Assembly: GCA_021234535.1 (NCBI GenBank)
Contig: SFZH01000008.1
Location: forward strand, 24,816,455-24,880,454
DNA: 64,000 nt
Direction: 5' to 3'
From: Stichopus chloronotus
Taxonomy: Eukaryota > Echinodermata > Holothuroidea > Aspidochirotida > Stichopodidae
The position numbers and the translations under genes were made by a program. Positions 1 to 64,000 of this stretch are shown here, piece by piece. Every line of letters begins with the position of its first letter. The stretch's first letter is position 1. The notes under the pieces were generated by a model, which ran no database searches, was not told where the DNA came from, and saw only the letters and a program-made list of their open reading frames with translations.

Positions 1-425
1 TTGGCCAGAACTACATGTTTCATATTAATTAGGTCACGTACATGACACATTCTGACTCACTACCATGTCCTCTGAGGATTCTTGAACCAAATGAGTCATC
101 CCTTTGTCCCAATTTTGCAATAAACCAAACACTCTCTGCTTAACCACCAAGATGATAAAACAACTAGTTTTCTGCCTCTCACAGAAAGGAAAAAACAAAC
201 CCCATTTTGAAGACTCTTATTCCTCTGGTGAACAAAGAAGAAGTTTTACTGGGAAAGGACACGGTCACTGAACCTCACTTATGTTTACTTGGAATGATGA
301 CCAACAGTATTAGAACAGAAAGAGAACAAAGCTAAAAGTCATTGGTCTAATGCACATTACAAAAAAATTCAACCGGAACAGGTTGAAAACAAAGATTCCA
401 CTTGTGAAATTCCCCCTATTTCACA
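1..425 (-). repeat. Partial 3' LTR of older gypsy copy H (cut by window edge)
   Basis: The sequence matches the inner part of the LTR at 1064-2544 with scattered substitutions. Its upper end is the same TTTCACA boundary followed by a pyrimidine tract. It is therefore the 3' LTR of the older element that copy A interrupts; the rest lies left of the window. Confidence 0.8.
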
Positions 426-571
426 CTTTCTTCTTCAAAATGAAAATGACTCCCGTCATTAAAATACAAGACACACCCCATTTCTACATAAAAAAAAACA
501 TTCCTCTTACGTGATTCGGATAAAAACCTAGTAATGCAATGACAAAAAAAAAATTCCTCTGGATAGGTAAG
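426..571 (-). other. Polypurine tract and 3' non-coding stretch of gypsy copy H
   Basis: On the minus strand a purine run (GAAGAAGAAAG, 426-436) ends exactly where the LTR's TGTG begins. That is the expected position of the plus-strand primer of an LTR retrotransposon. The rest is AT-rich and matches 2556-2690 of copy A. Confidence 0.7.
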
Positions 572-1063
572 TTAACCTTGACTTACAATATCCAGCATTG
601 CTCTACATATGTCATCGGAGTTTCCTTCAAACTCCTTCTTAATAGCCACTAAAAACTTTGCCTTTGCAACCCAACTCGGGTTACCAAGCTCGTTATACTC
701 CATGACTGCTGGTGCCCTAGTCTCCCTCGTTGATCTTCTAATATCATTATTACCCCTCACCAGAGTGTCATCAGAGACATTTACAGATACTGGCTGTTTG
801 TCTAGCATACCCTGTGTACACTTAGGTAATGTATCATTATTACAATGAAGCTCTGCAGGAGTTGAGACCTCAACCTCTTCAGGCACTTCGGCTGCAGTAT
901 CAGCCTCACAGCTAATTGAGGTGGGGCGGAGGATAAATTCAGGCGCATCCGGTCTAAGCGCAGGGTAACTGGCTGGGGAAGGCAGAGGATCCACCACCAT
1001 GAGTACTTCATCCTCTGGACCTCCTCCTCCTCTTCACTAATGACATCACTGGTCCCATGTTCG
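572..1063 (-). pseudogene. C-terminal tail of gypsy H polyprotein, broken by insertion of A
   Basis: The minus-strand frame matches the last part of the copy A polyprotein, including the acidic, proline-rich stretch and the RRSTRETRAP segment, and ends at an equivalent stop codon. One frame change separates the tail from the part near 1010-1063. At 1063/1064 the match to pol stops and an LTR begins. The pol sequence resumes at 9924, at the next position of the same gene, so this is half of a gene split by the insertion of copy A. Copies H and A differ by several substitutions here, so H is older or a separate lineage. Confidence 0.85.
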
Positions 1064-2544
1064 TGTAGCACACGCCTTCTTTGATCCAGCGCGTGGGTAT
1101 TTATTAAATATACCAAAATGAAGGGAGGGGTTAATCCTCTACTGGACTGTATGATTTGACGATTTCGCAGACACTAATAATCAGATCACAACAAAGGGAA
1201 ACTAGGGTAGGGGGCGACTAGAATATGTATTTGTTATAATGGGGACATAAATTATTTTAAAAGAAGTTCAATTGTCACAGTGGGGTATAATTAAGGGGGT
1301 TTGGCTGATCTGACTACGTCACCGTGGTTGGTAGAGATTCTTCTCGTTGTACCTTCCCTCTGTCCTCGCCGTCTAGTACCAGCTGAACCAGTTCCGATAA
1401 CAAAAAACTCCACAAGCTCCACGAATGTAATTAAATGAGCTAAAGGGTTCCTTCCGATTCACGCCAACGCACTATAGATTCGAGGGGCGCATCTAAGACC
1501 CCGATGCAGCTACGTCGAATGGGGGTCCGCACTTCCCCAAGAAAGAGTTACGCTGGGTGCGTTTAATTTCAACTCCTCAAATAAAGTGAAAACACGACGT
1601 AAAAGTTACCGGACTCTTTATTTCCGATCTCCACGTGGAATAGACAAATACGGAATAGTAATAATAATACGGAATAAGCTTGCTATCTGCAAGGGTATGT
1701 AATTTATTCTCCCGGCCTCTTCTTCGGGCCAAATTACTATAATAAAAATAATTTCACCACTTGCACAAATCCTTCTGATTGTGAAGCGAACCTTAAAGAC
1801 ACAATCCTCTTGAAAGCAGCAAAAACTTGTCTAAGTCGGTCTCAACTTGGCAGCAGAAATCAATATGCTTGAAAGCTACCTTAAAATGTGAGCAACCCTC
1901 CAGTGCGGAAGTCAACTGGGTTCTCCACTTAATTTAATTCATGCACTTAGTATTTAAGGGAACTCTCCCTATAGCAAACCCTATGTATAGTACATGTACA
2001 ATACACTCATATTGCATACCACTGTATACCATGTAACTTTCAGGGATGGGCTGCTTTTCCAAATCAAATGGCATATCAACCAATGAAGTGAGTCTTCTAG
2101 ATAAAATAAATTGACCATTGGCCAGAGCTACATGCTTCATATTAATTAGGTCACATACATGACACATTCTGACTCACTACCATGTCCTCTGAGGATTCAT
2201 GAGCTAAACCAGTCATCCCTTTGTCCCAATTTGGCAATAAACCATACACTCCCTGCTTAACCACCCAGATGATAAACAACTAGTTTTAAGCCTCTCACAG
2301 AAAGGAGACAACAAACCCCATTTTCAAGACTCTAATCCCTCTGGTGAACAAAGAAGAAGTTTTACTGGGAAAGGACACGGTCACTGACCCTCACTAATGT
2401 TTACTTGGAAAGATGACAAACAGTATATAAGAACAGAAAGAGAACAAAGTTAAGAGTTAGTGGTCTAATGCACATTACAAAAAAACCCCAACCGGAACAG
2501 GTTGAACACAAATATTCCACTTGTGAAATTCCCCCTATTTCACA
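1064..2544 (-). repeat. 3' LTR of full-length gypsy element A
   Basis: On the minus strand the repeat runs TGTGAAATAG...GTGTGCTACA, so it has the usual TG...CA ends. It is nearly identical to 8435-9923; the differences I see are a few substitutions and an 8-bp indel near 1437. An AATAAA signal on the minus strand lies at 1100-1105, close to the end of the LTR. A 77-codon frame (1934-2167) lies inside it. Near-identity of the two LTRs suggests a recent insertion. Confidence 0.9.
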
Positions 2545-2690
2545 CTTTCTCCTTCAAAATGAAAATGACTCCCGTCATTAAGATACAAGACATACCCCAT
2601 GTCTACATAAAAAAAACATTCCTCTTACGTGATTCGGATAAAAACCTAGTAATGAAATGACCAAAAAAAAAATCCCTCTGGATAGGTAAG
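2545..2690 (-). other. Polypurine tract and 3' untranslated region of gypsy A
   Basis: The minus-strand purine run GAAGGAGAAAG (2545-2555) abuts the 3' LTR and is the likely plus-strand primer. About 135 bases of AT-rich non-coding sequence separate it from the stop codon of the polyprotein. Confidence 0.75.
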
Positions 2691-5600
2691 TTAACCTTGA
2701 CTTACAATATCCAGCATTGCCCTACATATGGCATCGGAGTTTCCTTCAAACTCCTTCTTAATAGCTACTAAAAACTTTGCCTTTGCAACCCAACTCGGGT
2801 TACCAAGCTCGTTATACTCCATGACTGCTGGTGCCCTAGTCTCCCTCGTTGATCTTCTGATATCATTATTACCCCTCACCAGAGTGTCATCCGAAACATT
2901 TACAGATACTGACTGTTTGTCTAACACACCCTGTGTACACTTAGGTAATGTATCATTATTACAATGAAGCTCTGCAGGAGTTGAGACCTCAACCTCTTCA
3001 GGCACTTCGGCTGCAGTATCAGCCTCACAGCTAACTGGGGTGGGACTGGGGATAAATGCAGGCGCATCCGGTCTAAGCGCAGGGTAACTCCCTGGGGAAG
3101 GCGGAGGATCCACCACCAAAAGTACTTCCTCCTCTGGGACCTCCTCCCCTTCACTAATAACATCACTGGTCCCCTGTTCGCACTGATTGGGTGGCGTCTT
3201 CTTGTTGGGACTCCCCTTAGTGGGGATTTCGGCGCTGAGCCGGGGAAGAAACGAGATTGGTAACAGGAGATTCCTGTGAAGGGTGCGTTCACCTTTCCTA
3301 GAGTTTTCTGGGCGCACAACATATACTGGAATACTTTCATTTGGTTTTCTCACAACTATGTACGGATCATTCTCCCATTTATCGGCTAGCTTCTGTTTTC
3401 CCCTTATCGAAACATTCTTTACCAGCACCCGATCACCTGGATTTAGTTCAAACTCCCTTGCTTTCTTGTCATATTCTGCCTTATTTGCTGCTCCCGCTTT
3501 GCCCATCTCCGCCGCGGCTGCTCTGTATGAATAATCCATACGTTGGCGCAACTGCTCTGCGTACTCATGCTGGGTGCGTCTCGAAATTTCGGTTCGAGGT
3601 ATTCCCATAGCTAGATCGATCGGAAGCAGCGGATTTCTACCAAACATTAAATAATACGGGGAATAACCAGTAGACGCATGTTTGGTTGCGTTATAAGCAT
3701 GACATAAAGGACTTACGTAGTCCTTCCAATTAGACTTCTTATCCTCACTGAGGGTCCCTAGCATATTGAGTAGTGTGCGATTGAATCGTTCCCAAATCGG
3801 GTTCCCTTGGGGGTGATACGGGGTTGTTCGCGACTTCTTAATGCCTGCGATGCGACAGAGATGTGCAATTATCTCACTTTCAAAGTTCTGCCCTTGATCC
3901 GAGTGCAGGCGCGCGGGAAAGCCGTGGTGCATGAAGAAATTCTCAAATAGGACTCTCGCGGTTGTGCGCGCAGTTTGGTCACGAGTAGGAAAAGCCTGGG
4001 CGTATTTCGTGAAATGGTCCGTAACCACTAGTACATGCTCATACCCTCCCTTTGAACGTTCCAAGGACAAATAATCTACACATACTAGTTCCATTGGTGA
4101 GGAAGTTTTGATGTTTACCAGAGGTGCAACTGGTATACCCCCATAGCCCGCCTTTCTCCGTAAGCACCGACCACACTCCCGAACCCAATTCGTCACATCC
4201 CTAGCCATCCCAGGCCAGTAGAACCTCTCCCTAACTAGGTCTAGTGATCTCTCCACCCCCTGGTGACCGAGGTCATCGTGCAGCCCCTTCAGGGCGGCTT
4301 CCCTAAGGGATTCCGGCAAAACAACTTGCAGCCCCCTGCCGCTATTGCTGTTCTGCCTCTCCCTATGTAGCACGCCCTGAACTAATTTAAGCTTTTTGAA
4401 CTCCCGCAGGTAGACCTTAAGTTCGAACCCCTCAACGCTATCAGTTGGTGGCTCGCGTCCCCTAGATAACCAGTCTATCACTTGGGATATGCTCTGGTCG
4501 CTGCGTTGCGCCTTCTCCCACTCCACTTTGGAGACTTTTTCTAGGTTGACTCCCCCGCCCCCCGTGCCGAACTCAGGGGGTACGGCCTTAATGCCCATCC
4601 CGATAGCTTCAACGAGTTTGGTGGACCTGCCTACAGAATGATACCCACATAAGGCCTGTACCGTGTCTGGTGGTAAATACTGTGTGTATGAGTCCTGGTC
4701 ACATTGGGTGAAATCGTCGGGGGTGGTGTTGTGGGGGCGTCGTGACAGAGCGTCAGCATCGATATTAGTCCTTCCAGGTCGGTATTTAATGGAAAAGTCG
4801 AAAGCGGCTAGGCTGGCCAACCACCTGTGGCCGGTCGCATCGAGTTTGGCAGTACTTAATACATAAGTCAGCGGATTATTATCAGTCCTGACTTCAAATT
4901 TACCTCCATACAAATAGTCGTAGAATTTGTCTACGACCGCCCATTTTAACGCGAGGAATTCTAACTTGTGAGCGGGATAGTTTCTTTCCCCCTTCGACAA
5001 GCACCGGCTTGCGTACGCAATAACTCGCTCTTTGCCATCTTGCAGCTGGTAGAGGGCAGCCCCCAGGCCACTTCCACTCGCGTCAACGTGCAGTATGAAA
5101 GGTTTTTCATAGTCCGCGTACCCTAGTATAGGAGGTGTAGTCAGTCGTCGAATCAGTAAGTCAAAGGCCACCTGGCACTCGTCTGTCCAGTCTACAGGTC
5201 TATTCTTTCTATACGAGCGCTTACCCTTCTTGTCCTTGTCTGGTTTCGCTTCGTCCCCGGTCAATGCATGTAAGGGCCGTGCAATCTTTGAATAACCCTC
5301 GACGAACCTACGGTAGTAGCCCGCAAACCCTAAGAAAGACCTAACGTCGCCCACCGTCTTAGGAACCGGCCAAGATTTTAACGCTATTAACTTTTCCGGG
5401 TCGGTCTCCACCCCATTCGCCGACACCACATGCCCTAAATAATTAACGCGGTCCTTGAACCACTGACATTTTGAAACCTTAAGTTTTAGTCCATAGTCAG
5501 ACAGCCTTGAAAACACCGCTTCGATGCGTTTTAAGTGTTCCTCAAACGTATCAGAGAAGATTATTATGTCGTCTAGGTAAACAATACATTGTCGAAAGTT

Positions 5601-8213
5601 TAAGTCGGTCATACACTGTTCCATTAGTCTTTGGAAACTTGCGGGAGCATTAGTCAGGCCAAATGCCATTCTATTGCACTCGTACAGTCCAAGGGGAGGG
5701 GGAAGGGTAAATGCGGTCTTAGCCTTGTCCGTTTCTTTCACCTCAATTTGCCAGTACCCCGACCGTAAATCAAGTGAGGTGAACCACTTTGCCCCTCCTA
5801 GCACATTCAAGGTCTCTTCTATACGAGGCAGAGCATATGAATCTTTCACAGTCCGGGCATTTAGTTTTCTAAAGTCGATGCAAAACCGTAGGCTCCCATC
5901 CTTTTTCCGTGCCAGGACTACAGGACTAGCCCAGGGGGACCGTGACTCCCGAATAACCCCTGCCTCTAGCATGTCCCGAACATGCTCCTGAACCTCACGA
6001 AACATCGACGGGGGTATGTGCCTGTATCGTTCCTTGAACGGACTGTCATTAGTCAGAGGAATTTCATGGTTGACTGACTTTGCACAACCGAGATCTGTGC
6101 TGTTCTTCGAAAACACGTGGATCCATCTAGCACACAGATCACGCACTGCATCTTTCTGGTCGGCAGTCAGTCTAGAATCAGACACGTCAATTTCGTCAAT
6201 TTGGTCAGAATCATCTAGGGGGTCAGTCCGTCCTTGTCGTGCAGGCGGGTTCACATGAACCCGCGAACAGTGAGCTGGTACGCTGCTTGGGTCCCCAACC
6301 CACGTGGCACTCTCTATACTTCCTAAAATAGCACGGGGGTTAACGTACGAGTCGCGTCGGGAATTATTGTGTACTAGTATGGGTACTGTCACAGTCGAGT
6401 CGTCAGTCTGTGTGATCACGGAGGGGGTTACTACAAGGGATTTGGGGAGGTGTGTCTTAGCAGGGTCAACGACCAATAATGTCCCTAATGGCACTTGACG
6501 ATCAAAGGTCACTCGACCATTAAGAGTAATAAATTGCCCAGCTTTAACGCACACCGGTAGGGTGTTAGCCGCTCTTACTCTACCTACCACACCGCCCCTT
6601 TTTCCACGCCTTTCCTCTATGGCGAGGAAACGGTAAGCAAAGTACCAGGCATCGTTGAGTGTTGCCCTCTGCATAAACCGCGACCCATAAGTGCCTCTAC
6701 ATTGACGTCGGCAAAGTTTGATTAAGTTGGTACCCACCACAACGGGCACTTTTTTGTTGTAGTGGGTATCCCTAACTACGAGCGCTAATACTACCTTAGT
6801 GTCCCCACACCCGTCAACTGCCTCGGGAAATGAAATATTTAAAGCTACGCACCCAAGGAAAGGGACACACTGTCCCGAAGCCCCCTCTAAACTAATTAGG
6901 TCCCCTAGCGGTATGATCGGGGATGGTACCACATAGTTTTCATAAAAATCTTCGCTTACCGTAGTGACTTGCGACCCCGTGTCAACAAGACAAACACAGT
7001 CCACCCCATCCACTACCGCTGGGCTTTCGTTTGAATCCCCAACTATTTCTCGTATTAGTTGACTTCTGTCGGGTCTAGTCGGTGGATTCTTACAAAAATA
7101 TTTCATGGGACCTACTGCCCGACCCCCGGACAGGATCCCTCCCTCGTTTAAATCCTTTAACTGGGGTGGAGCGTCCCGCGAGGAACTGGATGGGGACTGT
7201 GTCGGACAATCCCTCGCGAAGTGCCCCTGGCCCCTACACCGGAAGCATGTGACTGTACCACTTCTTCTCTCTCCCTTCGGTATTATTGGTCCCCCCTCCT
7301 TATTTAGCTTGCCCTCTATATTGGCAATTTTATTGCTTAAGGCGTGAAGCATTTTCTTCAGCTCTGCTAGTTCTGTCCCCTCTGCACCCCCTTCTTCTGT
7401 TCGAATTACATTATGCTGGGCATGTAGCTTCTGTCCCAGCTTTTGTTTCCTGTAGGTCTCCTCAACCTCCTTCTCCACCAGCCTAGCTTTTCGGACCAAT
7501 TCGCTGAACGGCCCAGACCCTTCCCGCTCTATCCTAATCGCATTACGCACGCGCTCGTCCCTCAGTCCTTTCCAGAACTGGGCACGCAGTGCAGGGTCCG
7601 GTTGGCCTAATCCTATGCCGCCCTTCGCAGCCGCTCGTGAAAACGCCAATTCTAAGTCCCGGGCGAACTTAGCTACCGAATCGCTGGCTTCCTGCTTCAT
7701 ACCCCAGAAGCGTTGGACTAGGGAAGTACCGTCCTCCACCGCGCCATAGAATCCGTCTAATTTATCGACTATGGCGTCGACGGAGACAGCACCCCCCATA
7801 CTGTCCGCCACCTCACACGCATCGCTGCGAAGGGACCTCCTAACCGCGGTAAGCAGTAAACTTTCCTTATACGCACCGCTAGCGCGCAGCTGCATCACTT
7901 CCGACTTCCACTGTCGAAAGGTGACCGCCCCCTTACTCTCCTCTCCTGAAAACAACGAAATACGGGGCAGGTACGCCGCGCCCTCCCACACGACAGGATG
8001 GTGTGTTGGGGTAGTGACAGGGGGAGGACCCATAGGGGTCAGTACAGGTGGGGATTCCGGAGCCTCTGGGGGTTCCACCCGATATCCTAAGGACTCTACT
8101 GCCTTAACAAGTTGACCCCTCAACTCCTGGTTTTCACCTATATTAAATTCTTTTAGGACTTCTGATAATCCTTTAACTGGCTCTGTCGTATCTATGCCAT
8201 CTGCCCTATCCAT
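2691..8213 (-). CDS. Ty3/gypsy Gag-Pol polyprotein, intact single frame (1,840 aa)
   Basis: This is the polyprotein of an LTR retrotransposon, in the order Gag, protease, reverse transcriptase, RNase H, integrase, which defines Ty3/gypsy. Gag fills about the first 300 residues. A CCHC zinc knuckle has Cys323, Cys326, His331 and Cys336. The protease DTG is at 411-413. The reverse transcriptase has YLDD at 879-882. RNase H has its first acidic residue in HVDASG (Asp1044). Integrase has an HHCC-type zinc region, then Asp1380, Asp1439 and Glu1475, with 35 residues between the last two. A GPY/F-like module follows, then an acidic proline-rich tail. No stop or frameshift is present, and gag and pol are one frame, so no programmed frameshift is needed. 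The chosen Met lies about 220 bases inside the 5' LTR. No envelope gene is present. Confidence 0.96.
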   Translation of the reverse strand: MDRADGIDTTEPVKGLSEVLKEFNIGENQELRGQLVKAVESLGYRVEPPEAPESPPVLTPMGPPPVTTPTHHPVVWEGAAYLPRISLFSGEESKGAVTFRQWKSEVMQLRASGAYKESLLLTAVRRSLRSDACEVADSMGGAVSVDAIVDKLDGFYGAVEDGTSLVQRFWGMKQEASDSVAKFARDLELAFSRAAAKGGIGLGQPDPALRAQFWKGLRDERVRNAIRIEREGSGPFSELVRKARLVEKEVEETYRKQKLGQKLHAQHNVIRTEEGGAEGTELAELKKMLHALSNKIANIEGKLNKEGGPIIPKGERRSGTVTCFRCRGQGHFARDCPTQSPSSSSRDAPPQLKDLNEGGILSGGRAVGPMKYFCKNPPTRPDRSQLIREIVGDSNESPAVVDGVDCVCLVDTGSQVTTVSEDFYENYVVPSPIIPLGDLISLEGASGQCVPFLGCVALNISFPEAVDGCGDTKVVLALVVRDTHYNKKVPVVVGTNLIKLCRRQCRGTYGSRFMQRATLNDAWYFAYRFLAIEERRGKRGGVVGRVRAANTLPVCVKAGQFITLNGRVTFDRQVPLGTLLVVDPAKTHLPKSLVVTPSVITQTDDSTVTVPILVHNNSRRDSYVNPRAILGSIESATWVGDPSSVPAHCSRVHVNPPARQGRTDPLDDSDQIDEIDVSDSRLTADQKDAVRDLCARWIHVFSKNSTDLGCAKSVNHEIPLTNDSPFKERYRHIPPSMFREVQEHVRDMLEAGVIRESRSPWASPVVLARKKDGSLRFCIDFRKLNARTVKDSYALPRIEETLNVLGGAKWFTSLDLRSGYWQIEVKETDKAKTAFTLPPPLGLYECNRMAFGLTNAPASFQRLMEQCMTDLNFRQCIVYLDDIIIFSDTFEEHLKRIEAVFSRLSDYGLKLKVSKCQWFKDRVNYLGHVVSANGVETDPEKLIALKSWPVPKTVGDVRSFLGFAGYYRRFVEGYSKIARPLHALTGDEAKPDKDKKGKRSYRKNRPVDWTDECQVAFDLLIRRLTTPPILGYADYEKPFILHVDASGSGLGAALYQLQDGKERVIAYASRCLSKGERNYPAHKLEFLALKWAVVDKFYDYLYGGKFEVRTDNNPLTYVLSTAKLDATGHRWLASLAAFDFSIKYRPGRTNIDADALSRRPHNTTPDDFTQCDQDSYTQYLPPDTVQALCGYHSVGRSTKLVEAIGMGIKAVPPEFGTGGGGVNLEKVSKVEWEKAQRSDQSISQVIDWLSRGREPPTDSVEGFELKVYLREFKKLKLVQGVLHRERQNSNSGRGLQVVLPESLREAALKGLHDDLGHQGVERSLDLVRERFYWPGMARDVTNWVRECGRCLRRKAGYGGIPVAPLVNIKTSSPMELVCVDYLSLERSKGGYEHVLVVTDHFTKYAQAFPTRDQTARTTARVLFENFFMHHGFPARLHSDQGQNFESEIIAHLCRIAGIKKSRTTPYHPQGNPIWERFNRTLLNMLGTLSEDKKSNWKDYVSPLCHAYNATKHASTGYSPYYLMFGRNPLLPIDLAMGIPRTEISRRTQHEYAEQLRQRMDYSYRAAAAEMGKAGAANKAEYDKKAREFELNPGDRVLVKNVSIRGKQKLADKWENDPYIVVRKPNESIPVYVVRPENSRKGERTLHRNLLLPISFLPRLSAEIPTKGSPNKKTPPNQCEQGTSDVISEGEEVPEEEVLLVVDPPPSPGSYPALRPDAPAFIPSPTPVSCEADTAAEVPEEVEVSTPAELHCNNDTLPKCTQGVLDKQSVSVNVSDDTLVRGNNDIRRSTRETRAPAVMEYNELGNPSWVAKAKFLVAIKKEFEGNSDAICRAMLDIVSQG

Positions 8214-8434
8214 ACTGGGAAATTAGCAAAATTAAACAAGCAATTCTTTCGTAAGAATATAAGCCTAACAACTAGTCGCCTAAACAATACGAACCAAATG
8301 TAAAATACGGTTAAGTTAAAAGACAATACCTTAACGTGTAACAGTAAAATGAAATTATACGTCTTAGCACAATATATACAATAAAGTTCTCAACTGGAAA
8401 TCGGAACCATGCAGTCCCTAATATCGGGCGCCGA
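8214..8434 (-). promoter_or_regulatory. 5' leader of gypsy A with primer-binding-site candidate
   Basis: This is the untranslated leader between the 5' LTR and the Gag start. On the minus strand, two bases after the LTR, the sequence GGCGCCCGATATTAGGGAC appears. It resembles primer-binding sites complementary to Lys-type tRNA 3' ends (GGCGCCCGA and AGGGAC blocks), but with extra bases between the blocks. The exact tRNA is not assigned. Confidence 0.6.
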
Positions 8435-9923
8435 TGTAGCACACGCCTTCTTTTATCCAGCGCGTGGGTATTTATTAAATATACCAAAATGAAGGGAGGG
8501 GTTAATCCTCTACTGGACTGTATGATTTGACGATTTCGCAGACACTAATAATCAGATCACAACAAAGGGAAACTAGGGTAGGGGGCGACTAGAATATGTA
8601 TTTGTTATAATGGGGACATAAATTATTTTAAAAGAAGTTCAATTGTCACAGTGGGGTATAATTAAGGGGGTTTGGCTGATCTGACTACGTCACCGTGGTT
8701 GGTAGAGATTCTTCTCGTTGTACCTTCCCTCTGTCCTCGCCGTCTAGTACCAGCTGAACCAGTTCCGATAACAAACAACTCCACAAGCTCCACGAATGTA
8801 ATTAAATGAAATAAATGCTAAAGGGTTCCTTCCGATTCACGCCAACGCACTATAGATTCGAGGGGCGCATCTAAGACCCCGATGCAGCTACGTCGAATGG
8901 GGGTCCGCACTTCCCCAAGAAAGAGTTACGCTGGGTGCGTTTAATTTCAACTCCTCAAATAAAGTGAAAAGCACGACGTAAAAGTTACCGGACTCTTTAT
9001 TTCCGATCTCCACGTGGAATAGACAAATACGGAATAGTAATAATAATACGGAATAAGCTTGCTATCTGCAAGGGTATGTAATTTATTCTCCCGGCCTCTT
9101 CTTCGGGCCAAATTACTATAATAAAAATAATTTCACCACTTGCACAAATCCTTCTGATTGTGAAGCGAACCTTAAAGACACAATCCTCTTGAAAGCAGCA
9201 AAAACTTGTCTAAGTCGGTCTCAACTTGGCAGCAGAAATCAATATGCTTGAAAGCTACCTTAAAATGTGAGCAACCCTCCAGTGCGGAAGTCAACTGGGT
9301 TCTCCACTTAATTTAATTCATGCACTTAGTATTTAAGGGAACTCTCCCTATAGCAAACCCTATGTATAGTACATGTACAATACACTCATATTGCATACCA
9401 CTGTATACCATGTAACTTTCAGGGATGGGCTGCTTTTCCAAAACAAATGGCATATCAACCAATGAAGTGAGTCTTCTAGATAAAATAAATTGACCATTGG
9501 CCAGAGCTACATGCTTCATATTAATTAGGTCACATACATGACACATTCTGACTCACTACCATGTCCTCTGAGGATTCATGAGCTAAACCAGTCATCCCTT
9601 TGTCCCAATTTGGCAATAAACCATACACTCCCTGCTTAACCACCAAGATGATAAACAACTAGTTTTAAGCCTCTCACAGAAAGGAGACAACAAACCCCAT
9701 TTTCAAGACTCTAATCCCTCTGGTGAACAAAGAAGAAGTTTTACTGGGAAAGGACACGGTCACTGACCCTCACTAATGTTTACTTGGAAAGATGACAAAC
9801 AGTATATAAGAACAGAAAGAGAACAAAGTTAAGAGTTAGTGGTCTAATGCACATTACAAAAAAACCCCAACCGGAACAGGTTGAACACAAATATTCCACT
9901 TGTGAAATTCCCCCTATTTCACA
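8435..9923 (-). repeat. 5' LTR of full-length gypsy element A
   Basis: It is nearly identical to 1064-2544, with the same TG...CA ends. At its outer edge (9923/9924) the sequence passes straight into pol of the interrupted element H. Flanking TTCG (1060-1063) and CTCG (9924-9927) look like a 4-bp target duplication with one later change. Confidence 0.9.
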
Positions 9924-12136
9924 CTCGCACTGGTTGGGTGGCGTCTTCTTGTTGAGACTCCCCTTAGTGGGGAATTCGGCGCTGGACCGGGGAAGAAACG
10001 AAATTGACAACAGATGATTCCTGTAAAGGGTGCGTTCGCCTTTCCGAGAGTTTTCCGGGGGCACAACAGACACTGGAATACTTTCATTTGGTTTACTAAC
10101 AACTATGTACGGATCATTCTCCCATTTATCGGCTAGCTTCTGATTTCCCCTTATGGAAACATTCTTTACCAGCACCCGATCACCTGAATTCGGTTCAAAC
10201 TCCTTTGCTTTCTTGTCATATTCTGCCTTATTTGTCCTCCCTCTTTGCCCATCTCCGCCGCGGCTGCTCTGTATGAATAATCCATACGTTGGCGCAACTG
10301 CTCTGCGTACTCATGCTGGGTGCGTCTCGAAATTTCGGTTCGAGGTATTCCCATAGCTAGATCGATCGGAAGCAGTGGATTTCTACCAAACATTAAATAA
10401 TACGGGGAATAACCAGTGGACGCATGTTTGGTTGCGTTACACGCATGACATAAGGGACTTACGTAGTCCTTCCAATTAGACTTCTTATCCTCACTGAGGG
10501 TCCCTAGCATATTGAGTAGTGTGCGATTGAATCGTTCACAAATCGGGTTCCCTTGGAGGTGACACGGGATTGTTCGTGACTTCTTAATGCCTGCGATGCG
10601 ACAGAGATGTGCAATTATCTCACTTTCAAAGTTCTGCCCTTGATCCGAGTGCACGCTCGCTGGAAAGCCGTAGTGCATGAAGAAATTCTCAAATAGGACT
10701 CTCGCGATTGTGCGCGCAGTTTGGTCACGAGTAGGAAAAGCCTGGGCGTATTTATTGAAATGGTCCGTAACCACTAGCACATGCTCATAACCTTCCTTTG
10801 AACGCTCCAAGGACAAATTACTAGTTCCATTGGTGAGGAAGTTTTGATGTTTATCAGGGGTGCAACTGGTACACCCCCATAGCCCGCCTTTTTCCACAAG
10901 CACCGACCACACTCCCGAACCCAATTCGTCACATCCCTAGCCATCCCAGGCCAGTAGAATCTCTCCCTCACTAGGTCTAGTGATCTCTCCACCCCTTGGT
11001 GACCGAGGTCATCGTGCAGCCCCTTCAGGGCAGCTTCCCTGAAGGGTTCCGGCAAAACAACTTGCAACCCCTTACCGCTATTCTTGTCCTGCCTCTCCCT
11101 ATGTAGTACGCCTTGAACTAATTTAAGCTTTTGAACTCCCGCAGGTAAACCTTGAGTTCGAACCCCACAACGCTATCAGTTAGTGGTTCGCGCCCCCCGG
11201 ACAACCAGTCTATCACTTGGGATATGCTTTGGTCACTGCGTTGCGCCTTCCCCCACTCCACCTTGGAAACTTTTTCTAGGTTGGCTCCCCCGCCCATTAT
11301 ACTTAGCTCAGGGGGAACGGCTTTAATGTCCATCCCGATAGCTTCAACGAGGGCGGTAGACCTGTCTACAGCATGATACCCACATATTGCCTGTACCGTG
11401 TCCGGTGGTAAAAACTGTGTAAAGGAGTCCTGCTCACATTGGGCGAAATCGTGACAGCGCGTCAGCATTAATATTAGTCTTTGAAGGTCGGTATTTAATG
11501 GGAAAGTCGAAAGCGGCTAGGCTGGCCAACCACCTGTGGCCGGTCGCATCGAGTTTGGCAGTACTTAATACATAGGTCAGCGGATTATTATCAGTCCTGA
11601 CTTCAAATTTACTTCCATAAAAACAGTCGTAGAATTTGTCCACGACCGCCCATTTTAACGCGAGGAATTCTAACTTGTGAGCGGGATAGTTCCTTTCCCC
11701 CTTCGACAAGCACCGGCTTGCGTACGCAATGACTCGCTCTTTGCCATCTTGCAGCTGGTAGAGGGCAGCCCCCAGGCCACTTCCACTCGCGCCAACGTGC
11801 AGTATGGAAGGTTTTTCATAGTCCGCGTACCCTAGTATAGGAGGTGTAGTCAGTCGTCGAATCAGTAAGTAAAAGGCCACCTGGCACTCGTCCGTCCAGT
11901 CTACAGGTCTATTCTTTCTGTACGAGCGCTTACCCTTCTTGTCCTTGTCTGGTTTCGCTTCGTCCCCAGTCAATGCATGTAAGGACCGTGCAATCTTTGA
12001 CTAACCCTCGACGAACCTACGGTAGTAGCCCGCAAACCCTAAGAAAGACCTAACGTCGCCCACAGTCTTAGGAACCGGCCAAGATTTTAACGATATTAAT
12101 TTTTCAGGATCGGTCTCTACCCCATTTGTCGATACA
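9924..12136 (-). pseudogene. Gypsy H pol fragment (RT end, RNase H, integrase), frame-broken
   Basis: The fragment matches copy A from about residue 930 to residue 1678: the end of reverse transcriptase, RNase H, integrase and the GPY/F-like module. It is split over several frames (10166-10924, 10774-11067, 11118-11468 and 11434-11973) by indels, so it cannot make one protein. The first RNase H aspartate is changed: HVDASG of copy A reads HVGASG here. The left edge is the insertion point of A. The right edge stops at the terminal inverted repeat at 12137. Confidence 0.9.
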
Positions 12137-12871
12137 CAGTGGCGGCGCTACGGGGGGGGGGCTTGAGGGGGCATTTGCCCCCCAGATTTTTTCCTTGCCC
12201 CCCAGTTGCCCCCCCCCCCCAATTGCTCTCACACTTCCTAATCAGATCTTGTACTCATCCAAAATTAATTTAATCACAAAACTATGTATTGGCATTGGAC
12301 TGAATAAGAACAGCTTCCGGGGAACCATGATTGATAAATGACTTATTTATGGTACACAGGCTGCCAGTTTAATATCATGCCCATAGTCACTTCAACAGTA
12401 GGCAAGCCTGGTCAGACCAATTTTCTCTGGAATGTTTACCGTCCAGCATAAGGGAAGGGCGGGTAGGTGGTTGTTTTCCTAAATATAGGAATGTCGTTGT
12501 TTTCCTAAATATCGGAATGGAATTGAAGTGTATGTAGCCTATGTGAGTGTGTGTGGGGGTGTGTTTATGTACTCGGTGGCACCGCGTAAATGTGAAATAG
12601 TAGCCCCAAAGAAAAAAGTTGGGAAACCGAAAAAATGAATAATATAAAAATAAATAATATACCTCTCTTGGGACTTAGTTTTCCCTTAGAGATATGCTTA
12701 AACCTCAGAGCTTCCGGGGGCTTCGCCCCCTGGACCCCAACAGGGGCCCTAAGGCGGGCCCCTGGGCCCCACCCGCAAGGCATCGCGCTTCGCGCTCGGT
12801 TTCGCGCTGCGCGCGAAAATCTTTGCCCCCCAAATATTTTCTTCTGCCCTCAGCTTATGGCGCCGCCACTG
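12137..12871. mobile_element. Non-autonomous DNA transposon with CAGTGGCGGCGC inverted ends (735 bp)
   Basis: The left end reads CAGTGGCGGCGC, and the right end is its exact reverse complement (12860-12871). The interior has G and C runs, CCCCC-TTCG-GGGGG-type short palindromes and no long reading frame of note. I see no clear target-site duplication (flanks TCGATACA and ACCAATGG), so one flank has probably been rearranged. The superfamily is not assigned; hAT-like ends are possible. Confidence 0.65.
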
Positions 12872-13369
12872 ACCAATGGAAACCCTGAACCACATATTCC
12901 TATCCTAAAAATTTAATTTCTCACCTAAAATATGCAAAAAATGCAGCTGCTTCCAGGGACGTCGCCCTCTGTTTCCCATCAGAGCTTTGCCAGGTTGAAC
13001 CTAGAGGGGTTTTTCATGGTCACTGGACCCAAACTACTATGACTACTAATACGAAAGTACCATGACTACCCACAAAAGTTTTTGAACTTCCAACGTGTAT
13101 TTTACAATGAGTGACGGTGAGAATGATGGAACTATTTCATATTTGAAGTACAGATTTGACTTGTTGAGACAAAGAACCGTATTATTTTTGGTGAAGGTCA
13201 TGTAAGGTCAGCATGTGTTAAATTGAACAAAACTGTGTAAAATAAAATTCAGGAAACTTGTACAAAAAGCTGACTTCACCTTCCAGCTGACAAAGAACTC
13301 CTTCTCGGCATGGAATCACACAGTCTTTTAGTTTTCTGGTTTTAAATTTGATTTGTATCTACTACACAG
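12872..13369. other. No gene recognised; likely intronic
   Basis: The stretch is AT-rich with no supported frame. Its end (13345-13369) is a pyrimidine-leaning stretch closing in ACACAG, which serves as the splice acceptor of the exon that follows. Confidence 0.4.
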
Positions 13370-13689
13370 ATGCAGACAATACCAACCTTAAAGCAAGGCC
13401 CATCGAAGTCGTACCAGATTCCCAGATGCAATGTGTTCTTGCAGCAAGTAGCCAAAAAACTACCTATGAAAAGGATGCCTCAACAAAAGACATGATCTAC
13501 ATTGCTCTTTGTGATGAAAATGACTTCATAAGGGCTACTATGTACAACCCTGGAAAAATAGCTGCCATCCCAATGGTTCAACCATCTATATCAATATACA
13601 TTTTGCAAAGTGATAAGAACCTGTTATTGGCAGGTCAAACTAAAATCTGTCAGACTAGACCAATAACAGTTCCAGAAGCAATCATTTAA
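13370..13689 (+). pseudogene. Exon-like piece of an OB-fold-type protein (5' part), frame disrupted
   Basis: An open plus-strand stretch of about 105 codons follows a good acceptor (CTACTACACAG at 13369). Its composition is like a real protein, with segments such as KDMIYIALCDENDF and KICQTRPITV. The frame hits a stop at 13687-13689. The next frame then stays protein-like (SYPTGEAFNPPPAPIKDIKK) towards a strong donor CAG/GTAAGG at 13796. This suggests one frameshift in a once-continuous exon, or a sequence error. Together with 17377 and 18597 it forms a plus-strand exon set lying between the gypsy pieces H and C. The family assignment rests mainly on the second exon. A chance frame is unlikely but cannot be excluded. 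Confidence 0.5.
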
Positions 13690-13796
13690 CAAGCTATCCA
13701 ACTGGTGAGGCCTTCAACCCACCTCCAGCTCCCATAAAGGACATAAAGAAATCACCAGTTAAGACTTTGACCAGCCTGTCATGAGAAGTGACACAG
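13690..13796 (+). pseudogene. Shifted-frame continuation with splice donor
   Basis: After the stop at 13687 a proline- and lysine-rich frame continues for about 30 codons to a TGA shortly before the donor CAG/GTAAGG. It reads like a linker between two domains. Both the frame change and the stop argue for a decayed exon. Confidence 0.35.
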
Positions 13797-14252
13797 GTAA
13801 GGCATGTAGTGAAATCTCTTTTTACACATGTAGCTTCCCGGTGGTCACTGCATGCATGTCTCATAATCTGGAAGTTCTTTACCTTGGATAAGTGTCTCAC
13901 AAAAATGTTTTTCCGAACCCCAAGCTAGTTAGTATCAAAATTTATTGTGACATTCAAAGGTATGTCATTCATTACAATGCCAAAGGGTAGCAACCAACCC
14001 AACCAGTTAAATTGGCATGTATTTTGTAATACTTTTGCCAAAGTCCTGTGGAAACTCTGCTGAAGTGCTCCAGAACCAAATGTCACATACAGTAGATAAT
14101 GGTGCATGATGGGATTATTTGAAAAATTACCTTCATGTATCATAGAAACCTCAATGAATTTTTTATTCCTTGTCGAAGGCAGAAGGAATCTATATGTGAT
14201 TGTGATGTCGTGTGTGCGCGTGCGCGTGTTTGTGTGTGTGTCTGCTTGTAAA

Positions 14253-14800
14253 CACGATATCTCAAGAAGGGTAGCCATGACTGAACTCATACTTGGTGTA
14301 TGAGTCGGTCATAGTGAGTGGATGATCACTATTGTTTTTGGTGGAGGTCAAAGGTCATTTGATATCACCAGAAGTCAAAATTTAAAAATATTGTAAACAC
14401 AATATCTCCAGAAGGGTAACTGTGACTGATGTCATACTTAACGTGTGGGTTGGTTATATTGAGTAGATGATCCCTATTGTTTTTGGTGGAGGTAAAAGGT
14501 CATTTGAGGTCACCAGAGGTCAAACTGTGGAACCCATGTAAACACAATATCTCCAGATGGATAACTGTGACTGATGTCATTCTTGATGTATGGATTGTAT
14601 ATACTGTACTAAGTAGAAGACTGCTATCGTTTTGGTGGAGGTCAAAGATCGTTTGAGGTCACCCGACGTCAAACCTTGGTAACACATTATCTCCAGAAGG
14701 GTTATGTTGACTGATGTCATACTTGATGTGTGGGTTCCCCATACTGGGTAGGTGATCCCTATTGCTTTTAGTGGATGTCAAATGTCATTTGAAGTCACCA
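14253..14800 (+). repeat. About four tandem copies of a 141-146 bp repeat with AGGTCA half-sites
   Basis: Units begin near 14253, 14398, 14544 and 14685 with ATATCTCCAGAAGGG-like sequence, continue with CTATTGTTTTTGGTGGAGGTC, and end in repeated AGGTCA-type motifs. A perfect AGGTCAAAGGTCA lies at 14345-14357. Related copies occur at 15011-15305, 26420-26480, 39960-40600 and 61850-62250. Confidence 0.8.
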
Positions 14801-15010
14801 AAATAAAGGTTATTTTGGGTTAAAGGCAAATGTGTTGTTTCAAGAACTGCAGGAACTCTCATAGTTGTCATGTGGATAATTCATGTTTGTTACAATATAA
14901 CCATGTTGCAAGGAATCACAAAGCCTTTTTGGCTTTCCGGTTGGTTCTTTGTGTCAGCAAAGAAATCTACGCAGTCAGATTGGCATGTGTGTGTATGTGT
15001 GTGTGCATCC

Positions 15011-15305
15011 GTGACACTTGCTTAGGTACTCTCTAACGGAATAGGGGAAAGTCAGATGAATTTCAAACTTGGTATGTAGGTTTGCCATATTGAGAAGGTG
15101 TGCCGTATTGTTTTTGGTGGAGGTCAAAGGTCATCTGCGGACATTGGGGTCAGAACTCTCTGTTTCTGTGACACTTGCTTGGGTACACTCTAACTCAATA
15201 GGGGAAAGTCAGATGAAAGTTAAACTTGGTATGTAGGTTTGCCATATTAAGATGTGCCCTATTGTGTTTGGTAGAGGTCAAAGGTCGTCTGGAGGAACTG
15301 GGGGC
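15011..15305 (+). repeat. Two tandem copies of a related repeat, period about 157 bp
   Basis: GTGACACTTGCTTRGGTAC starts each copy (15011 and 15168). Both contain the GGAGGTCAAAGGTC block (perfect direct repeat at 15121-15133). They follow a short TG-rich tract near 14986-15005. Confidence 0.75.
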
Positions 15306-17376
15306 AAAAGTCTGAAAACCTTGTTATGCCAGATGGATGCTTGTATGATCCATTAGTCCCCCTCCAGCGAATTATGGAAGTACTGCTTGAGTTTGCAGTA
15401 TAATGATCAAATGAAGAAGCATTGCGTGCTGTTGGAAGTACTGTAGGTGGTCCACACCAGACAAGTTTTGGCTGGATCAGTTTACGTCCTCGTGCTTCAG
15501 TGCTGATGTGTGCATTCATCTTAATGTCTTTAATTAGTGAAGAGGGCAGGACACAATGAAAGAAAATAAGTCAGTTGGTGTTCTTACCAGAGGAAACTAG
15601 ACTCTAGGCTCCTCCGGGGCATGTACTGTCAGAGTTGGGTGGCTTTTAAAGGGGCATACTGTAGGTGTGATAAGCCTTATTGCAATTTGCAGAACCCATT
15701 CTTTAGGGCTTTAAATGAAAGATTCACAGCTATTTGTGCTTTGTAAAATGAATGGGATATTGCTGTATATTGCAGAAATCTTCAATTCATTGAATTAATT
15801 GAAATGGCTTCTATGATATTTATGAATTCAGGCTTATCATTTTAAAGTATGGATATTCCAGGTACAAGGAACGATAGTGCCCTTGGGCTGTTGTGAAATC
15901 ATGCAAAATACTTCTTCTCTGACAGATTGTATGTAACTCTGTTATTGGTTGGTCACATCAGTGCTATGGAAGTGGTTCCATGTGAGTGCATGACTTGTTC
16001 TTCATTTTTTGGGTTCCATGTCTGAAATGGGCCATTTTATAAAAACATGAAATATGCTTATTTCTGTACAGATTTCATGTTACAAAAGTGAGGGTTCATG
16101 GTCAGAAATGAGCCATATGGACTATTGTACAAAATAATGCAAAATGCTCCTTTTACTTCATAATTTACTTTATATACTCTACATCTGTGCAAGGAACCAC
16201 AGTGCCCTTGGGCTCTTGTTGCGTTCTGGTTCTTCCTTATCATCATTAAATATTCAAATTAATATTCATTCGTCTGTGGAGCTATTTCCATACAGTGACG
16301 GTGATCTCCTTTGTAGGAAGATAGCTGTACATTAAAAAGGGTAGCATTCATTCATTCTTCATTGACTTTTTTTTTTTCAAAGGTCTTTCAATGTCATATC
16401 CTTGGAAAACTTGATATATCAAGAAGATTAATGTGACTGACGGGTAATATTGTACATGGTCAACCAATTGAGAATAAGCATATCTTGGCAGTCAAAATTC
16501 ATGTAATATCTCAAAGCCTTTGGCTTTCAGATTACTTTCAAATGTAACTCTTTTGAAAATTTTGATGCATTTTGTTTTTTACACAGGATGAGGCACCTAA
16601 AGAGGTATTTGTTTGAAGAGAGGCTGTTAAGGTTGGTACTTTAACCAGGGAGGTGTAATTAGATGGAAATCTATCGAAATCTCTTTCTTTGAAGCCTACT
16701 AGTAGTAGCAGTAATCTCTTTTGTGTGTTGTTCTTGATGATTCAATAGGCTTAAGAGGTGTTAAGAACTAAGTACAAGCGGGAGATGTCGTCTGCTACAT
16801 CTCGATGAGCAGCTCACTAAATTTGCCCCTTGCCTTAACATTGCCAGTCGCTTAATTTGTAAATTAATTTGAAGGTTTCGACGCGTTTCGACGCTATTTA
16901 CAACATACTTGTCTAGTACCCTACAACTTGCTCAAAATGAGATTGTCTTTTAGATCATACGAGCGAATGCGAAAATAAGTCAAAAACTGACAGCAAAGTT
17001 TAGTCTTATACTTCTTTGGTTCATTTGCATAGATCATGAGCATTGGTTTATAGCCGGCATCATTAGGTTTCTTGGCAATAAACAGTCGTTTGGTATGTTC
17101 GAACAGTGTTTCGTACTTGACTGTCGGCAACTAGTTAGACATTAAAGCATTCCTTTAAATAATCCTTTTTGTTGGGGTCGCTGTAGGTATGAATGAGCAC
17201 ATGAGGTTGCCAAGATATTAGACAAAGTTTTTTCAATGCCTTCAAGTTCAATAATCCCCAATTAAAGGATTCAGTCTCTACTCTGAGGTCAATCTCATTG
17301 GATTAGCATATATTAAAGTTTCCGATGGATCTCCATCTAATAACACCTGCCTGCTTTAACTGTCTCTGACATTAAG
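15306..17376. other. Intronic-type sequence with dispersed-repeat ends; no gene supported
   Basis: Two copies of an AAGGAACSAYAGTGCCCTTGGGCT motif (about 15867 and 16190) match one at 41270. They look like the 3' ends of a dispersed repeat family. A minus-strand frame at 16921-17130 (69 codons) has protein-like composition but no recognisable motif or splice context, so I do not call it a gene. Confidence 0.5.
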
Positions 17377-17525
17377 GATGCAATCAAACTTGCATCCTGA
17401 AGCTATGGCGAGAAGGAGCAAATCTTCAAGGACACACAGGAGATTACATTGAAGCAAAAAACGCTGTAGTTCGAGCATATCAGGTAGAAGTTCAACTATC
17501 ATCTACATCCACAACCAGCATTGAG
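17377..17525 (+). CDS. Exon resembling an OB-fold strand pair of RPA1-like proteins
   Basis: The acceptor is CTCTGACATTAAG at 17376. The open frame reads LWREGANLQGHTGDY, then IEAKNAVVRAY, then LSSTSTTSIEV. The order 'LW.E.A', 'G.....IKNA.V..(F/Y)' and 'LSTSSST.IEV' is typical of replication protein A (RPA1) DNA-binding OB folds, so a single-stranded nucleic-acid-binding role is inferred. Two donors are possible, CAG/GTAGAA at 17483 and GAG/GTAGAG at 17525; the later one keeps the whole motif. The frame stays open beyond it for some codons. The assignment is by pattern only. Confidence 0.5.
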
Positions 17526-18596
17526 GTAGAGTTACTATCAGTAGATGTCATTGATCAGTTAAAAATTTACCAAATGATGGCTAAAATTGTTTTTACAATA
17601 TATATAGTGATACGGGGTACAAAAACAAGGGGGGGTAGTTGGAATAAAATTACCACCCCCCCCCCCACATAAGCCCCAATCACTATAGTCCTTAAATTTT
17701 TGCATACTGCATATCTTAATGCTGCTAGTTTATTTAATATTAAAATCATTTGCAAACTTGTGTCTGACTCTTCAACTGAACACCAGAGCTTTCAAAGTAA
17801 AATCCAGGGCAAATATTGACTGCACCAATCTCAAAGTTTTCATCCTTTAAATGGAAGCTTCAACAAATTGTATAAATTTAGTTCCTTGTCCACTTATACA
17901 AAGCACATATTGCACAAACCCTTCCTTTAAACCCTTATTAATCATCCTAGAGCAAAATCAAGAATACTCTGTTCACATGTCTCTCAGTGTTTACTATGCA
18001 AGCCCAGTCAGGAACTCCAAGAAGAAATGGCAGCATTTGAATGTGTGTCACTTACTAGTCCATTTGGCAAAGAATCACTAAGCCTTCAGCTTTTCTGAGT
18101 ATTATCTTTAAAGTAGGCCAAATACAATCGTGACATGGACAATCCCTTTGAAACTCTGTTCACCACATACCAGGCAATTCAATCGTTTTGCTACTGACCC
18201 TGGGAAGGATCAGTTGGGGCAGAGTCATTTACCTAAGTGGTGGTTATGGCCAACTCACTTATGTATTTCTTTTGCCCACCTGCCCATACTGGCCGGTTAG
18301 AAAAATGACCCTCCCCTTGCTACCTTCAGCTAGCTGTCCACAGTGTTGTGGTATAAAATGGATGAAGTGTGAACATTGACTGAGTATCTGATTATGAAAC
18401 TCCGTCATCTGACCATGTGATGTGGGAGTAATTGCTCTGGTAACTACGGTAATACAGTCTTTCTGTTATGGGAGAGTCGGAGATTACAAGGGACTTTTGT
18501 TTGGATTTAGAGCAAGATAGATGATGTGAGATCTTCTCCAAAGGACTTGTTCTTCCAATAAACATTTCCATAACCTTTCCCTTCCCTTCTCTTCAG
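17526..18596. other. Probable intron; no gene recognised
   Basis: AT-rich sequence holds a G7/C13 inverted pair around 17630-17668. The last 30 bases are a strong pyrimidine tract (CTTTCCCTTCCCTTCTCTTCAG) leading to the exon at 18597. Confidence 0.45.
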
Positions 18597-18818
18597 ACTA
18601 CAACACCACCTGATGTAGAACTGCATCTCACTGTCCTTGCTATCAGTATTGAAACTGGATCATCGCACAGTCTTCTGTGTCAAATAGATGGAAATGTTGT
18701 CAGTGAGTTTACCTGTGAAGAGGACATTTTAAAAGAGATGATCCCATCAGGCGTGGAACTTAATGAAGACCAAGGACTGGACGAAACTGTGTTTGAGCAC
18801 CTATATGTTCAGTCATAA
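18597..18818 (+). CDS. Probable terminal exon of the OB-fold-type gene
   Basis: After an excellent acceptor, the frame is open for 73 codons and ends in TAA. It reads TTPPDVELHLTVLAI, then LLCQIDGNVVSEF, then VELNEDQGLDETVFEHLYV. Composition is acidic and globular. I do not recognise a named domain. Its place after the RPA-like exon on the same strand suggests the C-terminus of the same protein. No canonical AATAAA follows within the next few hundred bases, so the 3' end is not located. Confidence 0.5.
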   Translation, partial: TTTPPDVELHLTVLAISIETGSSHSLLCQIDGNVVSEFTCEEDILKEMIPSGVELNEDQGLDETVFEHLYVQS

Positions 18819-19576
18819 CCAGGCAGAAGCAATTATTGCTGTAAAACAAAAACTGAGCAAGATAAATGAGTAGCTCTTTCTTCCCCCATTTTTGAGATGT
18901 TTGTTGTTTTCTGATATATTGCTTGAAGTGTTTTGTTTCAAAAGTACTTTTACGTTACCCTGCCATACCTGCCAAACATTACGATTCTGGCGTAATTCAT
19001 CGGAATTTGTCAGTCCGATTACGAATTGTAGCCCCCAAATTACGATTTTTTTTTTTTTTTTTGTGAACTGCCACGATATGCATGCAACTGCTCATATCGG
19101 GGAGCTGCCCATACTGTATACCAATACTATACATGTACGTACAGCATCAGCGGGCTGTCTCGTTGCCAACATTATGCAATACCACGCTCCTCCTTTCAAA
19201 TTTTGCACCATTTTGCATCTAGACTATCCCCCCCCCCCCCTTACACCCCTAGACGTACTTGAACAAATTATTCTGGAAGATGTATTCACGCAGTAAAATA
19301 TGGCTGGCAATAATCCAAAATAATTCCACTAGTTAACAGTTTCATTTATTCCAAATTATGGAATTATGAAAGTGAAGGTGTGGAATAGGCTACCCGAAGA
19401 GGAAGACGATTTAACTGTGAGCTTCGAAAGAGCAAACCTACATGCATGCATCCAGTGCGTTAGCGATAGCATGCAGTGCATACGTACCTACCGTACGCAA
19501 CTGATCATATGCAGTTTCTATCATCGAAACGTACGGCACGCATGCGACTGGATGAGCGTGGTATTGCATAAAGTTG
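18819..19576. other. No gene; transposon-end-like motif and homopolymer runs
   Basis: CATACCTGCCAAACATTACG at 18968 resembles the inverted end at 62721. A T-run (about 19047-19062) and a C-run (about 19228-19239) follow. The gypsy C match begins at about 19577. Confidence 0.4.
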
Positions 19577-21434
19577 GCAGTCAGTCTAGAATCAGACAAG
19601 TCAATTTCGTCAGTTTGGTCAGAATCATCTAGGGGGTCAGTCCGTCCTTGTCGCGTTCACATGAACCCGGGAACAGTGAGCTGGTACGCTGCCTGGGTCC
19701 CCAACCCACGTGGCACTCTCTGTACTTCCTAAAATAGCACGGGGGTTAACGTATGAGACGCGTCGGGAATTATTGTGTACTAGTATAGGTACTGTCACAG
19801 TCGAGTCGTCAGTCTGTGTGATTACGGAGGGGGTTACTACAAGGGATTTGGGGAGGTGTGTCTTAGCAGGGTCAACGACCAATAATGTCCCTAATGGCAC
19901 TTGGCGATCATAGGTCACTCGACCATCAAGAGTAATAAATTGCCCAGCTTTAACGCACACCGGTAGGGTGTTAGCCGCTCTTACTCTACCTAACACACCG
20001 CCCCTTTTGCCACGCCTTTCCTCCAGTTGAGTGTTGCCCTGTGCATAAACCGCGACCCATAATTGGTATCCCTAACTACAAGCGCAAATATTACCTTAGT
20101 GTCCCCACACCCGTCAACTGCCTCGGGAAATGAAATATTTAAGGCCACGCACCCAAGGAAAGGGGCACACTGTCCCGAAGTCCCCCTAAACTAATTAGGT
20201 CCCCTAGCGGTATGATAGGGGAGGGTGCCATATGATTTTTATAAAACTCTTCGCTTACTGTAGTGACTTGCGACCCCGTGTCAACAAGACAAACACAGTC
20301 CACACCATCCACTACCGCTGGGCTCTCGTTTGAATCCCCAACTATTTCACGTATTAATTGACTTCTGTCGGGTCTAGTCGGTGGATCCTTACGAAACTAT
20401 TTCTTGGGACCTACTGCCCGACCTCCGGCAGGATCCCTCCCTCGTTTAAATCCTCTAACTGGGGTGGAGCATCCCGCGAGGAACTGGATGGGGACTGTGC
20501 CGGACAATCCCTAAGTGCCCCTTGCCCGTACACCGGAAGCAGGTGACTGTATTACTTTTCTCTCCCTTCGGTACTATTATTGATCCCCCCTTCTTATTTA
20601 GTTTGCCCTCTATATTGGTAATCTTGTTGCTTAAGGCGCGAAGCATTTTCTTCAGCTCTGCTAGCTCTGTCCCCTCTGTACCCCCTTCTTCGGTTCGAAT
20701 TACATTATGCTGGGCATGGAGCTTCTGGCCCAGTTTTTGTTTCTTGTGGGTCTCCTCAACCTCCTTCTCCACCAGCCTAGCTTTTCGGACCAATTCGCTG
20801 AACGGCCCAGACCCATTCCGCTCTATCCTAATCGCATTACGCACGCGCTCGTCCCTCAGTCCTTTCCAGAACTTGGCGCGCAGTGCAGGGTCCGGTCGGC
20901 CTAATCCTATGCCGCCCTTCGCAGCCGCTCCTGAAAACGCCAATTCTAAGTCCCAGGCGAACTTAGACACTGAAACGGTGGTTTCCTGCTTCATACCCCA
21001 GAAGCGTTGGACTAGGGAAGTACCGTCCTCCACCGCGCCATATAATCCGTGACAGCATCCCCCATACTGTCCGCTACTTCACACGCATCGCTGCGAAGGC
21101 TTTCCTTATGCGCGCAGCTGCATCACTTCCGACTTCCACTGTCGAAAGGTGACCGCCCCCTTACTCTCCTCTCCTGAAAACAACGAAATACGGGGCAGGT
21201 ACGCCGCGCCCTCCCACACGACAGGGTGGTGTGTTGGGGTAGTGTCAGGGGAGGACCCATAGGGGTCAGTGCAGGTGGGGATTCCGGAGCCTCTGGGGGT
21301 TCCACCCGATATCCTAAGGATTTTACTACAAGTTGACCCCTCAACTCCTGGTTTTCTCCTATATTAAATTCTTTTAGGACTTCTGACAGTCCTTTAGCTG
21401 GCTCTGCCGTATCTATGCCGTCTGCCTTATCCAT
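19577..21434 (-). pseudogene. Gypsy fragment C: Gag and protease region, degraded
   Basis: This fragment matches copy A residues 1 to about 683, from the Gag start (Met codon at 21434) through the zinc knuckle and protease. It is split by indels into pieces (21123-21434, 20455-21033 and 19637-19996). The zinc knuckle keeps CFRC and a histidine, but the frame is lost before the last cysteine. Orientation and order are what one would expect for the missing 5' part of element H, with about 736 bp of the family sequence absent between H and C. It could equally be a separate truncated copy. Confidence 0.85.
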
Positions 21435-21655
21435 ACTGGGAAATTAGCAAAATTAAGCAAGCGATTTTTTCTTAAGAATATAAGCCTAACAACTAGTCGC
21501 CTAAACGATACGAATCAAATGTAAAATACGGTTAAGTTAAAAGACAATACCTTAACGTGTAACAGTAAAATGAAATTATACGTTTTAGCACAATGCATAC
21601 AGTAAAGTTCTCAACTGGAAATCGGAACCATGCAGTCCCTAATATCGGGCGCCGA
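21435..21655 (-). promoter_or_regulatory. 5' leader of gypsy fragment C with primer-binding-site candidate
   Basis: The sequence is almost identical to 8214-8434, including the GGCGCCCGATATTAGGG block beside the LTR end, so the leader is conserved between copies. Confidence 0.65.
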
Positions 21656-21791
21656 TGTAGCACACCCCTTCTTTGATCCACCGTGTGGGTAATTATTAAA
21701 TATACCAAAATGAAGGGAGGGTTTAATCCTCTACTGGCCTGTTTGGTTTGACGATTTCACAGATACCAATTATTATATCACAACAAAGGGA
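21656..21791 (-). repeat. Truncated LTR of gypsy fragment C
   Basis: TGTAGCACAC starts a match to the LTR of copy A for about 136 bp, up to AACAAAGGGA. The similarity then stops abruptly, so the rest of this LTR has been lost. Confidence 0.8.
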
Positions 21792-23391
21792 CTTGCAAAT
21801 CGACTTACATTTTACTAGATCATCCATCAACCCACAGGGATGGGAGTCTGACAGACCACACGTCCTTTACGTGGCCGTAAAACAAAACAGATCCTTCTAG
21901 TTCTGGATGTCTCTGCATTTTGCAACACTAGAAAATGAGCTGTGTTAAATAACTGGACTGTACAAATCTGTTGTTGGCTTTTCAGTTGATAGAAGCATTT
22001 ATACGCCTAGTCTAGACGAAGCTGTTCAGAATTTGTTTATACTTCAACCTACCATGCCATGTACTCATCGTAACGCCATCCAAATTTTTATACAACATGC
22101 CTTTTCTCCGAGCCCCAATATTGTCGTATAGAGATAGTCATTCTACCCCACCGTACGCAAAAGGTCGTACAAAGTTCAGTCACCCTGTGTTTACCCCGGA
22201 TGTATTTAACTTCTTCTTTACTTCCCTCAGACAGTCAGATTAGACAATGGAATACATCAAAAATAGTAAACTTAGACCCTGTTCTCAGAGAGGTTGCACA
22301 ACACTTTCCTGATTGGTAGATCACCAATGGCAACCGCCTCACATTATTACGTAGGTCAACCATTTGACCTGTGATTGGTGATGGTCACAATCTATCCCGT
22401 GACCCTTAGCAGTTCGGCGTGGGTCGATCCATCGACCTCGCCATGCCGCTGACTGGCTCTCTGGACATCAAACCATAAACTTCGTCTATGTCTGTGCACT
22501 ATGTAGGCCTCTGTTATCTCTCCGTTCCTCAGCTCTTCCAGTCAACGTCATGTGACTTAACTGCATACGTTTTCTCTCTGTTTTAATCATCATCGTCGAT
22601 TTAATTCTCGTTAATTTATATGCCGGTCAAATCAGCAATAAATGGAACTTTAATCGTTAAATATCTCTCGCTGGTTCTGACGTCTCTCTCGTTGCGTCTA
22701 ACATCCGTCACTGGGGCAGTCATTCCAAGAGTGAGAACCCCTAAAAAAACCTTATGTTACAATATATCAGTACATTTGTTTCTGACCATATACTGAGAAT
22801 TCGTGAGACCGTTCTACGTACTAAGCATCTCGCCCGTGGTCACGAACACTAGTGCATGCTATATGTGTAAAGTTGATAACAATTAAACTTCGTGCCGAAG
22901 TAGTACAAGCATGCGTACTTACTTTACCGGTGATGAAAACTTGCCTCATTGTCATAATTACCCTTATTCGTCCTAGGAAAATATATACCGAGAACCGCTC
23001 GAGGCTTGAATTTGGAATAGACTTTACAGAACAGTACAGGTTACTTGTTAAATACTTGTATGACTTTGAAGACAATGATGAGGCGTTCTATAGAACACTT
23101 ATTAAGTGTAGTATAGATGTGTGCGGTCATAACCAAGATGTCTTTTGTTGAGGCTTCTACATTTGTTTGTCTGTCAAAAATAAAAGCTCTTAACGCCGAT
23201 AAGAACGTGCGTTTCCATAAATGTTGAAATATTTCTTTGAAGATAAAAGTTTCCGAAAATATAATAGGTATCTATTACCCTAAAGTCACAACAACATAAT
23301 TAAGTCAGTGATTTCGTATGTACAGAAACTTCTTGTAGTGAGTCAGTGATACGCTGTTTTGACTAACTGACTTTTATCACCAGTATACTTC
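21792..23391. other. No gene clearly supported
   Basis: A plus-strand frame at 22852-23151 (99 codons) ends shortly before an AATAAA at 23179. Its last part (RLLVKYLYDFEDNDEAFYR) is protein-like, but there is no convincing acceptor and no partner exon. The rest is unremarkable sequence with short inverted CCGTACG-type words. Confidence 0.35.
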
Positions 23392-23408
23392 CTATGGCTT
23401 GTTCAAAG
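23392..23408 (-). CDS. Possible last coding exon of the micro-exon gene
   Basis: On the minus strand the acceptor GAACTCTCCGCAG leads to CTTTGAACAAGCCATAG. With the phase left by the helix exon at 24036-24103 it reads A-L-N-K-P-stop. That would end the protein five residues after the hydrophobic segment, as in a GPI-signal or tail-anchored protein. The evidence is only a good acceptor and a compatible phase, and no polyadenylation signal is obvious downstream. Confidence 0.3.
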
Positions 23409-24035
23409 CTGCGGAGAGTTCAATTCAACGAAAATAGGCATCCCTATATTATCATATTTAGCCCTTTTTGTTGTTCTGTTGGAAGACTTTGAAATTAACT
23501 CACAACATGAAATCTATTTATTATCCCAAATTGTTTGAATAGTATCGTGAGAAAACATATTTAATTTGAGAGACTAAATTTTAATCCCTTACAGTTGCCT
23601 AGGCACGTAATTACTTTAAAGCTAATGACAGACTTTATGTAATATTATTAAAAGACCTGTTAACGGTATATGTATCATCAGAAGCTGAAATTTAATTTCC
23701 TGTACACATACTGTCTTTCAGTAACAACTTTCTAGGGGTTACGGTGTAAGTGATGGTAAAATGATGGATGAATGTCACTAAAATATACATGTTTGCACAT
23801 AACAACTCACAGAGAGCAAATGTGGTAATTAGTAAAGTATAAGTAATAAGAAGACAAAGGTAATAATGCATTCGAGAAAACCAAGATACTTAAAGAAGAA
23901 ACTGATGGAGAAAGCTCACCAACCCACTTCAAATAAATAGAAATACATGCTTAGTTGAACAGAAAACAATTATAAAAACAACTTCATTCACATATCTTTA
24001 GTTTTGTTTTCAATAATAAAATACTAGATACATAC

Positions 24036-24103
24036 CTCCAATACTTGCTGCAACAGCAAAGCCGCTAAGAAGTGACAGGATGAGCAGTACTAAGGAAAAA
24101 TGG
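24036..24103 (-). CDS. Micro-exon gene, hydrophobic-helix exon (68 bp)
   Basis: The acceptor is TTCTCCTTCAG and the donor GGAG/GTATGT. Only one frame is open (entry phase 2, exit phase 1). It reads HFSLVLLILSLLSGFAVAAS, a typical membrane-spanning or GPI-signal helix. The entry phase matches the exit phase of the exon at 24497-24576. In the transcript this comes after all the other exons found, so the helix lies near the C-terminal side of what can be seen. The gene is not one I recognise. Confidence 0.65.
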
Positions 24104-24496
24104 CTGAAGGAGAAAATATTTGAGTGAGAGTTCTGTTAGCTCGTCGGGAGGAAGTTATACTTTTTCTTGATTTTGAACTGAACTGCTTTATTTGCATTTT
24201 CCCATCTGTCTTTTTTGTGAACTTTGCTTCTGAGAAACAGTTTAATGATGTATACAATATTGACATATGGCGTCCCCCAAAACTAAAAACAAAGAAAGAA
24301 AACAAATGTAATACATAGTAATGAAAAAGACACAGCATGTATAAAAATTGAGCTACTCTCAACACAGAATGTAAAAGAAAGAATATAACAACAGAATCCT
24401 GTAAAGACTTCTTAAAACAGAAAATGGCTTAAAGAGGTAGGCCTATTGTATTCTTTGTAAGATAAATTATTTTATCGAATATACGAAAATAGTTAC

Positions 24497-24576
24497 CATG
24501 TAAAGTTAAATCCGTAACTGTTTTTAGCATGACTAGAACTTCGAAGTGTTCCACCAGCTGTGGGCAACGCTCCTCC
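24497..24576 (-). CDS. Micro-exon gene, Ser/Gly-rich exon (80 bp)
   Basis: The acceptor is CGTTTACATTTTCAG and the donor ATG/GTAACT. The frame with entry phase 0 and exit phase 2 reads GGALPTAGGTLRSSSHAK and then NSYGFNFT. A second open frame exists (phase 2 to 1), but only the first connects the exon at 28024-28286 (exit 0) with the helix exon (entry 2). The segment contains a possible N-glycosylation site (NFT). Confidence 0.6.
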
Positions 24577-26419
24577 CTGAAAATGTAAACGAAAAGACCA
24601 CATTCGTTTCAGGAAAAAATTACTGTATCATTTTTCAGATGACGGCATAAAAATAAGCAGTATTGTTTGCCAAGAAAGTTCAAACATGCAGCTACTTAGA
24701 CACAAATCCAGTAATGGAACCAGTAATGTTTCTAGTGTGTTATCAATGTCAAAATGACATCCTACTGACCGAGAGTACAGACAAGAATCTAATGAGCACT
24801 TTTGTTCCTTGAAGTTAATAAAACTGAACTATGAGCACACAAACAAAATACAATCTAATATGAAATGTACCTATCAACTCTGGCGACCACAAGGCCTGCA
24901 TGACCTTTAAAATTGTTGACAGTGAATGGTAACTTCAAGCTAAGATCGTCCCTCCGAAACGTGACCTCTGACTGAGCTCCGATGATCCCTAAATGTCCTT
25001 TAGTGAGTTTTCTTTCCATTGATTGCTGTATTTAGTGTTCAGTATGTAGAATTGAAAGGAACCTATCTTTTCCAGCCATGCCGCTGTTGACTGAGGGTCT
25101 CATGTTTGACCTCAGTTACCCTAGACTAAACTTGACCCGCATTAAAACACATTAGGATCTATCTTCCCGACATGAAACATCCACAGACCTAGTATCATGT
25201 ACTCAAACGTTCTACCTTGAAACACCTTGCTAACAATGTTTCCAGCGTTTGACGCCCTACTTCCCCAAATGAACAGTGACCCTTACGAAGAACAGAAGAA
25301 TTAATCCTCTGACCCATACGCATCCAAACATCAATTATGAAGCGTACGACCTTTGGTATCTACCTTCAGACATCACTTAAGTAATATCTCGGAGTTCTTG
25401 ATCCATTGTGACCTTTAGTACGCTCATGTTAAACTGACGATTGTGTAGAACTACACAGCTCATCAACTTCTTCAACATACGCAAATGTAAACATGTCGCA
25501 ACAGAACTTTCTTTGTTGCAATTTCTCTGTGAACTAGATACCCTTTTGAAACTTTCTAAGATTGACCTTTTGACTTACGTGAATTGGCTCAAGAATAGAA
25601 GTGGGATGTGACGATGTTACTTTAAAGGGAAATAGGGCGTTTGTCTTACAGACAACAACTATATTTTTAAAAACCAATACTTGTGGACGTAGAATAATAA
25701 ATTGTTCAAAATGAGGAAGGACAGTGGCAATCTTTTCAAGGAATAACATTCTCACAGATAGAAATTCAGTCATTTGTTGCTCAACAATCATTTGTTCACC
25801 CAAACTTTTCAAAATTCAAATGATTCATCTGCTGTTACTCATCACATGCATAATGTTTTGAGGAGATGAAGCTTTAACAGATGTTTATTGATGAGACTGG
25901 ATGGCTTAACAATAGTTAAAGGTACTTTTTGGACACCATGGTGGTGTATTCTAATCGCCCTATTTCCCTTTAAGAAACCCACCGTCAATCTGACCTTTCT
26001 ACCTCGACTTGGATCACTTTTAGTACTTTGCTCTTTCGTGATTTCTCACAAAAACGTCAAACCCCTCAGACAGACGAGAAACAAGTGTAATGTGATTGAG
26101 TTCTTGTTCATTTAAAAAAAAAACTGCATCCACAGATCACAAAGGTCACCACTGGTCACGGATCCACGCAGGTCAAGAACAGGTCATTATTTCTCCAAGA
26201 CGATCACAGTTTTCTATTATGTCAATGCTTCAATACGCTTTGTTTACAAGAGAGCAAAAATACAAGAAATACGCACTTAATTAGTGACTTTTAACACACT
26301 TGGATTAACTTCAATTTATGTAACGTAATATTCGATCCTAAGACCCCAACAACTTCCTGTAAAATTATGTCGTAATTGGAACAACGATTAAGTTATGGTT
26401 ATTTAAAAAATAGTTCAAA
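24577..26419. other. Intron of the micro-exon gene; no other gene supported
   Basis: AT-rich sequence. A minus-strand frame at 25534-25812 has no motif or splice context. Nothing else is recognised. Confidence 0.45.
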
Positions 26420-26520
26420 CTTCGTCTACTGATGACCTCAAATGACCTTTGATCTACACAACCAAAAACAATAGATCACGTCTTTTAACCTGGGGGATCT
26501 ATCTGTCAAGTTTTACATTT
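26420..26520 (-). repeat. AGGTCA-type dispersed repeat, reverse orientation
   Basis: GATGACCTCAAATGACCTTTGATC followed by ACCAAAAACAATAG is the reverse complement of the core of the repeats at 14253-14800. Confidence 0.65.
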
Positions 26521-26559
26521 ATCTGACTCTCCCGTATTGAGTAAGAGTCTACTACTGAA

Positions 26560-27330
26560 GTGTCACCCCCCCCCCCCCACACACACACACACACACACAT
26601 ACCCGTTTAGGGCGTCGATCGGGGACATGAACTTTTCCTCACGTAAATGGGGATATCCCCACTTTGCATATGATTGCCCCAGTGCGTGGTACTTAGTCTT
26701 GCATGTATCGACGAATCACGCCAGAAACGGAATAGTGTGTATAACTTTTTTAATCACATACACCCCTATACACAGGTATAGATCCATAAAATAGGTAATT
26801 GGGGAAAAGTTAGATTCACCTATAAAGTTGAGGGCGCATATCTAATACCCCAACTTGCATTATGTTAAAATATCCAGAAACGGGGAAATCCTCGTTTTTC
26901 GGCGTATCCCCGGTTGCAAGCTTGAAGTTACTGTGTGTGTCCCCGTTCGGCGCCATAAACAAACTCACACACACACTTATTCGCTCACCACGCCAATTGG
27001 GCATGGCTTTTCCTCACATAATCGCAGAGCTCTCAACTTTGCAGATAATTTAAACTTTTTACTGGCATTTAGTCTTGCATATATCCTCGATTCATGCCAG
27101 CAACGAATTTTGTGTATTTTCTTTTACACACACACACACCCTCTATACACAGGTATAATTCCCTTGAACAGATAATTGGGGAAAATCCAATAGGCATGTA
27201 AAGTAAAAGGTGCATATCGGATACCCCAATTTGCATTACCTTAAAATATCCGAATACGCTAATATCCGCCTTGTTCGGTCTATCCCTAATTACATGGTTA
27301 ATTGCTTGTGTGTGTCCCCGTTTGGCTCCC
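26560..27330. repeat. Two tandem copies of a roughly 376-bp segment with CA runs
   Basis: Landmarks recur 376 bp apart: TAGTCTTGCAT at about 26694 and 27070, and GTGTGTCCCCGTT at about 26935 and 27311. The CACACA tracts and the ACACAGGTATA and AATTGGGGAAAA words also recur. The copies differ by many substitutions, so the duplication is old. No coding function is supported. Confidence 0.75.
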
Positions 27331-28023
27331 TTTAAACCGGGACACATACGCCAACCTGACCGCTTAGATACCTTTGCTATCGGACGAAACCAACAAAAGA
27401 ACGTACAACAGAATTGGGACATTTCCTCCTATTCAGCAAGGGACGTCAAAGATATGCATGGTTGCTACCTGGACTTAACTATCATCTCTCAGAGACATTT
27501 TTTAACACTGCTTCAGAAATAATGAATCATTTCATATTGCGATAACACTTATCACATAAAAATGGTGATTAGGTTACATGTTTCAGTTTAAGTTATAAGT
27601 TTAAGTTAAGTGTTTCAGTTTAATTTAAAAGAAGAGGTCCTTAAAGAAAGTGAAGAACACTAATTATCTGAACAAGAAATACTAAGATTCACAAGCAAAG
27701 GGAATAACAAAATCACATAAATGATATCTCATGGAGCAAGTCTTACTTCCACATTACAGGGTAGTATGACTCATATAGAGCTACGTAGCACTACAGTAAC
27801 AGAGGAGACAAGCTCTAGATTACAATACAGTTTGCTATACCTGTATCCGATAACACAGATCAATCATTCTTACAGTAAAAAAACAAAAACAATTTAAGCT
27901 ATAGGCACACCTACTTTGTTCACAAACAATGCACCAAATTGATAATTATTGATCTTTGTAAGAGAATTAAGAAAAGTATTATGCAATTTTCGCCGGTGTC
28001 AATGCATATGGTGTTGTATTTAC
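27331..28023. other. Intron of the micro-exon gene; nothing recognised
   Basis: AT-rich sequence without supported frames or repeats. It contains a short AAGTTTAAGTT-type direct repeat at about 27590-27625. Confidence 0.4.
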
Positions 28024-28286
28024 CTTCTTCCCTTTTTCTTCTCTTGGTTTCTGTAATGATGTATCCTGGCCATGAACCTTTGTGTGCGACAGTTGGTTCT
28101 CTCCGAAAATGGTGGTGTCAGGTTTAGTTATAATATCATTCGGTGAGTATTCAGCATTACTGAGTCTAGCTTTAGGGAGGACTATGCTTACTTTGTCTAT
28201 AACTGGATCTACCTCGTGCATGGTGCTGAAGGAAGCTTCGAAAGGTGTGCCTCCTTCGACCAGAACACTTGGTGGAAACGGATAAA
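28024..28286 (-). CDS. Micro-exon gene, largest exon (263 bp)
   Basis: The acceptor AATTTTTCTTTCAG and donor AAG/GTAAAT are both strong. Only the frame with entry phase 1 and exit phase 0 is open throughout, giving 87 full codons. It starts YPFPPSVLVEGGTPFEASF, continues with VDPVIDKVSIVLPKARL, and ends in a charged stretch (KPREEKGKK). It is rich in Ser, Thr, Pro and Lys, with no cysteine and no domain that I recognise. Entry phase matches the exon at 30852-30919 and exit phase matches the exon at 24497-24576. Confidence 0.7.
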
Positions 28287-30851
28287 CTGAAAGAAAAATT
28301 AAATGAAGTCCTTTCATATATTTATTGCATTAATTATGAAAGCTCGGAGAATAAAGGAAAAACAAGTTTAGGTAAAGTTTTTGTATTTATCTCAAAAAAC
28401 AGAAACTTTGATGCGATTCTGAAGCACGTTTTCTCCCGAAATCCGTAAGTACCGGTCTTGGGTTATAAGTTTGAAAGGATAGGTTTATTTAATGCAGTAC
28501 TGACACTTCAGTAACTAGTTAGAATCGTTTGCAGTTGTGGCAGATACAGAACTGAATGAGAAGACAATGATTATGTCCTAAAATATGTTTATTGTGTTCT
28601 TTAGTGCCTACAAACTTACAAGTAATTGCTAAGTGCACATTGCAGTGCTGGATTAACCAGGCAAGGCACATGAAAATTTGAACCACAAAAATTTCACTTT
28701 GGACTGGGGACTGACGCCCATTTTCATGAGCGCGAGATCGAATTTAATAATTTCCAGCTACTGCCAGTCGAGGCGTAATCCGTCCCAAGGACCCGGTAGC
28801 ATAGGCCTATGGGTTACTGGAATCCAAGTTATTTCTCTTAGTGTGATTCTGTCCAATTCACTTTCAAAAATCTGAGGTGACAATACTCATTGTGGTCTGA
28901 TGGAAAACTCTCATGACCCAGGAAAAAACCCACGAGAGAGTGCCTTAGAGTGTGCCTTTTTGTTTTTTGCAAATGTATGTCTGTGTGAGTAACCGTTAGC
29001 CTCCGAAACTCTCACCTAATGAATAGACTTTTTTTCCTACTCACTAAGAGGACACTCTGCAATCGAACATTTTGTCCCAATAGGAATAAAGGTTAGAAAA
29101 CACACCAAATAAAATCCCTGACAAACATTCCATTTACAAAATTATGGAAACTGTCAAAGTCTTGTAAATTAGTAACTAAGTACAAAGGGTTAAAGCACGT
29201 GACAAGTTGTTTTAAATGGTCACATGGATGGTAGCATGATAGTGGTAAGGACTTTGTGTTCTTTGTGGTCTTTCCTATTGGACAGTTGAAACTGCATTTT
29301 TATTCTGTTAATTCTGAAAACTTTTTTAATCCAACAAATGTATTGCGCGATAAATATTGATGTGAACTGAGATGTATTTTAATGAGACTTGTATGTCTTT
29401 TCAGTTTCAAAAGCTTTACTTCGCGTAGGAAACACAAATATAAATCGTTTCTTTCAGTTGACACTGTAACTCTACTATGAAGAAGAAAGCTTCTCCAACA
29501 AAAACATATTGTCAGATTACAAAACCTACGTAATACAAGATTATGGAACTTATGACAGATTACTTGATGTTTTTAACACAAATATTTGCGGTTGGCTATT
29601 CGTTTTATCATTAACTCTATGCATGCTTCATTTCCTATTTACATATTCTGTATCAGTATCAACTATATAGTCTACTGTTTACTATTTAAGTAAAAGTAGA
29701 TGATGGATCAATATATTGTCCATTCCCTGCTTGAACTCACAGAAAACTGACTGAGAAAGCATCTTTACAAGTCAAACCACATTGATAACAAGACGACAAA
29801 AAACAAAGCACATGCAGCAGTAACACAGCATATTGAAAAGAAGAATCCATAAGGCTAATCCACGGACTTGCGCATCTCATCGCCAGTGCGCATTAAAGGA
29901 ATTCTCAACCATCGCTTCTCATGGCTCTTAAAAAGGTGCAAACATTATCGTACCCAAAGGCGTCATTCTTTTCTTTAGAAAACATTTATTTCACAGAATT
30001 AGGAGAACGACGTATTGTAGTAAACATTTGAAGTGGGATCCTGGTGCTAGAAATCAATCGGTTGTGACGTAAAACTAAAAAATTAAGTTTGTACAACAAT
30101 TTTGCAATCGTTGTAGCAAATGGCACCTACGTAGTGGCACTGGAGTCAAGTGTTTTACAGTGATCATACATCAGGGGTGCGGCGATCGTACCTTAATGGT
30201 TACTCCTCTAGCTCATCGGGGCCTTTTCTTTGCTAATCTCTCCTTGAGAATCATGTACAAACTTATGACACACTCTAAAACTTTGTAATGAATTGTCGGT
30301 CGTGAACCTGTCCTGTCTAGCAAACCAGTTACATTTATGGTCTCTCAATGAGTTTATGTACATCCGCGAAATCTGTTAACTCTAAAAAAAAAATGCTAAA
30401 ATTTTAACCACGGAGGATCCCGTTTTCGTCATGCTTTCAGCTATTATCTCTTTTTTTCTCTACTTGGATATTAAAGAGAATCAATTAAAGTACAGATAAT
30501 GTGGAAATTAGACTCTCATATATTTGATATATCCGACCGTGGTTGTTAATGATCTACCGGGCGGCATGAATTCGTCTAATGTATTTACTTTACAAGTACA
30601 CCAGTAATACAGCACAGGTAAATCCTTACCAAGTTTAAAATTAATCACTTACTTATTTATCTCATCCCAAACATGTATAGACATGGGAGGAAATAAAAGG
30701 AAATGAAGGAGACAGGGGCTAAAATGCGAACTTGACAACGAAAATAAAAGAAATAAAAATCCTCTCTGAGAGAAGAAGAAAGCGCAATAGTAAAAGAACA
30801 TAATTCCATCTTCTAAGGAAGAATTTCAATAACGCATCGCTTGAGCCATAC
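28287..30851. other. Intron of the micro-exon gene; no other gene supported
   Basis: About 2.6 kb of AT-rich sequence. I find no long frame, no RNA gene and no clear transposon end. Confidence 0.4.
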
Positions 30852-30919
30852 CTCCTATACGCGACTTCCACGAACCGCCAACATTTCCAAGATGCGACTG
30901 GATCAGCCGTGCTGTCATC
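30852..30919 (-). CDS. Micro-exon gene, exon of 68 bp
   Basis: The acceptor is a T-rich run ending CCCCTTAAG; the donor is GGAG/GTATGG. The frame with entry phase 2 and exit phase 1 reads MTARLIQSHLGNVGGSWKSR. Another frame (phase 0 to 2) is also open, but it does not join the neighbours. The chosen frame follows the phase-2 exit of 31017-31102 and feeds the phase-1 entry of 28024-28286. Confidence 0.6.
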
Positions 30920-31016
30920 CTTAAGGGGAAAAAAAAAAATCTTCTTAAAAATTGTCGACACAAATGTTTAACTTTAATTTAGTAATCCGGTATAAACACA
31001 TATTCCAAGTACTTAC

Positions 31017-31102
31017 CCTACCACAATGAAGGAAGTTCCAGTTGTATGTTTTGAAAGGCCAGAACTTTTGCAAAATCCTCCAACTGGGCAAAACGATTCA
31101 CC
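31017..31102 (-). CDS. Micro-exon gene, cysteine-containing exon (86 bp)
   Basis: The acceptor CTTTTAACTGCAG and donor GTAGG/GTAAGT are excellent. The frame with entry phase 0 and exit phase 2 reads GESFCPVGGFCKSSGLSK and ends in TSFIVV. It is the first single-copy exon downstream of the tandem cassettes, and its phase-0 entry fits the phase-0 exit of the exon at 34486-34555. A competing frame ends in a stop at the donor, so it does not continue. Confidence 0.65.
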
Positions 31103-32374
31103 CTGCAGTTAAAAGTTTGGTAAAAAGCTTTCCATTTTCTTGGATAACGAGGAAAACAACAATTTTAAATAATCTAGAAGTGACGAATCAAATGTTAAGC
31201 TCAATAGTGCTAATATTTTACTCGATTTTATTTCACCTTATAATGTGACAATTATACCACAGTTATCGTCATTGCCTACTAATTCAATAACTTGTATATT
31301 CCACTTTCATGATGATTGCAGATATGAACTAAAGGAGTTCAATATTTCATCATAAAACAAGAGGACCTTTTCAGTCACTAACATTTATTGAATGTCGTCC
31401 TATGAACGATAATTTGATCCACATTAAAATGCTCTCTCAAGTTGGTAAGATGGGGTATGACTTAACTCAGAGAAGTTGGAAGTTGTATGACTAGCTATGC
31501 AAATTGGGAAAAGAAGGTATTTGCCGTTATTTGTTTTACCTGTAAATTACTAGAATTCACTCTAATAAGAGGCCAATGTCATAAACATTTGCATATGATA
31601 GACATTACATAACCATCCAGAAGTAGTCTTTGTTTTAAAAAGTTTTATCAAGCAACATGTGCTTTTAGTAAACATTCCAGTAATCCGTCTTTTTTTTTAC
31701 TTAACCTAATTGACAGAACTCCTTATTTTTCTTTTCTCTCAATGACAATTGAACTTATTTGGACTTTTGGTGCACAGTATATGTGAAGTGCGATATCATT
31801 ACGTCAATATTACAGAAAGAAGTTTATGACAAGGCAGAGGTAATTACTCAAATTTGGAGTTGTCCAATAAAATAAAGCTGACAAAGAAGCAATAATGTAT
31901 TAAAATTAGATGTCTTCAAAACATCATGCTTAAGTGTTTTCAAACCACAACATTCAATTATAATGTTAACGTGGAACAGCATGTACTGTGTCATCTATAG
32001 AGCAGTAGGTGTACATGCATACAACATGTAGTGTTAGTTTTCAAAGTTGAAATACCGAATTAAAAAGCTGTTTGTGCACATGCTCAGACTTCTGTGTATT
32101 ACATGTGTTCATTTCACTAGGTACCACGAGGTTCTTCATCAAGTGAATCGCAAACACTCATAGATTTTATCTGACGGCCTTGCAAAGAAAACGAAAATCA
32201 CATATGCGTCATGAGAATATACTATTGTACGTTATATTTGCCTTTCCCATTAATAATGAGTGTAAAGATTGGCAGATGCCATGCACTTTTGATTCAAACA
32301 AAAACCTAGTAAAGTAATAACTTTCATGACTTATGTCGTTTGATTAATCCCTTTGCATCGCTCCCTGACAACCA
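31103..32374. other. Intron of the micro-exon gene; nothing recognised
   Basis: AT-rich sequence up to the Penelope-like fragment. No frame, repeat or RNA gene is supported. Confidence 0.4.
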
Positions 32375-32880
32375 AACAGCTGCCCACTAAGAGGAAACTG
32401 TCTCAGGAGGGACGTCATCTACAAAGCCACAGTTACATCAAACAATAGCAAAACATCATACATAGGCCTTACTAGCGGACACAGACACAACCGCTACAGA
32501 AATGACACCGAACTTTCTAAACATATCTGGGAGCTAAAAGAACAAAATAAGGACTACTCCATAAGATGGGATGTACTGAAAAGCTCAAACACAGCTAAAC
32601 GTGCATCAGGCCTCTGCAATCTATGCATCGAAGAGAAGATAGAAATAATCCGCAACAAGGAGAACAACTTGAATAAAAGAACAGAGTTCATCTCCACCTG
32701 TAGACATGGAAACACACACAAACAAAAACCACCGAACCGTACAAGTCGAAAACGTTAGCTCACTGTAGCATTGGCCCATACACAGCTACAAGCACTTGCC
32801 TGATGATCGCCACACTAAGAGCGTGAAACTCAGAGTAGCAATGATCCTTTGAACAATATCGTGTGTTCAATATATATAAA
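32375..32880 (+). mobile_element. Penelope-like element fragment: GIY-YIG endonuclease and 3' end
   Basis: A plus-strand frame from about 32375 to a TAG at 32757 carries the C-terminal endonuclease of a Penelope-like retroelement: Cys-rich entry (CPLRGNCLRRDVIYKATV), SYIGLTSG, LSKHIWELK, a CNLCIEEKIEII segment with the metal-binding glutamate, NKRTEF and CRHG. Some residues between the YIG block and LSK seem to be missing, so the domain is probably not functional. The following ~120 bases (CCTGATGATCGCCACACT...GAAACTC) are like the 3' ends of such elements. It lies in an intron, antisense to the micro-exon gene. Confidence 0.8.
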
Positions 32881-32939
32881 CAAGCTGTACTAATGAGTAT
32901 TGAGCACTTTCATAGTTAGAAGTGATTAAATTCACTTCA

Positions 32940-32970
32940 TATATATCTATATATATATATATATATATAC
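32940..32970. repeat. (AT)n microsatellite
   Basis: TATATATC followed by an uninterrupted AT run marks a simple repeat next to the Penelope-like fragment. Confidence 0.8.
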
Positions 32971-33064
32971 ATCGATCAATCAATCCATTAATCAATAATT
33001 ACTATCTTATTTCACCTAAATCTTAATTTTACTAATCACAGAGTTGCGACTAGTGATAGTTTTC

Positions 33065-33955
33065 GTTTTCTTCTCATCAAGGCTTGTAACAAATATATTG
33101 TAGTCACTCTTGTTTGCCTGTATGGTCCTAACCTGGACGACCCAGAATTTTCTGATTTTTTTTTTTTTCAGAAACTGCAGGATTTTCACGGAGATTGTTT
33201 GTTCATTGGTGTTAATTTTAATTTCGTTTGTAATATAGATCAGGATAAGGTTGGGGGAAATTCTCGAACGGGTTCCCGTGAGAGAGACAAGTGCCTTGAA
33301 ATTATGACCACACAAAATCTGGTAGATAGCTTATCAAAAACAATTCACTTGTTCTAATAATATAATCTCGGGTATTCCTTGCAGACTCGATTTCTTCTTG
33401 ATCTTTCGTAATTTATTGCATTCTGTAGCCAATAATAAGTTTTCTCCTGGTCTGCGTTCAGATCACTACATTGTAAATTTAGAGGTAAATATTTTTGAGG
33501 GGAGAAGAGGTCATGGTTTTTGGAAATTAAATAATTCATTGCTGAAAAATACAGCCTAAATCACTATGATTACCCAGCTTGTTCTTGATGTGTCTAATTC
33601 CTATGAGAAATCCCACGGCTAAAGGGGAGTATGTGAAATCTTCTATTCGTAAAGTTTCCATTAGATACAATAAAACTAAGGCTAAAGAGAAAAGGTAGCA
33701 GGAAGTTGATCTTGTAAATAACATTACCCGCCTGGAACAGTCCTTTTACCATTCAAACTCGATAAGTGTTTTGAATAACGTTGCACAGGAGAGAAGCAGT
33801 TTACAACAAATCTATGACTACAAACTTAATGGCCTAGTTTCACTCTCCAGCAGTTTCGTTAGGTTGAAGAAGGTGAAAAGGCTACAAAACATTTCCTTAA
33901 TCTTGAGGCCTGCAGTGAGAGTAGTAATGTTATTAGGAAATTAACTCTTGCGACG
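33065..33955 (+). pseudogene. LINE ORF2 fragment: AP-type endonuclease and start of linker
   Basis: In pieces of plus-strand frames the markers of a non-LTR retrotransposon endonuclease appear in order: LVCLYGPNLDDPEF, LFIGVNFNFV (usually GGDFN), IMTTQNLVD, CRLDFFLIF, PGLRSDHYIV with the catalytic SDH, and the WKLNNSLL segment. Later come KTKAKEK and EGEKATKHFLNLE, which start the linker to reverse transcriptase. Frames are broken by stops and indels, and the aspartate of GGDFN is asparagine. The reverse transcriptase is absent. It lies in an intron, antisense to the micro-exon gene. Confidence 0.85.
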
Positions 33956-34110
33956 GGTTTGAGACTTCCAATAAATAAACAAGCAACGAACAAATAGACG
34001 ATTAAACCAACAAATAAATGAATTACCAAATAAGTAAATAAATTAACACACAAACAAAAAACTAAGTAAAGAAATATATACACAAATAAATAAATATCCC
34101 AGACTACAAT
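33956..34110 (+). repeat. (AAAT/AAAC)n-type simple repeat
   Basis: AATAAATAAACAAG-like units fill the stretch directly after the LINE fragment and give a low-complexity block. Confidence 0.7.
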
Positions 34111-34271
34111 TTTTTGTCAGCACTTGCTTAATGACAATACAAACCTTAACTGAAATAACCAAGTTCCAAATATATGTTAACATTGTATCTTGACATTACT
34201 GAGCCTTAAGTCACAGGGAAACAAACAACGGTACGTTATTTAAACAAAAAATTCCACACCTATAGCTAACT

Positions 34272-34328
34272 TTAACATTGGATATCTATTGTGAGACGCA
34301 TAAAGTTATCGAGTACGGTAAATACTAT
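34272..34328 (-). CDS. Possible alternative terminal exon in U1
   Basis: The acceptor ATTCCTCTCAG is kept in U1-U5. Entered in phase 0, as the preceding 70-bp exon allows, it reads IVFTVLDNFMRLTIDIQC and then a stop. This could end a short protein within each unit, which would make the units gene copies rather than exon cassettes. A weak donor (CAAT/GTTAAG) before the stop is an alternative. No polyadenylation signal is clear. Confidence 0.3.
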   Translation of the reverse strand: MVFTVLDNFMRLTIDIQC

Positions 34329-34485
34329 CTGAGAGGAATACCTGATAAGGTTAAGGAGCAAGTATGTATTGGAAATGACATGTTGAGAAACTGTCATTGA
34401 CACTGCAGTAAAATGCCGTTTTAAATAGAAATGACTAAAGATATAAAATTACATAAAACTATAGAAGACTTATAATATTACTCAC

Positions 34486-34555
34486 AGTTGCATTAATGAA
34501 GTACAAAGTACCTTCCGACGTTACAAGTATATCACCGATTCCATAGAGCATTAAA
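34486..34555 (-). CDS. Cassette micro-exon, 70 bp (U1)
   Basis: The acceptor is TTTAGTTCAAAG and the donor ACT/GTGAGT. The only frame open throughout has entry phase 2 and exit phase 0; it reads LMLYGIGDILVTSEG and ends in YFINAT, with an N-glycosylation-type site. The same exon is intact in U4 (about 47150-47220). It has an in-frame TAG in U5 (about 53013-53082) and a 2-bp loss in U2 (about 39390-39460). The hydrophobic/glycine-rich sequence matches no family I recognise. Confidence 0.6.
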
Positions 34556-34972
34556 CTTTGAACTAAATGTCGAGAGTAGTTTGTTTTGTGGCAATGATTT
34601 CAATGTCTTCTTTTACTTCTCACTCATAGGCTAACATTTATACTTTCAACTCAGCAAAACCAGGTAATGAGTATGTACATCTATGATCAGTTACAGATCT
34701 GTAAGTTAGACGAGAATTTGTTCAAGTAAGTTTACAAATGTTAATTTTCAAATATAATCCAAGAGTATGAGATCAATATTACTGCAACCTCAATTTCGTA
34801 AAAGACAGTGATAACGGATACCAACCAAGGTATATATAAGACTCTATTCCTTGTTGTCAACTAACTTAAGCAAATTTAATCACAAACAGTGATCATTCAA
34901 CCTGCCAATTTGATATAATGTCATCAGCGCATATAGGGTACTTATCTTAATAATTGCACAGTCTGATAGTAC

Positions 34973-34991
34973 CTTTCTAAAACAAACAGTC
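34973..34991 (-). CDS. Cassette micro-exon, 19 bp (U1)
   Basis: The acceptor is TTTTCATCATTCTAG and the donor AAAG/GTACTA. With entry phase 1 and exit phase 2 it encodes GLFVLE plus part of a serine, joining the exons on both sides in frame. The other two frames contain a stop or do not join. Copies in U4 (GLFVLE) and U5 (GLFVLQ) keep both the splice sites and the length. Confidence 0.6.
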
Positions 34992-35127
34992 CTAGAATGA
35001 TGAAAAGCGAAAATCGGTCCATAAAATTTATGATTTCATTCTTATTTCGTAGAACAGAATTAATGGCCTCAACACACAAAATTCAGATATAAAGATCCAA
35101 CAGTAGAGTTAAGGCTTTTTATATTAC

Positions 35128-35148
35128 CTTCTTCTCTTTCAACAGAAG
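35128..35148 (-). CDS. Cassette micro-exon, 21 bp (U1)
   Basis: The acceptor is AACTGTCATTTCCAG and the donor AAG/GTAATA. In phase 1 it reads ASVEREE with the neighbouring G. The U4 copy (about 47787-47810) is also 21 bp but reads AFVERCD. The homologous exon in U6 (60576-60605) is 30 bp. The splice sites are kept while the residues vary. Confidence 0.55.
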
Positions 35149-35249
35149 CTGGAAATGACAGTTTCATTAAATCATTTTCTCTTAATAGTTTTGCTGAAAC
35201 ACAAAATACTTTCAATAAAAGCAATATTATTGCTACATGATTTACATAC

Positions 35250-35289
35250 CTCCATAGAAGCGTGTAAAAAGGCAAAATAGATCAGGTTG
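35250..35289 (-). CDS. Cassette micro-exon, 40 bp (U1)
   Basis: The acceptor is AAAATCAATCTCAG and the donor GGAG/GTATGT. Phase 0 to phase 1 reads QPDLFCLFTRFYG. The U4 version reads ELDLICLFTHFYG and the U5 version VLDLICLFTRLNG. The three differ mainly in the first residue and near the end, with length and frame kept. The central CLFT is constant. Confidence 0.6.
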
Positions 35290-35690
35290 CTGAGATTGAT
35301 TTTATATTTTCTCAACTACCCGACATGAAGAACATTAGTTGGAAAGGGATACGCAAGTAAAATGCAACGACCAAGTTTTGTCTGTCTATGTTATTGAAAG
35401 AAACACAACGTCGATTATATTTTCAATTCAATCTTAATTTGATGACGTAAAGATTCATTAGTGAATTATCAGTGATTCATAGACTAATTTCAAAATGAAG
35501 TTTTTAAGTCATTGTATCAGTGACGAATCTTTGTTAGCTTTCAAGTCATTCACATGTTTGTTTTAACCATGCATATGTGTCACATTTTAGGTAGCAAACT
35601 GTTTTACGTTTAAAGCAAATATTAATTTGAATTGAAAATATGGACTGCTGCAACGTATAAAAAAGGCTGAATCACATATAACAAGATTAC

Positions 35691-35714
35691 CTGGTTTCGA
35701 ATTTCATACTCCTG
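35691..35714 (-). CDS. Cassette micro-exon, 24 bp (U1)
   Basis: The acceptor is TTCTGTTTTTATCTATAG and the donor CAG/GTAATC. Phase 0 reads QEYEIRNQ. In U4 and U5 the acceptor is shifted by one codon, giving 21 bp and EDEIRSQ. In U2 the acceptor AG has changed and the exon is probably dead. Confidence 0.6.
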
Positions 35715-36224
35715 CTATAGATAAAAACAGAAAACAGATAAATTTGCAACCAGTTAGCGATACATCTTTACAAAGCAATGTCATTTACATATCTATATTT
35801 ATCAACGATTCTCTTTGTGTTTGCATATAAAATATTAACTACTAATTCGTTCCCTTTTAGCGATATATTAAAATACTTATACATATACATGACGCGTCAG
35901 TTACAACATGATATTCTCATGAAATTTCTGTTGCTATATCGTGAAAAAAAGGAGGCATGTGCAACTCAATCGGCTGAGCTACGTATAGTACTGTGGAAAA
36001 TGAAGTACACAAAACACATAATATGATTGATGATCTGAGAGCCTGATTTATTGCTTATGTCAAGATGTCCAGCTCATTATATAATTGAGTATATTGTTTA
36101 TGGCATCGTTTTATTATGATGCCAGAGTAAACCAAAATATGACCGTAGGTATGTTATTGATTGTTGAGTAATGTAACAATGAATCTTAAATCGCAGCCAG
36201 CTAGCACATCTTTTATGCATTTAC

Positions 36225-36264
36225 CAAAGTGAACTTGGGGTGAGAGTAATCATCTTTGGTACAA
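36225..36264 (-). CDS. Cassette micro-exon, 40 bp (U1)
   Basis: The acceptor is GGACATTTATTTCAG and the donor TTTG/GTAAAT. Entry phase 2 and exit phase 0 give CTKDDYSHPKFTL, which joins in frame to the exons on either side. The U2 copy is the same and the U5 copy reads CTKDNYSHPKFTL. The U4 copy (about 49204-49244) has one extra base and is out of frame. Confidence 0.6.
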
Positions 36265-36408
36265 CTGAAATAAATGTCCCAATCAGACGGAGTTTAGCAT
36301 GATAAAGCCAGTCTGACGTCCTGATTGCTTACAATAGGAAACATTTTTTTTTAATTCGCAGAGAATGTTTTCGTCGTGGTGACAACAGGTGCAACCAGTT
36401 TTACGTAC

Positions 36409-36429
36409 CTTGCTTCTTCTAATCTCTTC
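36409..36429 (-). CDS. Cassette micro-exon, 21 bp (U1)
   Basis: The acceptor is TTGAATCATTTCAG and the donor AAG/GTACGT. Two frames are open: phase 0 (EEIRRSK) or phase 2 (KRLEEA plus part of a serine). Only the second joins the 40-bp exon that follows. The other units change one codon (EEIRRRK or KRLEDA), with the same length and splice sites. Confidence 0.5.
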
Positions 36430-36799
36430 CTGAAATGATTCAAGTAGACAAAAAACATCATTTATTGGAACCACACTCCATCAACACAATACCTGTCATG
36501 TTATCTTGAAAATAATGTATTTTCTTTTCCTTTTAAATGAGGTTTCTATGTACCACTTTCGGTATTGCTTGTTTTCAGAAGAAAAAAAAAAAAACCTTTA
36601 CTCAGACAAATCGTGGTAATCTTACAAATAGAAGAAAAACTGTTATTCATTTCCAAACATCAACCCTAGTATCCATTTTGTAACAGAACCTTCATGTAAT
36701 CATTGAAGGAATAATAAAAACGTAAAAACGAACAGTAATGTTTTAATTGTTATTTGTGTGTGTGTGGTATTACTGAACAGCATATTCAGTATTGATTAC

Positions 36800-36832
36800 C
36801 GCCGAACTATCACAATCGGTTTCGTTGGAAAC
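36800..36832 (-). CDS. Cassette micro-exon candidate, 33 bp (U1)
   Basis: The donor is GCG/GTAATC and the acceptor TTGGTAAAGAG, which has a weak pyrimidine tract. It is open in phase 0 (VSNETDCDSSA) and in phase 2 (FPTKPIVIVRR). The segment is unusually well kept in all units, including the diverged half of U5 (55965). This supports function, but the frame is unsettled. Confidence 0.4.
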
Positions 36833-37345
36833 CTCTTTACCAAATTTACTATAGTAATATGAGTCCTAGTTGGCTTAAATATAGCAAATTGTAATACCAT
36901 TACAGTATTTATTTCCAGTACATTTTCATATCTCATAACTGTTTTTAATATATCACATACTGATACTTGCTTGACTTTTATCGTTACTAACCCTCAAGTT
37001 ACGGTGACGAATCTTCTATGGATATTCAGTATCATGATTAAGTTACGGATAGTACAACGTTTGTGGAAAATTATGCTACTTCTAGACTCATACATATCCA
37101 TTGCTACACGCAGTACAAGAAGTCAAACATTTAGGGTTTAAATATCGGACGACGGTGAAGATAACCACTTTGCGGAATGCGTCATCTGTTGCACAGAATA
37201 TTTATTTATACTGGCACAGGCATTACTGCAGTCATGATTGTACGGATTCCGTCACCCTCTGCTAGACATTATTTGCTAATTAGTGCATATAGTTTTCTAC
37301 CCTATTGTACACTGCGCTTTGCAGATTTCCTTACAACCAAGTTAC

Positions 37346-37369
37346 CTTCAGGAGCGACAATTCCATTTC
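37346..37369 (-). CDS. Cassette micro-exon, 24 bp (U1)
   Basis: The acceptor is ATTTTCATACAG (TTTTCTTACAG elsewhere) and the donor AAG/GTAACT. Phase 0 reads EMELSLLK; phase 1 is also open (NGIVAPE). Copies are at 43106-43129, 45122-45145, 50572-50595 and, diverged, at 56412-56435 (EMELLLIT). All are 24 bp with both splice sites. Confidence 0.55.
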
Positions 37370-37400
37370 CTGTATGAAAATGAGTATACTATGATACGTG

Positions 37401-37438
<38 letters not shown>
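37401..37438. repeat. (CAT)n microsatellite, one per unit
   Basis: CATCAT repeats lie just right of the 24-bp exon. Equivalent tracts of different length occur at about 43161-43186, 45177-45199, 50627-50731 and 56476-56487, so they are markers of independent slippage in each unit. Confidence 0.9.
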
Positions 37439-37929
37439 ACATAATCATGCTTTATGGGAATGTTTCCGTAGATGTAGAACGTACATGAACGTTATAATAT
37501 TATCAAAAGTACCTATACCATCCCCTAATAAAAAAAATCTTCATCCTCGTGTATCTTCTATAAGATAGCAACAGTTGTTGAAAAATCAATAAAATAGTCC
37601 TCCTAAATCACTAATGTTTGTCTTATCGTCTCTGTTAGATTATTTCGCAGCAAGGAGTGTAATAAACGTTCAGTTAGGATCGCAAATTATATATCATATA
37701 TATCCCCAGATTCTCTTGCCAATCGATAGATAAGAAAGTATTGATAACAGTTTCAGCTCTTGAAACTTACGGACATTATCCTCAATATGATATGTTACAG
37801 TAATATGGACAGAATCCCAAATAAGAGATGATCGAAAATACTTTTGAATTTGCTACACTGATGACATATCTTTCATTTGGAGACATGGCAAGGGAGCTCT
37901 GAAGTTTTCCTCAAATCATATCGTATCTT

Positions 37930-38301
37930 TGCTTTCTAGTGGTATACATTAATATCAGGTTTGAAGTTTCAAGCACAATAATTTCGTTTCTAGATGTGCT
38001 GGTAAAGTTGAACGCAGACACCCTTTCTACTAATCTATACTGCAAACATTCTGACAAACATAAAATGTTGCTTTCGTTTTATACTGACCATTTCTACATA
38101 CCTAATGAGTCACTTGTTTATAAACTTTTCAAGATTTCCTATTCTACTGCTGATTTTATTTCGAAAGGCTGCCCAATTCATATCACTAGACTGTGTGTAC
38201 TTGAAATCACCACCGTAAAGTCTGTTGCCTTCTCTCCGACAAACTTAAGACTCTCAATGAACACATTTGGTCGCTCCTTGACACAACCGCTGTCACCCTA
38301 A
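37930..38301 (+). pseudogene. Penelope-like reverse transcriptase fragment in U1
   Basis: An open plus-strand frame of about 120 codons reads ISFLDVLVKLNADTLSTNLY, then CKHSDKHKMLLSF and then a SLVYKLFKISYSTADF segment. This follows the pattern FLDV / L.T.LY.K.(T/S)D.H..L / S..Y.....R..S...DF found after the catalytic core of Penelope-like reverse transcriptases. It lacks the catalytic YxDD part. Near-identical copies are at 43687-44049, 45694-46056 and (frame broken) 51600-51960. A diverged one is at 57027-57250. It is antisense to the micro-exon gene and was present before the array expanded. Confidence 0.6.
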
Positions 38302-38653
38302 AAGAAGAGCCAACTCTCTCAACTTTTTTTCTCGATCGACCCCCCCCCCCCCCTCGCTATCCGTCACCCTCCGACTGACCTGTAGCTTCCATTAAACTGA
38401 CAAAGCAGCAATGTATAATGGTGCATGAATTGGAAGAGAGTTGCATGGTTCATATTCATTGTTGTTTCTAATATCTATTAAGTTTAATTATCCCTTAAAA
38501 AATAGTATCAATCAAAATGAACTATTTTTTGCTGATGAATTATTGTGTGTATAACACTAAAATCTACACCTATGCAATCTATCAAATAATGTTAAATTTA
38601 ACGAACAATGAAAGTAATTGGTGCATATCTAACGGTCCGTCATCATGACCTAC

Positions 38654-38686
38654 CTCATCTTGATTCAACCAAGTTTGCAGTTCAAA
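38654..38686 (-). CDS. Cassette micro-exon, 33 bp (U1)
   Basis: The acceptor is TATTCTTTTTTTCAG and the donor GAG/GTAGGT. Only phase 0 is open: FELQTWLNQDE. Copies in U2 (44400-44432) and U3 read FELQTWMNQDE, and U4 (52317-52349) reads FELQTWLNQDE. The matching exon in U5 is 24 bp and in U6 27 bp (see those entries). Confidence 0.6.
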
Positions 38687-39057
38687 CTGAAAAAAAGAAT
38701 ACATAATCACCGCAATATAAGCGTATAGTTACAGCCTGGTCAAGTTTAACTTTGACAAATAATGGTCTGACTTTATTGCAACAAAATGCAAACGTTTGTA
38801 CATATGGTATATTTTTGGTTTTGATCAAAGGAGGTTGCATGATTGTATACTGTGCGAACATTCTATGATTTAAATCAGTCATTTTAATGCGCATTATTAA
38901 TGGATACTACAGTACAGTATTTTATCTGATTGTATTCGAGGTTTGATTGTTCACCCCCTTCTTGGATATCACAAGTAGTGTTTCCCTCAAGGTAAACAGT
39001 GCACCAGAGAGGCATTGTTTAAATGCTTTTCGACTTTACCGCATGACTCTACAATTA

Positions 39058-39090
39058 AAGTCAGGGAGCTGTCACCCAGCTTCCTGACTT
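39058..39090. repeat. Hairpin-forming inverted repeat (U1 end)
   Basis: AAGTCAGGGAGCTG, a 5-base TCACC spacer, then its reverse complement with one mismatch. Perfect versions are at 44803-44835 and 46808-46840. In U4 (about 52720) the hairpin is missing, leaving ATTAAGTCAG. Confidence 0.85.
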
Positions 39091-39679
39091 AAGCCAGCTG
39101 TAAAAAGTTAACATTACTCAGCCTTAAGTCACAGAAAAACAACCAACAGTACGTTATTTTGAATAATATTGCACAGCCAACCTTAACATTGGATATCTAT
39201 TGTGAGACGCATAAAGTTATCGAGTACGGTAAATATTATCTGAGAGGAATACGTTATTTCGTTATGGAGCAAGTGTGTATTGCAAATGACATGAAATGAA
39301 ACTGTAATTGGCACAGTAAAATGCCGTTTTAAATTGAGATGACTAAAGATATAAAAGTACATAAAACTTTAGAAGGGTCATAATAAAACTCACAGTAACA
39401 TTAATGAAGCACACAGTACCTTCCTACGTGACAAGTATATCTTAGTCCATAGAGCATTAAACTTGGAACTAAAAGTGGAGTGTATTTTGTTTGGTGGCAA
39501 TGATTTCAAGGTGACAGTCCCTTTACACTCTCACACCAATACCACTTCGTTTTCTTTTTTCCTCTTGGAAAAACGGTTCTGTGTAAGTTCACTTATGTGT
39601 TAACAAAGCTTTCTCTTAACTCATTCACTTATATGTTTGTCTTAACCATTCATGTGTGTCGCACTTTACGTAGCAATCT

Positions 39680-41292
39680 GTTTTTGGTTCCTTGCGTTAG
39701 CAAAACGAATGCATTCACTCTGGTGTGTGTGTGTGTGCCCTTGTTTTCGGGTGGGATCGAGAACCGAAACAATAGCTTTTAGGTCCTTTGTAGAAAATTC
39801 AATAGATTTTTCCGGTCCTCTCAAGATTAACAATAGAGAGTCTATTGTTTAGGTTAGGGTTGAGGAAGAAAAAACAAAAGAAAGCACAATGAGGTCCTCG
39901 GAATGAATGGAAACCAAAGTTGTGTGCGTGTGTGTGAGGGTGTGTGTGTGTGCGTCTGTCACATATCTTGGGTACGCTCTAACTAAATATAGGCAAGTTG
40001 GATGAAACTTATACTTGGTGTTCAGGGGCGTCATAGTGCGTAAAAGTGCCCTATTGTTTTTGGTGTCCATATCTTGCATATTAATGAGGTTATGGGGTCA
40101 AACATAAAAATCTTAAAAGTGCCATAGTTCCATAACCGTGGGTCATATTTGTTTTAAACTTGATAAAGTTGTCTGTTATTGACAGGTTCAAGACCCTGTG
40201 AAATTTAATGCTTATTAATAGAGGAGAAGGATAAATTTTTCTCTCTAAAACAATAATAATAGGCTTAACACCAATATTGTGGTTATTATAGGCTACCATA
40301 CAAATTAGTTGAAAAGCTTATGGACAACAGTGTGTAAAATTCCCATTGGCAGTTTGTGGTCTTAGTGACACAGTTAACTCAATGGGATTTTGGTCATTGG
40401 AAAATTTTCGCTGTTTTAATTCTGTGGTAGCCTAGGAGGACCATCAGTGAATGTATGTCATGTTTGAAATAGTATTTTCTTTACAGGTTCTCTTAGGTTG
40501 GTGTACTGATCAGTCATAGTGGGCATAAGTGCCCTATTGTTTATGGTGTCCATATCTTGCATCTTAGTGGGGTTATGAGATCATAAAAAAAATCTTAAAA
40601 GTGTAATATTTCCATAATTGTGGGTAAAATTTGTTTTAAACTTGATATGGTTATCTGTTATTGACAGATTCACATCCCTGTGAAATTTATTGATAGAGGG
40701 GGAAAACTTTTGTGGTTTTATTTTTTGGTCATTGGAAAATTGTTGCTGTTTCAGTGTTATGGCAGCTTAGAAGACCATCAGCTGATGTATGTAATGGTTG
40801 GATTTGCATTATCTTTATAGATTAAATTGGTTGGAGAACAGTTTCAGTCACTGGGTCTTAACATTGTATAGTGAGTTGTTAGTTTAGTAGTTGGTACATT
40901 ACTACAGTTTGGTAGCCAGTATAGTCAATGTCTGTACCAATTGAATTTACATTATCCTTAAATTTAAAAAAATGGGTAACTGCTTAATTCATTATATTTT
41001 AACATGTTTAGTTCTTTGGTAATTTAATGGTTATACAGGGGCCCAAAATGTTTAAGACCCAGTTTGAGCTCTATTTTTCGGCCCCAATTTCTTTACTTCA
41101 TTATCTAAACATGTGGTATACTTCTTAATTCAATGGGGACACTGTACAGATGGGCCTACATTTTGGACCGCATTTGGACTCCATTTTGGGCCCCATTCTT
41201 CATAGTCCCAATTTTCGGGTCCCCGGTTTTGATGACCCAACTTGCCTTAATTTCTTTGTAAGGAACCACAGTCCCCACTGGGCTCTTGTTTA
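39680..41292 (+). repeat. Dispersed-repeat block inserted in U2
   Basis: It begins near TTCCTTGCGTTAGCAAAACG, has TG-rich tracts (about 39722-39736 and 39920-39955), two copies of GTGCCCTATTGTTTWTGGTGTC (about 40044 and 40531), and ends in AAGGAACCACAGTCCCCACTGGGCTCTTG. The last motif is shared with 16190. It has the same family character as 14253-15305. No coding capacity is seen. Confidence 0.65.
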
Positions 41293-43686
41293 CGTTTTAA
41301 GATAATATTTATCTAAATTGAAAATATGGAATGCTGCAACATATAAATAAGGCTCAATCACATATAACAAGATAACCTGACTTCGAATTTCGTCCTCGTG
41401 TTACAGATAAATACAGTAAACAGATAAATTTGCAACCAGTTAGCGATACATCTTTACAAAGCAATGTCATTTACATATCTACATTTATCAACGATTCTCT
41501 TTGTGTTTGCATATAAAATATTAACTACTAATTCGTTCACTTTTAGCGATATATTAAAATACTTATACATATACATGACGCGTCAGATACAACATGATAT
41601 TCTCATAAAATTTCTGTTGCTATATCGTGAAAAAAAGGAGGCATGTGCAACTCAATGGGCTGAGCTACGTATAGTACTGTGAAAATGAAGTAAACAAAAC
41701 ACATAATATGATTGATGATCTGAGAGCCTGATTTATTGCTTATGTCAAGATGTCCAGCTCATTATATAATTGAGTATATTGTTTATGGCATCGTTTTATT
41801 ATGATGTCAGAGTAAACCAAAACCTGATCGTAGGTATGTTATTGATTGTTGAGTAATGTAACAATGAATCTTAAATCGCAGCCAGCTAGCACATCTTTTA
41901 TGCATTTACCAAAGTGAACTTGGGGTGAGAGTAATCATCTTTGGTACAACTGAAATAAATGTCCCAATCAGACGGAGTTTAGCATGATAAAGCCAGTCTG
42001 ACGTCCTGATTGCTTACAATAGGAAACATTTTTTTTTAATTCGCAGAGAATGTTTTCGTCGTGGTGACAACAGGTGCAACCAGTTGTACGTACCTTGCGT
42101 CTTCTAATCTCTTCCTGAAATGATTCAAGTAGACAAAAAACATCATTTATTGGAACCACACTCAATCAACACAATACCAGTCATGTTATTTTGAAAATAA
42201 TGTATTTTCTTTTTCTTTTAAATGAGGTTTCTGTGTACCACTTTCGGCATTGCTTGTTTTCAGAAGAAAAAAAAAACACCTTACACAGTCAGACAAATCG
42301 TGGTAATCTTACAAATAGAAGTTATTACAAATGATTACATAAGTGGACAGTCCTAATGAATTTTAGATGTAAAACTGTTATTCATTTGCAGAGATCAAGC
42401 CTAGTATCCCTTTCATAACAAAACCTTCATGTAATCATTGAAGGAATGAAAAAAAAAACGTAAAAAAGAACAGTAATGTTTTATTTTGTGTGTGTGTATG
42501 TGTGTGCGTGTGTGTGTGTGTGTGTGGTATTGCTAAACAACATATTCAGTATTTATTACCGCCGGACTATCACAGTCGGTTTCGTTGGAAACCTCTTTAC
42601 CAAATGCACTATAGTACTATGAGTCCTAGTTGGCTTAAATATAGCAAATTGTAATACCATTACAGTATTTATTTCCAGTACATTTTCATATCTCATTACT
42701 GTTTTTAATATATCACATACTGATACTTGCTTGACTTTTATCGTTACTAACCCTCAAGTTACGGTGACGAACCTTCTATGGATATTCAGTATCATGATTA
42801 AGTTACGTATAGTGTAACGTTTGTGGAAAATTATGCTACTTCTAGACTCATACATATCCATTGCTACACGCAGTACAAGAAGTCAAAGATTTAGGGAATA
42901 AATATCAATCGAGGGTGAAGATAACCATTTTGTGGAATGTGTTATCTTGTGCACAGAATATTTATTTATACTAGCACAGGCATTACTGCAGTCATGATTG
43001 CACGGATTCATTCACCCTCTGCTAGACATTGTTTCCCAATTAGTGCATATAGTTTTCTACCCTATTGTGCACTGTGCTTTGCAGATTTCCTTACAACCAA
43101 GTTACCTTCAGGAGCGACAATTCCATTTCCTGTAAGAAAATGAGTATACTATGATATGTGCATCATCATCATCATCATCATCATCAACATAATCATGTTT
43201 TATCTGAATGTTTCCGAAGATGTAGAATGTACATGAACCTTATAATATTATCAAAAGTACCTATACCATCCCCTAATAAAAAAAATCTTCATCCTTGTGT
43301 ATCTTCTATAAGATAGCAACAATTGTTGAAAATACCAATAAAATAGTCCTCCTAAATCACTAATGTTTGTCTTATCGTCTCTGTTACCTTATTTCGCAGC
43401 AAGGAGTATAATAAACGTTCAGCTAGGATCGCAAATTATATATCATATATATCCCCAGATTCTCTTCCAATCGATAGATAAGAAAGTATTGATAACAGTT
43501 TCACGTCTTGAAACTTACCGACATTATCCTCAATATGATATGTTATAGTAATATGGACAGAATTCGCAATACGAGATCGTCGAAAATACTTTTGAATTTG
43601 CTACACTGATGACATATCTTTCATTTGGAGACATGGCAAGGGAGCTCTGAAGTTTTCCTCAAATCATATCGTATCTTTGCTTTCTA

Positions 43687-44049
43687 GTGGTATACATTAA
43701 TATCAGGTTTGAAGTTTCAAGTACAGTAATTTCGTTTCTAGATGTGCTGGTAAAGTTGAACGCAGACACCCTTTCTACTAATCTATACTGCAAACATTCT
43801 GACAAACATAAAATGTTGCTTTCGTTTTATACTGACCATTTCTACATACCTAATGAGTCACTTGTTTATAAAATTTTCAAGATTTCCTATTCTACTGCTG
43901 ATTTTATTTCGAAAGGCTGCCCAATTCATATCACTAGACAGTGCGTATTTAAAGTCACCACCGTAAAGTCTGTTGCCTTCTCTCCGACAAACTTAAGACT
44001 CTCAATGAACACATTTGGTCGCTCCTTGACACAACCGCTGTCACCCTAA
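43687..44049 (+). pseudogene. Penelope-like reverse transcriptase fragment in U2
   Basis: This is the 120-codon open frame equivalent to 37930-38301, with a few substitutions (for example RQCVFKVTT). It ends before the C-run at about 44087-44104. No catalytic motif is present. Confidence 0.55.
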
Positions 44050-44856
44050 AAGAAGAGCCAACTCTCCCAACTATCTTTCTCGATCGACCCCCCCCCCCCC
44101 CCCCGCTATCCGTTACCCTCCGACTGACCTGTAGCTTCCATTAAACTGACAAAGCAGCAATGTATAATGGTGCATGAATTGGAGAGAGTTGCATGGTTTA
44201 TATTCATTGTTGTTTCTAATATCTATTCAGTTTAATTATCTGTTAAAAATAGTATCAATCAAAATGAACTACTTTTACTGATGAATCATTGTGTGTATAA
44301 TCCTCAAAGCTACACCTATGCAGTATATCAAATCATCTTAGAATTCCCGAACCATGAAAGTAATTGGTGCATATCTAACGGTCCGTCATCATGACCTACC
44401 TCATCTTGATTCATCCAAGTTTGCAGTTCAAACTGAAAAAAGAATACAAAATCACCGCAATATCAGCGTATAGTTACAGCCTGGTCAAGTTTAACTTTGA
44501 CAAATAAAGATCTGACTTTATTACAACAAAGTGCAAACGTTTGTACATATGGTATATTTTTGGTTTTGATCAAAGGAGGTTGCATGATTGTATACTGTGT
44601 GAACAGTTTCTGATTTAAATCAGTCGTTTCAATGCGCATTATTAATGGATTCTACAGTACAGTATTTTATCTGATTGTATTTGAGGTTCGATGATTTACC
44701 CCATTCTTGGATATCACAAGTAGTGTTTCCCTCAAGGTAAACAGTGCACCAGAGAGGCATTGTTTAAACGCTTTTCGACTTGAACGCATGACCCTACAAT
44801 TAAAGTCAGGGAGCTGTCACCCAGCTCCCTGACTTAAGTCAGTGGTAAAAAGTTAC

Positions 44857-46861
44857 CATTACTGAGCCTTAAGTCACAGAAAAACAACCAACAGTACGCT
44901 ATTTTGAATAATATTACACAGCCAACCTTAACATTGGATATCTATTGTGAGACGCATAAAGTTATCGAGTACGGTAAATGTTATCTGAGAGGACTACCTT
45001 ATTTCGATTTGGAAGAAGTTTGTATTTCAAATGACATGAAAAGCCAGTTTGCCAATTAGTACATTTAGTTTCCTACCCTATTGTACACTGCGCTTTGCAG
45101 ATTTCCTTACAACTAAGTTACCTTCAGGAGCGACAATTCCATTTCCTGTAAGAAAATGAGTATACTATGATATGTGCATCATCATCATCATCATCATCAA
45201 CATAATGTTTTACTGAATGTTTCCGAAGATGTAGAACGTACATGAACTTTATAATATTATCAAAAGTACCTATACCATTACCTAATAAAAAATCTTCATC
45301 CTTGTGTATCTTCTATAAGATAGCAACAATTCTTGGAAATACCAATAAAATAGTCCTCCTAAATCACTAATGTTTGTCTTATCGTCTCTGTTACCTTATT
45401 TCGCAGCAAGGAGTTTAACAAACGTTCAGTTAGGATCGCAAATTATATATCATATATATCCCCAGATTCTCTTCCAATCGATAGATAAGAAAATATTGAT
45501 AACAGTTTCACGTCTTGAAACTTACCGACATTATCCTCAATATGATATGTTATACTAATATGGACAGAATTCGCAATACGAGATCGTCGAAAATACTTTT
45601 GAATTTGCTACACTGATGACATATCTTTCATTTGGAGACATGGCAAGGGAGCTCTGAAGTTTTCCTCAAATCATATCGTATCTTTGCTTTCTAGTGGTAT
45701 ACATTAATATCAGGTTTGAAGTTTCAAGCACAATAATTTCGTTTCTAGATGTGCTGGTAAAGTTGAACGCAGACACCCTTTCTACTAATCTATACTGCAA
45801 ACATTCTGACAAACATAAAATGTTGCTTTCGTTTTATACTGACCATTTCTACATACCTAATGAGTCACTTGTTTATAAAATTTTCAAGATTTCCTATTCT
45901 ACTGCTGATTTTATTTCGAAAGGCTGCCCAATTCATATCACTAGACAGTGCGTATTTAAAGTCACCACCGTAAAGTCTGTTGCCTTCTCTCCGACAAACT
46001 TAAGACTCTCAATGAACACATTTGGTCGCTCCTTGACACAACCGCTGTCACCCTAAAAAAAAGAGCCAACTCTCCCAACTATCTTTCTCGATCGACCCCC
46101 CCCCCCCTCGCTATCCGTCACCCTCCGACTGACCTGTAGCTTCCATTAAACTGACAAAGCAGCAATGTATAATGGTGCATGATTTGGAGAGAGTTGCATG
46201 GTTTATATTCATTGTTGTTTCTAATATCTATTCAGTTTAATTATCTGTTAAAAATAGTATCAATCAAAATGAACTACTTTTACTGATGAATCATTGTGTG
46301 TATAATCCTCAAAGCTACACCTATGCAGTATATCAAATCATCTTAGAATTCCCGAACCATGAAAGTAATTGGTGCATATCTAACGGTCCGTCATCATGAC
46401 CTACCTCATCTTGATTCATCCAAGTTTGCAGTTCAAACTGAAAAAAGAATACAAAATCACCGCAATATCAGCGTATAGTTACAGCCTGGTCAAGTTTAAC
46501 TTTGACAAATAAAGATCTGACTTTATTGCAACAAAGTGCAAACGTTTGTACATATGCTATATTTTTGGTTTTGATCAAAGGAGGTTGCATGATTGTATAC
46601 TGTGTGAACAGTTTCTGATTTAAATCAGTCGTTTCAATGCGCATTATTAATGGATTCTACAGTACAGTATTTTATCTGATTGTATTCGAGGTTTGATGGT
46701 TTACCCCATTCTTGGATATCACAAGTAGTGTTTCCCTCAAGGTAAACAGTGCACCAGAGAGGCATTGTTTAAACGCTTTTCGACTTGAACGCATGACCCT
46801 ACAATTAAAGTCAGGGAGCTGTCACCCAGCTCCCTGACTTAAGTCAGTGGTAAAAAGTTAC
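44857..46861. repeat. Tandem cassette unit U3, shortened (about 2.0 kb)
   Basis: After about 190 bases of normal unit start the sequence jumps (near 45045) to the stretch before the 24-bp exon. It contains only the exons equivalent to 37346 and 38654, (CAT)n, the reverse transcriptase fragment (45694-46056), C-run and hairpin. It is almost identical to 43060-44856, so it is a recent duplication. Confidence 0.85.
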
Positions 46862-48215
46862 CATTACTGAGCCTTAAGTCACAGAAAAACAACCAACAGT
46901 ACGTTGTTTTGAATAATATTACACAGCCAACATTAACATTGGATATCTATTGTGAGACGCATAAAGTTATCGAGTACGGTAAATATTATCTGAGAGGACT
47001 ACCTTATTTCGTTATGGAGCAAGTTTGTGTTTCAAAGGACATGAAATGAAAGTGTAATTGACGCAGTAAAATGTCGTTTTAAATTGAAATGACTAACGAT
47101 ATAAAATAACATAATACTGCAAAAGACTTATTACATTACTCACAGTTGCATTAATGAAGTACAAAGTACCTTCCGACGTTACAAGTATATCACCGATTCC
47201 ATAGAGCATTAAACTTTGAACTAAATGTGGAGAGTAGTTTGCTTTTTGGCAATGGTTTCAATGTCTCTTTACACTCTCACATAGAGGATAACATTGATAA
47301 TTTCAACTCAGCAAAACCATGTAATGAGTATCTTAATCTATGATCAGTTACAGATTTGTAAATTAGACGACAACTTGCTCCAGTAAATTAAAAAAAGTTA
47401 ATATAATCCAAGAGTGTGAGATCAATATTACTACAACCTCAATTTTATAAAAGACAGTGATAAACGGAAACTACCTAGACAAGGTGTGTATAAGACTCTA
47501 TTCCTTGTTGTCAACTAATTTAAGCAAATTTAATCACAAACAGTGATCATTCAACCTCCCAATTTGATATGATGTCATCAGCGCATATTGGGTACTTGTC
47601 TTAATAATTGCATAGTCTGATAGTACCTTTCCAAAACAAACAGTCCTAGAACGATGAAAAGCGAAAATCGTTCCGTAAAATTGATGATTTTATTCTTATT
47701 TCGTAGAACAGAATTAATGGCCTCAACACACAAGATTCAAATATAAAGATCCAACAGTAGATTTAAGCCTTTTTACATTACCATCGCATCTTTCAACAAA
47801 AGCTGGAAAAAAAAAATGAAAGTTTCATTAAATCATTGTCTCTTCAAAGTTTTGCTGAAACACAAAATACTTTCAATAGCAACAATATTATTGTTACATG
47901 ACTTCACATACCTCCATAGAAGTGTGTAAAAAGGCAAATTAGATCAAGTTCCTGAGTCTGATTTCATATTTTCTCAACTACCTGACATGTTAAGCATTAG
48001 TTAAAAAGTGGTACACCAGTAAAGTGCAACGACCAAGTTTTGTCTGTCGATGTTTTTGAAAGAAGCACAAGATCGATTGTATTTCGAGTACCATCGTAAT
48101 TTGGATTACTTAAAGGATAGAATTATCGGTGATTTATAGGCTACTTTCAAAATGATGTTATTAAGTCAGTGTATCAGTGACAAATCTTTGTTACGTATAT
48201 ATAATACGAGTTTAC

Positions 48216-48239
48216 CTCTTGGTAAGTTGACTTCTTGAG
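48216..48239 (-). CDS. Cassette micro-exon, 24 bp (U4)
   Basis: The acceptor is TCACTGCAAACAG and the donor GAG/GTAAAC. Phase 0 reads LKKSTYQE. Its place is between the exons equivalent to 35691 and 35250, which also join in phase 0. A copy is in U5 (about 54338-54400), and a diverged one in U6 (61001-61024) reads LKKFCLQE with the same length. It is deleted from U1 and U2. Confidence 0.6.
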
Positions 48240-49781
48240 CTGTTTGCAGTGATAAAGATATGATCATGGAATGGATTATATATTTAAATCAAACTTGTAT
48301 TCTACAAACTGTTTGCTGCACATTTAAGTCATCCATTAAGAGAATAAGTGCAACTTTTCATTCTAGGAAAAAATTGAGTTCTGATTAGTTTTGGGTGTTC
48401 TTCTTATCCTCTTGAAGCAATATATTCACATCACTTCGTTTTCATCTTCTTCTTGGAAAAACTGTTTCGTGTAAGTTCACCTATCTGCTAACATAGCTTT
48501 CTTTTAAGTCATTCACAAGTTTGTTTTAACCTTGCATATGTGACACATTTTAGGTAGCAAACTGTTTTACATTTAAAGCAAATATTAATTCAAATTGAAA
48601 ATATGGAATGCTGCAACGTATAAAAAAGGCTGAATCACATGTAACAAGATTACCTGGCTTCGAATTTCATCCTCCTGTTATAGATAAATGCAGAAAACAG
48701 ATAAATTTGCAAGCAGTTAGCGATACATCTTTACAAAGCAATGTCATTTACATATCTATATTTATCAACGATTCTCTTTGTGTTTGCATATAAAATATTA
48801 ACTACTAATTCGTTCACTTTTAGCGATATATTAAAATACTTATACAGATATATGACGCGTCAGTTACAACATGATATTCTCATGAAATTTCTTTTGCTAT
48901 ATCGTGAAAGAAAATGAGGCATGTGCAAACTCAATGGGCTGAGCTACGTATAGTACAGTGGAAAATGAAGTAAACAAAACACATAATATGATTGATGATC
49001 TGAGAGCCTGATTTATTGCTTATGTCAAGATGTCCAGCTCATTATATAATTGAGTATATTGTTTATGGCATCGTTTTATTATGATGCCAGAGTAAACCAA
49101 AACCTGACCGTAGGTATTTTATTGATTGTTGAGTAATATAATGTGAGTAATGTAATGATGAGTCTTAAATCGCAGCCACTTAGCACATCTTTTATACACT
49201 TACCAAAGTGAACTTGGGGATGAGAATAATTATCTTTGGTACAACTGAAGTAAATGTCCCAATCAGACGGAGTTTAGCATGACAAAGTCAGTCTGACGAC
49301 CTGATTGCTTACAATAGGAAACTTTTTTTTTTAAAGGCAAAGAATGTTTTTGTCGTGGTGACCGCAGGTGCAACCAGTTGTACGTACCTTGCGTCTTCTA
49401 ATCTCTTCCTGAAATGATTCAAGTAGACAAAAAACATCCTTTATTGGAACCACACTCAATCAACACAATACCTGTCATGTTATCTTGAAAATAATGTATT
49501 TTCTTTTCCTTTTAAATGAGGTTTCTATGTACCACTTTCGGCATTGCTTGTTTTCAGAAGAAAAAAAAACACCTTACACAGTCAGACAAATCGTGGTATT
49601 CTTAAAAATAGAAGTTATTACAAATGATTACATAAGTGGACAGTCCTAATGAATTTTAGATGTAAAACTGTTATTCATTTGCAGAGATCAAGCCTAGTAT
49701 CCATTTTATAACAAAACCTTCATGTAATCATTGAAGGAATGAAAAAAAACGTAAAAAAAGAACAGTAATGTTTTTTTTTTT

Positions 49782-49992
<211 letters not shown>

Positions 49993-50626
49993 GTATTGCT
50001 AAACAGCATATTCAGTATTTACAACCGCCGGACTATCACAATCGGTTTCGTTGGAAACCTCTTTACCAAATTTACTATAGTACTATGAGACCTTGTTTGA
50101 TTAAATATCGCAAGATGTAATAACATTATAGTATTTATTTTCAATACATTTTCATATCTCATTACTGTTGTAATATATCACATACTGATACTTGCTTGAC
50201 TTTTATCGTTAATAACCCTCAAGTTACGGTGAACGAACCTTCTATGGATATTCAGTATCATGATTAAGTTACGTATAGTGTAACGTTTGTTGAAAATTAT
50301 GCTACTTCTAGACTCATACATATCCATTGCTACACGCAGTACAAGAAGTCAAAGATTTAGGGAATAAATATCAATCGAGGGTGAAGATAACCATTTTGTG
50401 GAATGTGTTATCTTGTCCACAGAATATTTATTTATACTAGCACAGGCATTACTGCAGTCATGATTGCACGGATTCATTCACCCTCTGCTAGACATTGTTT
50501 CCCAATTAGTACCTATAATTTTCTACCCTATTGGACACTGTGCTTTGCAGATTTCCTTACAACTAAGTTACCTTCAGGAGCGACAATTCCATTTCCTGTA
50601 AGAAAATGAGTATACTATGATATGTG

Positions 50627-50682
50627 CATCATCATCATCATCATCATCATCGTCATCATCATCATCGTCATCATCATCATCG

Positions 50683-50730
<48 letters not shown>

Positions 50731-50731
50731 A
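50627..50731. repeat. Expanded (CAT)n with CGT interruptions in U4
   Basis: About 105 bp of CAT repeats interrupted by CGT at regular places. It is the longest of the unit-specific tracts, and its His-rich frame is not a gene. Confidence 0.95.
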
Positions 50732-50854
50732 CATAATCATGTTTTATCTGAATGTTTCCGAAGATGTAGAATGTACGTGAACATTATAATATTATCAAAA
50801 GTACCTATACCATCCCCTAATAAAAAAATCTTCATCCTCGTGTATCTTCTATAA

Positions 50855-51216
50855 CTGCGGTGGGGAACCTCCGACCCGCGGGCCGGATCCGGCCCGCAAG
50901 CCAAATTCATTCTGCCCGCGAGGCGAGCTACAGAATAAAATTTTTAATTTCAAAACAACGGAAATATAACGCAATGGCCACTTGTCCATTCCAAAGTGAG
51001 GAAAAATAGCATTTTGAGAGGGTTTCGAATGGGTCCAAATAGAGTCGTAGAGGCCATTTCCTTCGATCTGAGGGGGTATGTGAAACAAAAATTTTCTCGG
51101 TACGATCCGCGCCAACTCATGGTGGCGCTCCGCTTAGATTGTCTCCTCATACGGCCTGAAAGCAATGCTGTGATCATCAAAGTGGCCTTTACTGGGGAAA
51201 AGATTCCCCACCCCTG
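50855..51216. mobile_element. hAT-like non-autonomous transposon (362 bp) with 8-bp duplication
   Basis: The ends are CTGCGGTGGGGAACC and, reversed, CAGGGGTGGGGAATC, which are imperfect inverted repeats of hAT type. It is flanked by TTCTATAA on both sides (50847-50854 and 51217-51224). Units U1-U3 show the empty site with one TTCTATAA. There is no transposase frame. Confidence 0.85.
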
Positions 51217-51599
51217 TTCTATAAGATAGCAACAATAGTTGAAAATACCAATAAAATAGTCCTCCTAAATCACTAATGTTTGTCTTATCGTCTCTGTTAC
51301 CTTATTTCGCAGCAAGGAGTTTAATAAACGTTCAGTTAGGATGGCAAATTATATGTCATATATATCCCCAGATTCTCTTCCAATCGATATATAAGAAAAC
51401 ATTGATAACAGTTTCACGTCTTGAAACTTACCGACATTATCGTCAATATGATATGTTATAGTAATATGGACAGAATTCGCAATACGAGATCGTCGCAAAT
51501 ATTTTTGAATTTGCTACACTGATGACATATCTTTCATTTGGAGACATGGCAAGGGAGCTCTGAAGTTTTCCTCAAATCATATCGTATCTTTGCTTTCTA

Positions 51600-51960
51600 G
51601 TGGTATACATTAATATCAGGTTTGAAGTTTCAAGTACAGTAATTTCGTTTCTAGATGTGCTGGTAAAGTTGAACGCAGACACCCTTTCTACTAATCTATA
51701 CTGCAAACATTCTGACCAACATAAAATGTTCTTTGTTATTATAGTGACCATTTCTACATACCTAATGAGTCACTTGTTTATAAACTTTTCAAGATTTCTT
51801 ATTCTACTGCTGATTTTATTTCGAAAGGCTGCCCAATTCATATCACTAGACAGTGCGTATTTAAAGTCAACACCGTAAAGTCTGTTGCCTTCTCTCCGAA
51901 AAATTTAAGACTCTCAATGAACACATTTGGTCGCTCCTTGACACAACCGCTGTCACCCTA
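51600..51960 (+). pseudogene. Penelope-like reverse transcriptase fragment in U4, frameshifted
   Basis: It is the same as 37930-38301 up to about 51725. There, changes including the loss of a few bases shift the frame, so the open reading frame ends early. Confidence 0.55.
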
Positions 51961-54008
51961 AAAGAAGAGCCAACTCTCCCAACTATCTTTTTCGATCGAC
52001 CCCCCCCCCCCCCCCCTTCGCTATCCGTCACCCTCCGACTGACCTGTAGCTTCCATTAAACTGACCGAAGCAGCAATGTATAATGGTGCATGAATTGGAG
52101 AGAGTTGCATGGTTTATATTCATTGTTGTTTCTAATATCTATTAAGTTTAATTATCTGTTAAAAAATAGTATCAATCAAAATGAACTATCTTTGCTGATG
52201 AATCATTGTGTGTATAATCCTCAAAGCTGCACCTATGCAATATATCAAATCATGTTAGAATTCCCGAACCATGAAAGTAATTGGTGCATATCTAACGGTC
52301 CGTCATCATGACCTACCTCATCTTGATTCAACCAAGTTTGCAGTTCAAACTGAAAAAAAAGAATACAAAATCACCTTAATATAAGCGTATAGTTACAGCC
52401 TGGTCAAGTTTAACTTTGACAAATAAAGATCTGACTTTATTGCAACAAAGTGCAAACGTTTGTACATATGCTATATTTTTGGTTTTGATCAAAGGAGGTT
52501 GCATGATTGTATACTGTGCGAACAGTTTCTGATTTAAATCAGTCATTTTAATGCACATTCTTAATGGATACTACAATATAGTATTTTATCTGATTGTATT
52601 TGAGGTTTGATGGTTTACCCCATTCTTGGATATCACAAGTAGTGTTTCCCTCAAGGTAAACAGTACACCAGAGAGGCATTGTTTAAATGCTTTTCGACTT
52701 TACCGCATGACTCTACAATTAAGTCAGCACATTACTGAGCCTTAAGTCACAGAAAAACAACCAACAGTACGTTATTTTGAATAATATTGCACAGCCAACC
52801 TTAACATTGGATATCTATTGTGAGACGCATAAAGTTATCGAGTACGGTAAATATTATCTGAAAGGAATACCTTATTTCGTTATGGAGCAAGTTTGTATTT
52901 CAAATGACATGAAATAAAAGTTTAACTAACGCAGTAAAATGTCGTTTTAAATTGAATCGACTAAAGATATAAAATAACATAAGGCTGTAAGAGACTTATT
53001 ACATTACTCACAGTTGCATTAATGAAGCACAAAGTACCTTTCTACGTTACAAGTATATCACCGATTCCATAGAGCATTAAACTTTGAACTAAATGTGGAG
53101 TGTAGTTTGTTTTTTGGCAATGATTTCAATGTCTTTTTACACTCTCACATAGAGGATAACATTGATAATTTCAACTCAGCAGAGTATCTTAATCTATGAT
53201 CAGTTACATATTTGTAAATTAGACGACAACTTGTTCCAGTAAATTAAAAAATGTTAATATAATCCAAGAGTATGAGATCAATATTACTACAACCTCAGAT
53301 TCATAAAAGACAGTGATAAAGGAAACTACTAGACAATGTGTGTATAAGACTCTATTCCTTGTTGTCAACTAATTTAAGCAAATTCAATCACAAACAGTGA
53401 TCATTCAACCTCCCAATTTGATATGATGTCATCAGCGCATATAGGGTACTTATCTTAATAATTGCATAGTCTGATAGTACCTTTGTAAAACAAACAGTCC
53501 TAGAATGATGAAAAGCGAAAATCGGTCCATAAAATTGATGATTTCATTCTTACTTCGTAGAACAGAATTAATGGCCTCAACACACAAGATTCAAATATAA
53601 AGATTCAACAGTAGATTTAAGCCTTTTTACATTACCATCGCATCTTTCAACAAAAGCTGGAAAAAAAAATGAAAGTTTCATTAAATCATTGTCTCTTCAA
53701 AGTTTTGCTGAAACACAAAATACTTTCAATAGTAACATTATCATTGTTACATGATTCACATACCTCCATTAAGGCGTGTAAAAAGGCAAATTAGATCAAG
53801 TACCTGAGATTGATTTTATATTTTCTCAACTACCTGACATGTTAAACATTAGTTAAAAAGTGATACACCAGTAAAATGCAACGACCAAGTTTTGTCTGTC
53901 GATGTTTTTGAAAGAAGCACAAGATCGATTGTATTTCGAGTACCATCGTAATTTGGATTACTTAAAGGATAGAATTATCGGTGATTAATAGGCTACTTTC
54001 AAAATGAT

Positions 54009-54310
54009 CATGCCGTTACTCGTACGTTAAAATGGGATTCACTTCAATCTCACTCTTCTTTTGTTCTACTGAGGTTCAGCTGTTGTAAATTTTTATCACC
54101 TGAGGTCAGTTTTATCACCTTATGCTGTGATAATCCACATGGTCAATTAGTCATTGTTCTTCTAAAGTAATTCAGGTGTATCAATCCAAAGTCTATGTTT
54201 CTTGAGCTGCCTGGCGAGGGGTATTAGGTGTCATGTCCAAATGTAATACATGTGTAATCGGGCATGAAAAAGGGTCTGTTGAACACTTTAGCATGGTTCT
54301 AACATCATTG
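54009..54310. other. About 300-bp insertion specific to U5
   Basis: In U4 the equivalent site reads CAAAATGATGTTATTAAG (about 48150). In U5 extra sequence interrupts it, beginning CATGCCGTTACTCG and ending CTAACATCAT. A short TGAGGTCAG/ATCACCT pair lies inside. The ends are not clear inverted repeats, so the type is unknown. Confidence 0.55.
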
Positions 54311-56411
54311 TTATTAAGTCAGTGTATCAGTGACAAATCTTTGTTACGTATATATAATACGAGTTTACCTCTTGGTAAGTTGACTTCTTGAGCTGTTTGC
54401 AATGATAAAGATATGATCACGTAATGGATTATATATTTAAATCAAACTTGTATTCTACAAACTGTTTGCTGCACATTTAAGTCATCCATTAAGAGAATTA
54501 GTGCAACTTTTCATTCTAGGAAAAAATTGAGTTCTGATTAGTTTTGGGTGCTCTTCTTATCCTCTTGAAGCAATATATTCACATCACTTCGTTTTCCATC
54601 TTCTTCTTGGAAAAACTGTTTCGTGTAAGTTCACCTATCTGCTAACACAGCTTTCTTTTAAGTCATTCACAAAGTTGTTTTAACCATGCATATGTGACAC
54701 ATTTTAGGTAGCAAACTGTTTTACATTTAAAGCAAATATTAATTCAAATTGAAAATATCGAATGCTGCAACGTATAAAAAAGGCTGAATCACATATAACA
54801 AGATTACCTGGCTTCGAATTTCATCCTCCTGTTATAGATAAACGCAGAAAACAGATAAATTTGCAAGCAGTTACCGATACATCTTTACAAAGCAATGTCA
54901 TTTACATATCTATATTTATCAACGATTCTCTTTGTGTTTGCATATAAAATATTAACTACTAATTCGTTCACTTTTAGCGATATATTAAAATACTTATACA
55001 GATATATGACGCGTCAGTTACAACATGATATTCTCATGAAATTTCTTTTGCTATATCGTGAAAGAAAATGAGGCATGTGCAAACTCAATGGGCTGAGCTA
55101 CGTATAGTACAGTGGAAAATGAAGTAAACAAAACACATAATATGATTGATGATCTGAGCGCCTGATTTATTGCTTATGTCAAGATGTCCAGCTCATTATA
55201 TAATTGAGTATATTGTTTATGGCATCGTTTTATTATGATGTCAGAGTAAACCAAAACCTGACCGAAGGTATTTTATTGATTGTTGAGTAATGTAACAATG
55301 AGTCTTAAATCGCAGCCAGCTAGCACCTCTTTTATACATTTACCAAAGTGAACTTGGGGTGAGAATAATTATCTTTGGTACAACTGAAATAAATGTACCA
55401 ATTGGAGTTAAGCATGATGAAGCCAGTCTGACATCCTAATCGTATACAATAGGGTTTTTTTGTAAATAGGCAAAGAATGTTTTTGTCATCGTGGCAGCAG
55501 GTGCAACCAGTTTTACGTACCTTGCGTCTTCTAATCTCTTCCTGAAATAATTAAAGTGGGCAAAAAAACATCAATTATTGGAACCCCTCCATCAACACAA
55601 TAACTGTCATGTTATCTTGAAAAAAACGTATTTTCAATTTCAATTTCATTTAAATGATTTTTCTATGTATCACCTTTCCATACTGCTTGTTTAAAAGAAC
55701 AACACCATAAACACCTTAACATAGTCTGACAAATCGTGGTAATCTTAACAATACAAGTTATTATAAATGATTACATGGGTAAACAGCCATAATCATGCAT
55801 TTTAGATGTAAAACTGTTATTCATTTGCAGAGATCAAGCATAGTATCCATTTTATAATAAAACCTTCCTGTGATCATTAAAAGGAATAATCAGAACGTAA
55901 AAAAGAACAATGCTGTTTTATTTGTTTTTTGTGTGGTATTGCTAAACAGCATATTCAGTATTGATTACCGCCGGACTATGACAATCGGTTTCGTTGGAAA
56001 CCTCTTTACCAAATTTACTCTAGTACTATGAGTACATTTTCATATCTCATTACTTCCTAAATATCAAATACTGATACTTGCTTGACTTTTATCTTTACTA
56101 ACTCTCAATTTACGGTGAACGAACCGTCTACGGACATTCAGTATCATGATTAACTTACGGAGAATACAAGCTATGACGAATATTATGATACTTCTAGACT
56201 CATGCATATCCATTGCTAGACGTAGTACCAGACAACCATGTTATGGAATACGCTATCTTTTGCACAGTGTATTTAGTTATACTAGCACATGCATTTCTGC
56301 AGTCAAGATTGCACGGATTCCTTCACCCTCTGCTAGACATTTTTCACCAATTAGTACATACAATTTTCTATAATATTTCACACTGTGCAGATATCCTTGC
56401 AGCCAAGTTAC

Positions 56412-56435
56412 CGTAATGAGTAACAGTTCCATTTC
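56412..56435 (-). CDS. Diverged cassette micro-exon, 24 bp (U5)
   Basis: The acceptor is TTTTTTTTTACAG and the donor ACG/GTAACT. Phase 0 reads EMELLLIT against EMELSLLK in U1. Splice sites and length are kept although the surrounding sequence has diverged. Confidence 0.5.
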
Positions 56436-57481
56436 CTGTAAAAAAAAAAAAAAATGAATATACTGTGCTATGTGCATCATCATCATAATCATTTCTTATC
56501 TCAATGTTTAAGTATTTGTAGAATCTAAAAACCATAAAATATTATGAAACTATCTATACTATCCCCTTATGAAAATACATCTTCATCCTGTTGTATCTTC
56601 TATAAGATGGCAACAACTGTTGCAAATACCAATAAAATAGCCAACCTGAATGATTAATGTTTGTTTTATCGTCTCTGTTAGCTTATTTCTCTGCAAGGAT
56701 TTTGATAAACGTCGTGTTCGGATTGCAAAGTATATGTCATCCATTTCCCCGGATTCCTTTGCAATCAGTAGATAACAAAATATCGATAACAGTCTCAGGT
56801 CTTGAAACTTGTTGACGTTATTCTCAATATGAGATGTTATAGTAATTATGAACAGTATCTACAATAAGAGATTCTCGAAAACATTCTTAAATTTGCTATG
56901 TTGATGACATATTTTTCATTTGGGCACGTGGCAAGGCAGCTCTGGAACTTTCCTTAGATAATAATATACCTATTTCTTCCAGTATTACACACTATTGCTA
57001 CTTCTGAAATTTCAAATACCCCAAACTTGTGTCTGCATGAGCTAATAAAGTTAAACGCAGCCACCCTTTCTACTATTCTATACCGGAAACATTCTGACAA
57101 ACGTAAAATCTTGCTTCGTTCTTGTAGTGACCATTCCTACAAGCTTGGTGAGTCAATTGTTAATAAACTAGGAAAAGTTTCTTATTCTACTGCTTACTTT
57201 TCTTCGAAAAGGAGAACAATTCATATCACTAGACAGTGCGTATGTTAAACCACCACGTACCAGTTACATTCTCTCCCACAAATTTAAGAATCTCAATGAA
57301 CCCATTTTCTCGCACCTTGACATCACCTTTGTCACATTTCAAATTAAGTGAACCCTCTCTCGCAACTACGGTATTTTTTTCCGCTACATCTATAGAACAG
57401 ATCAACTCCTGTTAGATTTCCTGAACAATGAAAGTAATTGTTGCTGCATATCTAACGGTTCTTTATCATGACATACTGTAC

Positions 57482-57505
57482 CTCATCTTGATGTGACCAT
57501 TCATA
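57482..57505 (-). CDS. Diverged cassette micro-exon, 24 bp (U5)
   Basis: The acceptor is CATGTCTTGTTTCAG and the donor GAG/GTACAG. Phase 0 reads YEWSHQDE. It is homologous to the 33-bp FELQTWLNQDE exon but three codons shorter, with the QDE end kept. Confidence 0.5.
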
Positions 57506-57760
57506 CTGAAACAAGACATGCAAAATCAATGCAATGTAAGAGTATAGTTACAATCTGATCCAGTTTAACTTTGCCAAATAAAGGTCTGACTTTTATTGCA
57601 ACAAAAATGCAAACTTTTGTACATACGCAATATGTTCGTTATGATCAAAGGAGGTTGCATGATTGTATACTAGGCGAACAGTCTATGATCTCAATCAGTC
57701 AGTTCAATGTGTATTATGAATGAAAACTGCAATATTGTATTTTATCTGATTGTGTTTGAG

Positions 57761-59239
57761 GTTTGATGAGGTAGGATTAGTTACATTCGCAAAGTTACGT
57801 TTTCTCGTCGTCGTCTTTCCTCTGACGGTTATATTGATGAGAAAACAGAAATACCATGATCTTTCGAGAAACTCCTCACTCATTATCATTTCAGACTGCT
57901 TAAAACGTAGTGTGCCTGAAAGGGATTAATATAAATCGTACATCGTCTTTTATTGAACACAATAAAGACCACGTTGCTGAAAACATTGTTGTTTTTCAAG
58001 TAATGTTTAGAGGTGGTTCTTTAGGATTGCCTTTACTGACATCGGCTGTTTAGTCCATCACATGTAAACGTAGTGTAAAATAGTCATTGGAATAAATACG
58101 TGGTAAGTTCAGATCTTCATGGGTGTAGCCAGGCTTCTCTTGTGAGGCGGAAAAATCGACTCACCGTCTCTACCTTTGACCGTCGTCAGAGGGAGAGTAT
58201 AAGGGGAGCACAAGCCCTCCAAGGGCTTAAGCCAGGATTTCAAGTCATTCCACTGATATGTGGCATAAGGAGAGGACTAAGAGGATACTTTTACCTCAAC
58301 TTTGCCTAAAAGGATCATTTTTTACTGCTGTAGTCATCCAATCAAGCTGCAAAATTTACTTTTTCGACACCTGCCTCCATGAACCTAAACTAATGGTTAC
58401 GGAAGATAAAAAAGTATTGGAAGGGGTGAGTGCCGGCATGACTATGTAAGTGGAGCGCAACCATCTGTGCACGAAATGTTTGGCTTTTCAAACCCTCCAG
58501 ATGGCCGGAAACGGCACTTCCCGGATGTTTCAAGCTGCATGTACCCAGCCTTGAATAAGGGACTTCAGTTCATGCCGGCAATTTCAATATAAATGAGATA
58601 AAAATCACTGTATGGGAAATAGTTATACATATCAGATGGGTTGAGATGATACAAAAATCGTAATGAATTATGCATCCTGTTTCCCATATTCTTTGGGCAA
58701 TTGGCAAATATGGCAAGTAGAAGCGGCTGAACATAACTTAAGACGTCACGTTTCTATTGGATTTTCATTTTCTTGCTCTTGGCTCTTGGCTTGAAAATTA
58801 AAATTAAGGTAGGTGATTGAACGTTACTTAACGCAACGAAGCGACGCAGAACGCAATTGGCATTTTTTTTTTTACGGGGAAAATGAAAATGGCGTACTTT
58901 TCAGTAGTAGGGTTGATATAGTAATATGACAGAGTAATGGTTCGTACTGGCAATAGCCTAGTTGGCACTGACAAACGTCGATTTTATTATCAGAAAATAA
59001 TGTAATTATCACAAAAGAGATCATTCACATTTTAAAGCTTGTATAATTGCTTCCACAATTTGCTCAGCTTTCGGAAGAGTCATGTGAAAATATTTTTTCA
59101 TTTCTCATCTGTTCTTGTCAAAGACATCATTGAAGACCTAAAATAATCCACAATTCATAACGGCACTAAAGTTATACAAGAGTTAGAGAAAAAACAAACG
59201 TCAACTAGCTTCCTTGAAATTTACCGAGTAGCAGTATGA
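57761..59239. other. No gene recognised
   Basis: The sequence lies outside the clear unit homology. Two plus-strand frames (58100-58309 and 58258-58449) have no motif, splice support or homologous copy here. GGCTTAAGCC-type words and AT-rich stretches are all I see. Confidence 0.4.
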
Positions 59240-59504
59240 AATGTGCACTAATTTTAGAGAGCTGCATGGTTTTAATTTTTTGTCTTTATTTCTAATACCT
59301 ATATCTATAATAAATACACCTGAAAATTAGAAGAACTGTATCTGCTAAAATAATAGCTCATACGAAAATAAACTGTCTTTCTCGGTGTTTTATAGTGTAT
59401 AATATTTTGTCGACATTCATCCAGATACACCTACTCCTTTAACTTCATGTTAAAACACCGAAAGTAATTGCTACACATTTAAAGTTCCTTTTATAAACAC
59501 GTAC

Positions 59505-59531
59505 CCCTAAAAAGAGAAGCGATCGATTGAG
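59505..59531 (-). CDS. Diverged cassette micro-exon, 27 bp (U6)
   Basis: The acceptor is CAATGGAACATAG and the donor GGG/GTACGT. Phase 0 reads LNRSLLFLG. It lies where the FELQTWLNQDE exon lies in the other units. The pyrimidine tract is weak, so this is less certain. Confidence 0.35.
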
Positions 59532-60575
59532 CTATGTTCCATTGAAGGGACATTTAAATACCTTACTTTTACTGCAACAAAAAGCAAACTTCGATACATA
59601 CACTGCACTTTTTAAAATAATCAAAGGAGGTTGATTGCATAAGATGCATTGTATTATCGTAATCATTTCGTTCAATGTGCACCATTAATGGATTGCACAA
59701 TATGTATAACTGACTTTGACGTTCGTTGGAAAACACTCTCTGGAAATCAAGTAGTGTCTTCTTTCATGGTAAACAGGACACAAGCAAGGAAGTTATTTGG
59801 CTTCAACTACTACGCATGGTTCTACGGTGCAGCTAGCTGCCACCGGAGACCATTATTGAGCATTATGCCACACGAGAAAAACCAACAATGCCAAACCATT
59901 TTGAACAATAGCCCACAACAAACTTAACACTGAATATGTATCGCAAAGTATACAGGTTTGAAAATTTCGGTAAATATGATTTGAGAGGAATCTATTTAAG
60001 TTAACTTTTACAAAAATGACCTGCAATACAACTGTTATTGGCACAAGACAAAGTCCATTGAGTTGTGTATTTCTCTCGTTCTGATCATTGAAATTATTAG
60101 GATTATTTGTTTACGTAAGACTGTGTCAGACGTATAACATATTCACAGTTGAATTAATCAGTCAAAATCATTGTACCTTGCTACGTGTCCAAAAAATCAC
60201 CAAGTATGTACGGGTAACTTAATGTTGGAGTTTTTTATGTGGCCCAATATCATTTCAAATACAATTTTAATTTCATCACAGGGCGACTAACGCTAGTACC
60301 TGGATCTGCCTAAGACAAGGTCATTAGTATTTGTATTTATAGGAGTGTTGCAGCTCTGCACTGTAAATGAGATAAAAAACATCTTAGCAGAATAAATTAA
60401 GACTGGTAAATTTCACATCTACTGTAATTCAAGACATTGACATCAATATCACAATAATATCAATTTCATCGAATAAAACTAAGCCAAGATACAAGACCCC
60501 ATGCATCAATTGTTGTTATTTTCAACTCCGAAAAAAAAATGAATAGACAATAAATTCAGTGCCACTTGGATTTAC

Positions 60576-60605
60576 CTTAGTGATTACTGCCTCTTTCATC
60601 ATGAG
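60576..60605 (-). CDS. Diverged cassette micro-exon, 30 bp (U6)
   Basis: The acceptor is ACTTCTTTTTTTTCAG (strong) and the donor AAG/GTAAAT (good). Phase 0 reads LMMKEAVITK. It corresponds to the 21-bp exon at 35128-35148 but is three codons longer. The phase-1 frame used in U1 meets a stop here, so the usage differs or the exon is dead. Confidence 0.4.
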
Positions 60606-61000
60606 CTGAAAAAAAAGAAGTATCGATTTTGTGTGTGTGTGTGTTCAAGTTTCGCTACACAGAAAATATTTTCCACCTTTGCTAACATTATCCCCACAAA
60701 AATCACACACCCCTATGATTATGTAGAACAAACGATTTATTTCAAGTCATTAACATTCACTTGATGTATCCTAGACGACGTTGACATGAAAGGCATCATG
60801 TGGTATACTATAACTATCGTGGTTATGTTTGTCTTTTACAAACAACTCAAAGTTGATTGAATACTTTCATTATATTAGAAAATAGAGTTATAAGTAATTT
60901 ATTGACCATTGTAAATATGGAATGACTATATCGCTGCTAAAATAGAATACCAAATTGCGGTGACAGAGAAACCTATAATGTCTGGTGAGTACGAATTTAC

Positions 61001-61024
61001 CTCTTGCAAACAAAACTTCTTGAG
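61001..61024 (-). CDS. Diverged cassette micro-exon, 24 bp (U6)
   Basis: The acceptor is CCGTAACAACAG and the donor GAG/GTAAAT. Phase 0 reads LKKFCLQE, close to LKKSTYQE of U4, while the flanking intron sequence is hardly alignable. Such retention of an exon against a diverged background is what selection on coding and splicing would give. Confidence 0.6.
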
Positions 61025-61318
61025 CTGTTGTTACGGTAGAAAATATATATACCTATCTTATAGAATTATGTATTTAGGTTAAACCAGATTATTCCGACCT
61101 AAACTAACGATATGACGTAAGCTTTAAGACATCGACTGTTAAAGTCATTGGGTATATAGAGATAATATGTCACCTTCATATTTTCTTGTGCTCTTTTTTA
61201 CGCATCAGTTCATGTGATTATTTCTATTAGCTTGTTGGTAATGCTTTTCCGTACAAATGCCATTATTTGCACTTGCTGATAAAGATGAAACAGATTTGCT
61301 TTAAAGTCATTTACTTAC

Positions 61319-61369
61319 CTGTTTCTCTTGTCTACCTATGCCATATCGTATACAGCGAATAGATATCAG
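61319..61369 (-). CDS. Micro-exon candidate, 51 bp (U6)
   Basis: The acceptor CTATTGGTTTTCAG and donor CAG/GTAAGT are both excellent. Phase 0 reads LISIRCIRYGIGRQEKQ. The equivalent place in U4 (about 48500-48570) shows only a degraded remnant. It joins in phase 0 with the other phase-0 exons. Confidence 0.5.
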
Positions 61370-61671
61370 CTGAAAACCAATAGTAATTGAACATAAACAA
61401 CAAAATATCTAAAGTGGTTAAGTATAAACTAGGCTCAAAGACATAAACTTCAGCTATCCGACTTCAAATAAGTTCCTCCTGTTATGAATGAAAACAGAAA
61501 AGAAAATATATGACAAGTAAGAAGTACCAATTCCTTTAACACAATGTTCATCACATCTACGCTTACACTCCTCTTCATGTTCTACTTGTCTTCAATGCAG
61601 GATATACGTTTCTCTGTCTTCTCCATTCCTCTCTATCTAGAAGACGATGTCAGGTAGACAGGAGAGGCACG

Positions 61672-61790
61672 AGTTGACGGGTGGATGGGTGGACGGACGG
61701 GAACACGGACGAACGGACAGACAGACGGATGGACAGACGGATGGACAGACGGACAGATAGACAGATAAATAGATAGACAGATCTAGATAG
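61672..61790. repeat. (GACA/GGAC/GATA)n tetranucleotide repeat
   Basis: GGACGGACGG, GACAGACGGATG and GATAGACAGATA units make up an imperfect satellite. Confidence 0.9.
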
Positions 61791-61849
61791 ATGTCCACGC
61801 TTACCTTCATAAAATATCGTGTTAACGTTTTTTATTTGACTCTGTTATC

Positions 61850-62250
61850 CTAGACCCCAAATGACCTTTAGCCTAACCAGAAACAACATCTTTTGTATTT
61901 CAATGTGGTATTTACTGTGTGTAACAAATATCAGATCCGTCCAGGCTTCACTTGTTGACGTATTGTGTTTACAGGGTGTTTTACTATTTTACAATTGTAA
62001 ACGGCAAATGACCTTTGACCTTCCCAAAGAATATTGCACTCCCACATAGGTAATATCAGCAATTGTTCCAATATCACAAGTTTCTTAAGATATCGTGCTG
62101 ATAATGTTTTTACTATTTAACCATGTTCCAGCTCAAAATTATCGTTTACCTCCAACAAAAACGAAACTTGGATTCCTGAACTTTTGTGGTACACCAACAT
62201 ACTAAATATCAGGTTTGTACAAGATTCTCCTCATGAGATATTATGCTATG
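61850..62250 (-). repeat. AGGTCA-type dispersed repeats, reverse orientation
   Basis: Three rough copies contain AATGACCTTTGACCT (perfect inverse AGGTCAAAGGTCA at 62009-62021) and AAGATATCGTG words. They are the reverse of the family at 14253-15305. Confidence 0.65.
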
Positions 62251-62720
62251 TTTACAATGGTTTTAGTACTCCAAAGCAACCGAACTTCGGATAATTGAAA
62301 TGATACATATTACACATGAGACCTTTACACTTCTCTTCATGTAATGTTGACTTTAAAGGGTGTTTTATACGACACCTGTTGACCCACCTGCACCAGCACC
62401 TCGATCCCTGCACTGACTTTCATACGCATACAGGTAGTAGCAGATCTACACAAAGTTATCGTATTGAAACATTGTATTTACAAAGACAAAATAGGCGTCA
62501 TAAACATGCACACAATATAGGCACATAATATACCGACACACGTTATTGTAAATGCCAAGTTACCATTATCATATCAAAATCAAAAATATATTTCGTTTCA
62601 CATTATTTATAAGTCATTGTATACATTTCCCTATGCTCTTACTGGTACGCCTACGATGCATGTCGCAGACCGCGTCCAGGCGTGGGGACTAAGCTTTACT
62701 CAATCGATTTCCACAAATTA
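62251..62720. other. No gene recognised
   Basis: A plus-strand frame at 62316-62528 has no support. The remaining sequence is AT-rich. Confidence 0.4.
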
Positions 62721-63200
62721 CATACCTGCTAACTTTCGGATTCTCACCAAAAAATATGGAGATTAGGTTATTTTCGACAGAAAACTGGAGATTCCCATGG
62801 AGCAAATCATCATCCACATGCAAAGCGCGCAAGATGCCCTTGTAGGCCTACTTCAATCCGAGTATAGGCTACATTGCAGATACACATATTCCCCCTCTGT
62901 ATGCACTGACCCTCATATTACGACTAACGACTTAGGCTACTACAAAGCAACCTGCTAAATTTATAGGCCTGTAATCTAACGTATGATAGTTGAAAATTTT
63001 GTAAACATCTGATTTTCAATGCACTATACGTATATTTATGGTCAGTTACTCCAATATTGTGCTGGTTGTTCTGGCTGTTTTCAGAAATGTCGCAAATGGA
63101 CTTAAAAAATCGGGGGATTAGAATAAGAGACCGGGAGGACGGGGATGTGGAAAAAAACAGCCTGGAGTCTCCCGATAAAACCGGGAGAGTTAACAGGTCT
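62721..63200. mobile_element. Non-autonomous inverted-repeat element (about 480 bp)
   Basis: The left end is CATACCTGCTAACTTTCGG. The right end reversed is CAGACCTGTTAACTCTCCCGG, so the ends are imperfect inverted repeats. Near the right end, GGGAGGAC and CTCCCGATAAAACCGGGAG add short stems. A related end is at 18968. No transposase frame is present. Confidence 0.55.
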
Positions 63201-63910
63201 GAAATTATGTATCAAAAGAAGGGATGTTAGTTGCAATAAAGAATGAAGTGGAAGTGTTTGTGCTCTGGAACCAAGTGTTTAAATCTAACTGCTGCAAAAA
63301 CAATAGACTATATACGTGCGTCGCCAGTCATTTTCTTACTGCTTGGCCAAATTGCGCATAGACAAAAGAAAAGCTATTCCGACTGTTACTCAATTCGCAT
63401 AGGCTACATACACTTGGCTCAGAAATATTTAGTTTTTGGCTTGACTATTGATAGCCTATGTAGGCCTAGGTTCCTGCCAAAAATGCGATGAAGACAATGA
63501 GACTTTGAGAGAGTGTAGCCCCACCTCACACAAGACGTGAACTTGAAGTTGTACTGAACGTGTAACTTAGAACATAATCTGGTCGCTTCAAATTTCAATA
63601 TGGCGTCACAATGTTCTCAGCAACATCTATGCGTAAAGCAAAGGAACATTTCACTGTAGCTGCTAGCAGTTTCTTATAGTTTTCAGTTCCATTCAAGCGA
63701 TGATATTAAACAAGGGTATTCTCACAGTGGGCCTACTTAGGCTAATACTTACTATGAATATCCCACGTTGAACAATTTCTAAACTTCAGATTTCGAACGA
63801 AACGTGGAAATGTTCCACAAAGATTCACATGAAGATTTCGCTTTCTGAACTGACACAGCCCTTCCTGGTTCCCGTAACAGAAATGCTATTTTTAGATCAC
63901 TGGAACATAC
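63201..63910. other. No gene recognised
   Basis: A plus-strand frame (63243-63491) has no motif and no splice support. Several TAGGCCTA-type words recur. Confidence 0.35.
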
Positions 63911-63934
63911 CTACCACATAGCAATAAGCGATAT
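63911..63934 (-). CDS. Micro-exon candidate, 24 bp, upstream of the array
   Basis: The acceptor CCTCATGTACAG and donor GTAG/GTATGT are good. Phase 1 reads IAYCYVV; phase 0 ends in a stop. It has the same size class as the cassette exons and would precede them in the transcript. It has no partner within the window to test the phase. Confidence 0.3.
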   Translation of the reverse strand: MSLIAMW

Positions 63935-64000
63935 CTGTACATGAGGTTTGTACGATAACATGGGACATGCGGTAACGCGTGAATGTGAAAGTAATTTGTT

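Follow-up and report, generated by a model that had tools for sequence, protein, structure and literature searches.

Tandem array of symmetric micro-exons upstream of an immunoglobulin-type receptor gene in Stichopus chloronotus

Micro-exon genes (MEGs) of schistosomes contain many short symmetric exons with long introns between them, and MEG-26 is reported to have an amphipathic helix (outlined in PMC10526429 and PMC5825161). Bicycle genes of aphids contain many small internal exons of one common phase, almost all of them phase 2 (outlined in PMC9168663). Trematodes and, with a different exon phase, aphids are thus far the animals with a described micro-exon-gene architecture. The troponin T gene (TNNT3) contains a run of alternatively spliced exons, which are small and code for a charged segment. 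In the Alr family of Hydractinia, genes with Ig-domain, stalk and TM parts and with 1-1 exons are clustered in tandem. We know of no Alr gene preceded by an array of symmetric micro-exons that code for a helix, and of no tandem unit array in TNNT3.

Here we describe an array of micro-exons in a stretch of 64,000 nt of Stichopus chloronotus DNA (GCA_021234535.1, SFZH01000008.1:24,816,455-24,880,454, forward strand), which is termed the window. The array precedes a receptor gene that belongs to a large immunoglobulin-type family. Like MEGs, which have short symmetric exons of mostly 6-36 bp, it consists of short symmetric exons with long introns between them; unlike MEGs, it has Ig-domain exons as neighbours and is built of tandem units of up to five exons. 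Approximately 80% of the coding region of a MEG is micro-exonic, whereas this share is well below 80% if the array is joined to the Ig exons. MEGs have an N-terminal signal peptide and a secreted or anchored product; the array has candidate hydrophobic first exons, and a hydrophobic exon lies downstream of it. MEGs also make variants by skipping exons. This likeness is one of architecture, and no sequence relationship is claimed. The array resembles the aphid bicycle genes in its many small internal exons of one phase, but this phase is 0. TNNT3 likewise has a run of exons in one locus, the gene being unrelated, and the Alr cluster is likened to the receptor family, by description only, because both consist of tandem Ig/stalk/TM genes with 1-1 exons.

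Tandem units of symmetric micro-exons

The array contains 21 micro-exons on the minus strand of the window (Table 1). A tandem unit of ~5 kb holds up to five of them (33, 24, 21, 21 and 21 nt, all phase 0-0), and the joined frame-0 product of a full unit would be FELQTWLNQDE-EMELSLLK-EEIRRRK-EDEIRSQ-LLLKDAM. As read in the sequence, the exon boundaries have AG/GT in 20 of the 21 exons, one having lost its acceptor, and the phases are symmetric, all 21 lengths (21-33 nt) being multiples of three. The end of E33 in unit 5 was placed 5 nt further on by automatic alignment than by sequence reading.

Table 1. Positions of micro-exons, single-copy exons and first-exon candidates in the window
Feature	Positions	Strand	Description
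30-nt micro-exon	60576..60605	-	further upstream, 0-0, LMMKEAVITK (paralog LMMEEAVITK)
First-exon candidate of array	59567..59599	-	MYRSLLFVAVK (paralog MYRGLLFVAAK), phase 0 end
E33 unit 5	57482..57505	-	24 nt, YEWSHQDE, in-frame difference of 9 nt from the longer E33; sequence reading
E33 unit 4	52317..52349	-	FELQTWLNQDE, 0-0
E33 partial unit 3	46405..46437	-	FELQTWMNQDE, 0-0
E33 unit 2	44400..44432	-	FELQTWMNQDE, 0-0
E33 unit 1	38654..38686	-	FELQTWLNQDE, 0-0, open in frame 0 only
E24a unit 5	56412..56435	-	EMELLLIT, 0-0
E24a unit 4	50572..50595	-	EMELSLLK, 0-0
E24a partial unit 3	45122..45145	-	EMELSLLK, 0-0
E24a unit 2	43106..43129	-	EMELSLLK, 0-0
E24a unit 1	37346..37369	-	EMELSLLK, 0-0, open in frames 0 and 1
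E21a unit 5	55521..55541	-	EEIRRRK, 0-0
E21a unit 4	49388..49408	-	EEIRRRK, 0-0
E21a unit 2	42094..42114	-	EEIRRRK, 0-0
E21a unit 1	36409..36429	-	EEIRRSK, 0-0 (initial annotation: 2-2)
E21b unit 5	54808..54828	-	EDEIRSQ, 0-0
E21b unit 4	48654..48674	-	EDEIRSQ, 0-0
E21b remnant unit 2	41377..41397	-	EDEIRSQ, acceptor AG to AC
E21b unit 1	35691..35711	-	EYEIRNQ, 0-0 (or 24 nt from 35714)
E21c unit 5	53636..53656	-	LLLKDAM, 0-0
E21c unit 4	47782..47802	-	LLLKDAM, 0-0
E21c unit 1	35128..35148	-	LLLKEKK, 0-0 (initial annotation: 1-1), weaker splice score 12.3
X1	31017..31102	-	86 nt, 0-2 (GESFCPVGGFCKSSGLSKHTTGTSFIVV), homologous to X2
S1	30852..30919	-	68 nt, 2-1, no hydrophobic stretch, DNA-level homologue of S2
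Ig3'	28024..28286	-	263 nt, 1-0, from Ig-domain exon, cysteines lost
Alternative first-exon candidate	27469..27485	-	MIVKS (paralog MIVKP), phase 2 end, putative splice link to S2
X2	24497..24576	-	80 nt, 0-2
S2	24036..24103	-	68 nt, 2-1, hydrophobic (HFSLVLLILSLLSGFAVAASIG)

When the minus strand of unit 1 is scanned for candidates of 15-60 nt that score at least 15, five candidates are obtained (four exons, one with two acceptors), each of which has a length divisible by three and an open frame 0. In contrast, 200 dinucleotide shuffles of this unit give a mean of 0.07 candidates and a maximum of 1. E21c of unit 1 (total 12.3) is below the threshold, and the unit 4 and unit 5 copies of this exon are above it. 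The neighbouring 146 kb contains 78 candidates on both strands, of which 23 are multiples of three and 14 of these open in frame 0. The initial annotation had noticed short AG...GT-bounded segments on the minus strand, and these indeed recur in tandem units and exceed chance, as judged for unit 1 against its shuffles. Its comparison with schistosome micro-exon genes is also supported by the repeat exons, and more simply than had been proposed, because these exons are symmetric 0-0.

The phases assigned earlier to the first unit (2-2, 2-0, 0-0, 0-1, 1-1, 1-2 and 2-0) do not hold for these symmetric exons, because 38686-38654 and 37369-37346 bring 36429-36409 in at phase 0. It is highly improbable that one mixed-phase protein runs through the segments at 36225, 35250, 34973 and 34486, which are asymmetric and frame-breaking. 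Six of the unit 1 exons of this chain do give a stop-free joined frame with 35% charged residues, AG/GT is kept in six of six copies of the 36225 segment and in four of five of the 34973 segment, and the latter (19 nt in all five copies) scores 14.0, above E21c of unit 1. However, the length changes by one base in one copy each of the 36225 segment (40 nt in five of six copies, 41 in one) and the 35250 segment (40 nt in three of four, 41 in one), the chain cannot be joined to the adjacent E33 and E24a exons, and the unit 1 segments at 36225, 35250 and 34973 are absent from the list of candidates with a sum >10.5, an acceptor score of at least 4 and a donor score >4.5. The 34486 segment, taken as a 28-nt exon, has AG in none of six copies.

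Asp, Glu, Lys and Arg account for 45% of the joined frame-0 array segment, as compared with 18% (sd 5.5) for draws of five from 240 null segments, and none of 20,000 null draws is as charged. The segment that the array would encode, ~40 residues per full unit, is charged and probably helical.

Single-copy exons, paralogous locus and receptor family

The single phase chain proposed by the initial annotation fails in the repeated part and stands for the five single-copy exons, which join as 0-2, 2-1, 1-0, 0-2 and 2-1. All five keep splice dinucleotides, length and open frame at a paralogous locus 150 kb away, where the array, X, S and Ig exons all recur with splice sites and frames. They form an X-S-Ig module that is duplicated. 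X1 and X2 are homologous (z 5.3 for DNA and 4.4 for protein) and identical in phase. S1 and S2 are also identical in phase and homologous at the DNA level (z 4.5), with no homology detectable at the protein level. Ig3' is homologous to the Ig3 exons at 32-40% identity. At its length it exceeds the range of 19-86 bp given earlier for the exons; Ig cysteines were sought in this exon and are absent, and its sequence identifies it as a derived exon with no canonical Ig domain.

S2 is followed by V-type Ig, Ig, stalk and TM exons, all outside the window. The V-type Ig exon has at least 150 matches across the genome, and the downstream Ig-domain exons are of phase 1-1, as in IgSF receptors. For a member of the family at 24.55 Mb, the profile matches C2-set_2 (4.1e-9) and V-set (6e-6) are both above the cut-off. 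The IgV of the window gene is below it for Pfam V-set (17.6 bits against 26, E 0.0044), and is placed in the IgSF by its sequence identity of 43-45% to the 24.55 Mb member, whose IgV exon is 45% identical to the paralog IgV. By these sequence comparisons, the single-copy exons downstream of the array belong to, or derive from, a genome-expanded IgSF receptor family, and the earlier reading of one unrecognised gene without a known family is not supported. The hydrophobic helix reported near its visible end is present, but it is not family-less: S2 is most likely the signal-peptide or signal-anchor exon of a receptor that continues outside the window.

It is quite improbable that the locus is a decaying array with a receptor duplicate, in which once-used exons drift and frames are kept by chance and recent duplication. 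Among repeat copies, conservation of the array exons does not consistently exceed that of their intron flanks; in close units, E33 and E24a are at or above the flanks, and E21b and E21c mostly below. The pooled single-copy exons have a pN of 0.140 and a pS of 0.141, S1 has lost its hydrophobicity, Ig3' its cysteines, and the acceptor is lost in unit 2 E21b and in one paralog E24a copy. However, most copies keep open frames and splice sites at a flank identity of 0.79-0.97, length changes stay in frame (24 versus 33 nt for E33 of unit 5; 9 versus 21 nt, as aligned, for a paralog E21c copy), and Ig3' is open over 87 codons despite only 37% identity to its Ig source. Ka/Ks is 0.53 for Ig3' and 0.33 for S2, each with few changes. 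For the array, pairs that are non-independent give a pN/pS of 0.51, 0.57 and 1.02 when read at offsets 0, 1 and 2, respectively.

Other members of the receptor cluster

In two further cluster members, X(0-2)-S(2-1) is preceded by phase-0 exons that differ from those of the window. The 24.55 Mb member has three 0-0 exons (132, 141 and 141 nt) before an 86-nt exon of phase 0-2 and a hydrophobic 77-nt exon of phase 2-1, and a fourth homologous copy of the 0-0 exons failed the splice scan. At 26.71 Mb (plus strand), a 195-nt 0-0 exon, of which 46% is Asp, Glu, Lys or Arg, precedes 86-nt 0-2 and 77-nt 2-1 exons. In the 18.7 kb that precede the S exon of the 25.10 Mb member, there are isolated 0-0 candidates but no clear array. 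The similarity of S2 to the 24.55 Mb S exon has a z of 3.8 in DNA, as against 0.5 in protein. An in-frame Met is present in five of the seven S exons compared, and in neither S2 nor its paralog.

Relation of the array to the receptor gene

The helical segment predicted from the micro-exons most likely belongs to the IgSF receptor locus. Our preferred reading, in which we have moderate confidence, is that the tandem 0-0 array codes for a charged helical segment on the 5' side of the IgSF receptor gene. The array and the receptor would share a transcript in the order array, X (0-2), hydrophobic S (2-1), IgV (1-1), Ig (1-1), stalk (1-1) and TM. Because all array exons are symmetric, any subset can be kept or skipped by splicing without a frameshift; units could be gained or lost by unequal exchange, and the length of the segment could therefore differ from one transcript, or one gene copy, to the next. 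Were the chain translated as one protein, S would act as a signal anchor, with the helical segment cytoplasmic and the Ig domains outside. A coil and X before the hydrophobic exon would give a two-pass Ig protein, which is unusual.

A receptor of this family may not need the array, because in-frame Met codons occur in S exons and the MIVKS candidate is conserved. It is possible, though rather unlikely, that the array is a separate micro-exon gene between receptor genes, and that the receptor starts at its own first exon, such as MIVKS joined to S2, and becomes an ordinary type I IgSF receptor with a cleaved signal peptide. MIVKS is one of five conserved first-exon candidates and would supply S2 with a signal peptide; the joined sequence looks like one by eye, and the paralog conserves it. 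In the 24.55 and 25.10 Mb members, the S exon has a Met no later than the start of the hydrophobic stretch, and X and S need not code ahead of such a start. The array also has 13 conserved phase-0 first-exon candidates of its own, two of them short and hydrophobic (MYRSLLFVAVK, and MAIFTLFLFM at 75346-75317, beyond the window). However, a terminal exon for the array was looked for and not found, frame 0 is open in the X exons of four loci (window, paralog, 24.55 Mb and 26.71 Mb), as a 0-0 array would require, and the 26.71 Mb S exon has its Met inside the hydrophobic stretch and none before the hydrophobic core.

It is improbable that the array instead contributes to the cytoplasmic tail of a minus-strand receptor located upstream of it. 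The TM exon of the paralog (24680282-24680218) can be phase 1-0 and so match 0-0 tail exons, and an IgV exon is located upstream on the same strand at 25.039 Mb, but ~165 kb from the array, and the 60 kb that precede the window on this strand gave no Ig, stalk or TM relatives when searched. The 86 kb downstream of the TM of this receptor (24.720-24.806 Mb) have no comparable micro-exon density (23 minus-strand candidates, six symmetric, two open in frame 0). Among the 12 IgV matches listed on C23, none is upstream of the 26.71 Mb coil exon on its strand, so that this exon does not form the tail of an earlier receptor of the type searched for.

A broader form of the preferred reading is tentative and rather doubtful. 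Private arrays of amplified symmetric exons at individual loci, namely the micro-exon units of the window (up to five), the ~141-nt exons at 24.55 Mb and the 195-nt coil exon at 26.71 Mb, would code for an N-terminal cytoplasmic helical rod ahead of the signal-anchor exon, and exon amplification together with splicing choice would make these rods variable in both length and sequence, alongside fast-changing Ig ectodomains. If the array is expressed, a cluster of immune-type receptors in another animal would be a further place where micro-exon-gene architecture has arisen, with exon sets differing by locus, which would explain why annotation misses such genes.

The 86-nt X exon is kept at two loci in length and splice sites, and its sequence has changed more than the introns. 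If expressed, it would be a case in which exon length and splice sites outlast exon sequence relative to introns.

Array of probable short phase-0 exons

The window was scanned for exons with generic donor and acceptor weight matrices of our own. A unit of ~5 kb is repeated in tandem at 34-58 kb of the window with ~75-97% identity, and on its minus strand the scan detects the micro-exons E33, E24a, E21a, E21b and E21c, in this order and with lengths of 33, 24, 21, 21 and 21 nt. The lengths of all these exons are multiples of three, and frame 0 is open in all of them. Across the 24 kb array, 19 of 22 minus-strand candidates (overlapping ones counted) are multiples of three with frame 0 open, as compared with none of four on the plus strand. 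Because the array copies are not independent, unit 1 alone gives a cleaner count: all five candidates, representing four exons, are symmetric and open in frame 0 at a score threshold of 15 (E21c of this unit, at 12.3, falls below it), and 200 dinucleotide shuffles yield 0.07 such candidates on average and never more than 1. The neighbouring 146 kb contains 78 candidates on both strands, 23 of them multiples of three and 14 of these 23 open in frame 0.

The unit joined in frame 0 reads FELQTWLNQDEEMELSLLKEEIRRRKEDEIRSQLLLKDAM and consists of D/E/K/R at 45%; the remaining two frames contain 4 and 3 stops when each exon is read separately. When null segments (n=240) are drawn five at a time, the mean is 18%, and none of 20,000 draws reaches 45%. 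The proportion is lower in exon 60605-60576 (30%), exon 67181-67155 (22%) and the upstream exons of the receptor member at 24.55 Mb (31%). Searches with the joined model give nothing below E 0.28 in Pfam and nothing below 0.41 in PDB, and an Rfam search of the window at gathering thresholds gives zero matches. From the sequence, it is very likely that the phase-0 exon array is real. A 2 kb tandem duplication within the array (43031-45041 and 45047-47046), with 97% identity, is evidence for recent gain of an array unit.

The initial annotation entered E21a in phase 2; it is entered in phase 0 instead, because E33 is open only in frame 0 and E24a only in frames 0 and 1. Six of the seven mixed-phase exons that it chained in unit 1 do join stop-free, with 35% charged residues, but the chain as a whole fails. 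Symmetry is lacking in its extra exons, of which two vary by one base in one copy each. The exons at 36225 and 34973 may be alternative exons, because AG and GT are kept in most copies (6 of 6 and 4 of 5, respectively).

E33 is 0.94-1.00 identical between close units, as compared with 0.88-0.93 in the 200-nt flanks. E24a is identical (1.00) between close units, as compared with 0.92-0.94 in the flanks, and 0.75 identical in two distant copies, as compared with 0.80-0.81. The identity of E21b is 0.81-0.90 against 0.88-0.95 in the 200-nt flanks, and that of E21c, after exclusion of another copy that is cut to 9 nt, is 0.71-0.76 as compared with 0.89-0.91. Exon/flank identity and substitution tests thus give a weak or mixed signal of purifying selection on the micro-exons, and an array that is neutral and in decay is a live alternative. 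Frames and sites are mostly preserved in the array, and some of the sequence is drifting or diversifying.

Paralogous locus and the single-copy exons

Window coordinates 21.8-107 kb (beyond the window end, to 24.923 Mb) match 24.689-24.757 Mb of the same contig in pieces, the main ones with ~72-92% identity and some weaker ones down to 66%. Of 454 minus-strand candidates at 24.838-24.940 Mb, 192 are alignable to this paralog and 84 pass a filter that requires the two splice sites and the length modulo three to be conserved and an open frame to be common to both loci; the 84 include chance and overlapping candidates, so that the count is a filter and not a proof. Exon 61369-61319 (51 nt, strong donor) was dropped, being absent as an exon in the paralog.

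All five single-copy exons that the initial annotation placed in one chain pass this filter, with identities of 0.81-0.89 (0.64-0.91 in the 150-nt flanks). X1 and X2, the 0-2 exons, are homologous (z 5.3 for DNA, 4.4 for protein), and so are S1 and S2, the following 2-1 exons, for DNA (z 4.5; protein z 1.2). The chain is therefore a duplicated X-S-Ig module, of which the upstream copy is degenerate and the downstream copy represents the 5' part of a receptor. Besides itself, Ig3' has seven genome matches, namely the paralog at 82% and Ig exons at 32-39% on contigs C23 (that of the window) and C157; its source exon is Ig3 (327 nt, 1-1). S2 ends in phase 1, and its distance to IgV is ~2.3 kb in the paralog and 26 kb in the window gene, where a gypsy element intervenes. 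The likeness of S2 to the hydrophobic exon at 24.55 Mb has a z of 3.8 in DNA and of 0.5 in protein; because the protein likeness is weak, S2 is identified chiefly by its place, its phase and its hydrophobicity.

By the NG86 method, and with few changes, Ka/Ks against the paralog is 0.53 for Ig3', 0.33 for S2 and 1.06 for X2, and for the receptor exons 0.56 (IgV), 1.47 (Ig3) and 2.89 (stalk). X1 and S1 combined show 27 nonsynonymous and 2 synonymous changes, and the five single-copy exons pooled give pN 0.140 and pS 0.141.

A search of the assembly (719 Mb, 267 contigs) with the IgV exon gives at least 150 matches (218 first-look candidates, 150 scored), and all except one of the matches listed are stop-free, with clusters on C5, C3, C9, C14 and C23. 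The V-type Ig exons form a very large family in this genome.

Coordinates of features (w, window numbering; c, contig SFZH01000008.1)
Feature	Coordinates	Strand	Remark
E33	5 window copies	minus	unit-5 copy 24 nt, from reading the sequence
E24a	5 window copies	minus	
E21a	4 window copies	minus	
E21b	4 window copies	minus	one with acceptor AC
E21c	3 window copies	minus	
X1	w 31102-31017	minus	
S1	w 30919-30852	minus	
Ig3'	w 28286-28024	minus	
X2	w 24576-24497	minus	
S2	w 24103-24036	minus	
IgV	c 24814246-24813944	minus	next receptor exon after S2
Ig3 of window receptor	c 24812871-24812545	minus	after IgV
Stalk	c 24811900-24811799	minus	after Ig3, then TM
0-0 exons, 24.55 Mb member	c 24572261-24575641	minus	three (132, 141, 141 nt) plus a fourth homologous copy; RNVDINQREYMERTMEKNTII...IDPIP
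86-nt exon pair	c 26692022-26692107, 24552404-24552489		homologous; exons less alike than own flanking introns
Ty3/gypsy-type element	w 2691-8222	minus	long open frame; intron between S2 and IgV
Gypsy fragments/partial copies	w 572-1033, 9780-12000, 19637-21443		
Fragments in or beside repeat units	w 37903-38301, 43651-44049, 45658-46056, 51564-51878, 56958-57248, 32369-32758	plus	

Upstream exons of other receptor members

Five loci were surveyed upstream of the receptor exons; three of them, the further members at 24.55, 26.71 and 25.10 Mb, were read in part. The better preserved member at 24.55 Mb contains IgV, a C2-set_2/V-set pair (4.1e-9, 6e-6), Ig3, stalk and TM. A hydrophobic 2-1 exon of 77 nt occupies the position equivalent to S2. 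Its three 0-0 exons, together with a fourth copy that is homologous but failed the splice scan, are located 20-24 kb upstream of its S exon. A genome search with one of them gives three matches, at that locus alone, and no likeness to the window array was seen. The member at 26.71 Mb has a 195-nt 0-0 exon (46% charged), then a 0-2 exon of 86 nt and a 2-1 exon of 77 nt, an order read from two sequence pieces that lie 3.2 kb apart. The 195-nt exon weakly matches a CdvA-like coiled coil, at 15.8 bits where the cut-off is 30. A direct repeat of ~1 kb (26686001-26686976 and 26694028-26695000, 96%) lies upstream of this receptor. The member at 25.10 Mb has no more than isolated 0-0 candidates upstream of its 83-nt 2-1 exon, indicating that arrays are not universal.

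The 86-nt exon at 24.55 Mb is similar to the one at 26.71 Mb (z 4.8), and the likeness of these two to X1 and X2 is not demonstrable; the 86-nt exon at 24565140 as a homologue of X1/X2 is likewise unsupported by comparison. The surroundings of the pair are homologous, because the 120-nt flanks (0.62 and 0.72 identical) exceed shuffled sequences (0.45-0.46). The exons themselves are 0.50 identical as compared with 0.46 for shuffled sequences, although they do not differ in length and each retains its two splice sites. An exon that changes more than its introns while length and sites are kept would fit diversifying selection, as judged from this single pair.

Relation of the array to the receptor, and mobile elements

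The chance that the array and the receptor share one transcript is about even. An in-frame Met is present in five of seven S exons (S1, its paralog, and those at 24.55, 25.10 and 26.71 Mb, the last with Met inside the hydrophobic stretch) and is absent from S2 and its paralog; a conserved short first-exon candidate in the window, MIVKS, would supply S2 with a signal peptide. These Met codons and the MIVKS candidate argue against one transcript. Upstream of the array, 13 candidate first exons are conserved. In the search for a terminal exon after the array, X1 and X2 reach a stop when they are read on through their donors; this is undiagnostic, because phase-2 GTAA donors yield a stop regardless. 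A conserved short hydrophobic first-exon candidate, MAIFTLFLFM, which ends in phase 0, lies beyond the window at 24891800-24891771 (75346-75317 in window numbering). Features of schistosome MEGs (PMC10526429, PMC5825161) and of bicycle genes (PMC9168663) were used for comparison. Titles and abstract openings on micro-exons or tandem exon duplication, in which few subscription journals are covered, yield no description of an array-plus-receptor arrangement.

One piece of the Ty3/gypsy-type element matches RVT_1 (6.4e-40). The plus-strand fragments in or near the repeat units resemble Penelope-like reverse transcriptase and GIY-YIG endonuclease; Pfam gives no significant match for the two that were searched. 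A tandem repeat with a 145-bp unit (75% matches) occupies 14246-14800 of the window, and similar repeats are located on the same contig near 24.566, 24.719, 24.790, 25.119 and 26.693 Mb.
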